Made by a program: the position numbers and the translations under genes
Shown here: positions 1 to 64,000 of the stretch, in pieces
Position numbering within the stretch: the first letter of the stretch is position 1
How the letters are laid out: the number at the start of each line of letters is the position of its first letter
Notes under the pieces: generated by a model
Database searches by the model: none
What the model saw: only the letters and a program-made list of their open reading frames with translations
Told to the model about the DNA's origin: nothing
Source: Bacteroidota bacterium
GTDB taxonomy: Bacteria > Bacteroidota > Bacteroidia > Chitinophagales > LD1
Assembly: GCA_947475165.1 (NCBI GenBank)
Contig: CANJLD010000011.1
Span: forward strand, 62,001-126,000
DNA length: 64,000 bases
Direction of reading: 5' to 3'

Positions 1-1053
1 AAAGGTTACCACAATATACCCTTTCTGGCATTTAAGGAAGGCGATAAATTTATTGAAAATCCTTTGGGGAAATTACCAACCGCAAAAGAGCTAACCGAGT
101 TTCCCTTTAATGACTGGACACTTTGGGAACACCACGAAAAGTCCATATTTCATTCAGGCTACCTGCCGGTTATTGGTGTAAGGGGTTGCCCGTATAAATG
201 TTCGTTTTGCTCTTCGCCTATTTTGGCTGAGCGGCTTTCAGGAACCGGTCCGTTTGTAAGGCAGAAGAGTGCGCTGAGAACAGCTCAGGAAGTTGCCTGG
301 CAATGGGAGAGACATCAGAAACATGGTCTCAGATACATCATGTTCTACGACCAGAATTTTTTAATAAGTGCCAAATGGCTCGAAGATTTCTGCACCGAAT
401 ATCGCAGACTTGATATGCATGAAAAATTGCCTTTCTCCTGCTATTCACGTCTTGACCATTTAACTAAAGAAAAACTGGATATGGCAAAAGCTGCCGGCTG
501 TATTCAATTAAGAGTGGGTATAGAATCTGGCAATCAGGAAGTAAGAGATAAACTGCTCAACAAAGAATTGTCGCAGGAAATGTTGATTGAAAAAATGAAA
601 CTGCTTAACGATTCAGGAATTAATTCGTTGGGGTATTTCATCATTGGCAATCCTAAAGAAACGTATGCGCAAGCCTATGAAAGTTTTAAAGTAGCCAAAG
701 AGCTCAAATTGAACAGAGCCGCCTTCTTCTTCCTTACTCCGCTTTACAATATACCCTTACAAAAAGACGTAAAAGTTAACTTCTTAGAAATGGACCGGTC
801 GTTAGGATTTGCTTTCCCAAGTACAGTTACGGAAGGGCTTAGTGGATTCTCGAAAATATTGTTGATACTTCTGTTTTATAGGGCAAACGGATGGTTCCTG
901 CTCAAAAATCTATTTACCCAGTTGCGCAAACGGGGTATCTCTTTCTTACTGAACTTCCCTGGGTATTATAGGATTGCAAGGTCAGATGGTTTTGATTTTG
1001 AGCAATCGCTGCTTCAATACGCCTATTATCACGGTGATTCTTTCTTGTATTAA
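1..1053 (+). CDS. B12-type radical SAM protein, 5' end outside the window
   Basis: The reading frame is open from base 1, so the start lies upstream; the in-frame TTG at 64 is not a credible start. The visible part carries the radical SAM cluster motif CPYKCSFC preceded by RG (about residues 40-49 counted from base 64). That CxxxCxxC binds the [4Fe-4S] cluster that cleaves S-adenosylmethionine. Later segments with 'RVGIESGNQEVRDKLLNKE' and 'GYFIIGNPKET' are typical of the Elp3/MiaB-like radical SAM core of proteins with an N-terminal cobalamin-binding domain, which would be off the window. The last 100 residues are hydrophobic and basic. The substrate is unknown. It converges on the next gene, sharing the TTAA stop bases at 1050-1053. 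Family assignment is firm, reaction is not. Confidence 0.88.
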   Translation, partial: KGYHNIPFLAFKEGDKFIENPLGKLPTAKELTEFPFNDWTLWEHHEKSIFHSGYLPVIGVRGCPYKCSFCSSPILAERLSGTGPFVRQKSALRTAQEVAWQWERHQKHGLRYIMFYDQNFLISAKWLEDFCTEYRRLDMHEKLPFSCYSRLDHLTKEKLDMAKAAGCIQLRVGIESGNQEVRDKLLNKELSQEMLIEKMKLLNDSGINSLGYFIIGNPKETYAQAYESFKVAKELKLNRAAFFFLTPLYNIPLQKDVKVNFLEMDRSLGFAFPSTVTEGLSGFSKILLILLFYRANGWFLLKNLFTQLRKRGISFLLNFPGYYRIARSDGFDFEQSLLQYAYYHGDSFLY

Positions 1054-1832
1054 AGAAACCCCAACTTAATTTTCCGCTGAATGGGCAGAAGCACACGCCA
1101 TAAAGTTGAAAAAGCAAAACAAAGCGAGCGAACTACAAACTCCGGAAGATGTTTGAAGAACCCTATTCTTTTATAAAGAAATATATACGTCTGGCTACCC
1201 AGGGTTTTTGCACAAATTTCTACCTGCTTATCTTCCAAAACCTTGGCAACAAAATCAACAATTAGCACATACCTTTTTTTATCTGAACGGCTCCATACAC
1301 TGTGTTGCTGAACAATGGTAAAGAACAATAACTCTCCATCAGCCCATCCTTTTACTTCGTTCCCAACCTTCATGGCAATAGTGGGGTAAGGATCCGGAAC
1401 AATTAAGCCCAGATGCGCTCTGATAACCCCGTTAGTATCGCCAAAGTGAGGCTTAATTTCTGTATGCGGAGACAATACGCTGATAGTAACTGTAGTAATA
1501 CTGGGAATTTGATCGGTTAGTTTGGTAAGCATCGGAAACTTTTTCCGGTTCTTATGAAACAAAACCATGTAGCTCATTAAATTAATCGTACTCCAATCGT
1601 TACCGGTTACCGCAGCCGGTGAGTAAGAACCCATGCCGGTTATTACGCCCCGTTCTTTTTCATACGCTAATATTTCATCTCGTATAGCTTCCCAGTTTTC
1701 TTTCAAAAGGTTAAGCTCGGGGAACCATTCGTTAGGATAGTAGCTGGGCAAACTACCGTAATACTCCTCTTTTGGTGGTCTCAAATACACTATTTCCTCC
1801 CCCTTGGGCCATGTAAATTGCTGATCAGACAT
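1050..1832 (-). CDS. Aspartyl/asparaginyl beta-hydroxylase-like 2OG-Fe(II) oxygenase
   Basis: The 260-residue protein shows the core of the Asp/Asn beta-hydroxylase family (PF05118): PHFGDTNGVIRAHLGL (His129 as first metal ligand, Arg138 for 2-oxoglutarate), QQHSVW (His177, second ligand) and Arg187 ten residues on. These spacings match the family. As in that family, a Gly (131) sits where most 2-oxoglutarate oxygenases have an acidic ligand, so iron would be held by two histidines. Known relatives hydroxylate Asp/Asn residues of proteins or lipid A acyl chains (LpxO-type). Here the neighbourhood of radical SAM and surface genes suggests a small-molecule or lipid/glycan substrate, but that is inference. 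The start is an ATG at 1832. The C-terminal 40 residues are hydrophobic and may lie on the membrane. Confidence 0.82.
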   Translation of the reverse strand: MSDQQFTWPKGEEIVYLRPPKEEYYGSLPSYYPNEWFPELNLLKENWEAIRDEILAYEKERGVITGMGSYSPAAVTGNDWSTINLMSYMVLFHKNRKKFPMLTKLTDQIPSITTVTISVLSPHTEIKPHFGDTNGVIRAHLGLIVPDPYPTIAMKVGNEVKGWADGELLFFTIVQQHSVWSRSDKKRYVLIVDFVAKVLEDKQVEICAKTLGSQTYIFLYKRIGFFKHLPEFVVRSLCFAFSTLWRVLLPIQRKIKLGFL

Positions 1833-1933
1833 AGAAGAAAATTTATGATGTTACGTTGATTAATCAGGTAATTACGAATGTACTAATCCGTTTTTAAATT
1901 TTTCGTTTTTGTTCAAGGAACAGAATAGGGATG

Positions 1934-3361
1934 TTATATATCCTGTTTGCCTTTTATACCCCCTATTACAAATTTCTTATCCCATAACATATACCGGAAA
2001 AAATCAATTGTCATGGGAACCATTTTATGCATGTTGGTTAATAATAAAACAGCATTATTTTTTACAAATGACCACCGCCAGTAAAACCCTGCATATAGCC
2101 GGTTTTTATATACATCAAACTGCGGGTCCTTTAAACCCTTTTTCCATTCGTTCTTATAAGGATAAAACGAAAAATCAATGTTATCTTTTACTTGCTCATA
2201 ATACGGAGTACCCGGATAGGCTTGTATGGGGTTAATGGCTATAAAATTTAGTTTTGCCTCTATAGCAAATTGAATGGATAGGGCATTGTCTTCTGCCGTT
2301 TCTTCCGGATGGCCTGATAGAAAAAATCCCGCTGTTTCAATTCCCGCCTTTCTGCACAAAAGCAATGTCTGAATAGCTTCCTTAACATTTACCCCCTTTC
2401 CCAGTATATCTAAAAAACGCTGACTACCGCTTTCCACACCAAAATATATTCTTTTGCAACCCGCCTTTTTCATGTGCTTAATCATTTCCTCATCCAGTGT
2501 GTCTGTCCGGCTTAAGCAGACCCATTGAATATTAATATTCTGCTCTAAAATCTGTTCGCAAATATTTATTACCCGCAATTTATTAATGGTGAAGGTGTCA
2601 TCGATAAAGCGGATTGCTTTAATGTTATGTGTTTGTTGCAGAAATTTTATTTCCTCAATGATTCTCTCAGTAGATAATTGCGTTAAGCGCGAACCATAGC
2701 TTTTTACACAATAACTACAGGAATACGGACACCCTCGCATAGTTTGTATAGTAGCATAAGGCTTTGAAAGTAGTGGCTCGTAATAGTTATCTATATTTCC
2801 AACTAAATCATAGGCAGGTATAGGTAATTCGTTGGGGTTTTTAATACGCACACCTTCGCTATTCTTTATAAAATCACCATCCTTTAAAAATGCGATTCCG
2901 CTAATTGTGGAAATATCACCTCCGGAGATAAGCATTTTTATCAACTCATGGAAAATTGACTCCGGTTCCCCAAGTACAACAAACTGTGCATTTGAATGAA
3001 TGAGTATATCTTTCGCAAATACCGAAGCGTAATGCCCAAACCAGATATAGCAAGTATCCGGAAATGAGTCTTTAATGCTTTTTACACTATCAATATCCTG
3101 TTCAATACATTCAAAGCCCGAAAGAGAAAGAATAAAGTCCGGCTTATATTCACTGATTTCTTTTTTCGCATCCTTCAACATTTTTTTTTCAGCAATACAA
3201 TCAAGCAACCTTACATCCACATCATTTAGCTCCCTTACTACAGCCGCGCATGATATTAATTCGAGAGGAGGCATAAGGCTTTCAGGAGAAGGATAGGAGC
3301 ACATATACCTTCTGGTAATTTGTTCAGCAGCCGGAAGATTTAAAAAAAGAATCTTTGTCAT
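1934..3361 (-). CDS. B12-binding domain radical SAM protein
   Basis: The 475-residue protein has an N-terminal Rossmann-like cobalamin-binding domain (about 1-150, including 'EYKPDFILSLSG' and 'FVVLGEPE') without the DxHxxG lower-ligand motif, which is usual for class B radical SAM proteins. The radical SAM core follows, with CPYSCSYC at 211-218 and 'RIYFGVESGSQRFLDILGKG' in the middle of the barrel. Characterised relatives methylate unreactive carbons or make ring changes in tetrapyrroles, hopanoids and natural products; the substrate here is unknown. It runs toward the oxygenase at 1050 and lies downstream of the flippase-like gene at 3418 on the same strand, with a 56-base gap, so one transcript is plausible. 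ATG start at 3361. Confidence 0.88.
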   Translation of the reverse strand: MTKILFLNLPAAEQITRRYMCSYPSPESLMPPLELISCAAVVRELNDVDVRLLDCIAEKKMLKDAKKEISEYKPDFILSLSGFECIEQDIDSVKSIKDSFPDTCYIWFGHYASVFAKDILIHSNAQFVVLGEPESIFHELIKMLISGGDISTISGIAFLKDGDFIKNSEGVRIKNPNELPIPAYDLVGNIDNYYEPLLSKPYATIQTMRGCPYSCSYCVKSYGSRLTQLSTERIIEEIKFLQQTHNIKAIRFIDDTFTINKLRVINICEQILEQNINIQWVCLSRTDTLDEEMIKHMKKAGCKRIYFGVESGSQRFLDILGKGVNVKEAIQTLLLCRKAGIETAGFFLSGHPEETAEDNALSIQFAIEAKLNFIAINPIQAYPGTPYYEQVKDNIDFSFYPYKNEWKKGLKDPQFDVYKNRLYAGFYWRWSFVKNNAVLLLTNMHKMVPMTIDFFRYMLWDKKFVIGGIKGKQDI

Positions 3362-3417
3362 TATCTCAAACGTTAGAAGTTAGTGGTACGATTTTATTGA
3401 AAAAAACATCCCTCAGA

Positions 3418-4458
3418 TTAACTATAAAAAACCACTCTTCTTTCTTTAACCACAAATATAACTCCCAAAAGCACATCTGGAACAACATACGACAAGTGTA
3501 CGCAAACGCCAAAAAGAGCAAAACCTTGCAAGTTTACACTATCAGGCATTAAGCCGTATTGGCGACTCGCAATAATAAGTGTAGAATAAAGCCCATAGTG
3601 TATCACACCTATATTACTGGGTGCCGAAGGAACAAAGGCTATAATCATCATCGACAGCGCGGCTAAAAAAGCAGTGTAAAAGCTGCAAACAGGGGCTACT
3701 ACTCCTGCTGCTTTGAGCAATAAGAAAAACTGAGAAATATTTAAAAACAGAATAACAAAACAGAATAATAAATAGCGGGCAATTTGTTCGTTTGCCTTCA
3801 AGCCTTGTAAATGAGCGCCAGTATGAGAATACAATCTATATAAAAATCTTCCGGTTTTTTGGAATCGAAAAATAAGGTGCCAAATTTTTTTTTCAGCAAC
3901 TCTACTTCTTCGAATCAAATTATAGATTATAAATAGTATAACAACTATTGAAGCAGTGAGGAAGATAGAATATAAAATAAAATGACTAATAAAGGGCTTA
4001 AGTAAATACAAAACAATGGCACATAACACGAACATTTGAGCATCTAACCATTTTTCTGCAAGAATAGCTGCCAACGACCGAGAAAAAGGCACCTTATTTT
4101 TTCTACTGAAATGCCATGCTCTCATTCCTTCCCCTAAATTGCCCGGTAACAAGCAATTGTAGAAACCCCCAACTATAAGGCTGCTTAAGGTGTGAACATC
4201 TTCAAGATTTTTTGTTCTATCGAGCCAAACCAGTTTTGCTCGAATAGAGGAAACCCAAACCGAAACGATAAAGACACCAATGGAAGCTGTAAAATAATAA
4301 ACCTGCTCTCTATCTAAGCGTACATTACTTATGGTTAACCCACTATTGTGAAAAGTAAGCCAAAGCAAAAAGATACTTATAAAAAGCCCAAGGAAGGCTT
4401 TGAAGTCTGCATTTTTAACTACAAATTTTCGAACTACATCATAAAATTTTTGTCCCAT
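3418..4458 (-). CDS. Flippase-like / lysylphosphatidylglycerol synthase TM-region family membrane protein
   Basis: This 346-residue protein has about eight predicted membrane helices and the hallmarks of the LPG_synthase_TM family (PF03706, UPF0104): 'LIVGGFYNCLLPGNLGEGMRAW' near residues 90-112, where the conserved LPGNxGE occurs, and 'AFVPSAPSNIGVIHYGLYS' near 270-290 (PSAPSNIG). The family includes the flippase half of MprF and AglD-like proteins linked to lipid-linked sugars. There is no soluble aminoacyl-transferase domain, so it would act only as a lipid translocase or as a partner of a transferase. It is divergent from the SGNH hydrolase at 4695 across a 236-base gap. The family call is confident; the moved lipid is not known. 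Confidence 0.82.
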   Translation of the reverse strand: MGQKFYDVVRKFVVKNADFKAFLGLFISIFLLWLTFHNSGLTISNVRLDREQVYYFTASIGVFIVSVWVSSIRAKLVWLDRTKNLEDVHTLSSLIVGGFYNCLLPGNLGEGMRAWHFSRKNKVPFSRSLAAILAEKWLDAQMFVLCAIVLYLLKPFISHFILYSIFLTASIVVILFIIYNLIRRSRVAEKKIWHLIFRFQKTGRFLYRLYSHTGAHLQGLKANEQIARYLLFCFVILFLNISQFFLLLKAAGVVAPVCSFYTAFLAALSMMIIAFVPSAPSNIGVIHYGLYSTLIIASRQYGLMPDSVNLQGFALFGVCVHLSYVVPDVLLGVIFVVKERRVVFYS

Positions 4459-4694
4459 ATATCAATTAAACTAGGCTAACATTTGCTCCAAGAACCATAA
4501 ACCGTTCAGGGTTTTTACAACATTCAAATGGTTGAGGTAATATCTTTTATCTATCTAAAAAATCAGCATGTTTGTATACAATTATTAGAAACCGAAAGCC
4601 CGAAAATATTTAAAGATATTAAAGTACTACACGGTTTTATAAAGACGGTTATTTGATTATTATTTTATCCCTAATTGTAATTTGAGTATAACGT

Positions 4695-5849
4695 ATGATG
4701 AGAAGCAAATTAAATACACTGCTGTTTCGGATTATTTTATTTGTGATGGTTATTGCCTTCATTGAGATAATAGGTTATGCAGGCATGTTTTTTAGCAGCA
4801 AGTCGTTTGATTTTTTAGCAAACAACAATTATTTCAGAATCAGAGATATGCTTATAGGCAATAAAACCCCTGAACAATTTCCACGTTATCTTTCCCTACC
4901 CTATTTAGGATACGTACCATACCCGGGCTACAAAAAATATGGAGTGGTTCAACATAACGAAGACGGCTACAGAGGTAATCGTGTGCCTCTTCAAAAAACC
5001 GATAAATTCAGAGTATTGTGTGTTGGAGGTTCCACTACGTACGGGTTTACCGTAGAGCTGCCTACCCAGACATTTCCTTCCCAGTTAGAAAATTTACTTA
5101 ACACATACATTCGAAATGATAGTGCTCTCAATAAAAAATATTCTGGTGCAGAAGTAATCAATGCAGGAATAGAAGCAGGAAATTCTGCGGAGGAACTACA
5201 GCAATATTTATTTAAATACAGACACTATCACCCTGATGCAGTAATTGTTCATAGCGGAGTTAACGATGCTTTTCTTTTATATAACTCAGGTTCTGAATTT
5301 CAATTGGACTATACTCATGCCAGGCGAATTAATTTTCATTTAGAACCGTTGCCTTTGCCCGGTCGGTGGCTATTAAAATCTTACTTTATCAGCTTTCTAT
5401 CTATCAGATTTTTTTATCATGATTTTGCGGCTAACACAATAGGATTTGAATACCAATCAGAGCATACCTTCTGTAAATGGTCAAAAATAAATATGGATAG
5501 TGTTATTGCTAAAAAGCAATACCGAGACTATCCTTTTTATACAAATGCAAAAAGTTTGTATTCTGAAATACTGAGCGATAGTTCTGTTCTATTAGTGTTA
5601 CCTACTGTTCTAAATAAGAAATCCGACTTTGTAAAAGCCAATAAAAAATATGATGAATTAAATACTTTGAATATCTCCCTATCCAAACTTCTTTGTACAC
5701 AACTTGGAGGTATTTTCGTTGCGCTCGAATATGATTCTATCAAAAATTCTGCGAATTGGATGGATGACTGCCATCTAAATTCTGAAGGAGAAAAGAATAA
5801 AGCTGATATACTATTTCCTTATTTAGTACGTGCTTTAATGAGTAGATAG
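4695..5849 (+). CDS. Membrane-anchored SGNH/GDSL-type hydrolase or acyltransferase
   Basis: The 384-residue protein begins with one hydrophobic helix (about 10-33) that should anchor it with the catalytic domain outside the cytoplasm. SGNH landmarks are visible: 'VLCVGGSTTYGF' with Ser113 as nucleophile (GGST in place of GDSL), 'IVHSGVNDAF' as the Asn block, and DDCH with Asp357 and His360 close to the C-terminus. The family holds esterases, lipases and O-acetyl or other acyl transferases acting on glycans and peptidoglycan. Unlike the four other SGNH proteins in this window it lacks their long multi-helix N-terminus and the IKWH motif, so it belongs to another branch. ATG start at 4695 (ATGATG). 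Confidence 0.83.
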   Translation: MMRSKLNTLLFRIILFVMVIAFIEIIGYAGMFFSSKSFDFLANNNYFRIRDMLIGNKTPEQFPRYLSLPYLGYVPYPGYKKYGVVQHNEDGYRGNRVPLQKTDKFRVLCVGGSTTYGFTVELPTQTFPSQLENLLNTYIRNDSALNKKYSGAEVINAGIEAGNSAEELQQYLFKYRHYHPDAVIVHSGVNDAFLLYNSGSEFQLDYTHARRINFHLEPLPLPGRWLLKSYFISFLSIRFFYHDFAANTIGFEYQSEHTFCKWSKINMDSVIAKKQYRDYPFYTNAKSLYSEILSDSSVLLVLPTVLNKKSDFVKANKKYDELNTLNISLSKLLCTQLGGIFVALEYDSIKNSANWMDDCHLNSEGEKNKADILFPYLVRALMSR

Positions 5850-5880
5850 AATTAAATCAGTTATAGTTTTGTAATACCCA

Positions 5881-6702
5881 TTACTGAACAAACGCCAAAA
5901 TTTTAATAGGTGCTCCGCTGATTATCGTTTCAAGAATAAAAGCATCACCACTTATCAAATGTGCTTTTTTGGCAAGCGCAGAAGAACTGAAAGTTGGCAA
6001 CCCCGTTTTTTCTATATTCTGAATTACATACTGCCAATCAACTATATCACCGTTTGAATTCATCATCAACACCTGACCCTTTTTTCCGCTGTTATTGCTC
6101 AGGGTATATGATGGATTGCGATTTTTATAAAATGCAATACCCTCTTTTGTGAAATAGTAATTAGCTCCTCCAAGGGAATCGTTATAAAGCACTGTTGTAA
6201 TTTCAACATTTGATGGTGTAGCTTTAAAAACATTGTTTGTATTGCCACAAACATCTACAATACCCATCACCGCCATAATGGAATCATCGCCCGTAACTGA
6301 TAAGTTCTCAAGTGTAACTACTCCATGCAAATGAAGGGGGTCTCCCTGAAACAAGGAAATATGCGGTATATTTTCCGCACCATTGTATTCAGGATTAGCG
6401 AAAGGGAAATTACCCCGTTTAAACCCTTTAAATGTAGGGGTGTAATCATCGGAACTAAAGAACTGCCGGATATTAGGTGGTAAGGTGGGGAAAGTGTCAG
6501 ACATACTGAAATAATAGTTCATCCCATCCGCCCCTATTCTTTTGTATTCTACTTTGCGATTGATGGTATCCAAAAACAAGGCGGGTTTATCAAGCGTTTT
6601 AATATTTACATAAGCAGCATCTGTCTTCAACCAAATTTTTATAAGGACAGCTGATAGAAGAAGTAATACCAATATTACGAGCGCCTGAATTATTTTTTTC
6701 AT
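5881..6702 (-). CDS. Hypothetical membrane-anchored protein with tail-fibre-like C-terminus
   Basis: I do not recognise this 273-residue protein as a whole. The ATG at 6702 gives a basic start and a strong hydrophobic segment (about 3-22), a signal anchor or signal peptide; the TTG 24 bases upstream adds nothing useful. The rest is beta-rich and polar. A stretch near the C-terminus, 'GQVLMMNSNGDIVDWQ', resembles the GQVL-x-SNG-x-W motif of tail-fibre-like and other surface-exposed beta-helical proteins in Bacteroidota, so a secreted, possibly trimeric surface protein is a fair guess. It converges with the SGNH gene at 4695 and is divergent from the DUF1800 gene at 6833. Confidence 0.7.
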   Translation of the reverse strand: MKKIIQALVILVLLLLSAVLIKIWLKTDAAYVNIKTLDKPALFLDTINRKVEYKRIGADGMNYYFSMSDTFPTLPPNIRQFFSSDDYTPTFKGFKRGNFPFANPEYNGAENIPHISLFQGDPLHLHGVVTLENLSVTGDDSIMAVMGIVDVCGNTNNVFKATPSNVEITTVLYNDSLGGANYYFTKEGIAFYKNRNPSYTLSNNSGKKGQVLMMNSNGDIVDWQYVIQNIEKTGLPTFSSSALAKKAHLISGDAFILETIISGAPIKILAFVQ

Positions 6703-6787
6703 GTTGCATGAACTTTTTACTATCAATAAAAGAATAAATATACTAAAGAAGAATTTTGATAATTGAAAAACGGGCTGAGATTTATTT

Positions 6788-6795
6788 TACTTTTG
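6788..6795 (+). promoter_or_regulatory. Putative -7 element (TAnnTTTG) before the DUF1800/DUF1501 operon
   Basis: TACTTTTG matches the Bacteroidota -7 consensus TAnnTTTG. A TTG lies 22 bases upstream (6763-6765) and a better TTTG 29 bases upstream, so the -33 half is weak. The predicted transcript start is about 30 bases before the ATG at 6833. Confidence 0.35.
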
Positions 6796-6832
6796 AAGAT
6801 TGAAATTTAGTTTCATAAAACAAGATATCTGA

Positions 6833-8413
6833 ATGTCCGGCATTCCCACTTACAGTTTAACTCCAATTAAAAGAGAATTAAAGAAAGAAGATTTATTACA
6901 TCTTCTTAGACGAACTTTGTTCGGTGTTGGGAACAAAGAACTTTCCTTTTTCAAGAATAAAAACATACTTCAGAGTCTTGACATTCTTCTTAAGCAATCT
7001 CCTGAACCACATGCGCCTTTACAGGAAGATTCAGATGTCGTTGACCCGCTGGTACCTACTGGTCAGACATGGATAAACGCTCCTTATGAAAACGACCTGA
7101 TAGAAAACAGAAGAGGGCTGATGCTAAAAATGTGGTGGACGGGGCAAGTAATCAACCGCGATTATTCGCTCACCGAAAAAATGACTTTATTTTGGCATAA
7201 CCATTTTGTAACCGAAATGGATATTGTAAAAGACAGCAGATACTCCTACCGTTATATTGCTATGCTCCGGTCTCATTCCTTAGGTAATTTCAAAAAATTA
7301 ATTCGCGAGGGAACCACCAACATTGCCATGCTCGTTTACCTGAACGGTAACACTAATGTTAAAGGTGAGCCTAACGAAAACTACAGCCGCGAATTGATGG
7401 AGTTATTTACGCTGGGTAAAGAGCATGGTGTAAACTATACCGAAGACGATATAAAAGCTGCAGCGCGGGTCTTGTGCGGATGGAAAGATGATAAAGAAAC
7501 CCTTCAAGTTAAATTTCATCCTTCGCTTCACGATTCCGATGACAAAAAATTTTCATCCTTTTTTGATAACCACATAATTAAAGGAAGAACTGCAACCGAA
7601 GGAAGCAATGAAACCGATGAACTGATTGACATGATTTTTAAAAAGAGTGAAACAGCAAAATTTGTTTGTAGAAATTTATATCGCTGGTTTGTTTCATCTC
7701 ATGTTGATGAAAACATCGAAAGCCGGATTATTGAACCGCTATCCAAAATTCTTATCAATAATAATTATGAAGTAGTACCGGTGCTTAGAACCCTGTTAAG
7801 CAGTGAGCATTTTTTCAACCCTGTTTTCAGAGGCTGCATAGTTAAAAATCCAGTCGAGTTTTTTATCGGAGCCATACAGCAGTTTGATGTGGTTACTACT
7901 GCTGACCTTTACAAAAACCACATCCCCTGGTTGCAATTCTATTTTTATACGGCCGATTTATCTATGGATATCGGCAATCCTCCTTCGGTGGCAGGATGGG
8001 CCGCTTATTATCAACCTCCTAAATTTCATCAATGGTGGGTTAATTCGGCAAGTCTGGGATTACGCACAAAAATTTTAGGCGACTTAAGTACGTCAGAAGG
8101 TTTAATTTTTAATGGACCTTATATCAAATTTGATTTCCCGCATTTTCTCCGTCAATTTCAAAATCCCGATAACCCCGATAAGCTGATTGAAGATTGTACA
8201 AAATTACTTTGCGCTGTAGAAATTAGTCAGACCGATACAAGAAATCTTAAATCTATACTGTTGTCTGGTCAGCAAGCTGATCATTATTGGACAGATGCGT
8301 GGAACGAATACGTAATCAATTCCGCTGACATGATGACCAAAAGTGTAATTGAAACAAGGCTGCAATCATTTTTTTTGAAACTATTCAAGATGCCCGAATA
8401 CCAAATGATGTAA
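6833..8413 (+). CDS. DUF1800 family protein, copy 1
   Basis: The 526-residue protein shows the conserved DUF1800 (PF08811) blocks: 'LLHLLRRTLFGVGNKELSFF' near the N-terminus, 'MTLFWHNHFVTE' near 118-129, 'NENYSRELMELFTLG' near 181-195, and 'DIGNPPSVAGWAAYYQPP' near 379-396. DUF1800 proteins almost always sit beside DUF1501 proteins, as here, and the pair is thought to act in the cell envelope; no biochemical role is established. This copy lacks an obvious signal peptide. It is the first of two adjacent same-length paralogues and appears to begin a three-gene operon. Confidence 0.9.
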   Translation: MSGIPTYSLTPIKRELKKEDLLHLLRRTLFGVGNKELSFFKNKNILQSLDILLKQSPEPHAPLQEDSDVVDPLVPTGQTWINAPYENDLIENRRGLMLKMWWTGQVINRDYSLTEKMTLFWHNHFVTEMDIVKDSRYSYRYIAMLRSHSLGNFKKLIREGTTNIAMLVYLNGNTNVKGEPNENYSRELMELFTLGKEHGVNYTEDDIKAAARVLCGWKDDKETLQVKFHPSLHDSDDKKFSSFFDNHIIKGRTATEGSNETDELIDMIFKKSETAKFVCRNLYRWFVSSHVDENIESRIIEPLSKILINNNYEVVPVLRTLLSSEHFFNPVFRGCIVKNPVEFFIGAIQQFDVVTTADLYKNHIPWLQFYFYTADLSMDIGNPPSVAGWAAYYQPPKFHQWWVNSASLGLRTKILGDLSTSEGLIFNGPYIKFDFPHFLRQFQNPDNPDKLIEDCTKLLCAVEISQTDTRNLKSILLSGQQADHYWTDAWNEYVINSADMMTKSVIETRLQSFFLKLFKMPEYQMM

Positions 8414-8486
8414 TGAAAAAAATGCTTCAAATAGACTAAGCTTATGAATACCGATTTTTATTTACGCGCAACAGAATAAGTATCGA

Positions 8487-10067
8487 ATGGCTATTATCCC
8501 CTCTTATAATTTAGCTCCTATCACGGGTAGTTTAAAAAAATCAGACCTGCTGCATCTGCTTAGGCGTACCTTATTCGGAGTTGGACACAAGGAACTTTCT
8601 TTCTTCCAAAACAAAAACATACACGAGAGTCTGGATATTCTTCTAAAGCAATCTCCCAATCCGAAAGCACCTACACAAAGCGACCCGGATATTACAGACC
8701 CCTTAATTCCCAATGGCTCGGAGTGGATAAATGCTCCGTATGAAAATGAGGAGATTGATAAATCAAGAAGGATAGGACTTAAAACATGGTGGATGGGAGA
8801 AATGCTCAATCGCGATTTTTCCCTCAGCGAAAAAATGACTTTGTTCTGGCATAATCATTTTGTAACCGAAATGGATATCGTAAAAGACAGCAGGTATTCT
8901 TACCGATATGTTACGATGCTTCGTTCTTACGCGTTAGGAAACTTTAAAAAACTAATCATAGAAGGAACTACAGATATTGCCATGTTGGTTTATCTCAACG
9001 GAAATTCAAATACCAAATCGGCTCCCAACGAAAACTATAGTAGGGAGTTGATGGAACTCTTCACCCTTGGTAAAGGGGTAGGTGTTAACTATACCGAAGA
9101 TGATGTAAAAGCAGGAGCAAGTGTTTTGAGCGGATGGAAGGATGATAAAGAATCAATCAAGTCTGATTTTATTCCCTCGCTACACGATACAGACGACAAA
9201 TATTTTTCATCTTTTTTTGAAAACAAAATTATTAGGGGTAAAAGCGGAAATGATGGAATTCTGGAAATAGATGAACTGATTGACATGATTTTTTTAAGAA
9301 AGGAAACGGCAAAATTTTTCTGCAGAAATTTATACCGGTGGTTTGTCTCTGCTCATTTTGACGAAGCCATTGAGAGTAATATTATTTCACCGTTAGCCGA
9401 TATTTTAATTAAACATGATTTTGAAGTGGTTCCTGTATTAAGAACTCTTTTAAGCAGTGAACATTTTTTTGATGCGGCTTACAGAGGTTGTATTGTAAAA
9501 AATCCGGTGGACTTCTATGCCGGAGCCGTCAAACAATTTGATTTAGCGTTGCCAACAAAATTATCTGACACCCACCTTTGCTGGGCGCATATTTATTATG
9601 ATATAAGCGGCTTGTCAATGAATATTGGCGACCCGCCAAGTGTGGCAGGGTGGCCAGCATTTCATCAGGCTCCCAAATTTCACCAATGGTGGATTAACTC
9701 ATACACTTTGGGTTTCAGAATGAAAATAGCGGATAGTCTTTATTCAGAGGAAGGAGCTAACTGCAATGGCCCCAGAATAAAATTTGATTTTCTTAGCTTT
9801 GTAAAGGAGCTAAAAAATCCTGAAAATCCGGACGAGTTGATTAAAGAATGTGTTGAATTATTGTTTGCCGTGCAAATTAGTAAGTCTTCACTAGAAACCC
9901 TAAAAAAACTATTGCTTTCAGAACAAGAAACCGGTTATTACTGGACAGATGTGTGGAATCAATTTTCAGCTAAGCCGAATGATTTAATGACTAAAAGCGT
10001 TATCGAAAACAGGTTGAAATTATTTTTCGGAAAAATCATGACTATGCCCGAATACCAAATGATGTAG
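8487..10067 (+). CDS. DUF1800 family protein, copy 2 (tandem duplicate)
   Basis: Also 526 residues, this protein aligns end to end with the gene at 6833: 'LLHLLRRTLFGVGHKELSFF', 'MTLFWHNHFVTEMDIVKDS', 'NENYSRELMELFTLG' and the ending 'MPEYQMM' are shared. That marks a tandem duplication followed by divergence, most of it in the middle and C-terminal thirds. The two are 73 bases apart, and the DUF1501 gene starts only 4 bases after this one stops. The two may be redundant, or may form a heteromer with the DUF1501 protein; the sequence does not decide. Confidence 0.9.
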   Translation: MAIIPSYNLAPITGSLKKSDLLHLLRRTLFGVGHKELSFFQNKNIHESLDILLKQSPNPKAPTQSDPDITDPLIPNGSEWINAPYENEEIDKSRRIGLKTWWMGEMLNRDFSLSEKMTLFWHNHFVTEMDIVKDSRYSYRYVTMLRSYALGNFKKLIIEGTTDIAMLVYLNGNSNTKSAPNENYSRELMELFTLGKGVGVNYTEDDVKAGASVLSGWKDDKESIKSDFIPSLHDTDDKYFSSFFENKIIRGKSGNDGILEIDELIDMIFLRKETAKFFCRNLYRWFVSAHFDEAIESNIISPLADILIKHDFEVVPVLRTLLSSEHFFDAAYRGCIVKNPVDFYAGAVKQFDLALPTKLSDTHLCWAHIYYDISGLSMNIGDPPSVAGWPAFHQAPKFHQWWINSYTLGFRMKIADSLYSEEGANCNGPRIKFDFLSFVKELKNPENPDELIKECVELLFAVQISKSSLETLKKLLLSEQETGYYWTDVWNQFSAKPNDLMTKSVIENRLKLFFGKIMTMPEYQMM

Positions 10068-10071
10068 CTAT

Positions 10072-11331
10072 ATGAAAAGAAAAGTGTTTATCAAAAATAC
10101 CGCGTTGGCAGCGTTGCTCCCGTTTATTTTAGATGCGCTGTCTGCATGTAATTCAAACACACGCAAGCAAAATCGTATTCTTGTTCTTATACAACTGGTT
10201 GGGGGAAATGACGGTTTAAATACTCTAATTCCTTTAGATAACTATAAGAAACTAACCGATGCCAGGCCGAATTTATTTATTCCCGAAAACAAAATCTTGG
10301 GTATTAAAGGAACTTCACTCACGGGTTTGCATCCTTCACTGGCTGGTATCAAAGATTTATATGAAAATGGTTTGCTCGGTTTTATTCAGGGTGTGGGATA
10401 TGAAAACCAGAATTATTCTCACTTCAGGTCGTCTGACATTTGGCTTACAGGTTCTAAATCTACCGAAGTACTTTATACCGGTTGGATGGCTCGCTATTTA
10501 GAAACCCGTTTCAAGAATTACCCTGAAGGGTTTCCGAACGCACAACATCCCGACCCTCCCGCAATAAAAATAGGAGATACAGGGAGTTACCTTTTTCAGG
10601 GGACAAAGATGGATATGAGCATTGTGATTGACCCGTCAACTACCTTTGAGCCCATCAGTGTTGATTCGTTTGATAATGAATCTACCGGTTACGCAGCTGC
10701 AGAAGTGAAAAGTATTCGCGAAATACTTCAACAAACAGAGCGATATTCAAAAGTGATAAAAGATGCTTTGGCTACTTCCTTTCAGCACTCAACTTTGTAT
10801 CCAAAATCAGGTGTAAACAGTTTGGCGGATCAATTGAAAGTAGTTGCGAAATTGATTAAAGGAGGCTTGGGGACTTCCATCTATTTAGTGGATTTAAAGG
10901 GCTTTGATACTCACTCTGCTCAGGTTGATTCTTCAAACACTACTAAAGGACTTCATGCTGATTTGTTAGCTAAACTTTCGCAGGCGGTAACCTGTTTTTG
11001 GGATGATGTAAATATTATGGGTAGAGAAAAAGATATCACCGGCATTACGTTTTCAGAGTTTGGGCGGAGAATAGTTTCCAATTCGGCTTATGGAACAGAC
11101 CACGGTGCGGCACAGCCTTTAATGTTTTTCGGAACAAACATCAATTCGGGCATTATCGGAACAAATCCCGTAATTCCCGATAAAGTAAATAATACCGACA
11201 ACCTTGCCATGCAATTTGATTTCAAAAATGTGTTTGCTTCCGTATTGAAAAAATGGATGGAAACAAGCGATGATAAGGTGAAAGAAATTTTTCCAGAAAA
11301 TTATCCTGATATAGAAATATTTAAAGCGTGA
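10072..11331 (+). CDS. DUF1501 family protein
   Basis: The 419-residue protein has the DUF1501 (PF07394) signature: 'LIQLVGGNDGLNTLIPL' near residue 40, 'TFSEFGRR' at about 326-333 and 'DHGAAQP' at about 343-349. This is an alkaline-phosphatase/sulfatase-like fold, where the Asp/His residues may bind metal. The N-terminus is basic and then hydrophobic with LSAC at 23-26, which could be a lipobox or a Tat-independent signal sequence. It lies 4 bases after a DUF1800 gene and is very likely co-transcribed with both DUF1800 copies, the usual pairing for these families. Function is unproven in any organism I know of. Confidence 0.9.
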   Translation: MKRKVFIKNTALAALLPFILDALSACNSNTRKQNRILVLIQLVGGNDGLNTLIPLDNYKKLTDARPNLFIPENKILGIKGTSLTGLHPSLAGIKDLYENGLLGFIQGVGYENQNYSHFRSSDIWLTGSKSTEVLYTGWMARYLETRFKNYPEGFPNAQHPDPPAIKIGDTGSYLFQGTKMDMSIVIDPSTTFEPISVDSFDNESTGYAAAEVKSIREILQQTERYSKVIKDALATSFQHSTLYPKSGVNSLADQLKVVAKLIKGGLGTSIYLVDLKGFDTHSAQVDSSNTTKGLHADLLAKLSQAVTCFWDDVNIMGREKDITGITFSEFGRRIVSNSAYGTDHGAAQPLMFFGTNINSGIIGTNPVIPDKVNNTDNLAMQFDFKNVFASVLKKWMETSDDKVKEIFPENYPDIEIFKA

Positions 11332-11355
11332 GGGACAACACCCCACAACCGCTAT

Positions 11356-12672
11356 TTACTTATTTCCTTGTTCTGAATGTACATGAGTTGCTCGTTTGAT
11401 TTTGTCTACTGTTTCTAAACTAATTCGTTTGGCTCTATATAGCTTGATCGGTTTTCCGTTTTCAGGATTTATTTCAGAACTCGAATAATCCCATACTATT
11501 TTTTTATCAGGAGTTAATTCAAAAATCCTTCCGCCATTTTCTTTGGTAGTGATGCAAACAAGTGTATTTCCATTTGTCAAACGTTGAGCATTCCCCATCT
11601 GAGGTGCTTGCATTGATTCTTTCGGCATTGCGGTATATTCCCATACCTTATTATTTGTCAAAGGATCATATTCGGTAATGCTGGTCCATAATCTCGCATC
11701 TGGTTTTTTACTCAATATTTTGTGAGGAATTTTTTGAAAAAGAACTGAACGAAGAGAATCATATCTATCATCGCTTGTCCAATCAACGGAGTCTGTGCTG
11801 TTTTGAAAGACCAAAATAGTGCCGCTGGTGGTAAATGTTGGCGAATGAAGTGTTGTTCTCTCTGGTAAATATCTCACCCATTCAATTTTTCCTGATGAAA
11901 TATTTAAAATGCCGTAACTGGAATATGGATTAAAACATAACAATAGATTTCCTTTTTTAAATGCTGGATTTTTTTTAGCAAGGGAGTTTTCAGAAAGGAC
12001 TTCAACAGAAGTAAAACGGCTAAACTCAAAATTAAAATTCAAGTTATTATCATAATGCCTGATTGTGGGAGAAAGAAACATTTCGGGGGCTTGTTTAATG
12101 TATTCATCAACATTTGGAGATTTCGCATAAGAAACCGGTAAATGTGCCAACCATGCTGACTTCGAAATAATAGAAGTAAATATTTTCAGGTGATCGTAGG
12201 TGCACCATTCATAAATTAGAGTGCCACTTGGTGAAAAAATATTGATCACATCAAATCTTACTTTTAACCCCAGAAATTGGTGTGAATGACTTGAAAGAAG
12301 ATAAATATTACCTTTTTCATCGTGTGTAATTATGTGATGAATATCGAGTTTAACTTTTGTCTTCCATATAATGTTGTTATTCGAATCAAACTTTACCAAA
12401 AACGAATCCAATCTGCCCACCATATATCCATCTGGAAGTAAATCAATCAACCCAATTGAAAATTTTTTCTTTGTGTTTCCATGCATATCTACCAAGAAAC
12501 TATGCCAGGTATCGTTATCAATTAAAGTTAATCCCCGATCCGTTTTAGTGCTATCATAAGTTTTAATTCCCATTGTAGGGGAAACTGAAATAACGGAGTT
12601 ATTGTGATTTCTACAGGAAGAAATACATAGAATATAGGCAAAAACGATTAATAGTGTTCGAATCTTGTTCAC
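11356..12672 (-). CDS. Arylsulfotransferase-like lipoprotein, paralogue 1
   Basis: The 438-residue protein starts with a lipoprotein signal ending in ISSC (Cys20). The only start that keeps it is GTG at 12672, because a stop codon lies directly upstream in frame. Its body is a beta-propeller of the ASST/arylsulfotransferase type (PF05935/PF14269 relatives): 'IHHIITHDEKGNIYLL', 'TTLHSPTFTTSGTILVFQNS' and 'RLTNGNTLVCIT..ENGGRIFELTPDKKIVWDY' are the typical repeats. Bacterial ASSTs move sulfate between phenols without PAPS; the conserved histidines at HH and LHSP could serve, but catalysis is not shown. It is a close paralogue of the genes at 12819 and 55494. It faces the DUF1501 gene tail to tail. 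Confidence 0.78.
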   Translation of the reverse strand: MNKIRTLLIVFAYILCISSCRNHNNSVISVSPTMGIKTYDSTKTDRGLTLIDNDTWHSFLVDMHGNTKKKFSIGLIDLLPDGYMVGRLDSFLVKFDSNNNIIWKTKVKLDIHHIITHDEKGNIYLLSSHSHQFLGLKVRFDVINIFSPSGTLIYEWCTYDHLKIFTSIISKSAWLAHLPVSYAKSPNVDEYIKQAPEMFLSPTIRHYDNNLNFNFEFSRFTSVEVLSENSLAKKNPAFKKGNLLLCFNPYSSYGILNISSGKIEWVRYLPERTTLHSPTFTTSGTILVFQNSTDSVDWTSDDRYDSLRSVLFQKIPHKILSKKPDARLWTSITEYDPLTNNKVWEYTAMPKESMQAPQMGNAQRLTNGNTLVCITTKENGGRIFELTPDKKIVWDYSSSEINPENGKPIKLYRAKRISLETVDKIKRATHVHSEQGNK

Positions 12673-12818
12673 TTATCTATTTCCATTAGTTATATTCCTG
12701 CACAGCCAACACTTTTAATGTTTTGATTGAATAGAAGTAAATCTGATTAAAAAGTCACGCACAAACAGTTATATCTGTTAACCTATTTGTTGTCGGGAAC
12801 AAATTATTAAAGATAGCT

Positions 12819-14099
12819 TCAATGTTTAGGTGCGTGTAAGAATTTTTCCGCAAATTCGAAACTGAACCATTTTGCCCGATAGAAATTAGCAGGAATACTA
12901 TCATGAGACTCATTTGACGGGTAGGTATAATCCCAGACTATTTTCTTTTCGGGAGTTAATTCAAAAACCCGCCCCCCCTTTTCTCTAGTCGTTGCACAAA
13001 CCAGAGTATTGCCGTTTGGTAAACGTTGCGCACTTCCTCTGGAAGAAGCACATAAAGATTCTTTGGGTTCTGCAGTATATTCCCAAATCTTATTATTGGT
13101 TAAAGGATCATACTCTGTAACACTAGCCCATAATCTTGATTCCGGTTTATGACTCTGCAATTGATGGGGTATGTTTTGATTTAAAATCGCATGCAATGAA
13201 TCTTCATCTCCATGGGGTGTCCAGTCGGTAGAAGTGCAATTTTGAAAAACCAAAATAGTATTATCAGGTGTCAGCTGGGGTGAATGCAGCCTTGTCCTTT
13301 CCGGTAAATATCCCACCCATTCTATCCTTCCCGATGAAGTGTTTAAAATGCCGTAACAAGAATATGGATGAAAACTTAATAGCAGATTACCTTTTTTAAA
13401 TGCTGGTATTTTGGAGGAAACAGGATTTTCGGGAAGTACCTGAAGTGCATTGAAATGAGAGAACTCAAAGCTACAATTACAATCTGCATCGGTTGGAATG
13501 ATAAACCTTTCAGGATCTTGCTTGATATACTCTTCAAGACTAGCCGACTCCTCGTAAGAAACAGGCAAGTGTTTTAGCCAGGCTGATTTTGAAATGGCAG
13601 AAACAAAATCTTTCAGATGATCATAAACGCACCATTTGTAAATCAATTTTCCCTCAGGCGAAAAAATATTAATAACATCAAACCGAATATCCAACCCCAT
13701 GAATTTATGAACATCGGGAGTAAACAAATAAATATTTCCGCTGTCATCAACCGTGATCTCGTGATGAATTTGAAATTTAAAGATCTTTTCCCATATAATA
13801 TTTAAATCAGGATCAACTTTCACCAAAAGACTATCAGCTCTGCCGAGTATATTACCATCATCAAGAAGTTTAACTAAACCAAACGGATATTTCTTGAGTG
13901 AATTTCCTTGACGATCGATCAATTCACATTTTGTCACCATGTCAAGAAGTATTACCCCTGGCTGTAATTGAGAACTATCGTAATACTTCACTCCCCCTGA
14001 AATTGAAGCTGACAGAGGGGGGGTATTGTGTCCGGCTCTACAACCAGCCAAAAAAATAATGAGAATTAAAATAAATGGCAATGTGTGATTTTTTTTCAT
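12819..14099 (-). CDS. Arylsulfotransferase-like lipoprotein, paralogue 2
   Basis: The 426-residue protein carries a clear lipobox, LAGC with Cys20, so it should be lipid-anchored in the envelope. Propeller repeats include 'IHHEITVDDSGNIYLF', 'RTRLHSPQLTPDNTILVFQN' and 'RLPNGNTLVCAT..EKGGRVFELTPEKKIVWDY'. These line up nearly block for block with the gene at 11356, from which it is separated by 146 bases, so the pair arose by duplication. Substrate and activity are unknown; a sulfate or other group transfer to a surface compound is possible, as is a purely structural propeller. ATG start at 14099. Confidence 0.78.
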   Translation of the reverse strand: MKKNHTLPFILILIIFLAGCRAGHNTPPLSASISGGVKYYDSSQLQPGVILLDMVTKCELIDRQGNSLKKYPFGLVKLLDDGNILGRADSLLVKVDPDLNIIWEKIFKFQIHHEITVDDSGNIYLFTPDVHKFMGLDIRFDVINIFSPEGKLIYKWCVYDHLKDFVSAISKSAWLKHLPVSYEESASLEEYIKQDPERFIIPTDADCNCSFEFSHFNALQVLPENPVSSKIPAFKKGNLLLSFHPYSCYGILNTSSGRIEWVGYLPERTRLHSPQLTPDNTILVFQNCTSTDWTPHGDEDSLHAILNQNIPHQLQSHKPESRLWASVTEYDPLTNNKIWEYTAEPKESLCASSRGSAQRLPNGNTLVCATTREKGGRVFELTPEKKIVWDYTYPSNESHDSIPANFYRAKWFSFEFAEKFLHAPKH

Positions 14100-14292
14100 T
14101 TGAATTTTAATTACAGCATTTTGAATTTCGGACTTCTGAACAAAAGGAGTATAATTAGTGCATTGAATAAAAAGTATTGTTGATATAAGTTATAACTCAT
14201 CATTTTATTGCAAATTTCCGGTTTATAATGTTCGGTAAATTTTTATACCCGGAGCAGAATAAATAAATAATAAGACTTACAAATGGGAACGC

Positions 14293-15927
14293 TCAATTTC
14301 TGAAAATTCTGGAAACAGAAAAGCCTATACCATATTTGACTTCCACGCAATAAATGCTTCCTTTCTCACACTTCAATGTTTTTCCGGTACCCACTTTATC
14401 TACTGTTGTAAGGTTAGTGCCCGATAATTTATACCAGGTATAATCTTTAAAATCACCTGATGCTTCCAACACATCTCCCTTCTTTAAAATCACCGGACGT
14501 GGAGGACGAGGCCAATTACGCAGCAAGCGTGCTTTGTATGTATAAATCCACTGAGGAAGCTGATAGACTCCATTAGTTCCATTATTTAATTTATACTCAA
14601 GTGCATTGCGGTAATGGCCTGCTTTACCGGTATCTGATTTTTCAAAGAACCCATAACCAATGGCATAATCGCCATTAGGGAAGTATTCCAGATTTCCCTG
14701 TCCGTCAGCGAAATACCTCGTTTGCGGATAGATATATTTTACCAGCTTGAATTTATTTGTTTTCTTTTCCATTTGGAATATGACTCCACAGGCGGGTTTG
14801 GTTTTTTCATCGCCATTTGAATAAAGGGAATAGGTGGCGGTGTTGGCGTTGTGATCCAGTAGGTTAAGATCATGTGGGCAATACCACTCGAGGGTATCCT
14901 TAGATGACACGATGGGTATATCAGAATAATTTATCTGCCAGATAACATGTCCGGTTTCCCGTGATACTTTACCAATGCCAATCCATTTCATGCAATACAT
15001 GAAATTGCCATCATAATCCCAAGGGGCGGAAGTGAGCCTGGTCCATTCAATCAGATCGGAATGGTTTGCTGCAAAAGCCTTCCTACCAACCGTTTCTTTG
15101 TATCGAAATAAATCCGGATTAATATGATATATCGGATTCCATGTATAAATGATTTTGTTATTTGAGTCCAGGATATGTATGTAATCAATATTGCAATGTA
15201 CGGCAGTATCCTTGGGGTCATCAGTATAATCCCTCAAATCAAGGTAAGTGTCCTTTTTTAGATCTACCAAGCGCTCGCCCTTTTCATTTATCCGCAAATC
15301 ATGAAAAAATACATTTGATCTGTTTTGGTTACTTTTGATAGTATCAAACGGCTCCATTTTTTGGTTCAGCAATATATATCCGGCAAAGTCCGGAGCTATC
15401 AATTGCCCCATTCCCAATTTTTGTTTGGAAAGTATTTTGTAAAATGAAAAAACCCCGTCATCTACCTTTCCATCTACGGTCATGTCGTAACGGTATTCGC
15501 CATTTTTTGTAACGCGCTCGAACATCTCATCAGTATATACCGGGCTTGATGTATACCATCTGGGAGGCCATGGTTGGTCGGCATCAACAATTTGCAGTGA
15601 ATTAACGTATGGCTTTTCCTCTGTTTTGCCATCAAATCTAGCAACATCAGCTGTAGTTAAAATTATGGAAGTGGCTGAATCGTTATTTTGTTGAGAACTA
15701 AAAACAGGAGGCAGATATTGAAAAGTAGATGCCTCGGCAGTTTCTGTTGGTGAATCAATATTTTTGCTTTCATTAGCCGTTATTGATTGTGTCTTATTTC
15801 TGTTGCAGCCGTACAGCAAAATTGATATAAGCGGGAGGATAAATAACAAAAAGGAAAATGAAATTGTTGCTAAAGTTGCGTAAACGGATGCAGCAAGTGA
15901 AATGATAATTTTATAAATGCCTGACAT
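14293..15927 (-). CDS. Divergent arylsulfotransferase-like (ASST-fold) lipoprotein or anchored protein
   Basis: The 544-residue protein starts with a long hydrophobic N-terminus (about 5-40) ending in YGC (Cys41), so it is exported and possibly lipidated, although the lipobox is imperfect. The body contains the ASST-type elements 'DLRINEKGERLVDL', 'DYIHILDSNNKIIYTWNPIYHIN' and 'DLIEWTRLTSAPWDYDGNFMYCMKWIGIGKVSRETGHVIWQI', with a later 'WYCPHDLNLLDHN' that resembles the His-containing strand of arylsulfotransferases. It ends with an Ig-like or carbohydrate-binding stretch of about 80 residues. It is more distant from the two shorter neighbours than they are from each other. Same strand as those genes, 193 bases upstream of the nearer one. 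Confidence 0.7.
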   Translation of the reverse strand: MSGIYKIIISLAASVYATLATISFSFLLFILPLISILLYGCNRNKTQSITANESKNIDSPTETAEASTFQYLPPVFSSQQNNDSATSIILTTADVARFDGKTEEKPYVNSLQIVDADQPWPPRWYTSSPVYTDEMFERVTKNGEYRYDMTVDGKVDDGVFSFYKILSKQKLGMGQLIAPDFAGYILLNQKMEPFDTIKSNQNRSNVFFHDLRINEKGERLVDLKKDTYLDLRDYTDDPKDTAVHCNIDYIHILDSNNKIIYTWNPIYHINPDLFRYKETVGRKAFAANHSDLIEWTRLTSAPWDYDGNFMYCMKWIGIGKVSRETGHVIWQINYSDIPIVSSKDTLEWYCPHDLNLLDHNANTATYSLYSNGDEKTKPACGVIFQMEKKTNKFKLVKYIYPQTRYFADGQGNLEYFPNGDYAIGYGFFEKSDTGKAGHYRNALEYKLNNGTNGVYQLPQWIYTYKARLLRNWPRPPRPVILKKGDVLEASGDFKDYTWYKLSGTNLTTVDKVGTGKTLKCEKGSIYCVEVKYGIGFSVSRIFRN

Positions 15928-16041
15928 ATGTCTATAAATATTTTAAGAAAGATGAAAATAAAAAACAAACAAGATTATGTGCGTTAAAAACAGCAGCGGA
16001 GAAAAAATATCGTATGGGGCTAGGCAAAAGGATACAGGAAT

Positions 16042-17685
16042 ATGAAAAAAGGAAGAGTGAAGATATTTTTATTATTTCTGTTTTCTGTGCTGTTTGTGTA
16101 CGGGCTTTCATGTTTTTCTGTATATGAATCTTATGATGTATTTTTCCCAACTTACTTTTCGGGGGCATTAAGTGAAGGAGTTCCTATGAACATCTTTCAT
16201 TTTATTGCTCACTTTATTCTGGCTGAAATTTATATGAAGTTTTATTCTGTGCTTCCCGGAATTCCGTGGTATGAAATATTTCTATTTTTTTATATCGCTG
16301 TATCGTTGTTTACTATAATCTTTATTCTTTTTAAGAATAAGGTTCAATCCAGCAAAAAAGCAAAAATACTTATAGTCTTACTTTCATTTATTCTAAGCAC
16401 AGAATTTATTCTTTGCTTTCAGTTTACACGGGTAGCATTTGCCTTGGGCATCGCATCTACACTGGCAATGTTGCTGGGCGGCAAAGACAATAAAATAATG
16501 GGATGGTGGTCATGTGTTCTGTTCATTTTCTGTGTTTTAACCAGGCATGAAGTAGGCGTTTTTATCTTTCTTATTCAATGGCTGGGAGCGTTGTTGGTTT
16601 CAAACGGTACATATTCAAAGGTGGCATTGTGGTTTAATACCTGTGCATTACTGTTTGTGGGGGGATATATTTTTTACGACCAACTTACTACAACTGACTT
16701 TCCAAAACAATTTGAGCCTGAATTGGGTTACCAGTTATTAGACCGCGGAAATATTGTTCCGTTAAGCAACATGACTAATGCGGTTGACTCGGCTAAATAC
16801 ATTGCAGCGATTAACATGATCGCAGACCAAGATTATATCACTATTCCTTTTCTCAGAGGTTTAGTAGCTACAAACGCATTTGTTGGAGTAAATAAAAAAC
16901 TGATACAAAAAGCCGTTGAAACAATGTATGATATGCTTGATCATTCATTTGGGCTGTTAATTATTTATTTCGGATTGCTTTTTCTGGCAATGCGGCAATC
17001 ATTGGCGGGCGGCAAAGTAGCCCTGTTTAAACTTTTGCTTTTCAATGTATCATTTTGGCTTATCATAATTACAGTCACCTACTTAATCTATTTACAATAC
17101 TATATCTCAGATATGATGCTGGTGCTGATGTGTTTTATTCTGTTAAGCAAAATTGATTTTGACAATCTACGGACGATGTATATAACCGCAGGGTTTTCAT
17201 GCATCATTATCCTTAGCGGAATCGTGGTTCTGTATCATAAGCAGCTAGAATACAGGCAACATTTAACTAATAATTTAGAGGCTCATGCAAATTTTAGAGA
17301 TGAATTAAAGCGAAAATATGCCGGCAAGATTCTGGTACCAAGCAATGAACAAAAGAAGCTGATATGGTTTAGTCTTCGCCCCTATCAAATGCATGATTTT
17401 TCTGTTTTTTCAAGGTTCTATTTATTCGATGCAGACCTTACATATCTTGAACCTCCCTATAACGCTTATCTGCGCAAGGAATGTAAATGCAATGTCAGAG
17501 GCTATACTGATTTTATGGATTTTTTGGACTCGAAAAAAGACAGCGTAAGAATTATTTCTAGTCCCGAAAGAATTGAAGTGATAAAATATTATTGCCGTGT
17601 GGTGAGAGGGAAAAACTACGACATCATCCCGATAGATTCATTAAGTATTGATGGTAATAGTGCCACCGTTTTTACTTTCAAGTAG
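16042..17685 (+). CDS. Polytopic membrane protein, glycosyltransferase-like topology (paralogue A)
   Basis: The 547-residue protein has around ten hydrophobic helices in its first 400 residues and a soluble C-terminal domain of about 140 residues. No catalytic motif of a named family is secure; the layout (membrane helices, periplasmic loops, soluble tail) resembles GT-C/GT39-like transferases. The gene at 17742 is a paralogue: both have an N-terminal segment of the form 'PGIPWYE/PGVEWIS', a central 'LLDRGNIVPLSNM/IARENLVPLSSM' and a C-terminal 'CKCNV..Y/CNCDI..Y' with two cysteines. It is divergent from the arylsulfotransferase-like gene at 14293 across 114 bases. Function unknown. Confidence 0.72.
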   Translation: MKKGRVKIFLLFLFSVLFVYGLSCFSVYESYDVFFPTYFSGALSEGVPMNIFHFIAHFILAEIYMKFYSVLPGIPWYEIFLFFYIAVSLFTIIFILFKNKVQSSKKAKILIVLLSFILSTEFILCFQFTRVAFALGIASTLAMLLGGKDNKIMGWWSCVLFIFCVLTRHEVGVFIFLIQWLGALLVSNGTYSKVALWFNTCALLFVGGYIFYDQLTTTDFPKQFEPELGYQLLDRGNIVPLSNMTNAVDSAKYIAAINMIADQDYITIPFLRGLVATNAFVGVNKKLIQKAVETMYDMLDHSFGLLIIYFGLLFLAMRQSLAGGKVALFKLLLFNVSFWLIIITVTYLIYLQYYISDMMLVLMCFILLSKIDFDNLRTMYITAGFSCIIILSGIVVLYHKQLEYRQHLTNNLEAHANFRDELKRKYAGKILVPSNEQKKLIWFSLRPYQMHDFSVFSRFYLFDADLTYLEPPYNAYLRKECKCNVRGYTDFMDFLDSKKDSVRIISSPERIEVIKYYCRVVRGKNYDIIPIDSLSIDGNSATVFTFK

Positions 17686-17741
17686 AATAGAATCCGGTTT
17701 TCAAATGATTCAAAAAGCATAAACCTATTCAGATACTTTTT

Positions 17742-19448
17742 ATGTCTCTATTTCCAGTTGCACCGTACCGCTACAACCTGCTTTTAACTTTTTTCATCAC
17801 TGTTGTGTGTTTTACTTGTACCTATTTTTTCTTTGGCTTTTACTTTTCTGAATACGAGGGGCTAAACATAGGTCTTCTTAGTGGGAGCCTAACTCCGGGT
17901 ATGCCTTTTCGCTCGGTTTATTTTTCGGGCAATCTTGTTATCTCACAATTTTATTCTCTACTCTACGAGCGCTATCCCGGGGTAGAATGGATTTCGTGGC
18001 TGGAAAACCTTTGGATGTTCGTGGCTTGTATACTGGCTATGAATGCCGTAATTGTAATACTGCCTGAAAAACTTTCGGCTACTGGTAAAGTAATAATGAT
18101 GACTATCCTTTACCTGCTGGTATTTGCTGACCACCAGGTACACCTGATTTATACCCGCGTAGCCTATTTAATATGTGGAGTTTCGCTGATAAGCATGGCG
18201 ATTTTTTTTGATGGCGTTTCCACAATCAAAAAAGAATGGAAATGGTTTGTGCTGATCAATTTGTTTTTTGCTATTGGCACCTTAATTAGAAACGAAGCAG
18301 CCATCGCTTGCTTTTTACTGATACTGCCTTTCACTATTATTTATCTGAAGAAAATTAAACACACGGCATTATTGTTCCTGATCCCTTTAATGATGGTGGG
18401 CGGCCAATCACTTTATTTAGCGGTGGATATTGAAAGCTCCACTGATAGAGAATTTTACAAGCAGGTAGAACCGGATATCGAAGAGCAATTTATTGCCCGT
18501 GAAAATTTAGTGCCCCTTTCTTCTATGAAAACTTATCGCGATACAGTGATGTATAAGTTGGCTCGGGAAATGACCTTATCAGACCCAAGGGTAATGACAC
18601 CAGCTTTTTTACGCTCACTCATACAGCCGGAAAAGTTCATGTTTACCGATACCCTTCAGTGGAATCGTGTTGGGCGCGAATTGAAAGCCATTATAATTCA
18701 ATACTGGTATCTTACATTGATTGTATGGATGTTAAGCGTTTCGCTTTTTGTTCAATACAATTTTCGCGAACAGAAATTTGCCTGGATTTATTTTGCAGTA
18801 TTTGTGCTATCATTTTGGGGATTGACCATTGCTCAGGCCTATGCAGATAAAGTGAACGAGCGTTCCTGGCTGCCCTATATGGGATTGTTCATACTATGCC
18901 ATATTTTGCTGCTGGCTAAAAATATTTGCACTGGCATTTCACGTAAACTTTACCCGGTATTGGGGGGGTGTGCAATTCTTTTCGCGGTTCACTTATATCA
19001 CCTAAAAAAAGAATCGAACCGGATGAAAGAAGATCTGGCGATTCACGAACAACAATTTCAAAGGGTAAAAAATTTGGCTGCCAATCGCTATTTAGTAACC
19101 AATTCATCAGTGTTCTATTATCTTTTTTTGAGCAATCAGCCTTTTCACACTTTCAATTTTTCAGTCTTCAAAAAAATATATATAACAGACAGTTACATTA
19201 TTCCATTTCTACCCTATTATAAGGGGTATCTTGAAAGAGATTGTAATTGTGATATATATGACTATCCTTCTTTCTGGAGATATCTAAAAAATACAGATGT
19301 AGATGTAATAGTTGTTTCTGGAGAGCAGCGATTACAGACAATAAAAGATTACCTCCGAGAAATACATCAACTTGATTTGCCCCTCAAAGAAATCAACCTT
19401 GCCAGAAACAACAACAATGATTGCAAGGCTTATTTGTTGGATAAATAA
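17742..19448 (+). CDS. Polytopic membrane protein, glycosyltransferase-like topology (paralogue B)
   Basis: The 568-residue protein shares the plan of the gene at 16042: many membrane helices, a loop with 'ENLVPLSSMKTYRDTVMYKLA', and a soluble C-terminus containing 'CNCDIYDYPSFWRYL'. The two are 56 bases apart on the same strand and probably form one transcript. I could not place it in a named family with certainty; a lipid-linked sugar transferase or polymer-handling membrane protein would fit the surroundings. The C-terminus converges on the cytochrome gene with 8 bases between stops. Confidence 0.72.
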   Translation: MSLFPVAPYRYNLLLTFFITVVCFTCTYFFFGFYFSEYEGLNIGLLSGSLTPGMPFRSVYFSGNLVISQFYSLLYERYPGVEWISWLENLWMFVACILAMNAVIVILPEKLSATGKVIMMTILYLLVFADHQVHLIYTRVAYLICGVSLISMAIFFDGVSTIKKEWKWFVLINLFFAIGTLIRNEAAIACFLLILPFTIIYLKKIKHTALLFLIPLMMVGGQSLYLAVDIESSTDREFYKQVEPDIEEQFIARENLVPLSSMKTYRDTVMYKLAREMTLSDPRVMTPAFLRSLIQPEKFMFTDTLQWNRVGRELKAIIIQYWYLTLIVWMLSVSLFVQYNFREQKFAWIYFAVFVLSFWGLTIAQAYADKVNERSWLPYMGLFILCHILLLAKNICTGISRKLYPVLGGCAILFAVHLYHLKKESNRMKEDLAIHEQQFQRVKNLAANRYLVTNSSVFYYLFLSNQPFHTFNFSVFKKIYITDSYIIPFLPYYKGYLERDCNCDIYDYPSFWRYLKNTDVDVIVVSGEQRLQTIKDYLREIHQLDLPLKEINLARNNNNDCKAYLLDK

Positions 19449-19456
19449 ATAGCAGG

Positions 19457-20623
19457 TTACTTATTGACCGGATACACTTTGAAAGCGGTCAACACTCCTA
19501 AAGAATCTTGAAACCAAAATTGTGCTTTATGAATAAGCGATACGCGGAATAGTTCCGCTTTTGAAGGATTTTTGAGTACAATAGAATAGGTTAATGGGCT
19601 ACCATCAAAAGTAACTGCATCCCCCTGTACACCAAAACAATAGTCAATTTCGGGTTGAGTTAATACATCTGCATCAAATTGTTTCTTTCTATTGGTACGG
19701 ATGATTTTTGTGCCAAGTAAATTGGAGTCCTTATCAAGTACCTCGCACTTTATAATCGTCTCGGGTCCTGGGCTCATAGGATGAGGGATGGTGGTATTTA
19801 TCCAAGTAATTTCAGCTGCTTTTTTATTTGGGGAAAAATTGAAATGAAAATCGTCCATCATGGAGAACAATTTGGGATCTGCTTTCTTCTCCGGACCTTT
19901 ATTCCAGTAATAGTAATGAGTTCCCTTTCCTGCCTCATCGTATTCCTGATGGCAATTTTTACACAAGACAGAGCCAGTACGCTTAATAGCAAACGCAGGA
20001 TTGATGCCTCTTACTAGATCTCCATGACAAGGAAAACACGAGATATTATTCTTTGCAATAACCGCTATGGTTTGAAGACTCGGAATAGTATCTTCTTTAG
20101 AAGCAACATGCTTAAGTGAAACCATTTTATTCCCGTCAAAGTGGCAATTAAAACAATCTATAGCAGTAATTCTGGAGGCTTCCCCTGTTCGAGTATCGGG
20201 ACGAACATGAGATGATTGCATAATCTGCGCGGCCATTTCACCTGGTGTCTTTATACTATCATGCAGTAAATATTCAAACAAATTTTGCGGAGTATGACAA
20301 CCTGAACAGGAACCTTCCACCTGCTCATTTACAGTTTTGGTATAAAAAGAGCACTGGTATAAATCGCTATTGACAAAGGCCTTATGTTCTTTCAACATTT
20401 CATAAGCGTGACTATGGGGCCCTATCAATTCACTTTCGTATTCCTGTTTATGGCATGACGCACATTTCTTTACTTGATCTGTTCGGGAAAGTTTTTTAAA
20501 AATTTCTGTTCCAAGAAACTCATGATAAGCGGAAGTTTGGTTACAATTGAAGAAAGGCAAAACAATGACGCCTAAAAGAGCAACTATAAAAATGGCAAAA
20601 AGAAATTTGCGTTTCGAGACCAT
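19457..20623 (-). CDS. Multiheme (five-heme) c-type cytochrome
   Basis: The 388-residue protein has five heme-binding CxxCH motifs: CASCH at 54-58, CSGCH at 106-110, CFNCH at 157-161, CFPCH at 196-200 and CKNCH at 221-225. The N-terminal helix (about 5-26) is a signal anchor or signal peptide, so hemes would be attached on the outer side. After the heme region come about 150 residues with no motif, rich in beta structure. The spacing recalls cytochrome c554-like proteins (PF13435), although those vary. It could pass electrons to an envelope oxidoreductase; nothing in the neighbourhood identifies a partner. It is followed 11 bases away (upstream on the chromosome strand) by the radical SAM gene at 20635 on the same strand, so co-transcription is likely. 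Confidence 0.88.
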   Translation of the reverse strand: MVSKRKFLFAIFIVALLGVIVLPFFNCNQTSAYHEFLGTEIFKKLSRTDQVKKCASCHKQEYESELIGPHSHAYEMLKEHKAFVNSDLYQCSFYTKTVNEQVEGSCSGCHTPQNLFEYLLHDSIKTPGEMAAQIMQSSHVRPDTRTGEASRITAIDCFNCHFDGNKMVSLKHVASKEDTIPSLQTIAVIAKNNISCFPCHGDLVRGINPAFAIKRTGSVLCKNCHQEYDEAGKGTHYYYWNKGPEKKADPKLFSMMDDFHFNFSPNKKAAEITWINTTIPHPMSPGPETIIKCEVLDKDSNLLGTKIIRTNRKKQFDADVLTQPEIDYCFGVQGDAVTFDGSPLTYSIVLKNPSKAELFRVSLIHKAQFWFQDSLGVLTAFKVYPVNK

Positions 20624-20634
20624 ACTCGGTAAAG

Positions 20635-22059
20635 CTAACTATTCATTCTTTTAATTCTTACCCTATCCAATATTTCTTCCAGCAACTTCATTGCAAATGA
20701 TTTTCTAAAGGGTTCTTCTACTAACCGCTGTATGTTTTCAGGCTCTAGAAGTGTATCATATTCCAACCATTGCAAATATACTTTCCGATAACTTAAGGCA
20801 AATAAAATGTATTCTAACCTTCCCAAAGCACTCAGCTTTGTATTGAAACTACGCGAAATAATGCCAGTTACAGAGTAATATCGCTGAATGAATTTTTTTG
20901 CTCCGCTCGCGACATAATCTGCATCAACACCATTAGGTAAATAGGTTAGCTGATTGCCATCATAAGAGGAAATGGCTTCGGTTAGATAATTACCCTTTTT
21001 CCTAACATACTCATGCACTTTTGTACCCGGGTTATAAGTTAAGAAAGTAAGCTTAGCATATATAATTCCCATACGATGGTAATATTTGAAGAGTTCATCA
21101 AAAGTATTTTTATGCGTACCCTCTAATCCTACTATTACTCCTGCGGCAATTTGGATGCCGTACGACTGCACTTTCCTGATGATACGCTCATAGTTTTCGA
21201 TATGATTGGTATTCATTTTATGAACCGAGTTGAGCGAGATTTGGTCAATAGATTCTAGTCCGCAATAAATCATTTTGCAGCGACTATTCCGGAGAGCGGT
21301 AAGCACATCTTCACTATCCAATAACTCTATACACATTTCGGCCATCCATCCCAATGCACCGCTTTCTTTTATCAATTCAGCCACTGTAATAACATGCGCC
21401 ACGTTCACGCCAAAATTATAATCCACTACATTTATAAATTTCCCTTTGTATTGATGAATGATACTTTTCAGAGCATCCATACTGGTAATGTTATAGTTTT
21501 TCTTTTGCATGGTATGAACCATACAAAAAATACATTTCTCAGTACATCCTCTCGAAGTTTCAAGTGGATAGCCCATGAATCGATAATACTTCCCTATGTT
21601 TGGCAAAAGTGTAAAATTCGGTTTCGACAAATTTTGCTTCTCGTTCTCTCCAAAATATCTCTGCTGAAGTCGATTTAATTTCAAGTCAGCAATAAACATA
21701 TCCGCGATCGGTTCAAATAAGCCGCCAAACACAACATCGGCATACTCCAAACAAGTATCTGGCAGTAACGAAGGCAGTTCCCCCCCCCACACAATTTTAG
21801 CGTTAGAATTTATAGCTCTAATTTTTTTTGACAACAAAACTGCCTGATTAAAATTCTGAGAAGAAACCTTTAGCCCGAACATCGCTATGTTGATAGCAGG
21901 TGGTGTATAATCATGTATGAGACTTAAGTTAAAATCAACTATCTCAACCTCATAATGCTCACACAAACTACTAGCTACAGAAAGGAGAGAAAGCGAGATA
22001 ACTCCTTTAGGGAAAGTGGGTAAGTCAAGAAGAAGAATAGATTCAGTTTCTTTGTTCAT
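20635..22059 (-). CDS. B12-binding domain radical SAM protein
   Basis: The 474-residue protein combines an N-terminal cobalamin-binding-like domain (about 1-160, with 'IVWGGELPSLLPDTCLEYADVVFGG') and a radical SAM core carrying SRGCTEKCIFC, cluster cysteines 172, 176 and 179. The sequence 'MIYCGLESIDQISLNSVHKMN' matches the core strand after the SAM site. No reaction is assigned. It begins at the ATG 22059 and is divergent from the first PhyH gene at 22124, so the two may share a 64-base regulatory gap. It may be translated with the multiheme cytochrome just downstream, and an electron-transfer partnership is a possibility rather than a finding. Confidence 0.87.
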   Translation of the reverse strand: MNKETESILLLDLPTFPKGVISLSLLSVASSLCEHYEVEIVDFNLSLIHDYTPPAINIAMFGLKVSSQNFNQAVLLSKKIRAINSNAKIVWGGELPSLLPDTCLEYADVVFGGLFEPIADMFIADLKLNRLQQRYFGENEKQNLSKPNFTLLPNIGKYYRFMGYPLETSRGCTEKCIFCMVHTMQKKNYNITSMDALKSIIHQYKGKFINVVDYNFGVNVAHVITVAELIKESGALGWMAEMCIELLDSEDVLTALRNSRCKMIYCGLESIDQISLNSVHKMNTNHIENYERIIRKVQSYGIQIAAGVIVGLEGTHKNTFDELFKYYHRMGIIYAKLTFLTYNPGTKVHEYVRKKGNYLTEAISSYDGNQLTYLPNGVDADYVASGAKKFIQRYYSVTGIISRSFNTKLSALGRLEYILFALSYRKVYLQWLEYDTLLEPENIQRLVEEPFRKSFAMKLLEEILDRVRIKRMNS

Positions 22060-22095
22060 TCATAAAAACCATCTCTATGGAAAAATAAATTTAAA

Positions 22096-22103
22096 TAACT
22101 TTG
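22096..22103 (+). promoter_or_regulatory. Putative -7 element (TAACTTTG) before the PhyH gene at 22124
   Basis: TAACTTTG fits TAnnTTTG exactly and ends 20 bases before the ATG. No good -33 TTTG is seen at the usual distance, so this is a weak call resting on the -7 half alone. Confidence 0.33.
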
Positions 22104-22123
22104 GCTGTAAATTGGCTTAAAAA

Positions 22124-22966
22124 ATGGGCAATAAATTTTCTGCATTAATATTTAAAAACCCTAACATACAACATTCAATTGCCGAAAATGGATTTGTTGT
22201 TATAGACGCAAATCTAAATCGAAAAGTGAATCAATTACATGCATATATATCTAATCATTTCAAATTTCCTTCATCCAATTTCTATTATAGTCTACTTGAA
22301 AATTCGTTTGAGCAGAATAAACGTTTACAAAACATTTTCAAAGAAATTCTTAGCGATTTTTACGAAACTTATTTTAGTGATTACCGTACGCTCACAGAAT
22401 CATTTTTATTTAAGCCAGAAAATACAAATGAAGAGCTTTTACTTCATCAGGATTGGTGTTATACAGATGAGAAAAATCACATAGCTTATAATATATGGAT
22501 TCCGTTACAAGATGTTACACAAACTAATGGCGCGATGTTCTTTTTGCCAGGCAGTCATTTATGGTTCAATAATTTAAGATCGGGTTCCCTTCTTACAGGA
22601 AGAATCAGTACTCTTGACTTACCGAACCACCAAATACAATCTGTTACACTCAAAAAAGGACAAGCTATTATTTTTCATCCAGCAATTTTTCATGGTTCTT
22701 ATCCAAATTTTTCTAATCAAAAGCGCCTTATAGCTACTGCAACTTTATTTCAAAAAAACGCTCCGTTCCTTTATTACAACCAAAGCAAGACTAAAAATGA
22801 AGTAAGCGTATTTCGGTTAGAGGATGATGTCTTTTTAAAAGAGCTACCAACTTTGGCTAGTGGTGGTAAGCCTGAAGGGATTGAAACAGAACAACTAAAC
22901 TACAGCCATCATATTATTACTGCAAATGAGTTGAATTCAAAATTGGCTAGCTTCACGGGCAAATAG
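22124..22966 (+). CDS. PhyH family 2OG-Fe(II) dioxygenase
   Basis: The 280-residue protein is a phytanoyl-CoA dioxygenase-like (PF05721) oxygenase. The iron triad is complete: His108 and Asp110 in LLHQDW, His190 in FHGSYPN, with Arg201 eleven residues on as the 2-oxoglutarate salt bridge. The core strands 'NIWIPLQDVTQTNGAMFFLPGSH' follow the family pattern. Family members hydroxylate or otherwise oxidise unactivated carbons on lipids, sugars, nucleosides or natural products, so the substrate cannot be read from the motif. Unlike most neighbours it ends without a basic helical tail. It is the first gene of a rightward pair with 23098, 131 bases apart. Confidence 0.9.
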   Translation: MGNKFSALIFKNPNIQHSIAENGFVVIDANLNRKVNQLHAYISNHFKFPSSNFYYSLLENSFEQNKRLQNIFKEILSDFYETYFSDYRTLTESFLFKPENTNEELLLHQDWCYTDEKNHIAYNIWIPLQDVTQTNGAMFFLPGSHLWFNNLRSGSLLTGRISTLDLPNHQIQSVTLKKGQAIIFHPAIFHGSYPNFSNQKRLIATATLFQKNAPFLYYNQSKTKNEVSVFRLEDDVFLKELPTLASGGKPEGIETEQLNYSHHIITANELNSKLASFTGK

Positions 22967-23097
22967 GCGAACGTTGGATTGTTCGCTGTACGATTGGCAA
23001 TTCGCAATAAGCATATTATGTAATACAGATGCATGACATACGTAATATTATTGAAAAACAATTTTGCGAGTCCTATTTAAAGACTGGTTAAATTTTT

Positions 23098-24021
23098 ATG
23101 ACTAAACCGAAAGTTTTTCGAGACGAGAATTTACAAAATGAATTTGACAAAAATGGCTTTGTCAAGTTTCATATGTTTTCAAAAGCACAGGTAAAGCTTT
23201 TGCAAGACTACTACTTAGAAACACAAAGCGAACACGAAACTGTAATTGGCAGAAAAAAATTTCATGCCACCAACGATACCGATAATGCTGAACTGATTGC
23301 AAGTGCAGACCGTTTTATCAAAAAAATAATGTTTGAAGAGATTGACAAACACTTTTATAATTATAAAACCATTGCTGCAAATTATTTACTCAAACAATCC
23401 TCTGAAGAGTCCGATTTAGGTCCACATCAGGACCTACGTTTTGTGGATGAAGAAAAATATTATTCTTTCAATATTTGGGTTGCTACGGAACCTACTTCTA
23501 AAGAAAATGGTTGCTTGCGGTTTTTAAAAGGCAGTCATCGCATGCATGATACCATACGACCGCTACCATCTTACCCATGGAAATACGAGAGTGTTATCTC
23601 TCTTATACCTCCCTATTTTACAGATATTACTACGGATATTGGGGAATGTATTATTTTGAACCATGCATGTATTCACGGCTCTTATCCAAATCTGTCAGGG
23701 CATACAAGAATAGCTGCCATACTAGCCATGATACCAAAAGAAGCAGATATTTATCATTATTTTCTGCCTGATGGCAACCCAGAAAATGAAGTGGAAAAGT
23801 ATGCAATGACATTGGGTGATTTTATTTCTTTGAAAGTTGGATACCGACCAGAAAATGCACTACTCATAGATAAATTCAAATATGATTTTTCGCCTATTAA
23901 TACTTCTCAGTTTAAGGTCTGGATAAATCAGAACATGTCAAACGAAAAAACGCGTATGGACAAAAGATATAAATTTATCAGAAGTCGATTATCAGCTTTA
24001 GTCAAATCAATTGGGTTATAA
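23098..24021 (+). CDS. PhyH family 2OG-Fe(II) dioxygenase
   Basis: The 307-residue enzyme has His110 and Asp112 (PHQDLRFVDEEK), His193 (IHGSYPN) and Arg204. It is closest in motif detail to the gene at 27884: both have HQD followed by FVDE, then a NIWVA strand, ENGCL, KGSH and a PWxYE loop. The C-terminus ends in a basic amphipathic stretch, 'KFIRSRLSALVKSIGL', which is outside the catalytic fold. It probably follows 22124 in one transcript. A TTTG/TAAATTTT pair sits just before the ATG, a poor promoter match. Substrate unknown. Confidence 0.9.
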   Translation: MTKPKVFRDENLQNEFDKNGFVKFHMFSKAQVKLLQDYYLETQSEHETVIGRKKFHATNDTDNAELIASADRFIKKIMFEEIDKHFYNYKTIAANYLLKQSSEESDLGPHQDLRFVDEEKYYSFNIWVATEPTSKENGCLRFLKGSHRMHDTIRPLPSYPWKYESVISLIPPYFTDITTDIGECIILNHACIHGSYPNLSGHTRIAAILAMIPKEADIYHYFLPDGNPENEVEKYAMTLGDFISLKVGYRPENALLIDKFKYDFSPINTSQFKVWINQNMSNEKTRMDKRYKFIRSRLSALVKSIGL

Positions 24022-24062
24022 TTATTTCCTGATATCGAAGAATGTTCGTCATGTTTTATATC

Positions 24063-24929
24063 TCAGGTATATAGAGTAATTTGAAACCTCCTCCTTATTT
24101 TATTTATAAAATTTCCCAACCAAAACCAATCCATCTTTAGATTGATGTATTTTACTACATCGGAAGATAAAGTCTTTACAGGCACACCTGTTTGGGGTCT
24201 TTGGAAGTTATCGTAGGCAATATAAAAATCGCTTTCCATCACCTTATACATTTCTATTTCAGTTGCTCCTTCCGGCTTGCAGTAATGGATGTAGCCTGCA
24301 GCCTTTGGAACCATGGTAAGATTCAATGCCGGGCGTGTTTCCCTGGTTTTATTTGCCGGTGAGTAATGAAGCAAGGAGTGATTATAAATAATCGCATCAC
24401 CTGCTTTCATTGGGATTAATTTTCCATACCTTTTTTCCCAAATTTTATCGCGCTCAAGACTACTGCTTTGATAAATACCCGGCCCACGAATTATGTTTGT
24501 GATTTTATGTGACCCTTCTACCACCCCAAAACATCCGTTTTCTTCACTCGCATCAACCAACGGAATCCATATTGCAGCTGAATGAAATTCACTCTCATCC
24601 ACATAAGTCCAGTCTGCATGCAATGGCATAAAGTTCTCGGGATCCGGATTCTTCACCATAAAATTACCAAACAAAGGCTCATAGCGGTTCAAATAAACTG
24701 CTGCCTTTGGTGCTACAAGTTCGGCAATAGTATCATGAACACGCTTTTTGTATAAAACATCCTTACTAAAATGGGTAGAATGAAAGGCCTCGGAACACTG
24801 GTTTCGAAAATCGGCAAACAGTTTCAGCAATAAATTAACTTCCTCCTGGTTCAGCAATGCAGGAAATAACACATACCCTTTATCGTCAAAATTTTTCTGA
24901 AATAAAGAGTTATTGAAAACAGGGTGCAT
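24063..24929 (-). CDS. PhyH family 2OG-Fe(II) dioxygenase
   Basis: The 288-residue protein is on the strand opposite to its left neighbours. Motifs: His104 and Asp106 in LHADWTYVDE, His188 in LLHYSPAN, Arg199 eleven residues later. The HxD variant uses Ala rather than Gln between the ligands, still allowed in the family. It ends in 'FINKIRRRFQITLYT', a strongly basic amphipathic tail. The leftward group 24063, 24986, 26015 all face the same way and probably share transcription. Substrate unknown. Confidence 0.9.
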   Translation of the reverse strand: MHPVFNNSLFQKNFDDKGYVLFPALLNQEEVNLLLKLFADFRNQCSEAFHSTHFSKDVLYKKRVHDTIAELVAPKAAVYLNRYEPLFGNFMVKNPDPENFMPLHADWTYVDESEFHSAAIWIPLVDASEENGCFGVVEGSHKITNIIRGPGIYQSSSLERDKIWEKRYGKLIPMKAGDAIIYNHSLLHYSPANKTRETRPALNLTMVPKAAGYIHYCKPEGATEIEMYKVMESDFYIAYDNFQRPQTGVPVKTLSSDVVKYINLKMDWFWLGNFINKIRRRFQITLYT

Positions 24930-24985
24930 GGGATTAAGATGTACGACTACAATGCTGCTAAAATGCCGACATCATTTCTCAACTA

Positions 24986-25900
24986 TTATTGTGGCAAATG
25001 TTTTTCTATAAGCTGCACCAACTCTTCCTTGTCGAAAATGTAAGGCTTATACGCTACTACACTTTTCTTCCACTTGGTTGCGTCAGGCTTGGAGTGAAAA
25101 TCGTAATCTTTATAAAAATTTTCATCCACTTCATATTTTTCAATAGTGTTTGCAGCCATATTATCATCTTTGAAATAATAAATCAACTGATAGTTTTGGC
25201 GCAACACGGTAATGGTAATGGAGTGCCTTGTATTTTCCGATAAATTAGCTGTGGACCCATGCACCAATGCTGGATCAAAAATTAGCGCATCACCTAGATT
25301 TACAGTAACCGGGAACATGTATTCGCGTAGCGTATTAGTATGTTCACAAAAATTCCAAGGTACTGTAAGCGAGCGTTGCGTATTACCCCAAAGATGGCTT
25401 CCTGGCAATACCCATATAGGACCGTTTATTTCAGTCACATCACAAAAAGGTATCCAAAGAAAAAGGCAATAATCCTTTTCCTCATCCACCACAGCACTAT
25501 CTTGATGCACCTCCAGTTCACTAACCGGACTGGCCGGTTTTATCTGATACGACCCACCTGTATGTGGGTTTACCTTATCCATATTAAACATTCGCGGAAG
25601 AACACTCCTTGTATTCATATTAATTACGTCCTGGGTTTTCTTACGCACCTCGGGGTTGTGCAAACAACCGCTATTCATAAAATGGTCGTCCAATGCAAAC
25701 CCTTCTATTTTCGAAATTTCATTGAAAGTACCCATAAAAGATCCTATCTCTTCCGGTCTTACAACATTTTTTACCACACACCAGCCATTTTTTAAAAAAT
25801 GTTCCTGGTTTTCTTCATCTAAAAAGAAATTATCTTTTCGGATATTAAAGTACCGATTCGTCTCGTCTGTTGGTTTATTACTAATTGACAGCAAACTCAT
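24986..25900 (-). CDS. PhyH family 2OG-Fe(II) dioxygenase
   Basis: The 304-residue protein has His132 and Asp134 in VHQDSAVVDE, His214 in VHGSTAN and Arg225. It starts with about 25 extra residues compared with neighbours and has a distinctive 'GGSYQIKPASPVSELEVHQD' lead-in, which suggests a different substrate pocket. The tail is short and acidic-neutral rather than basic. It lies 56 bases upstream of 24063 on the same strand. Confidence 0.9.
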   Translation of the reverse strand: MSLLSISNKPTDETNRYFNIRKDNFFLDEENQEHFLKNGWCVVKNVVRPEEIGSFMGTFNEISKIEGFALDDHFMNSGCLHNPEVRKKTQDVINMNTRSVLPRMFNMDKVNPHTGGSYQIKPASPVSELEVHQDSAVVDEEKDYCLFLWIPFCDVTEINGPIWVLPGSHLWGNTQRSLTVPWNFCEHTNTLREYMFPVTVNLGDALIFDPALVHGSTANLSENTRHSITITVLRQNYQLIYYFKDDNMAANTIEKYEVDENFYKDYDFHSKPDATKWKKSVVAYKPYIFDKEELVQLIEKHLPQ

Positions 25901-25932
25901 AGTTGTAAGTTATCTGGTTATAAAACGTTTTT

Positions 25933-25940
25933 CAAATATA
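25933..25940 (-). promoter_or_regulatory. Putative -7 element (TATATTTG) before the PhyH gene at 24986
   Basis: On the minus strand the sequence reads TATATTTG, matching TAnnTTTG, about 32 bases before the ATG at 25900. The nearest upstream TTTG is only 15 bases further, short for a -33 box. Confidence 0.35.
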
Positions 25941-26014
25941 ACAAAACAAAAGGCTCAAAACCTTTTTTACTGATTATTCTCATAACAAAACCCTGCATCA
26001 TCTTTCCCCCTACT

Positions 26015-26887
26015 TTAAGACCAATAATAAAGCTCCGACCCACCTTTCGAAAAGTTCAAAAACCCTCCAAAGGTAATTCGCGGAATGGCACCCTTTATAT
26101 CTTCCACTCTATGCCATATAGGCCCCCCCGAAAAAACAAGTACATCTCCCGGCTTAGGTTTCACAGCAAAACTCGGCACATCTTTTACATAAATAAAATT
26201 ACCTGAATCGTCTATAACAAATTCGTTGTTTTCAGGGCTTTCTTTACGTTTCACTTTATCCCAAAGCATGTTGTAAATAGTCAACTCCCCACCTGCTTCT
26301 GGTTGTTGCAACACGACAAAATAACTCAACTGGTCATTCATGTCAATGTTATTCTTAATCAGAGAATAATAAAACATTGACTGCGCCTGAAATAAATTTC
26401 CGCAATGTACATGAAGCCCTCCCATACCCGGAAAAAACATTCTAAACGTGCCCGGTGCAACTTCCTTATCCTTTATTTTATTGAAAGGAATACTTACTTG
26501 ATAATTTTTTGCAACTTTCTTAAAAAAGCTATCAAGTTTAGTCATCAATTTTCCAACTACGTCATGACTGGTTTTGTAATTATCAAAGCGCGCTAATTTT
26601 CTATAATAGCTATCAAGTTTTTCTTCTGTATTTGTAATAATGGCAAAAGGTGCAGGAAAGATTTTGCCAGAGGGGGTTGGCATAAATTCAGATTCGTCAA
26701 GATTTGATAAAAAATTTTTGATATCGCTTACTTCATCCAAGCTATACACATTTTTCATTATAAATCCGTCAAGTGTCCGGCTTCTAATTTGTGAGACTAA
26801 ATCTCCTCGCTGGTCTATTTCGGAAAAAGGGACTTCGATAAAATTGAAAAATATATCCTCGCCAAAAATTCTATCTGTGTTTGTCAT
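26015..26887 (-). CDS. 2OG-Fe(II) oxygenase with a His-x-Gly metal motif (hydroxylase or possible halogenase)
   Basis: The 290-residue protein does not belong to the PhyH group around it. Its C-terminal half has 'GGLHVHCGNLFQAQS' (His159, His161, Gly163), 'GGELTIYN' and 'IWHRVEDIKG..PRITFGGF' with His259 and Arg270 eleven residues later, the order of a double-stranded beta-helix 2-oxoglutarate oxygenase. If His161 is the first ligand, the next-but-one position is Gly, where hydroxylases usually have Asp or Glu. An open site of this kind lets halide bind in the SyrB2, WelO5 and BesD-type halogenases, but two-histidine hydroxylases such as aspartyl beta-hydroxylase share it. An alternative is that His159 pairs with His161. 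Substrate unknown; the N-terminal 130 residues match nothing I recognise. Confidence 0.78.
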   Translation of the reverse strand: MTNTDRIFGEDIFFNFIEVPFSEIDQRGDLVSQIRSRTLDGFIMKNVYSLDEVSDIKNFLSNLDESEFMPTPSGKIFPAPFAIITNTEEKLDSYYRKLARFDNYKTSHDVVGKLMTKLDSFFKKVAKNYQVSIPFNKIKDKEVAPGTFRMFFPGMGGLHVHCGNLFQAQSMFYYSLIKNNIDMNDQLSYFVVLQQPEAGGELTIYNMLWDKVKRKESPENNEFVIDDSGNFIYVKDVPSFAVKPKPGDVLVFSGGPIWHRVEDIKGAIPRITFGGFLNFSKGGSELYYWS

Positions 26888-26932
26888 GGTCTTCGCTTTT
26901 AGATTATGATGGTAATCAGGAAATATTTATGT

Positions 26933-26940
26933 CAAACTTA
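26933..26940 (-). promoter_or_regulatory. Putative -7 element (TAAGTTTG) before the oxygenase at 26015
   Basis: On the minus strand TAAGTTTG matches TAnnTTTG about 45 bases before the ATG at 26887. No convincing -33 element is seen, so the call is weak. Confidence 0.32.
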
Positions 26941-26999
26941 ATTATTTTCGAATTTTAATTTATACGTTGAACCAGGGGTTCTCTTTCAAGAAATTAAGC

Positions 27000-27887
27000 A
27001 TGAATTCCGTTAATCCAATTTTTAAAAACGATAAAACTCAGTTTCGCTTCGAGCGAGATGGCTTTGTAAAAATTTCCTTGCTCAATCAGGAAGAAGCAGA
27101 TGATTTAACTGCTTTTTACGAGAAACATCGGCAGCAACATGAAACAACCGGTCATCTTCATCACACCACAACCGACTCTGGGCATGCTGAGTTAATTTAT
27201 AGTGTTGATGCAAAAATCAAAACTGTGTTTTTGCCACGACTAGAAAAAATTCTTGCAAATTTTAAGGCTTTAGCCGGTTGTTTTCATATCAAAGAACCCG
27301 GAACGGGTTCCAATACCGATATGCACCAAGACCCCACTTTTGTTGACGAGTCAAATTTTTGCAGCGCTAATGTATGGGTAGCACTTCAGGATATTGATAA
27401 AAAAAATGGAAATCTGTTTTTTGTCCGCGGATCTCACCGGGTTGTTTCGTCCTTGCGAGCTACACCCTCTTATTCCAGTTATTATCAAAATTTTAAAGAA
27501 GAATTAACGGAAATGATTACTCATGTTCCGCTCAAAAAAGGGGAGGCAGTAGTTTTTAGTAACGCAACAATCCATGGAGCTACTGAAAACTTGACCGATG
27601 GAATTCGATTGGCGGCTACCTTACTTGTTTGTTCGGCTCAAGCCGAATGGATATTGTATTATCAGGACAAAGACAAAAAGAGCGACAAAGTTGAGAAGCA
27701 TCAATTGAATCTTGATTCATTCATATCGTTCTCAAAAAACGGCATGCCCGAGCATAACACACCTCCGGAGATTATACCTTACAAATACCCCGTTATTTCG
27801 AAAAAAGAATTTTTAGCCCGCATTGGTGCTAAAAGAAATTGTATGCAACATATTGCCGATGTTTTTAGAATGAAATTCTCTATATGA
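27000..27887 (+). CDS. PhyH family 2OG-Fe(II) dioxygenase
   Basis: The ATG at 27000 is preferred over the in-frame TTG at 26967, because it gives an N-terminus like those of the neighbouring PhyH proteins (short, then 'FxxDGFV'). The 295-residue enzyme has His109 and Asp111 in MHQDPTFVDE, His192 in IHGATEN and Arg203. The C-terminal tail, 'MQHIADVFRMKFSI', is amphipathic. Its stop overlaps the start of the next PhyH gene by four bases (ATGA), so the two are translationally coupled. Substrate unknown. Confidence 0.88.
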   Translation: MNSVNPIFKNDKTQFRFERDGFVKISLLNQEEADDLTAFYEKHRQQHETTGHLHHTTTDSGHAELIYSVDAKIKTVFLPRLEKILANFKALAGCFHIKEPGTGSNTDMHQDPTFVDESNFCSANVWVALQDIDKKNGNLFFVRGSHRVVSSLRATPSYSSYYQNFKEELTEMITHVPLKKGEAVVFSNATIHGATENLTDGIRLAATLLVCSAQAEWILYYQDKDKKSDKVEKHQLNLDSFISFSKNGMPEHNTPPEIIPYKYPVISKKEFLARIGAKRNCMQHIADVFRMKFSI

Positions 27888-28759
27888 AGCCCTTGTTCCT
27901 ATCAGATAGTCTGCAAAAAGAATTTGAAGAAAATGGTTTTGTCAAAGTAGATTTGCTAAGTAAAATGGAGGTTGATGCGCTACTTATATCTTATAAATCT
28001 GTCTTATCTGAACATGAAAAAATAAATATCCCTTACATTACCACTAGCCACTCCAACAATGCTGATTTAATATCAAAGGTGGATAGCCTGTTGCAAAAAG
28101 TAATTGCTCCTGCGATAAATAAAATTATGTGTAATTATAATTTGCTGTTCGGCAATTATCTTGTTAAAATGCCTGTAGCAAATTCGGAAACTGACCCACA
28201 TCAGGACATAACGTTTGTTGATGAGAAGGAATTTGCATCTGTAAATATTTGGGTGGCGCTGCAGGATACCAATGAAGAAAATGGCTGTCTATATATTTTA
28301 AAAGGTAGTCATAAACTCATGCACACTTTGCGTCCTTCGCAAAACTACCCATGGGCGTATGAAAATGCCAAGGAGGAAATTAAAAGGCTCGCCACACCTT
28401 TTCAGGCAAAAGCCGGTCAGGCGTTTATATTTAATCATGCAGTGGTACATGGTTCGTATCCCAATAAAACGAATCGGGCTCGTATCGCAGCTGTGCTTGC
28501 AGCCTATCCTGACAAAGCAGATTTGCTGCATTATTATTTACCTACAACAGAAAACAACTTAGTTAGCAAATATCTAATGACCAAGCAAGCGTATCTTCAT
28601 TTTAAAAAAGGTGAACCTCCTGCAATGGGAATTTTATTAGAAAAGGTGAACTTTGATTTTAAACAAATAAGCAAAACAGAATTTGAAAGACTTTGGCAAA
28701 GAAGAACGGGTTCTACTTCTTTTTTAAATCAAGCGCTTAAATTTCTGAAAAGGAGATAA
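27884..28759 (+). CDS. PhyH family 2OG-Fe(II) dioxygenase
   Basis: The 291-residue enzyme has His106 and Asp108 in PHQDITFVDE, His189 in VHGSYPN and Arg200. It is the near relative of the gene at 23098, most likely a duplicate from before the block was rearranged. It overlaps the previous gene by four bases and stops five bases before the double-domain PhyH gene. The end, 'FLNQALKFLKRR', is a basic amphipathic tail. Confidence 0.9.
   Translation: MKPLFLSDSLQKEFEENGFVKVDLLSKMEVDALLISYKSVLSEHEKINIPYITTSHSNNADLISKVDSLLQKVIAPAINKIMCNYNLLFGNYLVKMPVANSETDPHQDITFVDEKEFASVNIWVALQDTNEENGCLYILKGSHKLMHTLRPSQNYPWAYENAKEEIKRLATPFQAKAGQAFIFNHAVVHGSYPNKTNRARIAAVLAAYPDKADLLHYYLPTTENNLVSKYLMTKQAYLHFKKGEPPAMGILLEKVNFDFKQISKTEFERLWQRRTGSTSFLNQALKFLKRR
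28749..28755 (+). promoter_or_regulatory. Shine-Dalgarno sequence AAAGGAG before the double PhyH gene
   Basis: AAAGGAG lies 8 bases upstream of the ATG at 28764 and inside the last codons of the previous gene. Strong Shine-Dalgarno sequences are uncommon before genes in this window and in Bacteroidota generally, and this one fixes the start. Confidence 0.6.
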
Positions 28760-28763
28760 AATA

Positions 28764-30473
28764 ATGATCAAGAATTTATCGGAACCTCAAAGCTCACCAT
28801 ATTTGGAAGCATTAGACAAATTAGGCTTTTGCACTTTCCCACTGTTTTACAATAATGAGGTAGAGCAATTACTTTCGTTATATCACAACAATTTCAGCGA
28901 AAAAAAAATCGATGCACTTTATGCTACGCATAATTCAAATCCGGTAGAGCAAAGTCTGTCAATAAGCGCAGAAATAAAGAAAATAATCTTTGACCCGCTT
29001 CATAAAATTTTCCCTGAATACGAATATTTTCTGGGACATTTTATGGTAAAGGGTGCTCATGTAGAAAAAGAGTTTTCATTGCATCAAGATTGGAATATAG
29101 TTGATGAATCAAAATTCAGAAACTATCAAGTCTGGATTCCGCTTCAAATAAGTTATCCGGTTAATGGTGGGATGTTTGTAATCCCCGGAAGCCATCATTT
29201 TTTTGGAAACTATCGTTCAGGTAGTTATGGAATTCCTGTTGTACCTTTTGATGAAACCGTAAAGCCATTAGTAAACGACCTTATCGTTCCGGCAGGCAAT
29301 GTGTTAGTTTATCATAATGGTTTATTTCATGCTTCTCATCCAAATACAACTGACAAAATTCGAATTGCAGTAATAGCAAATTTTGTAGAAAAGCGCGCGC
29401 CCACTTATTATTTTCACAAAAACAATGCAATTGGCGCAACTGAACTTTACAAAATTACCGGAGAATCATTGATTGCTAATTTACCTCAATTGGAAAAGGG
29501 GATTGTAGATAAAAGTTTTACCGAAAAACTAAATATTGGCAATTCTGAAACCGTGAACAGCCAAATCACTTCTTCCGATTTAGAGGCTCGTTACAAAGAT
29601 AAATTTGGACAAACACCTGCCCAACAAGTTAAGCAACTCCACATAACTAATAGTAGCGGTCTCGAAGAAGTGCTGAATGAGGATGGATATACAGTGATTA
29701 ACTTTCTTGAAAAGGAACAGGTAGAGTTCTTTCAAAATGAATATCAATCTCTTTTCGGAACTCTCGATAAAAAACCGGGTCGTTTTACTACGCTTCAAGA
29801 CACTGATTCGGTAATGAAAAAACGTGTTCACGATTTTATTGTTCAGCACGTTGACACTCCTTTGCGAAACCACTTTAGAGATTTCATTATCCCTGTTTCG
29901 CAATTTTATACAAAAAAAGCCCATACATCGGGCGATATTGATTTGCATGGCGACACAACATTGTTAATCAATCATCAATTAGAGCCGCATTATGCAATTT
30001 GGGTGCCGCTTGTAGATGTAGATGATTTCAATGGAACACTTACTGTTATCCCTCGGAGCCACCGCGTACGCGGAGCTTTTTTCAGCGGCACTTTTATCTG
30101 TTATCACGAAACCCGCCTTGCTTGGCTTAGACAATTTGAACTCCCGATAAAGTTAAAAGCGGGGCAAGCGGTGGTTTTTGATAACAATATTCTTCATAAC
30201 TCAACTGCCAACAAAACCGATGCCGACCGATTATGTTTTACTTTTCGGATAACCCATAGAAATTCTCAATATTATAGTTTTTACGGACTTGGGAAAAACA
30301 CAAATGATTTTTCGATTTATAAGGAAAAACAAGATTTTTATATGGATCCCAACTGGAATGGTGAAAACAAAAGCTTAACGGCAACATACGCGGGAACCCT
30401 TAAGAACAGTGTTACCAGGGTTACCCAGGAAGAACTGCTAAAAATTTTTCAGCCAACGATATCTGCCAAGTAA
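28764..30473 (+). CDS. Double-domain PhyH oxygenase
   Basis: The 569-residue protein is two PhyH units in one chain. Domain 1 has His107, Asp109 (LHQDWNIVDE), His189 (FHASHPN) and Arg200. Domain 2 has His395, Asp397 (LHGDTTLL), His478 (LHNSTAN) and Arg489. Both triads are complete, so both should bind iron and 2-oxoglutarate. A linker of about 70 residues (roughly 235-300) joins them. The second unit is divergent and lacks the VDE that follows HxD in domain 1. Its stop codon is immediately followed by the ATG of the Wzt-like ABC ATPase, which ties the oxygenase to export. Two successive oxidations on one substrate, or two different ones, are both possible. Confidence 0.9.
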   Translation: MIKNLSEPQSSPYLEALDKLGFCTFPLFYNNEVEQLLSLYHNNFSEKKIDALYATHNSNPVEQSLSISAEIKKIIFDPLHKIFPEYEYFLGHFMVKGAHVEKEFSLHQDWNIVDESKFRNYQVWIPLQISYPVNGGMFVIPGSHHFFGNYRSGSYGIPVVPFDETVKPLVNDLIVPAGNVLVYHNGLFHASHPNTTDKIRIAVIANFVEKRAPTYYFHKNNAIGATELYKITGESLIANLPQLEKGIVDKSFTEKLNIGNSETVNSQITSSDLEARYKDKFGQTPAQQVKQLHITNSSGLEEVLNEDGYTVINFLEKEQVEFFQNEYQSLFGTLDKKPGRFTTLQDTDSVMKKRVHDFIVQHVDTPLRNHFRDFIIPVSQFYTKKAHTSGDIDLHGDTTLLINHQLEPHYAIWVPLVDVDDFNGTLTVIPRSHRVRGAFFSGTFICYHETRLAWLRQFELPIKLKAGQAVVFDNNILHNSTANKTDADRLCFTFRITHRNSQYYSFYGLGKNTNDFSIYKEKQDFYMDPNWNGENKSLTATYAGTLKNSVTRVTQEELLKIFQPTISAK

Positions 30474-31757
30474 ATGAAAGAAAGTCCATCAATAGCCTTA
30501 GAGGTTAAAAACATTTCAAAAAAATATTTTATTGCTAAAACGGGGCATTCAGAGGTAAATGATGAAGAACATTTTTGGGCATTATACGATGTTTCTTTTA
30601 CATTATATCGTGGTGATGTATTAGGTATTATTGGCAACAACGGATCCGGCAAATCAACACTTTTAAAAATACTGAGCCATATTACCAAACCAAGTTCAGG
30701 TGAAGCCCGTTTTTACGGTTCGGTTACTTCTATACTGGATATTGGAAACAATTTTCATCCTGATTTAACGGGGCGCGAAAACGTAAGAATACAACTTCAG
30801 CTAGCTAATATAAAACCTCCGGAATTTGCTTTGTATTACGATAACGTTAAGCAGTTTAGTGAAATAGGTGAGTTTTTTGATCAGCCCGTAAAATTTTATT
30901 CGAGTGGCATGTTTTTGCGCCTGGCTTTTTCGATCGCCTTTCATATTTCTTCCGAAATTCTTGTTTTGGATGAAGTGCTGTCTGTGGGCGATGAAGGGTT
31001 TCGCCTAAAATGTCAGGAATTATTGAAAGCATTTGCGCAAATGGGTAAAACCATTTTGTTCGTGTCACATAACCGATTAGAAATTTTAGATCTTAGCAAT
31101 AAGTGTATTTGGTTAGACAAAGGGCAAATTCGCAAAAGTGGTTTGCCTTCAGAAATTTTAGGAGAATATTTTGCTTTGCATCGGGAAAAATTTGATACAC
31201 AAAGAAATATACTTGACTTCAACGTCAGCCAAATTGATGATAATGGCACCATTCACTTGTTCTGGGACGAAAAAAATTCTCCCGGAAACGATGTTTTATC
31301 CATGCGGCAACTTTCTGTTGGTTCACCTAGTGGAAAATTGACACAATCGGACCCGATTGAAATTGAATTTTTAATTAATAAAAAGCAAAGGGGAATACAA
31401 GTTGGTGCGTTCTTCTTTGTACAAGACGTTTTTTATCAGCCGGTTTTAGTAGGACATTTTTTAAATAACTCTGAACAAAAAAAATTTGGCAGCGATCTGA
31501 AAGACGAAATTGGATTAATAAAAATTAGCTGCACTATTCCTGCCAATTTTCTGATACCCGGAAAATATTATTTCCTTGTTCGTTTTGGGATGGAAGAAAA
31601 TGAATGGCATAGTGCATCAACAGAGGCATTCAGGTTCTCTGAAAAACTAAGTTTTACAATACATGCCAGCTCTGAGTATATCGATTATGTCGGTGATGTT
31701 AGCAAAGGATCTGTTCGTCCAAAATTACAATGGTCTGTAAAAAACTTTAAGGGCTAA
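30474..31757 (+). CDS. Wzt/TagH-like ABC transporter ATP-binding protein with C-terminal Wzt domain
   Basis: The 427-residue protein has a Walker A, GNNGSGKST (54-62), an unusual signature YSSGM (142-146), Walker B ILVLDE (162-167) and the switch His199, all in an arrangement typical of polysaccharide exporters (Wzt, RfbE, TagH). The tail from about 240 looks like a Wzt C-terminal beta-sandwich, which in O-antigen exporters reads the capped end of the glycan. No permease (Wzm) gene lies in this window, so it must be elsewhere or outside the edges. The gene abuts the double PhyH gene upstream with no gap, and 67 bases separate it from the methyltransferase gene. Confidence 0.92.
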   Translation: MKESPSIALEVKNISKKYFIAKTGHSEVNDEEHFWALYDVSFTLYRGDVLGIIGNNGSGKSTLLKILSHITKPSSGEARFYGSVTSILDIGNNFHPDLTGRENVRIQLQLANIKPPEFALYYDNVKQFSEIGEFFDQPVKFYSSGMFLRLAFSIAFHISSEILVLDEVLSVGDEGFRLKCQELLKAFAQMGKTILFVSHNRLEILDLSNKCIWLDKGQIRKSGLPSEILGEYFALHREKFDTQRNILDFNVSQIDDNGTIHLFWDEKNSPGNDVLSMRQLSVGSPSGKLTQSDPIEIEFLINKKQRGIQVGAFFFVQDVFYQPVLVGHFLNNSEQKKFGSDLKDEIGLIKISCTIPANFLIPGKYYFLVRFGMEENEWHSASTEAFRFSEKLSFTIHASSEYIDYVGDVSKGSVRPKLQWSVKNFKG

Positions 31758-31790
31758 CCGGCTCTTTATTGGCGACAGACAGCTAATAGC

Positions 31791-31820
31791 TTTGTACTCA
31801 TCCATAATACTTTACTTTTG
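31791..31820 (+). promoter_or_regulatory. Bacteroidota promoter, TTTG-N18-TACTTTTG, before the methyltransferase
   Basis: A TTTG at 31791-31794 and TACTTTTG at 31813-31820 are 18 bases apart, close to the -33/-7 spacing of Bacteroidota promoters. The ATG at 31825 sits only 4 bases after the -7 box, so transcription may start at or next to the start codon (leaderless), or translation may use a later ATG. Confidence 0.5.
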
Positions 31821-31824
31821 AAAC

Positions 31825-32772
31825 ATGATGTTTTCATTTATTGCAGTTATTATTATTCAACTTGCCATCATTGTATGGCTGTTGATAAAAAGAGAAAGTA
31901 ATGGCACAAAAGCAGAAACCGTATCCTCCAATAATTCTGCACAAGTAGCCGCCTTCTATAACCAAACTACACATAAATTTTTGGAGGTATATGGTGAAAT
32001 TATCCAGGCATTTCGCACAAATGATATTAGTGATTATCTTGATTACACTATTCAAAATGCCGAGATTAAAGACGGACAAAAAATTTTAGATGCCGGCTGT
32101 GGTGTGGGTGGACCTGCCTGTTATTTCGCCTCTAAATTAAACGTGGATATAGACGGAATTACTGTTTCAGAAGTTCAGGTTGAAAAAGCTAAGAAAATAA
32201 TAGCTTCGAAAAAACTGAGAGGAAAAGTAAATGTCAGGCAAGGCGATTACCATCATATAGATGAAGTTTACGGGAGCGAAGTTTTTGACCGGATACTTTT
32301 TTTGGAATCGTTTGGACATTCAGGTAATAAATCTTTGCTCATTGAAAAATCGTTTCGTGCCCTTAAGCCAGGAGGCATCCTTTACATTAAAGATTTATTT
32401 GTAAGAGAATCTCCAAACAAAGAAGATGGAGAAAAAATTGACCGCATTGTAGCTGAAATAAACAGGGCATATTGTTATAACGTTGCAGATTTACACGAGG
32501 TACTTGCCACATTGCGCAGATTAAATTTCATTTTACTTTTTCTAAAAACGCCAGAAGTAAAAACCGGAGAGTTTGAGCACCTCAGTATTTCAAACGATTT
32601 TCAAAACCTATTCGACATAGCCAAAATAATTTCGTGGGAAGATTATATTTTCCCAATCGACTTTTATGAAATAAAGGTAATGAAGCCCCCTTTCGATTTA
32701 AAACAGGAAAAGCATTTGTATTTTTTAAATCGTCCTGAGGTGAACGAAAAATCAGAATGGCAGGTCAATTAA
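31825..32772 (+). CDS. Membrane-anchored class I SAM methyltransferase
   Basis: The 315-residue protein begins with a hydrophobic anchor (about 3-21), then a class I methyltransferase with motif I 'ILDAGCGVGG' (87-96) and 'DRILFLESFGHSG' and 'FRALKPGGILYIKDLF' later (post-motif regions). The closest look is to cyclopropane/sterol/prenyl-type C-methyltransferases. It is followed, 2 bases after its stop or overlapping by 16 depending on the start used, by a UbiA-like prenyltransferase. Together these suggest a prenylated lipid or quinone-like acceptor being methylated at the membrane, or a modification of the lipid carrier. Substrate not known. Confidence 0.85.
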   Translation: MMFSFIAVIIIQLAIIVWLLIKRESNGTKAETVSSNNSAQVAAFYNQTTHKFLEVYGEIIQAFRTNDISDYLDYTIQNAEIKDGQKILDAGCGVGGPACYFASKLNVDIDGITVSEVQVEKAKKIIASKKLRGKVNVRQGDYHHIDEVYGSEVFDRILFLESFGHSGNKSLLIEKSFRALKPGGILYIKDLFVRESPNKEDGEKIDRIVAEINRAYCYNVADLHEVLATLRRLNFILLFLKTPEVKTGEFEHLSISNDFQNLFDIAKIISWEDYIFPIDFYEIKVMKPPFDLKQEKHLYFLNRPEVNEKSEWQVN

Positions 32773-32774
32773 AA

Positions 32775-33920
32775 ATGAAAGAAATTTTTAGAATCGGTGA
32801 TTGGTGGCAAAGCAAAGCAGCCTTACTGATAGGCCTGGTTTATTTATATACTGCATGGTTTGAAATTTCTTTTGAAAAAATGATTTGGCTCTCTTTGCTT
32901 TCTATCTCCACCGTTTCGGGTTTTGCTTCAGTGGGTTATTTATGTAACGATTTTTTTGACCGCGAAAAAGATTTTCTTGTAGAAAAGAAAAACTTTTTGC
33001 TTGGAAAATCTCCTTTAAAAATTTTTCTGCTCTTTTTAATTGCGCTCTTGATTCTGTTTTTACCGTGGCTATACCTGCCTTTCAACAAAATTTCGATTCT
33101 GATTATTGCGATTGAGTTGGTGCTGTTTGTATTATATTCTGTAAATCCATTCCGGTTTAAAGAGCGCGGAGCGATTGGAATATTTACAGATGCACTCTAT
33201 GCTCATGTTATACCCGCATTACTATCTGCTTTTACTTTTATGCTTGCCGCATCAAAACCATTTCCATTTTTACCTATGGCCATTCTTCTTCTTTGGCAAT
33301 TGGCAAGTGGCATTCGTAATATTCTTTTGCATCAGCATGAGGATGCTGATAAAGATAGCCAAGGCGGTATGCAGAATTTTGCTTCTCGGGTACCCGTTAA
33401 AAAATTTTCCCGATATGTTAAAACACTTATCTTTTCAGAAATATTTTTAAGTGCTCTATTTCTCCTGTATCTCTCCAACGAAAATTCGTTGTTTATTTTC
33501 AGCACCATTCTTATTTTCTCGTTTTCTTCAATGCTGTTTGTTGTTTTTTATAATCCGGGTTTTGATTTTTTTTTCCAAACACGATGGAAATTTTTTCCGA
33601 ATCCGATTTTCGAAAAATGGCTTCCAATAGCTATTTTGCTGGGCTTATCACATACCGACAAACGTTTTCTATTCATGTTGCTGATTCATATAACGCTGTT
33701 CAACTTCAACTTGTATACTGAAATTTTGCATCATGTGCTGCTGCCATTAAAAAATGCTTTGAAGCATATCTGCATTCAAAGCATGATTAATATGCGTAGG
33801 ATTTTTTCGTTTTTAATTAACTACTCTATTTATTGTGGGTTTCTCATTTTCGGAGTGGATTTAAAAAAAGAAAATTCTTCAGCGCTTGATTATTTTAAAA
33901 AAAATCGAAACGCAAAATAG
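32775..33920 (+). CDS. UbiA family prenyltransferase
   Basis: The ATG at 32775 gives a 381-residue polytopic protein; an in-frame ATG at 32757 would overlap the previous gene by 16 bases and adds six residues. The first metal-diphosphate motif, NDxxDxxxD, appears as NDFFDREKD (58-66), and a second Asp-rich motif, HEDADKD, lies near residue 200. About eight or nine membrane helices follow the family plan. UbiA enzymes attach prenyl chains to aromatic or other acceptors, including decaprenyl-phosphate 5-phosphoribose synthase, which feeds arabinan lipid carriers. Either role fits; the paired methyltransferase favours an aromatic or lipid acceptor. The C-terminus has an extra soluble stretch of about 60 residues. 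Confidence 0.85.
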   Translation: MKEIFRIGDWWQSKAALLIGLVYLYTAWFEISFEKMIWLSLLSISTVSGFASVGYLCNDFFDREKDFLVEKKNFLLGKSPLKIFLLFLIALLILFLPWLYLPFNKISILIIAIELVLFVLYSVNPFRFKERGAIGIFTDALYAHVIPALLSAFTFMLAASKPFPFLPMAILLLWQLASGIRNILLHQHEDADKDSQGGMQNFASRVPVKKFSRYVKTLIFSEIFLSALFLLYLSNENSLFIFSTILIFSFSSMLFVVFYNPGFDFFFQTRWKFFPNPIFEKWLPIAILLGLSHTDKRFLFMLLIHITLFNFNLYTEILHHVLLPLKNALKHICIQSMINMRRIFSFLINYSIYCGFLIFGVDLKKENSSALDYFKKNRNAK

Positions 33921-33981
33921 AAACCGGAATACAAATCGCTTAACGGAAACGGAATTGTACTTGATAAAAACGAGTGTCTAA

Positions 33982-36000
33982 ATGAACAACAATATTTTTG
34001 TTTTTGTAGTGTGCGGCAATCGTAACCATATAGATACCCTTCATTACTCTTTGCTGGCGCTGAAGCGTGTTTCAAAAAACGAAATTATAGTAATCACCGA
34101 TGCTTCAAGAAATGAGATTCCGGTGGTGCACGAAAACCACATTGACGTTGCTACTCCCAAAGAACTGAGTCATCATCAGGCGAGTATCTATTTAAAAACA
34201 AGTTTGCACAAATTTCTTCCATCAGGAAATAATTATTGCTACCTCGATACAGATGTTGTAGCTGTGAATGAAAAAGTAGATTTAATTTTCAACCATTTTG
34301 CTACACCTATCACTTTTGCACCGGACCATTGTGTGTTAGATGAATTCAGCCCTTCGGCTATTAATTGTAATTGTAGCGCAGAATTTGTCACATGGCAAAA
34401 AGAGTTGAAGCAGCTTTTTCATGAATACAAAGATTTGATTCGGCAACCCCGCGTGCCGGAAAATTTCGAGAAAAAGCAAAAATTGCTTCAGCGTTTAGAA
34501 AAAATTAAAAAAAGTAAATGGGGGTACCGCTTTCTTTCGCTCAAATTTAATCTGGCACGAAACACATTTAGATTAGATGCAGATACTTTTCTAGACAAGA
34601 AAAAACATTACTGGCACGATAAAGAAGGGAAGCCGGTGCTATATGAAAACGAAGTGCAGTTTTTATTTGAAGAAACCATTGAGCGCAAATCTTCTTTTCG
34701 CTGTGACAGAACTGATTTTAAAACATGGACTATTGGCGGCAAAAATGTTTTTGATTGCCGTTGCAATCATTTAAACGAAGCGATAAAAGAAACTTTTGCT
34801 ATAGAACTGAGCGATGCTCAGTGGCAACATTGGAACGGAGGTGTTTTTCTTTTCAACGACAACAGCCGCGAGTTTTTAAACGAATGGCACCATAAAACTT
34901 TAAAAATATTTTCTCTGCCATATTGGAAAACCCGCGACCAGGGAACCCTGATTGCCACAGCCTGGCAATTCGGATTGCAACACCATCCAACACTTCCGAT
35001 TCAGTTTAATCTTATTGCCGATTACCAAAACCTGAACATACAGCATAAGGGCGAACTTCGGTTTGCTATAAAAAATGTACCTGGTGAAATTCATCCGAAC
35101 CTTATTCATATTTATCACCATTGGGGAGATAAACTATGGAATGTTTGGCAAGCAGTTGAAAAAGCAACAGGTATTGAAACAGATGCTGACGGGCAAACTA
35201 TTAATTCACTTTGGATAGGAAAAACATTGAGTCAACTCGAACTTCTCACCATTCATTCTTTTCGTGCGTTGGGCTATCGGTTTAAACTATGGGTATATGA
35301 GCCTCTAGAAACTGCTCTGCCAAACGATGTGGTAGTTGGGGACGCTTCCACTATAATTCCAATCTGTAAAATTTTTGCTTACCGAAACAAAAATACTTTC
35401 GGACATGGTAAAGGAAGCTATGCCGGGTTCTCCGATATTTTTCGCTACAAACTTCTTTATGAAAAAGGCGGCTGGTGGGTAGATATGGATGTTACCTGTT
35501 TGCACCCTTTTAATTTTGAGTCGCCTTATGTTTTTCGCAGCCATCACGATTTAAGTGTAGTGGGCAACGTGATGAAATGCCCAAAGGGAAGCAAACTGAT
35601 GAAACAATGTTATGAAGAAGCAATTAGCACTGTAACTGAGCACAACACAGATTGGCTGAAACCCATTGCAATTCTTAATAAGCATATAGCCGCGCTGCAA
35701 CTCGAAAACTATATTCAATACGACATAAGCAACGAAGACAAATGGCAGAGCACCAACCGGTTTATCTGGCATAAAGATACTTTACCCACGCATTGGCATT
35801 TCATTCATTGGCAAAATGAAGAATGGCGGAAAAATGCAGTAGAAAAAACTGACTTCTATTACCACTCTAAATTAGCTTCATTGATGGCTCAACACCAACT
35901 TTACCGTATGCCCGACTCGCGTTTCGGAGAATTGATAAATGCAATGAGGCATAGTTCTTATTTTCGTGTATTGGAAAATTTGTTTTTAGCCGATATATGA
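33982..36000 (+). CDS. Two-domain glycosyltransferase (two DxD motifs)
   Basis: The 672-residue protein has one candidate nucleotide-sugar motif in each half. In the N-terminal half 'YCYLDTDVVAV' contains Asp89-Thr90-Asp91. In the C-terminal half, 'GGWWVDMDVTCLHPF' has Asp501-Met502-Asp503, a form typical of the Gly_transf_sug/Caps_synth families (PF04488/PF05704). Middle residues 'WNGGVFLFND' and 'RDQGTLIATAWQF' support a GT-A-like N-terminal unit. A double transferase could add two sugars in turn. Its TGA overlaps the ATG of the radical SAM gene at 35997 by four bases, so the radical SAM protein may modify the sugar or the glycan this enzyme makes. Confidence 0.85.
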   Translation: MNNNIFVFVVCGNRNHIDTLHYSLLALKRVSKNEIIVITDASRNEIPVVHENHIDVATPKELSHHQASIYLKTSLHKFLPSGNNYCYLDTDVVAVNEKVDLIFNHFATPITFAPDHCVLDEFSPSAINCNCSAEFVTWQKELKQLFHEYKDLIRQPRVPENFEKKQKLLQRLEKIKKSKWGYRFLSLKFNLARNTFRLDADTFLDKKKHYWHDKEGKPVLYENEVQFLFEETIERKSSFRCDRTDFKTWTIGGKNVFDCRCNHLNEAIKETFAIELSDAQWQHWNGGVFLFNDNSREFLNEWHHKTLKIFSLPYWKTRDQGTLIATAWQFGLQHHPTLPIQFNLIADYQNLNIQHKGELRFAIKNVPGEIHPNLIHIYHHWGDKLWNVWQAVEKATGIETDADGQTINSLWIGKTLSQLELLTIHSFRALGYRFKLWVYEPLETALPNDVVVGDASTIIPICKIFAYRNKNTFGHGKGSYAGFSDIFRYKLLYEKGGWWVDMDVTCLHPFNFESPYVFRSHHDLSVVGNVMKCPKGSKLMKQCYEEAISTVTEHNTDWLKPIAILNKHIAALQLENYIQYDISNEDKWQSTNRFIWHKDTLPTHWHFIHWQNEEWRKNAVEKTDFYYHSKLASLMAQHQLYRMPDSRFGELINAMRHSSYFRVLENLFLADI

Positions 36001-37577
36001 TTTTAGAACCGAAGACTATTGATGCCTATAACCGTTCTCGTAATTGCGCAAACAATCGAATAGTTTGTCACGCTCCGCTCACAAATTTGAACTTTGAACA
36101 AACCGGTGAAGCTCGAGCATGTTGCTATAATTTTAAAGAAGTGCTAGGCAAATGGCCTCAGCAATCCATACGCGAAATTTGGGAGGGAGCACAACTACAA
36201 TCGCTTCGTAAAAATATAGAACAAAATAATTTAGGCGGAGGTTGCACAGAATGCGGTAAAATGATTGATGTCGGAAACTATCAAGGTGTGCGTGCAAAAT
36301 ATTATGATGAATTTGCTTTAGGTTTTCTGAGTCAGAAAATTTCCGGTATTAAAAATAACCTGACCGGTTCTTTCACTTACCCTAAAGTGATAGAATTTGA
36401 ATTGAGCAATCAATGCAATTTAGAGTGTGTAATGTGCAATGGAAGCTTTTCTTCCAGCATCAGAAAAAATCGCGAAAAACTTCCGCCCATTATTTCGCCT
36501 TACAACGGAAAATTTGTGGATGAACTAGAAGAGTTTATCCCGCATTTAACCGATGCAAAATTTTTGGGTGGCGAACCCTTTATGATTGATATCTATCTCG
36601 ACATTTGGGAGCGCATTCGAAAAATAAATCCGAACATTCGTATTCACATTACCACCAACGGAACTTTTTTAAACAACAGGATTAAAGATTTACTTGAAGG
36701 GTTGCGCGCAGGAATTGTTATGTCAATGGATTCGGTGGAGCGCGAAACCTATATGAAAATCAGAGTTAATAGCAACTATGATAAAGTAATTGAGAATCTC
36801 GATTATTTCCTCGATTATACTAAACGAAAAAATACGTTTATCTCCATTGCCGCATGTCCTATTATTTATAACTGGAAAGAACTGCCACAGCTATTAAAGT
36901 TTTGTCTGGGAAAAAATATTGCGTTGTACTTCAATGCAGTTTTTACACCGTTCGAACTTTCGCTACGGGAACAAACTATAGAGTTACAAGAAGAAGTTTT
37001 AGCGTACCTAGAATCGCATTCTCTTCCGGCTATAAAAGGCTCTGCAAATTCTCCGCGCAATTTGAGCATTCATGCATTTCATGATTTTACCAAACAATTA
37101 AAAGGTTGGCTGCTTGAACGCAAAGTTGTTTTAATTCAGAAGGATGAAAAAATTGAACAGATAGAAAAAGTTTTCAATACTAACGTTGACGTTGATTCTT
37201 TGGTTGAATGGTCGCCAGAAAAAATCTCGAAATTGCTTTTAGAAATTACTGCGCTGGAAGGAAAAGGTTTGTTTGATAAAGAGAAGAAACTGAAAAGAAA
37301 ATTAGAACAACTGCTAATTGCTAGTCCAGAGGGCAAACTGAAAGATTCATTGGCCTGCTTTGTATCATTGTACGATAAATTTGATTCTACCTATTCATCT
37401 GAAGAACGACAACAAAAGCTTTTAGTCTTCTCTCAATTTATAGAAACTCATCCCAAGAGAAATCAGGCACTTGCCCATTTGTCAACTTTATCACCTCTAT
37501 TTATTGCCGATTGGTTTTGTGAAACCAGCGTTGAACAAATGCAGTTCATGATGGAACAGTTTTTCAACGTGCAATAA
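35997..37577 (+). CDS. Radical SAM protein with N-terminal twitch-type cluster domain
   Basis: The 526-residue protein has two cysteine sets. The N-terminal set (Cys24, Cys42-Cys43, Cys83, Cys86) looks like the auxiliary cluster domain usually found at the C-terminus of SPASM/twitch proteins, here placed before the core. The radical SAM set is CNLECVMC (Cys140, 144, 147), with GGEPF following. N-terminal twitch proteins are a recognised radical SAM subfamily without assigned chemistry, as far as I know. About 200 residues at the C-terminus show no motif. It overlaps the glycosyltransferase gene by four bases and converges with the next gene by 14 bases. Confidence 0.88.
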   Translation: MILEPKTIDAYNRSRNCANNRIVCHAPLTNLNFEQTGEARACCYNFKEVLGKWPQQSIREIWEGAQLQSLRKNIEQNNLGGGCTECGKMIDVGNYQGVRAKYYDEFALGFLSQKISGIKNNLTGSFTYPKVIEFELSNQCNLECVMCNGSFSSSIRKNREKLPPIISPYNGKFVDELEEFIPHLTDAKFLGGEPFMIDIYLDIWERIRKINPNIRIHITTNGTFLNNRIKDLLEGLRAGIVMSMDSVERETYMKIRVNSNYDKVIENLDYFLDYTKRKNTFISIAACPIIYNWKELPQLLKFCLGKNIALYFNAVFTPFELSLREQTIELQEEVLAYLESHSLPAIKGSANSPRNLSIHAFHDFTKQLKGWLLERKVVLIQKDEKIEQIEKVFNTNVDVDSLVEWSPEKISKLLLEITALEGKGLFDKEKKLKRKLEQLLIASPEGKLKDSLACFVSLYDKFDSTYSSEERQQKLLVFSQFIETHPKRNQALAHLSTLSPLFIADWFCETSVEQMQFMMEQFFNVQ

Positions 37578-39024
37578 GCTGCTGCACAAACCGGTTTTCA
37601 AAATCTTCCGCCAAACTGTTTAAACTGCGCGTTTCTAACTGCTGATAAAAAACATCAGCCGGAGATGGAAGGACTGATTTGTAAAAATCAATTGGGCCAT
37701 TTCGTTCGCTTAAAAGAACTGTTAGATGATTTACTTTCAGGAACAAATTCTGAAGCCGGTATTTTTTTTGCTCTTCTCCTTCGTTGAATTTTGTATAAAC
37801 AAAATCAGTCATTTTTTTTTCGAATAATTCTTTTGCTTCAAGTTCTGTAGTAGCCGAAATTTCAACAACCATCTTTTTTTCGCTTTCTGTAGCCTCATTC
37901 AACCAGTTCATTATTTGAACGTGAACCAGGTTTTTATAAATATTCATATTGTACGAAGCAAGAGAACCTTGTTTATCTTCTTTAGTAAATTGAACTGTGC
38001 TGAGTTGCTCATAAATTTTGGAAAGTTCGTGGCGAGGCAGCGACCAGATAGCCCACTCAATCGGGCGATGGATAGTATTGAACCAAATATTGATGTTGTG
38101 TTTATTTACGAACCGAATGAACTCCGGCATCTCGTGCCAATTGTTGCGCATGGGATTTACCATCAGGCACATGGTACGGTTATTTTCTTTGGTGTACTGC
38201 CTGTAGAAAAGAAAATGTTCCATCACACGATCAAAATGGGCGTTGACCCGAATGGTTTCATATATCTCCAGTGTAAGCGAATCGAGAGAGAAGTTGATGT
38301 GGATGTTTAATTTACTCAACCACTCTTTCACTTTATAATTAACCACAGTGCCATTTGTGGCAATTACAATTTTAAGTTTCGGATTCAATTTTTCTACTTT
38401 CTCGAAAATTTTAAACACGGCATTTATAAGGAAAGGTTCACCGCCATTAAAGCGGAGTTCTTTAAGATGAGGGATAAATTCTTCAAGTTGCTCTACAAAA
38501 TTATCATCATATGCATTTTTAAGTGCAGGTAACCGGTCTCTGTTTTTTCGTATTGAAGAAGATAATTCACCAATACACATCACACACTCTAAGTTGCAAG
38601 TATTCGAAAGTTCCAATTCTAACATGCTCGGATAATTATCCGGCTCGTTTATATCGTATGCGTGTGCAAGTACCGATGTGTAATTACCTCCCTGCAAATT
38701 TTTTAAACAAACATTGCATTTGTAAGTAAGATCATATTTCAGTAAATGATTTCGAAGCGATTGATACTTTTCGCCAAACCATATTTCGCGAATAGATTTT
38801 TCGGGATACGAATCGGGTTCAATAAATGTAAGCCAGCAAGGGGCACAATCGCCATGCACATTAAAATACATGTTGCTGAAAGGAGCATGGCAAATATGAG
38901 CAGAATTAGGCTTGCCACGTGCTGCATTATAATCAGCAATTACATTACCTGACAGCCCGGGGCCAGATGTTTTATTTTTTGCTGAGTAAAGCTTACTAAG
39001 TAAAGTATAAACTTTGTTTTTCAT
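37564..39024 (-). CDS. Radical SAM protein with N-terminal twitch-type cluster domain
   Basis: The ATG at 39024 is chosen; the track from 39063 would start with TTG and overlap the neighbour. In the 486-residue protein the N-terminal set is Cys45, Cys60, Cys63, Cys103, Cys106 and the SAM cluster motif is CNLECVMC (143, 147, 150). This copy lacks the CC pair of its relatives and has CxxC (CAPC) instead. It begins with a hydrophobic/basic segment, 'MKNKVYTLLSKLYSAK', similar in type to the N-termini of its relatives. Head of the leftward run 43330-37564 in genomic order reversed, so it is the last gene of that run. Confidence 0.86.
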   Translation of the reverse strand: MKNKVYTLLSKLYSAKNKTSGPGLSGNVIADYNAARGKPNSAHICHAPFSNMYFNVHGDCAPCWLTFIEPDSYPEKSIREIWFGEKYQSLRNHLLKYDLTYKCNVCLKNLQGGNYTSVLAHAYDINEPDNYPSMLELELSNTCNLECVMCIGELSSSIRKNRDRLPALKNAYDDNFVEQLEEFIPHLKELRFNGGEPFLINAVFKIFEKVEKLNPKLKIVIATNGTVVNYKVKEWLSKLNIHINFSLDSLTLEIYETIRVNAHFDRVMEHFLFYRQYTKENNRTMCLMVNPMRNNWHEMPEFIRFVNKHNINIWFNTIHRPIEWAIWSLPRHELSKIYEQLSTVQFTKEDKQGSLASYNMNIYKNLVHVQIMNWLNEATESEKKMVVEISATTELEAKELFEKKMTDFVYTKFNEGEEQKKYRLQNLFLKVNHLTVLLSERNGPIDFYKSVLPSPADVFYQQLETRSLNSLAEDFENRFVQQLIAR

Positions 39025-39056
39025 TAGTCTTAGGTAAAATAAATGTTTTTTACTCT

Positions 39057-40505
39057 TTAGCAATACGTCTTTTTAACTCTTGAAATTAATTCTTCTGTTG
39101 TCCAACTGCCTACATCATCCATCATCTTCCGCAAAGGCGATTGAGAAACATCGCGTAAAATATGCTCTTCGATGGATGCATCGTTTATTGTTTGAAACAT
39201 AACTTCAAGTTTACTGATGACTTCTTCGTTCAAAATTCTTTGCCCGCTGGCTTCTATTTTGCGTATATCATTAAAAAAATCTTCTCTGGTTTTATATACT
39301 TTAATACCGTGCGCGCTTCCATTGTCACGTTCTGAAATAACCGCTCCCTGATAGTTATCTTTTTGCTCACTATAATCAATACCATTCCTATTCTTTTCTT
39401 CGTAATGCTTTAAGTATTTGAGATAATCAATAAAAACACTTTTGTTATACTTTTCAAGTGAAGACACTTCAGGCAAATCAAATTTAGAGAGGTAATCGTG
39501 TATCTCCCGCAGTTTCTCTGAAGGAAGGAAAATAAGCGAAAGTTCGAAAGGCGCTGTCAAAAAACTATTAAAGAACACAATTCCCTTTTTGTTACAGAAC
39601 TCAATCACTTCATGTAGTTCATCCCAGTTTTCGCGCTGAGTGGTGAAACTTAGAGACATTGTTTTCCCTTTACTTTTCACATAACTATTAAAGTAATCTA
39701 GATTCTGCATCACTGTTTCGAATGAAGCGTTTTTACGGATGTATTCATATCGCTCTTTGCGAATTGAATCAATAGAAACCGCCAATTCAAAATTTCCTTT
39801 GGACAATAAATCTTTTACTTTTTCGGTAATTACCGTACCATTGGTGATAACAAAAATGTTGATGTAGGGATTCAATCGCATCATCTCATCCCAGATTTGA
39901 AAGTACGAATGAATCAGAAAGGGTTCACCACCAAAGAATTTTGCTTCTTTCAAATGCGGAATAAATTCTTTCATCTGTTCTATGAAAGCATCATCATATG
40001 GAGTAGGAATCGGGGGAAGTTTATCGCGGTTATGACGGATTGAAGAAGATGTATTGCCGTTGCACATGATGCATTCGAGATTGCATTTGATGTCGGTTTC
40101 AAATTCCATTACTCTCGGATACGTGTGCTTTTTATAATCAGCGTACTTGTCAAAGCCCTGTGGCTTTAATCCGGTAAATTTTTTTTTCTCAACAAAATAT
40201 TTGCAATGCTGGCAGCCGTAATTAAGGTCATTATGTTCAATATAGCCCCGTAATTTTTTCATGGGTTCGCCAAACCAGATATCGCGAATAGAATTTTGAG
40301 GATATTCTCCCACCAAAATATTGCGATTGTAAGTACAGGCATAGACCTTACCGCGCCAGGAAAATGTGAGGCTGTTAAACGGAACATAGCAGATTAAGTC
40401 TTTCGGCCCATCGGGGCGAGCACGGTTGTATGCTTTAAAAATATCTTTGTCCACCGGGTGATACGGATACGCAGATTTAAACTTAGAAGTGATAAAATCA
40501 AACAT
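39057..40505 (-). CDS. Radical SAM protein with N-terminal twitch-type cluster domain
   Basis: The 482-residue protein has N-terminal Cys39, Cys57, Cys98 and Cys101, and a radical SAM motif CNLECIMC (141, 145, 148), with 'AKFFGGEPF' behind it. Its N-terminus, 'MFDFITSKFKSAYPY', and the gene organisation match the paralogue at 40509, from which it is separated by 3 bases. The two look like tandem duplicates. Sits in a leftward operon with the SGNH genes. Confidence 0.88.
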   Translation of the reverse strand: MFDFITSKFKSAYPYHPVDKDIFKAYNRARPDGPKDLICYVPFNSLTFSWRGKVYACTYNRNILVGEYPQNSIRDIWFGEPMKKLRGYIEHNDLNYGCQHCKYFVEKKKFTGLKPQGFDKYADYKKHTYPRVMEFETDIKCNLECIMCNGNTSSSIRHNRDKLPPIPTPYDDAFIEQMKEFIPHLKEAKFFGGEPFLIHSYFQIWDEMMRLNPYINIFVITNGTVITEKVKDLLSKGNFELAVSIDSIRKERYEYIRKNASFETVMQNLDYFNSYVKSKGKTMSLSFTTQRENWDELHEVIEFCNKKGIVFFNSFLTAPFELSLIFLPSEKLREIHDYLSKFDLPEVSSLEKYNKSVFIDYLKYLKHYEEKNRNGIDYSEQKDNYQGAVISERDNGSAHGIKVYKTREDFFNDIRKIEASGQRILNEEVISKLEVMFQTINDASIEEHILRDVSQSPLRKMMDDVGSWTTEELISRVKKTYC

Positions 40506-40508
40506 TGT

Positions 40509-42038
40509 TTATTGAGTATTGACAGGCATTTGTTTTTGCATGTTGTATTGGTCAATTGAGGAGCTACAGTTATTCTTCAACTCTTCTTCCGATTTATCTC
40601 TTATGCTTTGAACAGTGCTTTTAAAATCGGTATGTTTCACTAAACCGCGCAACAGGTTCTGCTCTTCATCAGTATAGTTCGACAACACAATATTCAACTT
40701 GCGAAGAAGAATTTCTTTTGGAAGAATACTGCCGAGTTTCTCATCAGCGTTATACTGTTCATTTATCCAAGCTAAGAATAATGCAGGTGACACTGGTAAT
40801 GCTTCCTGAAAAAATATTTTTTTAACATCATTCCCAACACCTATCTGCGAGTCTCTGTTGAATTCATAATCGTGATATTTTTTCACTTCATCTGAAGCGA
40901 TGTAAGTATCAAGATAATGCTTGAAATCTTCGAAGCATTTAGCATTATGTCTTTCTTTTTGGGTCAGTTTCGAAAAAGAAAACTGTTGCATATAAGCACG
41001 CACCCTTTGTAGCTCTTCTCTGGGCAAGTCGGTTAAAGCAAAGCGTACGGGGCGCTCAAGATAGCTCACATAGATATACGCATTTACTTCATTGCACAGG
41101 TTGATGATGAGCGGCATTTGTTCCCAATTATCTTTCTGAACTGTAAAACTTAGCGATAGATGTTTGCCTTTACGATTACAGATTTCGCTGAACCGTCTAA
41201 TATTATCCATCAGCTTTTCATACACCACATTTTTCCGGATGCGTTCTACCTTTTCTTTATCAAAAGCATCAATGGAAATAGCCAGATCAAAGTTGAGTTC
41301 GTTGACTAATTTTTCGATTTTACTGTTCCAATGTGTGCCATTGGTAATAACAAACAAATCTAGATTGGGGTTCAATTCTTTTACTTTATCCCAAATTTTA
41401 TAGTAGACAGGAATAAGAAAAGGCTCGCCTCCATAAAACTTCGCCTCCTTTAATGTGGGAATATATTTCCCAATTTGTTCTACAAATGCATCATCGTAAT
41501 ACATTGGAAGTGGCGGAAGTTTATCGCGATTTTTGCGAATACTGCTACTCACTTCGCCATGACACATTTGGCATTCTAAATTGCATTCGTTGCTTAATTC
41601 AAATTCGAACACCTGCGGAAAAGCTGCATCGGTGTCTTTATAATATTTATCAAATACTAGCGGACGAAGGTTAGAGAACTTACCTTTATCAAAAAAATAT
41701 TTGCAATGCCGGCAACCATAATCAAGGTCATTATTTGTCATGTGCTCGCGCAATTTTTTTGCTTCGGCTCCATTCCAGATTTCTTCAATACTGTTTTTGG
41801 GATACATGCCCAATAGCACATCGCGGTTATAAGAACACACAAACACCTGACCACCAAAAGAAAAAGTTAAACTGTTATACGGTAGATAACAAAAAATTTG
41901 TTTGGGTCCATTAGGGCGAAATCGATTGAACTGATTATATAGCTTGCGGTCTATAGGATGATAGCCATTTGCCTTTGCCTCACGATATTTTTTATCGAGT
42001 TGAAAAGAAGTTTTTATGGCTTCGAAAAAATCAATCAT
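40509..42038 (-). CDS. Radical SAM protein with N-terminal twitch-type cluster domain
   Basis: The 509-residue protein has N-terminal Cys50, Cys68, Cys109, Cys112, and CNLECQMC at 152, 156 and 159, then 'AKFYGGEPF'. The motif order is the same as in its tandem neighbour at 39057. Its start codon overlaps the stop of the SGNH gene at 42035 by four bases (ATGA), a sign of translational coupling and of a shared substrate or complex. The C-terminal 110 residues are hydrophilic and of unknown role. Confidence 0.88.
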   Translation of the reverse strand: MIDFFEAIKTSFQLDKKYREAKANGYHPIDRKLYNQFNRFRPNGPKQIFCYLPYNSLTFSFGGQVFVCSYNRDVLLGMYPKNSIEEIWNGAEAKKLREHMTNNDLDYGCRHCKYFFDKGKFSNLRPLVFDKYYKDTDAAFPQVFEFELSNECNLECQMCHGEVSSSIRKNRDKLPPLPMYYDDAFVEQIGKYIPTLKEAKFYGGEPFLIPVYYKIWDKVKELNPNLDLFVITNGTHWNSKIEKLVNELNFDLAISIDAFDKEKVERIRKNVVYEKLMDNIRRFSEICNRKGKHLSLSFTVQKDNWEQMPLIINLCNEVNAYIYVSYLERPVRFALTDLPREELQRVRAYMQQFSFSKLTQKERHNAKCFEDFKHYLDTYIASDEVKKYHDYEFNRDSQIGVGNDVKKIFFQEALPVSPALFLAWINEQYNADEKLGSILPKEILLRKLNIVLSNYTDEEQNLLRGLVKHTDFKSTVQSIRDKSEEELKNNCSSSIDQYNMQKQMPVNTQ

Positions 42039-43330
42039 TCGGGTTTCGTTTTTTGCGAATCCAAAATAGGGAATATTTCGGGATAGAATTTTTGCAAACC
42101 AGAATAAACTCCTTTTGCCATTACCGCATAGCCTTTAGAGTTGTGGTGCCCATCTTGCTTCCAATAATAATTTCTAATGTCATCTTTGCTCTTTCCAAAT
42201 TCTTTCAAATAAAATGGCAACAAATCAAACACGTAAACATTATCGATAGTGTGAAGATTCGTTATAATTTTATCCAAATTATAATCATACTGCTTTTTAT
42301 AAATTTCACTCTGATTTGGTTGTAATACAACCAACAATTTTGCCCCGTTACGTTTTGCTTCTTTAGCGTAAATTAAAAAAAGTGCAGTTGTGAGTTGGTC
42401 GAGTTTGTTTACTTCTTCACGCGGAAAAGGAGTTTTAAGTAGAAGTTCATTATACCCAAGGGCGGTAAAAAAGGTGCGCGATACATAACTGAGCGCATAG
42501 ATAGGCTCCCACCATGGTGGAGGAGGGAGTTTTATAGTTCCGTTTTTTTGAAACCGCTCCAAACCTCCTTTCGCTGCCATGTCTGTATTTATATCGTTGG
42601 AAGAAAGCGTTTGAATAATAATATCAGGATGATATGAAACAAGGCGATCGCGGTAGTTCACAAAGTTTACACAGGGGTCATCGCCCGAAATGCCAGCGTT
42701 CATGAAATAACAACCAGTATCCTTAGTTAACAGCAGCTTACTCAGTAAGCTCACATAACAAGAATCGTAAGGTGCGCCCACACCTTCGGTAAAAGAGTCT
42801 CCGCAAAGCAAAACTCGCTTCTCGTTTTTACTTTTTTCTTTCCGCCATTCCATGTCTGAAAACCCAAGCGAATTGCATTGCCTTACATAATTAAACTCCG
42901 GCCGAATAATATAAAATTTTTCATACGGTTCATGCGTACGATAATATTTTTCGTATGCTGCATTATACCGTGAGGCATAACCGAATTTTATCTTTTCCAT
43001 GTACGTATCACCGGTACCCGTAGCAAGCAACACTATTTCAAGTAGCAGTAACGTAAAACAAACAGACGCAACAGCCATTTGATACTTTTCGTACCTCTTT
43101 AAACCGAATAGACGATTCAATAGGCCAAGAATAAACCACAGTAGAAGCCACAAATAAAAATACAATGCCATATGTGTATGCCACTTAATAAATGCATAGC
43201 CCACCTGTTTTGTCCAATAAATTTCCCAGAGCAGATACAAAATTCCGAGCATGGTCACAACAGATGCGTAATTGAATGTAAGGCTGAATCTGATAAACGG
43301 CTTTTCTTTGAAAGATACATGCATAAACAT
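42035..43330 (-). CDS. Multi-helix SGNH hydrolase/acyltransferase-like protein
   Basis: The 431-residue protein has about three membrane helices in its first 105 residues, with the family-specific 'WEIYWTKQVGYAFIKWH' (35-51), then an SGNH domain with CGDSF (Ser179) and 'QDGHH' near the end (Asp393, His396). The window has four of these (42035, 43349, 54190, 57315), all with a related N-terminus, so they are one expanded family. SGNH proteins with membrane segments often carry out O-acylation of surface glycans; direct evidence here is lacking. It lies 18 bases downstream of 43349 and overlaps 40509. Confidence 0.86.
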   Translation of the reverse strand: MFMHVSFKEKPFIRFSLTFNYASVVTMLGILYLLWEIYWTKQVGYAFIKWHTHMALYFYLWLLLWFILGLLNRLFGLKRYEKYQMAVASVCFTLLLLEIVLLATGTGDTYMEKIKFGYASRYNAAYEKYYRTHEPYEKFYIIRPEFNYVRQCNSLGFSDMEWRKEKSKNEKRVLLCGDSFTEGVGAPYDSCYVSLLSKLLLTKDTGCYFMNAGISGDDPCVNFVNYRDRLVSYHPDIIIQTLSSNDINTDMAAKGGLERFQKNGTIKLPPPPWWEPIYALSYVSRTFFTALGYNELLLKTPFPREEVNKLDQLTTALFLIYAKEAKRNGAKLLVVLQPNQSEIYKKQYDYNLDKIITNLHTIDNVYVFDLLPFYLKEFGKSKDDIRNYYWKQDGHHNSKGYAVMAKGVYSGLQKFYPEIFPILDSQKTKPE

Positions 43331-43348
43331 GCGGCAATTTCACCTTAT

Positions 43349-44590
43349 TTATTTTAAAACAAGCCCTTTGTAAATTCCATCAGCCATCATTTTGTATCCA
43401 TCGGGGTTATGATGTCCATCCCGTTTCCAATAATAATAGCCAGGTGTCTTATTAGCGGATTCTATTCTTTTATTATAAAAGGGCATTAAGTCAACTACTA
43501 AGATATTAGGTGTCCCCTTTAACTTGGAAAGAATTGCCGAGAAATCGTATCCGTATTTTTTTTCTTTCACTTCAAACAAAAAGGGCTGTAATATTACCAA
43601 CAGTTTGCAATTATTTTTTTGCGTTAACGAAGCATATGTTTTAAATAGACCAACCACCTTACCATCTAACTCATTTTTACAATTATCTACGTCTGTTTTT
43701 TTTAATAAAAGCTGGTCATAGCCCAGCGCAGTAAAACATAATCTGGAGATAAAACTTAAAGCATAGACCGGTTCCCATCTAGGAGCTCTTTTAAATTGCA
43801 CTTTGCCATTTGACAAAAATCTCTCCATGCCCCCACGTACCATCATATCAACATTCATATCACCTGAGGATAATGTTTGTAAAACAATATCAGGATGATA
43901 GGTGTTAAGCCGGTCGTGGTAACTTGCAAAATTCATAAATGGGTCGCTGCCACAAATGCCCGCATTCATAATATAAATAGTAGAATCTGATGAAAATTTT
44001 CCCCGTAGCAAAGCTACATATGATGAATCGTACGGTGCACCATCACCCTCTGTAAAAGAATCTCCTAAAGCCAGCAAACGCTTTTCATTATTTTTTTTGT
44101 TTACTGGCCACTCCATGTCTGAAAAGCCCAACGAGTTTGACATGCGCGAGTAGCGGTATTCTGGCTTTGTAATCCAATGTTGCTTATTGGGAGGATATGC
44201 ATGGTAAGGCGATTCGTTTCCCACCTGATAATATGATGTATAACCGGCTCCGGCCTTTTCCATAACGGTTTCGTTTACCCCAAAAGCCGAAAGTAAGAGT
44301 TCAGTTATAAAAAGCACTACAGCAATAGCAGTAAAAACTGTAATCAGCCGTTGATGCCTCTGCCTACCTATGGGTCGAAGAATGTAGTACGAAAAGAGAT
44401 ACACAAATATCCATAAATACACATATATCATTAAGCGAGTATGCCATTTAATACAGGCATAGCCTACTTCATGCGCCCAGTATATTTCCCAAAAAAGATA
44501 GGGAAGCGTAATGAGTATTAAACCCCAATGATAGTGGAGCTTAAAGCTAATGTGCAAAGTCAGTCTTTGGGAGATACTATCAGAATTCAT
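43349..44590 (-). CDS. Multi-helix SGNH hydrolase/acyltransferase-like protein
   Basis: The 413-residue protein has the same plan as 42035: 'WEIYWAHEVGYACIKWH' (34-50), LGDSF with Ser178, 'SGDMNVDMMVRGG' in the Asn block and 'RDGHH' (Asp391, His394). It is the first gene of the leftward run 44590-37564 (two SGNH, three radical SAM). It is divergent from the radical SAM gene at 44683 over 92 bases. Confidence 0.86.
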   Translation of the reverse strand: MNSDSISQRLTLHISFKLHYHWGLILITLPYLFWEIYWAHEVGYACIKWHTRLMIYVYLWIFVYLFSYYILRPIGRQRHQRLITVFTAIAVVLFITELLLSAFGVNETVMEKAGAGYTSYYQVGNESPYHAYPPNKQHWITKPEYRYSRMSNSLGFSDMEWPVNKKNNEKRLLALGDSFTEGDGAPYDSSYVALLRGKFSSDSTIYIMNAGICGSDPFMNFASYHDRLNTYHPDIVLQTLSSGDMNVDMMVRGGMERFLSNGKVQFKRAPRWEPVYALSFISRLCFTALGYDQLLLKKTDVDNCKNELDGKVVGLFKTYASLTQKNNCKLLVILQPFLFEVKEKKYGYDFSAILSKLKGTPNILVVDLMPFYNKRIESANKTPGYYYWKRDGHHNPDGYKMMADGIYKGLVLK

Positions 44591-44682
44591 AAAACTGTAA
44601 CTAATTCGGTATTTTTTATTTTATTGAGCATCATTCTATATTCATGTGTCGTTTATAGTATTGCACCGGTAAAGAAAATGAA

Positions 44683-45975
44683 ATGAATTTAATTCAACGT
44701 CTTAAATCCAGAATGGCCCGGTACAAGTTTGAAGGCAATAAGCACCTGTCAAGTTCAGATGTTTTTTGTATGGCTCCGTGGATACAACTACATGCGCAAA
44801 CCAATGGCAAAGCTGCGCCATGTTGTATGTCGAGTATAAAAGATGGAAATGAAATTGGCGATTTAAGAACGAACCCGAATTTAGCTACTGCATGGAATTC
44901 AGCCAATATGAAACAACTGCGGCAGAACATGCTGAACGGCAAAAAAAGTTCTATCTGCAACAACTGTTACGAGCATGAAAAAATTGGAAAGAAAAGTGAG
45001 CGGCATCAATACAACAATGACTTCACCCGTTATTATCAGCGCGTAAAAAATACGCTACCCGATGGCACTGTTACCGACAAACAAGTGCCCGTAATTGATT
45101 TGCGTTTTTCGAACAAGTGCAATTACAAATGCCGAATCTGCAACAGCGATTACAGCACCTTGTGGTATGAAGAAGAAATAAAACTCGGTATCACTCCTCT
45201 GCAAAAAGACATGAAGCCGGTGGCTGATGAAAAAGTTTTTTGGGAAAGTTTTAAAGAGATGTTGCCGGGTGTGGAGCGTTTGCATTTTGCGGGAGGCGAG
45301 CCGCTGTTTATGGATGAACATTATGAAGTGCTCGAACATTTAATTACCATTGGCAAAACCGATATTAACCTTACTTACAACACCAACTTTTCTACGCTTC
45401 GCTATAAAAAGCATAATGTAATTGAGCTGTGGAATAAATTCAGGAAGGTAGATGTGTGGGCAAGTTTAGATGGCATGGGCGAGCGTGGCGACTATCAACG
45501 CAAAGGGCAGAAGTGGGAAAAAATTGAAGAGAATATTCGCGAAGTGCAGAAGGAGTGTAAGACAGTTTGTTTTGGGGTAAATGCTACGGTCAGTATTTTC
45601 AACGTGTTGCACATTCCCGAATTTTATAAGCACATGATAGAAAACAAATTGGTGCAGGCAGAGCGAATGAATTTGTATCCGCTTTATTTTCCTCATGCTT
45701 TTAGCATAGCTAATCTTACCCCAGCATTAAAACAACAAGTGATTGATGAATACAAAAATTTTGAAAATATTTTTCTAAAATCTTTGCCAGCTAATACGCC
45801 AGTAAAAAATCATTTGAAAGCTATTGTAACGTATTTGAAAAGTGAGAACAAAAATTTGAAGCAAGAATTCCAACAAAAAATAAATGCGGTAGATGAAATA
45901 CGAAACGAAAAGTTTGAGGAAGTTTTTCCGGAGTTGGCGGAGATGATGGTGGCAATTGATAAAGTGAAAATTTAA
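44683..45975 (+). CDS. Radical SAM protein with N-terminal twitch-type cluster domain
   Basis: The 430-residue protein has an N-terminal set Cys29, Cys47-Cys48, Cys92 and Cys95, and the SAM motif CNYKCRIC (146, 150, 153), with 'HFAGGEPLF' later. Its N-terminus, 'MNLIQRLKSRMARYKFEG', is amphipathic and basic. It differs from 35997-40509 in the spacing after the SAM motif and forms a separate branch with 60768. The gene at 45985 begins 9 bases after the stop, so they form an operon. Confidence 0.88.
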   Translation: MNLIQRLKSRMARYKFEGNKHLSSSDVFCMAPWIQLHAQTNGKAAPCCMSSIKDGNEIGDLRTNPNLATAWNSANMKQLRQNMLNGKKSSICNNCYEHEKIGKKSERHQYNNDFTRYYQRVKNTLPDGTVTDKQVPVIDLRFSNKCNYKCRICNSDYSTLWYEEEIKLGITPLQKDMKPVADEKVFWESFKEMLPGVERLHFAGGEPLFMDEHYEVLEHLITIGKTDINLTYNTNFSTLRYKKHNVIELWNKFRKVDVWASLDGMGERGDYQRKGQKWEKIEENIREVQKECKTVCFGVNATVSIFNVLHIPEFYKHMIENKLVQAERMNLYPLYFPHAFSIANLTPALKQQVIDEYKNFENIFLKSLPANTPVKNHLKAIVTYLKSENKNLKQEFQQKINAVDEIRNEKFEEVFPELAEMMVAIDKVKI

Positions 45976-45984
45976 AGCAAAGCA

Positions 45985-47058
45985 ATGACCCTCGCACAGG
46001 TATTTAATTTAGTGGTTGTCAAAAAAAACCCGGCAACGCTTGTTCATTTTTTGACAGATAGATGCAATGCCCGTTGCTCGTTTTGTTTTATAGATTTTAA
46101 TTCTCCATTACACGGCAAAAGCGAATTGACTTTAGAGGAGCTCGTGCAGATAACAAAGTTGTTGCCGCGCTCTTTGATGAACATAAACTTTACAGGTGGC
46201 GAACCATTTTTGCGTAGCGATATTTTTGAAGTAGCCAATGCCTATTTTACGTATTCAGCAGTGCAAAGTATTTTCATTACATCAAACGGTTCCTTTACAG
46301 AACGCACAAAAAAATTTTGCGAAACCATTCTTGAAAAATTTCCTGATAAGGAAATTTTTATAGCACTTTCTATTGACGATTTGCCGGAGAGTCACGATAA
46401 AATAAGAAAGGTGAAAGGGTTGTTTTTAAAGTGCATGGAAACTTTTTCCATGCTCAAGCAAATCCCCAATGTTCGACCTTCGGTGTCTATTACTATTTCG
46501 CAAGAGAACTATGAACATTCAGAAGCTATTTACGAATTGTTGCTAAACGATTATGAAGTAGATGCTGTGCAATTAATAATGGTGCGCAGCGAGGGTGTTT
46601 TTAAATTTGATGAAACCTTTCGTCAACCCATGTTGCAAGCCTACACCAAACTTTCAGAACGATTAAAAGAAGATTACAGCACTGGTAGGTTGAAAGGCTT
46701 TGACCGAAATTCATTTCGTGGTAAAATGTTAAATCGTAAAAATGAAATTTCGAGAAATGTGCTTACGCAATATTTGCATACACACAAGTATATACACCCT
46801 TGTAAGGCGGCTTCGTTGTTTGGCATAATTACGGCTACTGGTGATGTGTATCCATGCGAAGTATTAAACAAACCACTCGGCAATTTGCGTGATTACAATT
46901 ACGATTTAAAGAAATTGTGGAAAGACAACGCCGCTAACGATACGCGCGAATTTATTTCCAAAACAAATTGTCACTGCGAATACGAATGTGCCATGAGCGT
47001 GAATATACTTTCCAATCCCAAATATCTTCCTGCTGTAGTAGCAGGTTTGGCTCAATGA
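45985..47058 (+). CDS. Radical SAM protein with C-terminal SPASM-like domain
   Basis: The 357-residue protein has the SAM motif CNARCSFC at 27, 31 and 34 and 'NFTGGEPFL', and a conventional C-terminal auxiliary-cluster region: 'HPCKAASLFGI', 'GDVYPCEVL', and three closing cysteines in 'KTNCHCEYECAM'. SPASM proteins with this order modify peptides or carbohydrates. No precursor peptide is nearby. Its stop overlaps the start of the GT2 gene at 47055 by four bases (ATGA), so the substrate may be a sugar or glycan. Confidence 0.88.
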   Translation: MTLAQVFNLVVVKKNPATLVHFLTDRCNARCSFCFIDFNSPLHGKSELTLEELVQITKLLPRSLMNINFTGGEPFLRSDIFEVANAYFTYSAVQSIFITSNGSFTERTKKFCETILEKFPDKEIFIALSIDDLPESHDKIRKVKGLFLKCMETFSMLKQIPNVRPSVSITISQENYEHSEAIYELLLNDYEVDAVQLIMVRSEGVFKFDETFRQPMLQAYTKLSERLKEDYSTGRLKGFDRNSFRGKMLNRKNEISRNVLTQYLHTHKYIHPCKAASLFGIITATGDVYPCEVLNKPLGNLRDYNYDLKKLWKDNAANDTREFISKTNCHCEYECAMSVNILSNPKYLPAVVAGLAQ

Positions 47059-48047
47059 AAGAAGTAAGCATCATCATTCCCGCTGTAAAATGGGAACCTT
47101 TTGCTAAGCAATGTGTTACTATCTGCGCTTCTTTATTTCCACAATCGGTAATCATTCTTGTGCTGGATGATGAAACTCCGTTAAATGTTTCTGTTAAGAA
47201 TTTGAATGTGATGTATGGACAGCGCGGAACAATTTCCCGAAAGAGAAATGTGGCGGTGAAAGCGGCACAAACGGAGTTTGTCGCTTTCATTGACAGCGAT
47301 GCTTTTCCGCATAAAGATTGGCTAGGCAGTGCTTTAGAAACATTGAAAACGAATAAACATGTGGGAATGGTGGGAGGTCCAAACATTTCACCACTTGCTC
47401 AAGAAGAAGAAAGAAATTTAGTGGGCATGGCAACTAAGAGTTGGCTGGTGGCGGGCAAATGGAATTTTTATAAATCTGAAAAATCTACTGCCCAGTTCTG
47501 CGATAATCTACCTTCTTGTAATCTCGTTTTACGCAAGCAATTGTTTGAAGAATTAAGCGGAATGAATGAAGATTTAGAAGTAGGTGAGGATACCGACTTT
47601 TGCGCTCGCATGATTGCAAGTGGGCATGGTGTGTTTTTTAACTCTAAAGCCATCGTGTATCATTACGACAGAGAAATTGCTGCTTACTTTCGTCAGCGCA
47701 TGGTGCGCGGTGCTGGCGTGTACGAACTTCTCGCAGGTAGTTCGGCACAAAAGAAAAACATTTATACCTACTTATTACTTCAACCGGTTTCTATTTTATT
47801 GTTTTGGTTGTCGTTTCCTTTAGGGTTTTGGTGGCAACCTTGGTTTTATGTAGTGGCAATAATTGGAGCGTTGTATGTTTTGCTCATACTTGTTGAGGCA
47901 TTTAAGCACAGCGCTATAATGAAACATCTTCCAATAGTGAGCGCGCTTATTTTGGCAGGAAATATTTTGCCGGGTGTGGGATTTATTTTAAAAGCATTTG
48001 GACTTTTGCCTACGTTGCATTCATTTTACAGGAACGATAAACATTGA
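47055..48047 (+). CDS. GT2 family glycosyltransferase
   Basis: The ATG at 47055 gives a 330-residue protein whose N-terminus, 'KEVSIIIPAVKWEP', is a proper GT2 beginning; the TTG at 46968 reads back into the previous gene. The nucleotide-sugar DxD is Asp80-Ser81-Asp82 in 'VAFIDSDAF', and 'DLEVGEDTDFCARMIASGH' contains the ED/catalytic region. The C-terminal 90 residues have three to four hydrophobic helices, so it is membrane-bound. It overlaps the SPASM gene upstream. It is convergent with 48052 four bases away. Confidence 0.9.
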   Translation: MKEVSIIIPAVKWEPFAKQCVTICASLFPQSVIILVLDDETPLNVSVKNLNVMYGQRGTISRKRNVAVKAAQTEFVAFIDSDAFPHKDWLGSALETLKTNKHVGMVGGPNISPLAQEEERNLVGMATKSWLVAGKWNFYKSEKSTAQFCDNLPSCNLVLRKQLFEELSGMNEDLEVGEDTDFCARMIASGHGVFFNSKAIVYHYDREIAAYFRQRMVRGAGVYELLAGSSAQKKNIYTYLLLQPVSILLFWLSFPLGFWWQPWFYVVAIIGALYVLLILVEAFKHSAIMKHLPIVSALILAGNILPGVGFILKAFGLLPTLHSFYRNDKH

Positions 48048-48051
48048 TTTC

Positions 48052-49089
48052 TTAGACGAGATTTCCCAATATACTCTGATAAGCTTCGCAAGGCTGCCAG
48101 CATTGCGGGCATTGTCCTTGCCAAATTTCCTGTTGGAGTTTTTTTGTTTCGGGCAGGTTCCAGATTTTTCCCAAATCAAAATTGTGGTCGCGAAGGCTGC
48201 CTAATTTTTTATCATAGGTTACACAAGGATAAACGGTACCCCAAGAATCAATAAAGCACGAAGCGTTTAAGGAATGACAGCGCACCGGTGTTTTACCCGT
48301 TTCCAAATACTTCTCTACTTTTCCTAAGTATTGGTTCTCTAAAAAACTTACAGGACCACGAGTAATGCCTCTTAACTTTTGATACTGTTTTAACTCTGCG
48401 GCAATAATTTTTTCTGAACTAACATCTCTCAGTTCGTTTGCACCGTTATTATAAAAATGAGAAGACTCATGTGCGATGTTCACATGAAAGTCGCGCGGAT
48501 TTAAATCGGGTAAAACTCTTTTTACTGCTTCGAATGTTTGCTGGTATTTGCCTGCGTTGTGTTTAGAAAGAGTCATTCCCAAAACTACTTCCACTCCTTT
48601 AATTTCCTGCAACAAGCGGAATGTTTCAATTTGTTTTTTCCATCCGCCTTTTTTCCCGCGCACTTCATCGTTGGTTTCTTCGTCACCATCTAAACTAACG
48701 GTGATGATTAATTTGGGAGGATTCATCTTCATAATCTCTTTCACTCCATCTACCGTTTTTTGCGTGAAGTATCCGTTAGTAGGAAAGTGAATCAACGCAA
48801 GGTTTTTGCAATATTTTAAACTCGATTCAACAATGGAAACAAAATCATTTCGAATCCAAATTTCGCCACCGGTAAAATCAATCCAGTTAAAACGATTAGA
48901 GTTTTGAAAGAAAGTGGTAATCTCTTCTGTAGTCAATTCATCTTCGGGGCGTTTTTGCCAAATGTTGCAGGTCTTACATTTGTAATTGCACCAATAAGTA
49001 AGAACGAAAGTCAGCTTGTAAGGAAAAGGCAGCCGACCGAAATTAGAGGATAGAATATTTTTTGCAAGACTTAATCTTTCTCTGACCAT
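48052..49089 (-). CDS. Radical SAM protein with C-terminal SPASM-like domain
   Basis: The ATG at 49089 is preferred over the TTG at 49113. The 345-residue protein has CNYKCKTC (34, 38, 41), 'DFTGGEIWIR', and a C-terminal auxiliary-cluster region with 'CHSLNASCFIDSWGTVYPC' and 'QCPQCWQPCEAYQ'. The layout is the same as the gene at 45985, although the two are not close. It faces the GT2 gene and is divergent from the GT9 gene at 49216. Substrate unknown. Confidence 0.87.
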   Translation of the reverse strand: MVRERLSLAKNILSSNFGRLPFPYKLTFVLTYWCNYKCKTCNIWQKRPEDELTTEEITTFFQNSNRFNWIDFTGGEIWIRNDFVSIVESSLKYCKNLALIHFPTNGYFTQKTVDGVKEIMKMNPPKLIITVSLDGDEETNDEVRGKKGGWKKQIETFRLLQEIKGVEVVLGMTLSKHNAGKYQQTFEAVKRVLPDLNPRDFHVNIAHESSHFYNNGANELRDVSSEKIIAAELKQYQKLRGITRGPVSFLENQYLGKVEKYLETGKTPVRCHSLNASCFIDSWGTVYPCVTYDKKLGSLRDHNFDLGKIWNLPETKKLQQEIWQGQCPQCWQPCEAYQSILGNLV

Positions 49090-49137
49090 TTTAGTATCGA
49101 AATAATGGTGCAAAATAGTGATTATTGTGGAAGCGCT

Positions 49138-49167
49138 TTTGATTGTTCACTTTCGAATTTATTTTTG
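49138..49167 (+). promoter_or_regulatory. Bacteroidota promoter, TTTG-N18-TATTTTTG, before the GT9 gene
   Basis: TTTG at 49138-49141 and TATTTTTG at 49160-49167 are separated by 18 bases, the same spacing seen at 31791. Transcription would start near 49173, leaving a leader of about 43 bases before the ATG at 49216. Confidence 0.55.
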
Positions 49168-49215
49168 GATTAGATAGTAGTACAGTACTCGTCAAATATT
49201 TAACATTGCTTACCA

Positions 49216-50409
49216 ATGAACATTGAGCGACTTAGGAAATTCGATTTTTTTATAGGCTCTGTATTGATTGTGTTGTTGCGACCCGCTTCTATTCTACTAG
49301 GCACTATCCTCAGGCGCAATCATGATCTGGTTATCAGAAAGCAATTAGTGGTGATGAAAATTAAAGGTGGAGGAAGTTTGCTTCTCGCTTTGCCTGCCAT
49401 GTTGTCGCTACGGAAAAAATATCCTGATAAAAAATTTACACTGATTACCTCGGCTGAGGTAAAACCTTTTGCCGAATTAATGGGCGTGTTTGATGAAATT
49501 GTATTGGTAGATACTTCACATTTCATTTCTTTTTTCTTTTCCTCATTAAAAGCTATTCAAAAAGCATGGCGGGCCGATGGGCTTATCAACTTTGAAATAC
49601 ATTCAAAGCTCACCACGGTTTTTTCTTCTCTATCCTGCGCCCGAAACCGATTTGGTTTTTATCATGAAACCAACTCATGGCAGCGCGATGTTATCACGCA
49701 CCTTTTTTTCTATAACATTACTTCACCTGTTTATATCAATTACAATCAGGTGGCACTGGCTTTAGGCGCAAACATTTTACCTTATAAAGAGGTGGCAGAT
49801 TTTTTTGTTCAGCATAATCAGTTGAACGAAAAAGTTGCTAAAGAACAAACCATAAAAATTGCGTTTGCCCCTTTCTGTTCAGACCTAGGAAGAGAACGGG
49901 AGTTTTTGCCAGAACACTGGTCGAAAATTTTAAGGAACAAATTTGGAAACACACAGACATTGCTCATTATTCTTGGCGGGAAAAGTGATGTTCATCGCGC
50001 GGCTCAGTTAGAACTTCATTTAAAAGAAGCCCTGCCCGATTTGAAAATTGAAACCCGGGTTGGTAAAACAACACTTCAGCAATCAGCTGCGCTCATACAA
50101 TCAGCAAATGAATTTTTCACAATTGATTCCGGGCTTAATCACATTGCGCGGTTGATAGGTGGCGATGTGCGTATTACTTCTTATTGGGGCCCAACCGACC
50201 CCATCACCCGCCTCGCTCCGTTTCCGAATCTTATTGAAAATGTGATTTACGCAAAATTGTTTTGCTCGCCATGTGTACATGTAGTAGCCATACCTCCGTG
50301 CCGTGGCAATAATATTTGCATGAAGCAATATGTAAAAGAAGACCTGAATCAATACTCAACCGGTGGATGGCTAATTATTTCGGACAGTGCAACACCAAAA
50401 AATATTTGA
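49216..50409 (+). CDS. GT9 family glycosyltransferase (heptosyltransferase-like)
   Basis: The 397-residue protein has the GT9 (PF01075) plan: an N-terminal 'MKIKGGGSLLLALPAMLSLRKKYP', and a C-terminal 'FTIDSGLNHIARLIGG' followed by 'TSYWGPTDP', the donor-binding region. The first 30 residues are hydrophobic. Classical members add heptose to the lipopolysaccharide core, but in Bacteroidota many act on other surface glycans, so the sugar is not fixed. A cysteine cluster near the C-terminus (FCSPC...PPCRGNNICM) is common in this branch. It starts a rightward pair with the gene at 50414. Confidence 0.88.
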   Translation: MNIERLRKFDFFIGSVLIVLLRPASILLGTILRRNHDLVIRKQLVVMKIKGGGSLLLALPAMLSLRKKYPDKKFTLITSAEVKPFAELMGVFDEIVLVDTSHFISFFFSSLKAIQKAWRADGLINFEIHSKLTTVFSSLSCARNRFGFYHETNSWQRDVITHLFFYNITSPVYINYNQVALALGANILPYKEVADFFVQHNQLNEKVAKEQTIKIAFAPFCSDLGREREFLPEHWSKILRNKFGNTQTLLIILGGKSDVHRAAQLELHLKEALPDLKIETRVGKTTLQQSAALIQSANEFFTIDSGLNHIARLIGGDVRITSYWGPTDPITRLAPFPNLIENVIYAKLFCSPCVHVVAIPPCRGNNICMKQYVKEDLNQYSTGGWLIISDSATPKNI

Positions 50410-50413
50410 GTTG

Positions 50414-52129
50414 ATGAAACCGTTCAAAGCATGGGGTACGCTACTTTGGCAACGTTCGCTTGCCATCGAAGAATATATAAATGCATTTTCAGTTGCCATC
50501 CTATTGATTTTGCCAAATTTTATTTGGATAGTGCTTGATAAAAGTGTTTGGCGAGGTGACCCTGTTGGCTATGCACTCGGGTCGGCAGATCTTTATCAAA
50601 AACTAATACAGAACCCATATGTATGGGTAAGATATTTATTTGGAGGATATAAAGGACCGTTTATATTATGGATTGGTCAGTTTTTTGTAGGCATTGGCAA
50701 TTTCATTGGTTCCGTAAACTTCTCCCTGCTACTCATTCCGCTAATAGCTACACTTATTACATTCATTTTCTTATTCAAGAGTTTTGAATTGAAATTCAAA
50801 AGCAAAGCAATTGCTCTTTGCGGTTGCTTGTCCATAGCCGCTTCGCCTTTATTGAATAGTGTGTCCACGGGGTTTTGGGTAGAACCTATGCAGCTAGCCA
50901 TTACTTCATGGTTTATCTATGCCATGATAAGGGCAAGCAATTGGAGCTTTTATTTCTCATTATCGCAATTCATTATTGCCGGCTCGCTAGCAATACTGAT
51001 AAAACTATCCTCTCCTCTTTATATCATAGGCCCTGCTATCGCATTCTGGATAACCGTCTTTAGGGGTTCCCCTTCGATGAAAATGAATAGAAAGGATTTT
51101 TTTTTCCTTTTAGTTTCTTTATTGTTTTTTCTGCCAACCGCAATTTTTTATTTCAACAATTTAGCTCCTATACTCGGATTCGCGCATTTTGCCGCAACCA
51201 GCCCCTTATTTGGCACAAAGTTATCTAAGCTTGACCTTTGGATAGAATATATAAGTAATGGTGTTTTTCTATACACCACATTTCGTTTGGTCATTCTACT
51301 GTTGTTATTGGGTTTAATAAAAACAATTAAGCAAAAGGCCTTTGGAAATTTTGCGGCTGTGTTTGTTGTTGCTTTATTCCAAATAACCATTTTTTTTCTT
51401 GCCTGGCTTACATCTCCCAATGGCGATTACAGATATTTTTTATCCGCTGTACCATATTTCGCTATCTTAATATGCTGGAGTTTGACTATTATAAATAACC
51501 GGATACTTACTATCATATCATTAACTTTATTTATTCTTCAATTTACTTTCGTTAATGGATTTACGTTTAGACTAACTCATTTAGATCCTTCGTACGTGAA
51601 TATACGCCCGTTAATAAAAGAACGAGACAGGGAGATGAAACTTATAAATGATTTAATGCCCTTGGCAACACGTGATTCTTCAATTATTTTTGATCTGGAT
51701 CCAGGGTTCGGGTTGGCTTCATTCCAATATGAACTCGCCAAACGAGATATAAAAGGGAATTGGTCCCGCTGTTGTGTTGATGTTAGTGCTTTCTTAAACA
51801 TTGAGCGTCAGGAAATAGATACCGGGAAGATTAATAATGAAATAGCCTGGAAAAATGTTCTTGCATATAGCCCGGATTTTTACATTACGTGGAACTCGAG
51901 ACTATCTTCTGCATTAGCCCAAATCGAGATGCGGAAAATTGATACCTATACAGCAGCCACGGTGCCTGCGCGTTGGAAAATAGCGGATAAAATGAAAAAT
52001 TGTAATCTTTATGAGGTTGTTGCTTTTTCAGATTATCCGGAATTATTGGTGTACAAACGATGTGATATACCTGTAGCAAAATTTCAGAAAACTCATCTGC
52101 TTCAATCTTACTACAATGTCAACCGATAA
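50414..52129 (+). CDS. Polytopic membrane protein, GT39/GT-C-like
   Basis: The ATG at 50414, 4 bases after the GT9 stop, is chosen over the GTG at 50387, which would overlap. The 571-residue protein has about ten hydrophobic helices in its first 400 residues, then a soluble tail of about 170. An early 'WIVLDKSVWRGDPVGYALGSADLYQ' has acidic residues in the position of the catalytic Asp of GT-C enzymes. It therefore may transfer a sugar from a lipid carrier, but no family-defining motif is certain. It converges on the gene at 52214. Confidence 0.72.
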   Translation: MKPFKAWGTLLWQRSLAIEEYINAFSVAILLILPNFIWIVLDKSVWRGDPVGYALGSADLYQKLIQNPYVWVRYLFGGYKGPFILWIGQFFVGIGNFIGSVNFSLLLIPLIATLITFIFLFKSFELKFKSKAIALCGCLSIAASPLLNSVSTGFWVEPMQLAITSWFIYAMIRASNWSFYFSLSQFIIAGSLAILIKLSSPLYIIGPAIAFWITVFRGSPSMKMNRKDFFFLLVSLLFFLPTAIFYFNNLAPILGFAHFAATSPLFGTKLSKLDLWIEYISNGVFLYTTFRLVILLLLLGLIKTIKQKAFGNFAAVFVVALFQITIFFLAWLTSPNGDYRYFLSAVPYFAILICWSLTIINNRILTIISLTLFILQFTFVNGFTFRLTHLDPSYVNIRPLIKERDREMKLINDLMPLATRDSSIIFDLDPGFGLASFQYELAKRDIKGNWSRCCVDVSAFLNIERQEIDTGKINNEIAWKNVLAYSPDFYITWNSRLSSALAQIEMRKIDTYTAATVPARWKIADKMKNCNLYEVVAFSDYPELLVYKRCDIPVAKFQKTHLLQSYYNVNR

Positions 52130-52173
52130 TTATTTACTGGAACTATAAAGTAACTGGTGTTGGCAGGGGAACA

Positions 52174-52200
52174 TCCTATTTGTAATTTTTCAAATTAGGA
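52174..52200. terminator. Possible bidirectional hairpin terminator
   Basis: TCCTATTTG and CAAATTAGGA are inverted repeats separated by an 8-base T-rich loop, with one bulged base. The hairpin lies in the 84 bases between two converging genes (52129 and 52214). No clear run of U residues follows on one side, so the call is tentative. Confidence 0.33.
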
Positions 52201-52213
52201 TTTGCTTACAATA

Positions 52214-54058
52214 CTACTTTCTCAACCCTTGTTGCTGAATAAGTTGCTCCGACAGTTCCTTCGGTAAGGAACTGTCTAAATCTCCAAGCATTTTTGTCAA
52301 AGGTCCGTTTAGCGCTGACGCATAAAACCGCTCTTCTGCAATGCTGGTTGATGTGAGCTGGCAGGTTTCCTGTATTTTGTTTTTGTAATCTTCCAATTTA
52401 GCATTTTGTTCTTCGGCACTTCTGCCGTTTGCGCTTTGTAAATGATTTTTTATTTTTTCAAACAACCGGTCGCGCAGTTCTTCGGCTGTACTGTCTATCA
52501 CTATTTCTTGGCCTAAATTTGAATTTTGGTAAAATCCCTCTTTAGCATTAGGTGTTACCTTATCCCGGCTTTTTTCAAAACCCAGTAAATGAAATATTTT
52601 TTTAAATCCGGTTGGTTCATGATAAATTCCCTGCAGTTCATCCCATCGGTTTAACAAAAAGGCTTTGTCTTTTGCCGACCAGGAATGAAAATATTTTACG
52701 TAAAGCGGATCGCCAAAGTGGTATGTAAATTTCCCTTTGCCGGTTCTACGCATAGATTCCAATACCTCGATAAGCAACAGAAAACGTTCTTTTCTTTTTT
52801 CAATATTATTTACATCGCTTTGCCATTCCCATTGCCGGTTGCCAACGTATTGCACCACTCCGGGGCGGTCATGTAAATATTTTGCATTAGGCCCAAAGGC
52901 ATTGGCAGTAACATGGCTCAATACGTTCGGGTTTTGAATAAACCAATTTAGGGTTTCCTTAAACTGCTCATCGGTTTCGGTTGGGTAGCCGTAAATAATC
53001 CAACTTTCGGTTTTAATTCCTTCATCGCCAAAGAGCCTGCATGTTTTATCGGCATCATCATAGCGTGATGATTTTCCCATAGCATGCTGTACATCCGTAG
53101 AAAAACTTTCTACCCCAAGCGATACACGCGACATACCGCTTCTGCGCAGCTTGTTTACATACGATTTCGTCAACATTTTTTCCACCCGTGTGCCATAAAC
53201 GCTCCAAGGCATTACCAAACCTTCAGCAATCGTAAGGTCGCAGTATTCTTCCAATTGTTTAAATGTAACGTGCGAGATAAGTGAGTCGTCATTAAACATG
53301 TATTCAGTAATGCCATACTGTTCTACATTGCGTTTCAATTCTTCAAAAACTAACCGACCTTGCCGAGTGCGCTGTGTCAAATGATTCCATTTGTTTTCAC
53401 AGTAGTTGCAATTTAAAATACAGCCTCTTGAAAACAGAATAGGCAGACGCCCGTTGCAGGGATAAGCACGAATATCAAAATCGGTAAAGTCGGGGAGTGG
53501 AATGGTATTGATATTTTGCTGCATACCTGCACCAGTGTAGTACACCGTGCCATCTGGTTTTTTCAGCCATACTTGTTTTACTTTGTGTATGTCGCCTTTT
53601 TCTTCAATGCACTTTACAAAGTCAACCAATAAGTTTTCGCCTTCGCCTTCAATTATATAATCACTGAATTTATAAACCTGTTCAATGTTGTCCTGATTCT
53701 CGCGGGTTAAACTTGGACCGCCAGACACAATAACCACATTGGGCAAAAGATTTTTTAATTCTTTAGCTACGAGGGCGGTGTTTTTTGTGTTAGATACAAG
53801 TAAACTGAATCCAACTATATCGGGCTTTTGGTCGGCAATTTGCTTTGCCCAGTTTTTATAAAGATGCGGATGCGTAGCTACATATTCTTCGGCAGGTACA
53901 TCCCCCAATGCCGAAACCATCATGGGGCGAAACTGAATAGAGAAATCTATACACGTACAATCATAACCGGCTTGGGCCAAACTCGATTTCAAAAATGCCA
54001 ATGCCAAAGGCGGAGTTTGTGAATCCCAAACAGGCGCCAGGGCAAGTACTACTTTCAT
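52214..54058 (-). CDS. B12-binding domain radical SAM protein, long form
   Basis: The 614-residue protein has an N-terminal cobalamin-binding-like domain (about 1-180; 'IVGFSLLVSN', 'VSGGPSLTRENQDNIEQV', 'YIIEGEGENLL'), then the radical SAM core with SRGCILNCNYC (Cys213, 217, 220) and 'MSRVSLGVESFSTDVQHAMGKSS'. An extra C-terminal region of about 200 residues (from roughly 400) has no recognisable motif and is charged. Class B radical SAM proteins of this build methylate or rearrange carbon skeletons. Between converging and diverging genes, it has no obvious operon partner. ATG start at 54058. Confidence 0.88.
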   Translation of the reverse strand: MKVVLALAPVWDSQTPPLALAFLKSSLAQAGYDCTCIDFSIQFRPMMVSALGDVPAEEYVATHPHLYKNWAKQIADQKPDIVGFSLLVSNTKNTALVAKELKNLLPNVVIVSGGPSLTRENQDNIEQVYKFSDYIIEGEGENLLVDFVKCIEEKGDIHKVKQVWLKKPDGTVYYTGAGMQQNINTIPLPDFTDFDIRAYPCNGRLPILFSRGCILNCNYCENKWNHLTQRTRQGRLVFEELKRNVEQYGITEYMFNDDSLISHVTFKQLEEYCDLTIAEGLVMPWSVYGTRVEKMLTKSYVNKLRRSGMSRVSLGVESFSTDVQHAMGKSSRYDDADKTCRLFGDEGIKTESWIIYGYPTETDEQFKETLNWFIQNPNVLSHVTANAFGPNAKYLHDRPGVVQYVGNRQWEWQSDVNNIEKRKERFLLLIEVLESMRRTGKGKFTYHFGDPLYVKYFHSWSAKDKAFLLNRWDELQGIYHEPTGFKKIFHLLGFEKSRDKVTPNAKEGFYQNSNLGQEIVIDSTAEELRDRLFEKIKNHLQSANGRSAEEQNAKLEDYKNKIQETCQLTSTSIAEERFYASALNGPLTKMLGDLDSSLPKELSEQLIQQQGLRK

Positions 54059-54189
54059 AACTTGAAATTATGTTGCCGTAAAGATGGGAAAAAATACTGC
54101 CTGATGAAGTAGTGTGTGAATATTGAAAGCAAAGACGGTTAGCGGAAAGAAAATTTATCTTCGGTTTCAGAGATTTTCAATGCCCGGCA

Positions 54190-55437
54190 ATGAATAAAAT
54201 TTTTTCCCTTCTTACTACGATAATCAGAATCAAAATACCGGTTTGGATATTTATTGCCATTCCGGGCATCAGTTATCTGGGTTGGGAATATCATTGGTAC
54301 AAACAAGTTGATTTAGCTTTTATAAAGTGGCATACGCATTTGGCAGTGTATGCATATCTCTGGTTGCTTGGATTTGTTTGCTACGGAATTTTCTTTCGAA
54401 ATTCTGTTTCTGAAAAAGCAAAAAACAGATTTCTACTCTTCAGCGCGGTTTTGTTTTCGCTTTTTGTTTTAGAAATTTTCCTTTTGCTTACCGGTTTTAC
54501 CAAAACATATTTTGAAGAAGTAAGCGGATACTACCGAAGCCAATACATTCCTGCTGATAAAGGCTATTACCATCTGTGGAAACCAAACGAACCACATTTT
54601 CTTAGCAAGCCCGAATATCGCTTTTGGCGACCGACCAACTCTCAGGGCTTAGGAGATGTGGAATGGGCAATTGCTAAAAAACCGAATGAGAAAAGAATAA
54701 TGGCCTTAGGCGATTCATTTACCGAAGGCGATGGTGCGCCAAACGATTCGAGTTATGTGAGTTTGCTAAAGCAGCAATGTTTAGCAGCCGGTGATACTTT
54801 TATTTTCATGAATGCAGGAGTTTGCGGCAGCGACCCGTTTATCAACTTTGTTTTATTGAGAGATCGTTTACTGCGTTATCAACCCGATATAATTATTCAG
54901 GCATTGGGCACCAACGACATGAACACCGATATAAATATTCGCGGAGGTATGGAGCGATTTCAAAAAGATGGCACACTTAAATATAACCCTGCGCCCTGGT
55001 GGGAACCCGTTTATGCAGTAAGTTATGTAAGTCGCATTTTTTTTAGTGTGGCGGGTTACAACGAACTACTCAGAAAAAAAAATATGCCCAAGGAGGAAGA
55101 AAAAAAACTGAACACTCAGTTAGAAGATTTATTCCAACGTTACGCCACACTGTGTAAGCAGAATAATGTTCGTTTAGTTGTAGTGCTCCGTCCCGATAAA
55201 CAAGAAATTGAAAACAATAAATACGATTACAATTTTTCTGAAATTGTTCATCAGTTGAATGCCGATAGCACTGTGCAGGTAATTGACTTGTTGCCTTACT
55301 ACAAAAATTATATCGAGCAATCGCACACTACAACGGATGATTATTTTTGGGATTACGATGGTCACCATAACTCAAAAGGATATGAATTGATGGCGCAGGG
55401 CATTTATGAAAACCTTGAGCTCTTGATGAAAAATTAG
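54190..55437 (+). CDS. Multi-helix SGNH hydrolase/acyltransferase-like protein
   Basis: The 415-residue protein belongs to the same family as 42035 and 43349: 'WEYHWYKQVDLAFIKWH' (32-48), LGDSF with Ser176, 'LGTNDMNTDINIRGG', and 'YDGHH' (Asp390, His393). Its membrane part (about 15-105) should hold the catalytic domain outside the cytoplasm. It is divergent from 52214 by 131 bases, and stands alone on its strand until 57315. Confidence 0.86.
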   Translation: MNKIFSLLTTIIRIKIPVWIFIAIPGISYLGWEYHWYKQVDLAFIKWHTHLAVYAYLWLLGFVCYGIFFRNSVSEKAKNRFLLFSAVLFSLFVLEIFLLLTGFTKTYFEEVSGYYRSQYIPADKGYYHLWKPNEPHFLSKPEYRFWRPTNSQGLGDVEWAIAKKPNEKRIMALGDSFTEGDGAPNDSSYVSLLKQQCLAAGDTFIFMNAGVCGSDPFINFVLLRDRLLRYQPDIIIQALGTNDMNTDINIRGGMERFQKDGTLKYNPAPWWEPVYAVSYVSRIFFSVAGYNELLRKKNMPKEEEKKLNTQLEDLFQRYATLCKQNNVRLVVVLRPDKQEIENNKYDYNFSEIVHQLNADSTVQVIDLLPYYKNYIEQSHTTTDDYFWDYDGHHNSKGYELMAQGIYENLELLMKN

Positions 55438-55493
55438 ATGCCCGCTGAAGAAAGATAAAAATTCTTCCAAAATGGAATATAGCAGCAATTTCC

Positions 55494-56828
55494 TTATTTA
55501 ATTCCTGGGATCATCTTTTTCGCTATTTTGAAACTTATTCTATTTGCTCTATAGAACGCCCATGGGAAATTGTGTTGGATATCTTTTTCGGGAGACACAT
55601 ATTGCCAAACAAGTTTCTTTTCAGAAGTTACTTCAAAAACTTCTCCCCCCTTCCCCTCAATTTCTGTAGCCGTGCATATAAGTGTATTTCCATTAGGCAA
55701 ACGTTCAGCACTTCCTAGTCCTCCAGCTTGCATTGCTTCTTTTGGTGTTGCGGTATATTCCCATACCTTAGTATTGGTTAAAGGGTCATACTCTGTAATA
55801 CTTACCCAGAGTCGTGAATCTGGTTCTTTACTTGGTTTACGAGCCGGAATAGTTTGATTAAGATACCTAAGACAAAGTGCATCCTGTTTAGAATTCCAGT
55901 AACTACTTCCAGTACTGTTTTGAAATACAAGAATGGTCCCTTTGGATGTCAGCAATGGGGTATGCAAGGAGGTTCTTTCCGGTAAGTATCCCGTCCATTC
56001 TATATTACCTGTGGTAGTATCTAATATGCCGTAACATGAGTAAGGATTAAAGCTTAAAAGCAAATTCCCCTTTTTAAATGCTGTAATTTTTTTCGAAACG
56101 TCATTTTCGGGTAATACCTGAATCGAATTAAAGTGCGTAAATTCAAAAACACATTTTGCAGTATCCTTGCCGATATGGTAGAAAAATTTTTTGGGGTCTT
56201 GTGAAATATAGTTTTCTATACTCTGAGTGGAATCATAGGGAGTATGCAAATTACTTAAATAGCTTGACTTTGAAATAATAGAAATAAATTCTTTCAGGTG
56301 CTCGTAAACGTGCCACTCATAAATTAAATCACCTTCAGAAGAAAAAATTTTGAGTACATCAAAAATGGCCGTCACACCCATAAATTCATGGCTTTCATTT
56401 GATAGCAGGTATATGGCTCCGTTGTCATCGGCAGTGATTTCATGATGGGCAACAACAGGTGTTTTCCAGATCAGACTCATGTCGGAATCGAACTTTACTA
56501 AATCTGGACCCATCAGACCAACTATGCTGCCATCGGGAAGAATCTTTGGAAGACCGATAGGAAATTTTTCTAACACTTTCCCATTCATGTCTATCAATAT
56601 ACTTCTAGTCATCAGATTGAGCAGCGTTACACCATTTTCTGCCTTACTACTATCGTAATAATAGACACCATTCTTGACCGAGGAAGAATTGTTGACCAGC
56701 CATTCGGAATCTAATGGAAATAAAGGATGTTCAGAGTACCCATTCGACACATTAGATTTACATGCCGTAAGGGAAGAAAGAATTATTAATGAGCAAAGAA
56801 ATTTATTTATCAATTTCACATGATTCAT
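55494..56828 (-). CDS. Arylsulfotransferase-like lipoprotein, paralogue 3
   Basis: The start is taken at the ATG 56828, giving a 444-residue lipoprotein with a lipobox LTAC (Cys23); the open frame extends 66 codons further upstream but without signal-like features. The propeller repeats include 'AHHEITADDNGAIYLL', 'RTSLHTPLLTSKGTILVFQNS' and 'RLPNGNTLICTATEIEGKGGEVFEVTSEKKLVWQY'. It matches the genes at 11356 and 12819 over nearly its whole length, although it is over 40 kb away, so this family has been copied across the locus. Activity not shown. Confidence 0.78.
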   Translation of the reverse strand: MNHVKLINKFLCSLIILSSLTACKSNVSNGYSEHPLFPLDSEWLVNNSSSVKNGVYYYDSSKAENGVTLLNLMTRSILIDMNGKVLEKFPIGLPKILPDGSIVGLMGPDLVKFDSDMSLIWKTPVVAHHEITADDNGAIYLLSNESHEFMGVTAIFDVLKIFSSEGDLIYEWHVYEHLKEFISIISKSSYLSNLHTPYDSTQSIENYISQDPKKFFYHIGKDTAKCVFEFTHFNSIQVLPENDVSKKITAFKKGNLLLSFNPYSCYGILDTTTGNIEWTGYLPERTSLHTPLLTSKGTILVFQNSTGSSYWNSKQDALCLRYLNQTIPARKPSKEPDSRLWVSITEYDPLTNTKVWEYTATPKEAMQAGGLGSAERLPNGNTLICTATEIEGKGGEVFEVTSEKKLVWQYVSPEKDIQHNFPWAFYRANRISFKIAKKMIPGIK

Positions 56829-57314
56829 ATAGTTTGGTTTTGATTGGTTTACGAGGGGAACTATTTTTACTATTGCAGGATTAATTTGAAATATAAGAAT
56901 GCTTCTGCAAGATATCAAGGGAGGTGAATCAGGTGCCGCTTTCCTTCTAGTAAACGAGTACTTAAATTTAATCGGGAAACAATTAGTGGACACAGACATT
57001 CCCTCGCTAGGATAAGTAAAGCTCAAATATCAATTCGATTAACAATGTCTAATGCCTTTACAGGATTGAAACGTATTTTTGTATTGGGGTTTATTATCTT
57101 CACTAAATCACAATCAATGCGTAATAATACAACACGTTTGAAAGAAAGCATTTCTTATGCCAATGGCTTTTATTTTTTTACCCGCAACGGAGTATGTTCT
57201 ACTAATTGGCAAAAATTTTTACTAGCCAGTTGACAGGCTGTTTAATAGCAAATGATATGAAATGCGTGCTAACCGTGCTAAAGAAGGACGGGCATAACAG
57301 CAAAACCAAAACGG
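56829..57314. other. Intergenic region, no gene supported
   Basis: This 486-base gap lies between divergent genes and probably holds both promoters, but no clear TTTG/TAnnTTTG pair is seen. A 62-codon frame at 57045-57233 has no motif and no sign of being a gene, and was not accepted. Confidence 0.5.
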
Positions 57315-58568
57315 ATGAATAAAGATTTTACAAAAGGCTTAGTAGCCGGATTTATTCTTTCGCTTTTTACCATCTATTCCTTTTTCCGAATTTACTGGAT
57401 AATGGAAATAGGAGTGAAGTATTTCCGCTGGCATGCCGTGTTGTGGCTGTATCTTTCAGTTGCTCTAATTTTTTTCGGCATTAGTTATTGGTTGTATAAA
57501 CGCGAGAAACTTAAAAGCCCATCGGCACAAAAATATTTTCTGCTTGTTTCAGGATTAATAATTGGCATTTATACAGCCGAAATTCTTTTGCGCTTATTGC
57601 ATATAGGAACCACCTACTCCGAGCAACGCGAAGGTGTTTTTGTAAACCCTGCCGAGCGGGTGCAAAAAAGCTGGTATATGCTATACTCTCCTTGCTCTTC
57701 AACGGAGCTAAAAACACAGGAGTATTCATTTTTACGTTCTTCAAATTCAGAGGGTTTTTCTGATAAAGACTGGACAGTGGAAAAAGATAGCAATGAAATA
57801 AAGATTATTACGCTTGGCGATTCGTTTACCGATGGTGATGGGTGCCCGCAAGACTCTTCTTATCCCCGCGTTCTGGAAGGTTTATTGCAAAGTCAATTTC
57901 CCGAATTTAAAATTACTGTGATGAATGCCGCCAGATGTGGCAGCGATCCCTGGTTTGAATTTAAAAAACTGCACGACCTCCTGCTTAAATATAAACCTGA
58001 TATAGTTGTTTATACCAATGGTTCCAACGATATGTTTTTCGACCATCTGATGTATGGGGGAATGGAACGTTTCTCGGCTGACTCTACGGTAAAAAATAAA
58101 ATACCGCACCATGGTTGGTTAGGATTGTATGAGGTGAATTATGTGTTTCGGTTGATGATGAACTTTTCAGGATATGATGAAACGCTTTTTGGCGTTGAAG
58201 ACCGTGAAAGAAATAAACTTACCGCCATTGCCGATTCGCGCGAATTGAGCCGGCAGTTCAGTCAGTTAGCGGTAGCGAATAATTTCACTTGCGTTCAGTT
58301 GATTAGACCCGAAAGACCCGAAATAAGAGCAGGAGAATACCCATTCAGTTTAAATGACCTGATGAACGGAAGCGATACTCTTCCTAGTTATTCAACATTC
58401 GACCTGCTGGCATATTACCAGGAGAGCCGCCTTATTAATAAGTCAAATGTGGATGATTATTTCTGGCCTTCGGATGGACATCACAATACTAAAGGCTATA
58501 GGGCAATGGCACAGGGCGTAGCTCATTGTGTAAAGGAAATAATAGAAAAAAAGAAACCGCAGAACTGA
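57315..58568 (+). CDS. Multi-helix SGNH hydrolase/acyltransferase-like protein
   Basis: The 417-residue protein is the most diverged of the four-member family. Membrane helices occupy about 10-100, the motif reads 'YWIMEIGVKYFRWH' (27-40, with RWH for KWH), the nucleophile is Ser170 in LGDSF, the Asn block is 'TNGSNDMFFDHLMYGG' and the base pair is Asp387/His390 in 'DGHH'. It is convergent with the radical SAM gene at 58684 and could act on the same surface product as the other members. Confidence 0.85.
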   Translation: MNKDFTKGLVAGFILSLFTIYSFFRIYWIMEIGVKYFRWHAVLWLYLSVALIFFGISYWLYKREKLKSPSAQKYFLLVSGLIIGIYTAEILLRLLHIGTTYSEQREGVFVNPAERVQKSWYMLYSPCSSTELKTQEYSFLRSSNSEGFSDKDWTVEKDSNEIKIITLGDSFTDGDGCPQDSSYPRVLEGLLQSQFPEFKITVMNAARCGSDPWFEFKKLHDLLLKYKPDIVVYTNGSNDMFFDHLMYGGMERFSADSTVKNKIPHHGWLGLYEVNYVFRLMMNFSGYDETLFGVEDRERNKLTAIADSRELSRQFSQLAVANNFTCVQLIRPERPEIRAGEYPFSLNDLMNGSDTLPSYSTFDLLAYYQESRLINKSNVDDYFWPSDGHHNTKGYRAMAQGVAHCVKEIIEKKKPQN

Positions 58569-58683
58569 AAAAACCTTCGCATCAATAACTTCAATGCTAC
58601 GTCCGGAGGTTGGCAGTATACAAAGGATTCATAAGGGTTTATCTGTCTTGTTGGAGGTCTATTTCAACTTTCCTACATTAACT

Positions 58684-60081
58684 TTATCGGTAAATATTTT
58701 TCTCCACCAATTCTTTTATCTCGCTTTTAGAAAGTGCTACAAGATTTTCAAATTCCATAGAAAAAGAAATAATATCAATAGTGCCGGGAAAATAATTTTC
58801 CTTTTCAATTCCCAATTCAAGGGCTATTTCCCGAAAGTATGTTTCTAAACGGTTGGCTTTATTCCTCTCTGTGATATCACTGTACCTTTCGCGGGATAAT
58901 TTCCTAATCAGGCCATACAGCACTTCCCAATCAGCTATTCCTTGCGAATTGGCCAAACCGGTCCTTTCGTCTTCGTTTCCGCTCCATTGAATAAGTTGAT
59001 TAATAAACCCCTCATAGTGTTTAATATTCTCTTTCTGTAATGGAGTGTCAGCCTGTTCAAATTTTACAGATTGAAGATTACAAATAATGGATTCGATTTC
59101 ATTTTTACTCAACGAGGAAAGAGAGGAAGAAGCGGGAGCAAAAACAGTATGAAAATACAAATTCGCATTTTTTTTATTGCAATAGTTTACAAATTCAGGT
59201 GCTTCGTTCCAGTTTTGTTTCATCATGCATGCGGATATGTTGAATGGTAAATTTTTTCTTAGCGAGTAGTCATGGAAATATTCAATATGCTCCATTACCT
59301 TTTCGAAATTTGCATTCACCCTTATTCGTTCATAGTTTTCTTTTTGCAGACTATCTATTGAAATGTTTAAAAAGAAAATGCCTTTTTCAAGTAAATCCAT
59401 GATGCGGGTGTTCAAAAAAGTAGCATTGGTTTGAATTATAATACGGCAGGCAGGATTGACAGCAACTATTCTATCCCAGATATCATAGTATACCTTTATC
59501 ATAAAAGGTTCCCCACCATAAAATTTTGCCTGGTCCAGATAAGGAATAAATTCGTTGAGTTGCTCTACAAATTTTTCATTGTACGGACTTTCATATGGTT
59601 TCCTGCCCTTTCGATTGGCTATAGAGGAAGAGAACTCAGCAGAACACATGACACATTCAAGATTGCAGGTGTTGTCCAACTCAAATTCAAATACCGATGG
59701 AAAATGATTTGAGTTTAATTTATTGATATCAAACTGTACTGCCTTTAACGCTGGGAAATTTTTTGCGAACAATTGTATTTCGCAGCAGGAGCACCCCTTT
59801 TTTAATGAATTATCTTTCAAACTACTCCGCAATTCGTTGGCTTTTTGCCCATTCCATATTTGCTGAACAGACTGTTCAGGCCACCTGCCCAATTCAAATA
59901 ACCGGTTATAGCAGCAAGCTGTAACACTACCACGGTGACCGAAGTACAAATTTTTGAAGGGAGCATGACAGATGGCAAATTTATTTCCTTGCTCTCGCAG
60001 ATTTTGATACCCATCCAACGCAGCTTTATATGCGCTGTTTTTTTTAGCTACAAGTTCATCAGGGTGTAAATCAGAATTCAT
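58684..60081 (-). CDS. Radical SAM protein with N-terminal twitch-type cluster domain
   Basis: The 465-residue protein has N-terminal Cys38, Cys56-Cys57, Cys97 and Cys100, and the SAM motif CNLECVMC (139, 143, 146), then 'AKFYGGEPF'. The nearest relative by layout is the gene at 35997, with the ACCYN pair and the GCxxC closing motif. It lies about 16 kb from the main radical SAM block, next to the repeat array at 60367. Confidence 0.88.
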   Translation of the reverse strand: MNSDLHPDELVAKKNSAYKAALDGYQNLREQGNKFAICHAPFKNLYFGHRGSVTACCYNRLFELGRWPEQSVQQIWNGQKANELRSSLKDNSLKKGCSCCEIQLFAKNFPALKAVQFDINKLNSNHFPSVFEFELDNTCNLECVMCSAEFSSSIANRKGRKPYESPYNEKFVEQLNEFIPYLDQAKFYGGEPFMIKVYYDIWDRIVAVNPACRIIIQTNATFLNTRIMDLLEKGIFFLNISIDSLQKENYERIRVNANFEKVMEHIEYFHDYSLRKNLPFNISACMMKQNWNEAPEFVNYCNKKNANLYFHTVFAPASSSLSSLSKNEIESIICNLQSVKFEQADTPLQKENIKHYEGFINQLIQWSGNEDERTGLANSQGIADWEVLYGLIRKLSRERYSDITERNKANRLETYFREIALELGIEKENYFPGTIDIISFSMEFENLVALSKSEIKELVEKNIYR

Positions 60082-60366
60082 ATTTAAGTAATTTACAGTA
60101 TTAAGCCTACGAATTTCAAACGCAGATACGTTGCATAGTACCCCAGCACGAGTTCACCTCTCTGTTTTGAGTAAAAACCATCCCCAGCTATTGTGCAGGC
60201 GCGGGCACAGCACCAAACAGTAGTGACGAAATTTTATTTTTTACCCGGGCTGGCAGCAAATTCATGAAGTAAATATAAACCCTATTAGGAAGTAAAGATT
60301 TTAGAAGGTTTAAAAATTTACGAAATTCTATGCTGACTTTGGGCTATACATCCTTTTTAACGGAAA
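60082..60366. other. Intergenic region before the repeat array
   Basis: Apart from a few short inverted repeats I see no gene, RNA or clear promoter here. The A/T-rich end blends into the tandem array. Confidence 0.4.
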
Positions 60367-60715
60367 ATGCGCGTGATGATGTCGTTAGCCCCGTTTCCGT
60401 TTTCGGAAATGCACCTCCTTACATCGGAAGCCCCGTTTCCTTTTTCGGAAATGCGCCTCCTTGCATCGGAAGCCCTGTTTCCGTTTTCGGAAATGTGCCT
60501 AACGACATCGTTAGCCCTGTTTCCGTTTTCGGAAATGCACCTAACGACATCGTTAGCCCTGTTTCCGTTTTCGGAAATACACCTAACGACATCGTTAACC
60601 CTGTTTCCGTTTTCGGAAACGCGCCTGACGACATCGTTAGCCCTGTTTCCGTTTTCGGAAATGCGCCTGACGACATCGTTAGCCCTGTTTCCGTTTTCGG
60701 AAATGCGCCTCCACA
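60367..60715. repeat. Tandem repeat array, eight units of 42 bp, each with two palindromes
   Basis: The hairpin core TTTCCGTTTTCGGAAA recurs at 60394, 60436, 60478, 60520, 60562, 60604, 60646 and 60688, exactly 42 bases apart. The second unit has a T for G in the stem. The other half of the unit is a second palindrome, CTAACGACATCGTTAG, perfect between units 3-4 and 4-5 and varied in the others. Since 42 is a multiple of three, long frames run open in several directions; these are a by-product. At 42 bp (about four helical turns) each palindrome would lie on the same face of the DNA. Array units are not interrupted by variable spacers, so it is not CRISPR. Role unknown. Confidence 0.92.
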
Positions 60716-60767
60716 GCCGTGAGGGCTCTTTATTTTTTGCAAATTGTTAGGGAAAGGCAGATGTTTA

Positions 60768-62021
60768 TCAAACCGATAATTCCATCTTTACATCCTCCGG
60801 CTTATACTTTTCTATCAATTGATAGAATTCGGGAAAGGTTTCGGCAAAACTTTCCAGCCTGAATTTATCATGGCGGGTAATGTGGCGGAAAAACTCGCTG
60901 AAGTCGCGTTCGTCTTTTCCGTTTAAGTACGAAATAAGATTGCCGATAGTTTTAGTTCGCAGTTCTTCCATTTGGTAAGTAGCCTGCACGGAACGTTTAA
61001 GGCGCTCGGCTATCTGCGTTTTAATTTCTTCGGGCAATAACTGTATTGAAAGCTGGTAAGGGTTGTAAACCAAATTCCAAAACACCGGCAAACCGGGAAA
61101 GTGTTCGTTCATGAATTCGAAATATTCGGGAAAGTAGAAAATATTCATGCTGGTTACCGAGCAGCATATTTTGCATTGCAACTGGTCGTCACCGGTAAAT
61201 CCTCCGTGGGCTATATATTTTTTCATGTTCTCTACCACTTCCGGCCACCGGCCACCGCTTCGCTGGTATTCGAACCGCGCACCTATATCATCAATACTAA
61301 AATTGAGAAACACATTTTTAAACTGTTTGAAAAGCGAAACCAGTTCATCGGTATAAACCGTACCGTTTGTATTAATCAGCAGCGAAATATGTTTGCTGTG
61401 CCCCGTTTGTACACAGTAGCGCATCAGTTCAATATTCTCTTCGCTCATCAGCGGTTCGCCACCAAAAAAACCAATCTGCGTAAAGTGCGGCACCCACCCG
61501 CGAATGATATGCTGGTTTTCGGCAGTCATGTTATAATGCACTTCGCCATTATCACCGTAAAGTTCTTTCGCTTCTTTTATCCAGCGTGTAGAGGCATTAC
61601 TCCAGCAGATACGGCAACGCAGATTGCAAACGTTGCTGGCGTTTATTTCAACGCGCATTGGTTGCTCCGGCTTTTTTACCTGCGTTTCGGGAATATTGTA
61701 CCCGTAAGAATCGTAGCGCATGGGCTTTAACCCTAAGGCTTGTTCTTTCCAGCATTGATTGCAGCCCTTGTTCCTTTTATTATTATGAAAATCTTCGCGA
61801 AGGGTTTGCATGTAATCGGAGTTCCATGCTTCTTCTATAGAATATTTGTCGGCAGTAATTTCTTTGCCTTCGTGGGTAATAAAATTATCGTGATGGCTGC
61901 ACGGCATATACTTTCCATCGGCCGAAAGCAATACCTGAAAAAAGGGATAGTAGCAAAAATCTGTTTTTGCAGGGTCGCGTGTTACCGGAACTTCTTTTTT
62001 CTTAAATAAATTACCAAACAT
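60768..62021 (-). CDS. Radical SAM protein with N-terminal twitch-type cluster domain
   Basis: The 417-residue protein has N-terminal Cys23, Cys41, Cys87 and Cys90, and the SAM motif CNLRCRIC (132, 136, 139), with 'FFGGEPLM'. It groups with the gene at 44683 rather than with the 35997-40509 set. It lies just beside the repeat array and 45 bases from the PhyH gene at 62067 on the same strand, so it is probably the last gene of a leftward operon with the PhyH genes. Confidence 0.88.
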   Translation of the reverse strand: MFGNLFKKKEVPVTRDPAKTDFCYYPFFQVLLSADGKYMPCSHHDNFITHEGKEITADKYSIEEAWNSDYMQTLREDFHNNKRNKGCNQCWKEQALGLKPMRYDSYGYNIPETQVKKPEQPMRVEINASNVCNLRCRICWSNASTRWIKEAKELYGDNGEVHYNMTAENQHIIRGWVPHFTQIGFFGGEPLMSEENIELMRYCVQTGHSKHISLLINTNGTVYTDELVSLFKQFKNVFLNFSIDDIGARFEYQRSGGRWPEVVENMKKYIAHGGFTGDDQLQCKICCSVTSMNIFYFPEYFEFMNEHFPGLPVFWNLVYNPYQLSIQLLPEEIKTQIAERLKRSVQATYQMEELRTKTIGNLISYLNGKDERDFSEFFRHITRHDKFRLESFAETFPEFYQLIEKYKPEDVKMELSV

Positions 62022-62066
62022 TCAGAGCTGTTTAAATTTTTCTGCACCAAAACTGCATAAACGAAA

Positions 62067-62954
62067 TTACACCTGCAGTAATTTTTTAATTCTTGTAATA
62101 AAAGAACCGGGTTTGTCCGCTTCATCTTTCACAACACCCTCTCCGGCTATCAATTGCTGTAACCGGGTATCGGTAATTTCCTGAAAGTTGTAATTGATTT
62201 TTTCTCGACTCTTCAACCCTTTAGGTCCTTCAAAAATATTTCCGTAGAGAAAAAATTCGGGATTTGATTCAAAAACTTCTACGGTATTTTCATCTGCCTT
62301 GTGATAATATAGCATCTCAGCGTCTTGCGGAATAATTCCATACACCGCAGCCAAACGAATTTCGTTTGATGAATTTTCTCCCGATGCGTGCAGCAAGCGA
62401 TGGTCGTAAATAAGTGCTTCTCCCTTTTTCATGTAAAGCGAAATCATTTTTTGCCAAAGCAAATCGTTTGCTTTTTCGTACGCAGAAGAAATATTTGCGC
62501 TTCGATAAGATTTAAGCCATGTATGGCTTTTAGATAAAACTTTTATCACTCCGTTGTTGTCATTCAAATCAACCAACGGTACCCAAATGTTGAACGAACG
62601 GAATTTTTCTTCATCAACAATATTCCAATCCTGATGCGGCTGCAAAGTTCCTTTGCTGCCTTTGCCTTTTGCAATAAATGAACCTCCAAGCGAATTACAA
62701 TTGCTAAAAGCTTTTTGAATAGCGCGCGCAAAAACTTTTTTTATTTCCTCGTTCATTTTAATTCTGAACGGAATATCAGAAACATGGGCAGTGGCATAGA
62801 TGCCATCCTGTTCTTTCGCATGATGCTCGTAGTAGAAATTAACCAGTGCGGCAACTTCATCAGCAGAAAGAAAAGGAATAACTACATAACCCTCCTCCAA
62901 CAACTTCCTGTCGAGTTGTTCATCCAATAAAATCTTTTGTGCAGAATTTGTCAT
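62067..62954 (-). CDS. PhyH family 2OG-Fe(II) dioxygenase
   Basis: The 295-residue protein has His107 and Asp109 in PHQDWNIVDE, His189 in LHASGEN and Arg200. Motif details resemble domain 1 of the double protein at 28764 (HQDWNIVDE and RS-rich loop). It has a basic C-terminal helix, 'FITRIKKLLQV'. Start and stop overlap the gene at 62951 by four bases, so the pair is translationally coupled. Confidence 0.9.
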   Translation of the reverse strand: MTNSAQKILLDEQLDRKLLEEGYVVIPFLSADEVAALVNFYYEHHAKEQDGIYATAHVSDIPFRIKMNEEIKKVFARAIQKAFSNCNSLGGSFIAKGKGSKGTLQPHQDWNIVDEEKFRSFNIWVPLVDLNDNNGVIKVLSKSHTWLKSYRSANISSAYEKANDLLWQKMISLYMKKGEALIYDHRLLHASGENSSNEIRLAAVYGIIPQDAEMLYYHKADENTVEVFESNPEFFLYGNIFEGPKGLKSREKINYNFQEITDTRLQQLIAGEGVVKDEADKPGSFITRIKKLLQV

Positions 62955-63868
62955 TGAAAAACTTCGGCAATGCGTTTGAAAATATTTTTGGGTGCAATAG
63001 GTTTTGGAGAAGTAAAAGCAGCCGCTGCTTTCATGCGCTCTATTTCTTTTTGCAGTTCTTCTCTAGTGAATTTTGCCGGATTATATGTTTTAAATCCCTT
63101 GCTTTCGCCCATGGTTGGTCGCTGAAAAATATCTGTAGCGAAGTTTTTAAAACTGATGAGAAAATCTTCCGGCATTTCAAACACTTCTACTTCATCGGTA
63201 TTTTTTGAATTGTCTTTGTAATTGAATTGCATAGTCGTTCCCTTCGATTTCACTCCTGCTGTAATTGCTTTGCGAATTTGATTAGAACGATTTGCTTTTG
63301 AATAGTGAATAACACTTTGATTCAGAATAACCGCTTCGCCTGCTTTCACGCATATAGGGATTGAAGATTCAATAACCACATCATCATTACCTGTAAAGAA
63401 AAACGGAAGTGTAGGAGCGCGCAAAGTTTTGAGTGCATCGTAATGCGTGCCGGGAACAATCTGCAACGCACCATTGGTTTCGTTAACATCAGTAAGCGGC
63501 ACCCAGCAATTGAGTGCAACAAATTTTTCTTCATCTACAATTGTCCAGTCCTGATGAATAGCCAACTCACTGTTTTGTGAAGGCATTTTGAAAAGAAAGG
63601 CTGCACCGAATGGCTGATAATCTATAAACAACCGCTCGTAATGTTTAGAGAAAACTTTCACAATTTCATCGCTTGCTTTTTTCTTATAACTGAAATCCTG
63701 CGAGTAACTTCCCGATACAAATCCTTCTTTCGGTAAATCGGGATGAAGCGAATCGAAAAAATGGTTGAGGTATTTTATTTCTTCTTCATCAATAAACGGC
63801 ACAACTAAAAAACCCTGCTTCTCAAAGCGGGCTTGCATAGCATCATCTTTAAAAATTCGCTTGCTCAT
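62951..63868 (-). CDS. PhyH family 2OG-Fe(II) dioxygenase
   Basis: The 305-residue protein has His105 and Asp107 in IHQDWTIVDE, His188 in IHYSKAN and Arg199. Tail 'NIFKRIAEVFQ' is amphipathic and basic. It lies 4 bases after the stop of the partial gene at 63873 and overlaps 62067, making three PhyH genes in a row. Confidence 0.9.
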   Translation of the reverse strand: MSKRIFKDDAMQARFEKQGFLVVPFIDEEEIKYLNHFFDSLHPDLPKEGFVSGSYSQDFSYKKKASDEIVKVFSKHYERLFIDYQPFGAAFLFKMPSQNSELAIHQDWTIVDEEKFVALNCWVPLTDVNETNGALQIVPGTHYDALKTLRAPTLPFFFTGNDDVVIESSIPICVKAGEAVILNQSVIHYSKANRSNQIRKAITAGVKSKGTTMQFNYKDNSKNTDEVEVFEMPEDFLISFKNFATDIFQRPTMGESKGFKTYNPAKFTREELQKEIERMKAAAAFTSPKPIAPKNIFKRIAEVFQ

Positions 63869-63872
63869 AATT

Positions 63873-64000
63873 TCATTTGAATAAACTTTCGAGCATTCTT
63901 TTCAGCAATGGCTTTTCTTCCCTACCGTAAACCTTTTGCAATTGCTCCGGTGTAATCTTCGGAAAATTGTAATCAACCAAACCCAAACTTTTACCAATTT
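63873..64000 (-). CDS. Partial PhyH-type oxygenase, C-terminus only
   Basis: The gene enters from the right edge and only about 41 C-terminal residues are visible. They carry 'VDYNFPKITPEQLQKVYG', the same tail as the complete PhyH genes nearby (compare 'INYNFQEITDTRLQQLI' in the gene at 62067), and end with 'KPLLKRMLESLFK'. Its stop is at 63873-63875, four bases before the next start. The catalytic core is out of view, so the call rests on the tail alone. Confidence 0.65.
   Translation of the reverse strand, partial: IGKSLGLVDYNFPKITPEQLQKVYGREEKPLLKRMLESLFK

Follow-up and report, generated by a model that had tools for sequence, protein, structure and literature searches.

A WelO5-type Fe(II)/2-oxoglutarate halogenase-like gene in a PhyH-rich locus of a Bacteroidota bacterium

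By its sequence, the protein described here (P0001) is neither a PhyH nor an AspH enzyme but a member of the WelO5 family, and it is quite probably a halogenase dependent on Fe(II) and 2-oxoglutarate (2OG). Its gene lies in the window, i.e., the whole stretch of 64,000 nucleotides analysed from a Bacteroidota genome (Table 1). Enzymes of the WelO5 family chlorinate unactivated carbons and, to our knowledge, the WelO5-type halogenases known come from cyanobacterial alkaloid pathways. The observation goes beyond chance, because the family match covers the whole length, chains in the PDB match, Gly stands at the acid position in 14/14 rows of the query clade and the gene is under purifying selection. 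A WelO5-type mechanism with a substrate drawn from P0001's own locus is the reading that we prefer, and we consider it moderately likely.

Table 1. Coordinates of the P0001 gene, of its active-site codons and of genes in the window
Feature	Position	Strand	Remarks
WelO5-type Fe(II)/2OG halogenase-like gene (P0001)	26015..26887	-	290 aa; PF22814 190.9 bits; WelO5, WelO5*, Wi-WelO15 chains E 1.4e-28 to 1.8e-30
Codons His161-Cys162-Gly163	26399..26407	-	first metal ligand and empty acid position by alignment to WelO5 H164-V165-G166
Codon Ser188	26324..26326	-	aligned with WelO5 Ser189
Codon His259	26111..26113	-	second metal ligand by alignment; 37/37 rows
Codon Arg270	26078..26080	-	presumed 2OG carboxylate anchor; 37/37 rows
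PhyH-family 2OG oxygenase (HQD), divergent neighbour	26967..27887	+	counterpart beside the gene in L021, L022, L023, L040
PhyH-family 2OG oxygenase (HQD)	27884..28759	+	PhyH profile; recurring
Double PhyH protein (HQD and HGD)	28764..30473	+	two PhyH stretches; recurring
ABC transporter ATPase, TagH/Wzt-like	30474..31757	+	below those models' cut-offs
PhyH-family 2OG oxygenase (HQD)	24986..25900	-	PhyH profile
PhyH-family 2OG oxygenase (HAD)	24063..24929	-	PhyH profile
PhyH-family 2OG oxygenase (HQD)	23098..24021	+	PhyH profile; recurring
PhyH-family 2OG oxygenase (HQD)	22124..22966	+	PhyH profile; recurring
Radical SAM protein, recurring neighbour	20635..22059	-	weak B12-binding match, 29.4 bits, below cut-off 32.1
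SAM methyltransferase, possible tailoring gene	31825..32772	+	profile match
UbiA-type prenyltransferase, possible tailoring gene	32757..33920	+	45.1 bits, cut-off 34.2
DXD-type glycosyltransferase match	33982-36000		nearer to the P0001 gene than the sugar-modifying genes named in the text
GT9 match	49216-50409		nearer to the P0001 gene than the sugar-modifying genes named in the text
AspH-type gene	1050-1832	-	PF05118 127.7 bits

Family assignment and active-site residues

The Pfam model PF22814, named 'Carrier-protein-independent halogenase WelO5' in Pfam, spans residues 16-290 of P0001 and positions 1-277 of 277 of the profile (190.9 bits, cut-off 27, E 4e-56), and a model for 2OG oxygenases in general gives a weak match of 25 bits, under its cut-off of 27. 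At E 0.1, P0001 was hit by none of the NCBIfam models, that of the SyrB2-type chlorinating enzymes (TIGR01762) included, and neither the PhyH (PF05721) nor the AspH (PF05118) profile matched it at this threshold; the AspH relative in the same window served as the positive control and matched PF05118 (Table 1). All seven nearby PhyH proteins tested do match the PhyH profile, and the remark of the first-pass annotation that the protein is unlike its PhyH neighbours is borne out. A sequence search of the PDB returned six distinct WelO5-type sequences (8aut, 8acv, 6gem, 5j4r, 5iqs and 5iqu; E 1.4e-28 to 1.8e-30) and a seventh row at E 0.15, which we think is a chance match. P0001 and WelO5 are identical at 80 of 268 paired positions (~30%). 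The plus strand at 26015-26887, translated in one frame, carries several stops.

The translation of P0001 places the motif LHVHCGN at residues 158-164, the WHR strand at W258-H259-R260 and an arginine, Arg270, eleven residues past His259, just as the first-pass annotation had read the core. In a MAFFT alignment of P0001 with 23 relatives and WelO5, the WelO5 residues H164, G166, N167, F169, S189 and H259 pair with H161, G163, N164, F166, S188 and H259 of P0001. The published WelO5 numbers are taken to be those of the printed chain minus one. PDB entry 5IQU bears the title 'WelO5 G166D variant', and hence Gly163 occupies the acid site, the position to which it had been assigned at first pass; the same variant is tabulated in a review (PMC8407142).

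Among 37 aligned family rows, H161, H259 and R270 are present in all 37, and Arg270 is presumed, from the fold, to be the anchor of the 2OG carboxylate. The acid position is occupied by Gly in 24 rows (WelO5 included) and by Asp or Glu in 11, with two ambiguous rows. One of the 11 is the Acinetobacter row, which has an alignment gap at this position and the motif H-H-D, while the ambiguous rows (L084, L086) have the motif H-I-H-Q-E; their aligned residue is His, although the largest tree and the residue counts treat them as acid rows. In WelO5, a hydrogen bond of S189 prevents OH rebound according to a QM/MM study described in PMC13244439. The equivalent S188 is found in 22 of the 24 Gly rows (the exceptions being L087_4880 and L091_1435) and in 10 of the 13 non-Gly rows; being common in the latter too, it is no separator of the Gly and acid groups.

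Two other residues were considered as substitutes for the missing ligand. His159 is ruled out as a shared replacement third ligand, since it is not conserved (10/24 Gly rows), its place being taken by Phe in five rows of the query clade and in a sixth row, L087_10466. Asp248, in a PGD motif, is present in 24/24 Gly rows and in 4/13 others, which often have Ser or Glu, but it was set aside as a replacement acid: WelO5 too has Asp there (PGD before the second His), and we know of no such Asp ligand in WelO5. Where P0001 aligns with the lid of WelO5 (215-232), its sequence differs considerably from that of WelO5 but is similar in its nearest orthologues; in WelO5, this lid changes shape on substrate binding (PMC5480362). 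The lid comparison hence suggests that P0001 and its nearest orthologues share a substrate that is unlike the WelO5 alkaloids.

An AlphaFold2 model of P0001, built on a five-row alignment (A1; the window protein and L021-L024), has a mean pLDDT of 58.6 and a pTM of 0.67, with residues 132-181, including the HCG loop, below 50; therefore nothing was drawn from it on the metal site. With this weak model, the first 17 rows of a Foldseek search are WelO5-type chains, and a second structure comparison places ten WelO5-type entries on top (Z 12.4-13.3, the next entry at 10.5), aligned over 212-243 residues with an rmsd of 4.0-4.8. A WelO5-type fold class is supported for P0001 at the level of this predicted structure.

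The missing acid alone is insufficient for calling a protein a halogenase, because AspH, which has two His and no acid, hydroxylates (PMC13168262). The main rival reading is an AspH-like acid-less oxygenase with water in the third site, which hydroxylates, desaturates or epimerises its substrate. It draws on AspH itself, for which the same article describes two His ligands and water at the acid site, and in which halogenation was not seen, on the ten PhyH domains of the window, all of which are HxD oxygenases (H-Q-D, H-A-D or H-G-D, read by eye), and on variants of WelO5* that, offered a foreign substrate, formed a hydroxylated product alongside the chlorinated one (PMC8766452). However, P0001 is homologous to the halogenase WelO5 and lacks a match to PF05118, so that homology gives no support to the AspH-like alternative that the first-pass annotation had allowed for; the residues aligned with the metal positions and Ser189 of WelO5 are kept, and Gly stands in 14/14 rows of the query clade while relatives with Asp or Glu exist. 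We consider such an oxygenase improbable. The reading of H-x-G as the mark of an Fe/2OG halogenase, made at first pass, is supported as far as sequence goes, with P0001 in the WelO5 family and the aligned ligands kept.

Gene neighbourhood and the candidate substrate

Seven PhyH genes, one of them double, lie near the P0001 gene (Table 1), as does a gene for a protein with CXXCH-like haem motifs. The genome has 20 PhyH domain matches, 17 of them on the 144-kb contig of P0001 and three on contig 6, and an HxD-type motif was found in 15 of the 20 loci by a narrow text pattern. A near-identical gene set, partly rearranged, occurs in L021 and L022, and much of the set in L023, L040 and L041. Stretches around family members were compared at 28 loci, which represent 25 of the 27 genomes of the order with the gene (two of them with two loci each, and without G029 and G769) together with L023. 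At least one PhyH-like open reading frame (ORF) is present in 24 of the 28, and none in the stretches taken of L029, L031, L037 and L090; in G029, a PhyH match lies ~3 kb from the family gene. Within P0001's own taxonomic family, 17 of the 18 genomes carrying the gene were examined, and G014 and G025 have no PhyH in the stretches taken. An ABC ATPase relative was counted in 13 of the 28 loci; the locus of the own genome was 3.8 kb long, its ABC ATPase being uncounted. The recurring gene set makes it plausible that P0001 and the PhyH enzymes around it work on one common product.

Radical-SAM-like ORFs are numerous in the window between 20635 and 62021, and the three tested match (20635-22059, 35997-37577 and 60768-62021), the last of them scoring above the threshold of the twitch-domain model NF033640. 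Look-alike ORFs lie at 11356-15927 and 55494-57026, of which 14293-15927 matches the arylsulfotransferase model PF14269 (54.2 bits). Around 44.5 and 58 kb of the same contig, further AspH-like ORFs were seen by eye. Both the window at 60330-60750 and contig 11 at ~55.6-56.3 kb (L070) carry short peptide-like repeats (FGNAPNDIVSPVSV-like and EKGNRANDIVRRIS-like), which may be a single DNA repeat translated in different frames.

Elsewhere, the contig carries genes for a DegT aminotransferase, a carbon-nitrogen hydrolase, a carbamoyltransferase, a GT2, the N-acetyl sugar amidotransferase WbuX (229.6 bits, cut-off 203.2) and an ABC-2 permease with PhyH genes on either side. Such a set of genes is typical of a surface-glycan locus, but ~48 to 60 kb separate these sugar-modifying genes and the permease from the P0001 gene; matches to two glycosyltransferases lie nearer, within the window (Table 1). 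None of the four carrier-protein matches of the genome is on the P0001 contig, and the genome has no match to condensation domains. As an oxygenase cluster shares the contig with surface-sugar genes, P0001 may halogenate a new kind of molecule, and the chance that its substrate is a glycan or glycolipid falls somewhat short of even.

Less likely than not is a WelO5-type halogenase whose substrate has no connection with the surface-glycan genes of the contig and is instead a lipid or a small molecule that diffuses. Known WelO5-type enzymes halogenate free alkaloids (PMC8407142), genes for a UbiA prenyltransferase and a methyltransferase are near, G025 and G014 lack PhyH in the stretches taken, and the named sugar genes are distant, all of which favour such a substrate; yet the genome is without a condensation-domain match, and the sugar-modifying genes and the PhyH-flanked ABC-2 permease are on the same contig.

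Distribution, phylogeny and selection

A WelO5-family gene was found in 18 of 30 genomes of P0001's own taxonomic family and in 27 of 396 genomes of the order (those 18 included), in 3 of 395 genomes of a phylum sample over the PF22814 cut-off (the own genome included) and in 0 of 14 control genomes. Four relatives from a contig search are 51-77% identical to P0001, and one further relative is a Chitinophaga pinensis record. A viral collection scanned with A1 encoded a relative in 0 of 567 stretches, and phages gave no match. Among plasmids, one distant HHD-type relative was found, from Acinetobacter johnsonii; its gene (L043, 2940-3710) adjoins that of a LysE translocator on a plasmid of 6.4 kb.

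Two of the trees examined, the largest and a smaller one, are without the Acinetobacter row and the partial HCG row L020, which was also left out of the 37-row alignment and the residue counts; the distant rows L090 and L081 (32 and 28 bits) were left out of the largest tree. The alignment contains neither L025 to L028 nor the damaged or incomplete copies of G581 and G022, and L021, L022 and L024 were each entered once. In the largest tree, the query clade comprises 14 rows, all of them HCG, with support of 99/99, and WelO5 groups outside this clade with two HIHQE rows (92/91); the smaller tree leaves the place of WelO5 open. On the best trees, at least four changes between Gly and acid are needed, and 0 of 200 bootstrap trees of the largest tree manage with one. 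A topology that unites all Gly rows is not rejected (p-AU 0.107 for the smaller and 0.085 for the largest tree), and the well-supported branches force one such change only, many branches being long. Repeated switching between Gly and acid is suggested.

Copies with and without the acid also occur near each other: G022 (L030) has HCG and HAD copies ~4 kb apart (9178-10251 and 14395-15294), G483 (L091) has HCG and HCE copies ~0.9 kb apart (1435-2256 and 3174-4043), and G460 has two HCG copies and one HCE copy within ~17 kb. The pairs in the L030 and L091 clusters are candidates for natural halogenase/hydroxylase pairs. In G014 (L029, 6336-8965), three adjacent HNG copies lie beside an ABC ATPase.

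Between L021 and L022, dN is 0.031 and dS 0.756, and between the window gene and L021, pN is 0.146 and pS 0.733; if L021-L022 is set aside, the synonymous changes of all 14 pairs are near or past saturation. The gene is under purifying selection. Both His and the Arg are kept in 37/37 rows, and these two observations stand against a non-catalytic or degenerate family member retained because the PhyH enzymes need it as a partner. Degenerate copies do occur elsewhere in the family, namely a piece of 33 positions in G022 and a copy with two stops in G581, but for P0001 this is the most improbable of the readings considered.

A broader proposal, which we rate as rather unlikely, is that the Bacteroidota order, probably Chitinophagales, holds an unstudied WelO5 branch that would halogenate surface glycans or glycolipids, with the metal carboxylate lost or regained repeatedly (HCG and HNG beside HCE, HAD, HKD and HQD) and with Gly and acid copies that sometimes share a cluster and would be halogenase and hydroxylase sisters on one product. 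In the open-access literature searched, WelO5 together with Bacteroidetes or Bacteroidota was not found, although absence in print is not thereby proven; for a Chitinophaga 2-oxoglutarate halogenase, that literature yielded one paper, apparently on a thiol dioxygenase, and for a chlorinated O-antigen polysaccharide and a halogenase, one review, apparently of cyanotoxins. A branch of the family set in PhyH-rich loci of Bacteroidota would extend the range of substrates open to such biocatalysts, and one would have to ask whether bacteria carry halogenated glycans or glycolipids on their surface. The family mixes Gly with Glu or Asp at the acid site, its HCG and HCE members have the same middle Cys, and it would offer natural pairs in which to look for features, other than the absent acid, that steer an enzyme to halogenation or to hydroxylation.

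Proposed mechanism and comparison with known enzymes

In the preferred reading, P0001 would be a WelO5-type, carrier-independent Fe(II)/2OG aliphatic halogenase. Its iron would be held by His161 and His259, and Gly163, we infer, would vacate the carboxylate site, where chloride or bromide could then bind, with 2OG bound on the iron and by Arg270. Reaction with O2 and decarboxylation of 2OG would give a halo-oxo-Fe(IV) centre, which would abstract hydrogen from a free substrate; with the help of Ser188, OH rebound would be restrained and the halogen would be transferred instead. The substrate would most likely be an intermediate in the making of this PhyH-rich locus's product, which may be a surface glycan or glycolipid that an ABC system exports.

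A halogenase-fold enzyme could also transfer another anion natively, such as nitrite or azide, but we know of no natural case of this and the locus shows nothing pointing to another anion. Some Fe/2OG halogenases do transfer non-native anions (PMC12766721), and a paper on nitration and azidation is among the references of PMC13168262; as an account of P0001, such a transfer is nevertheless very improbable.

Compared with known systems, the halogenase reading of P0001 touches four groups of enzymes. The SyrB2-type enzymes (TIGR01762), BesD and AdeV/AdaV are Fe/2OG halogenases in which HXG/A replaces HXD/E (PMC11186838), a trait that resembles P0001; the PDB sequence search gave the WelO5-type chains and one chance row. 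AspH (aspartate/asparagine beta-hydroxylase, PF05118) is like P0001 in having two His without the acid, but it belongs to a different family and hydroxylates. The PhyH oxygenases of the cluster (PF05721) have the Fe/2OG class and the locus in common with P0001, whereas their ligands are HxD and P0001 has Gly. The closest likeness is to the cyanobacterial Fe/2OG alkaloid halogenases WelO5, WelO5*, AmbO5 and Wi-WelO15 (PF22814), with which P0001 shares the whole length, the H-x-G...H ligands, the Arg, the equivalent of Ser189 and, with WelO5-type enzymes, a C-terminal YYWS end. P0001 differs from WelO5 in having Cys rather than Val in the middle of the motif, in its Bacteroidota host and in the PhyH genes around it. 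Hence P0001 is an additional member of a known family, and it is the phylum, the gene neighbourhood and the mixture of Gly and acid sisters that are unusual.
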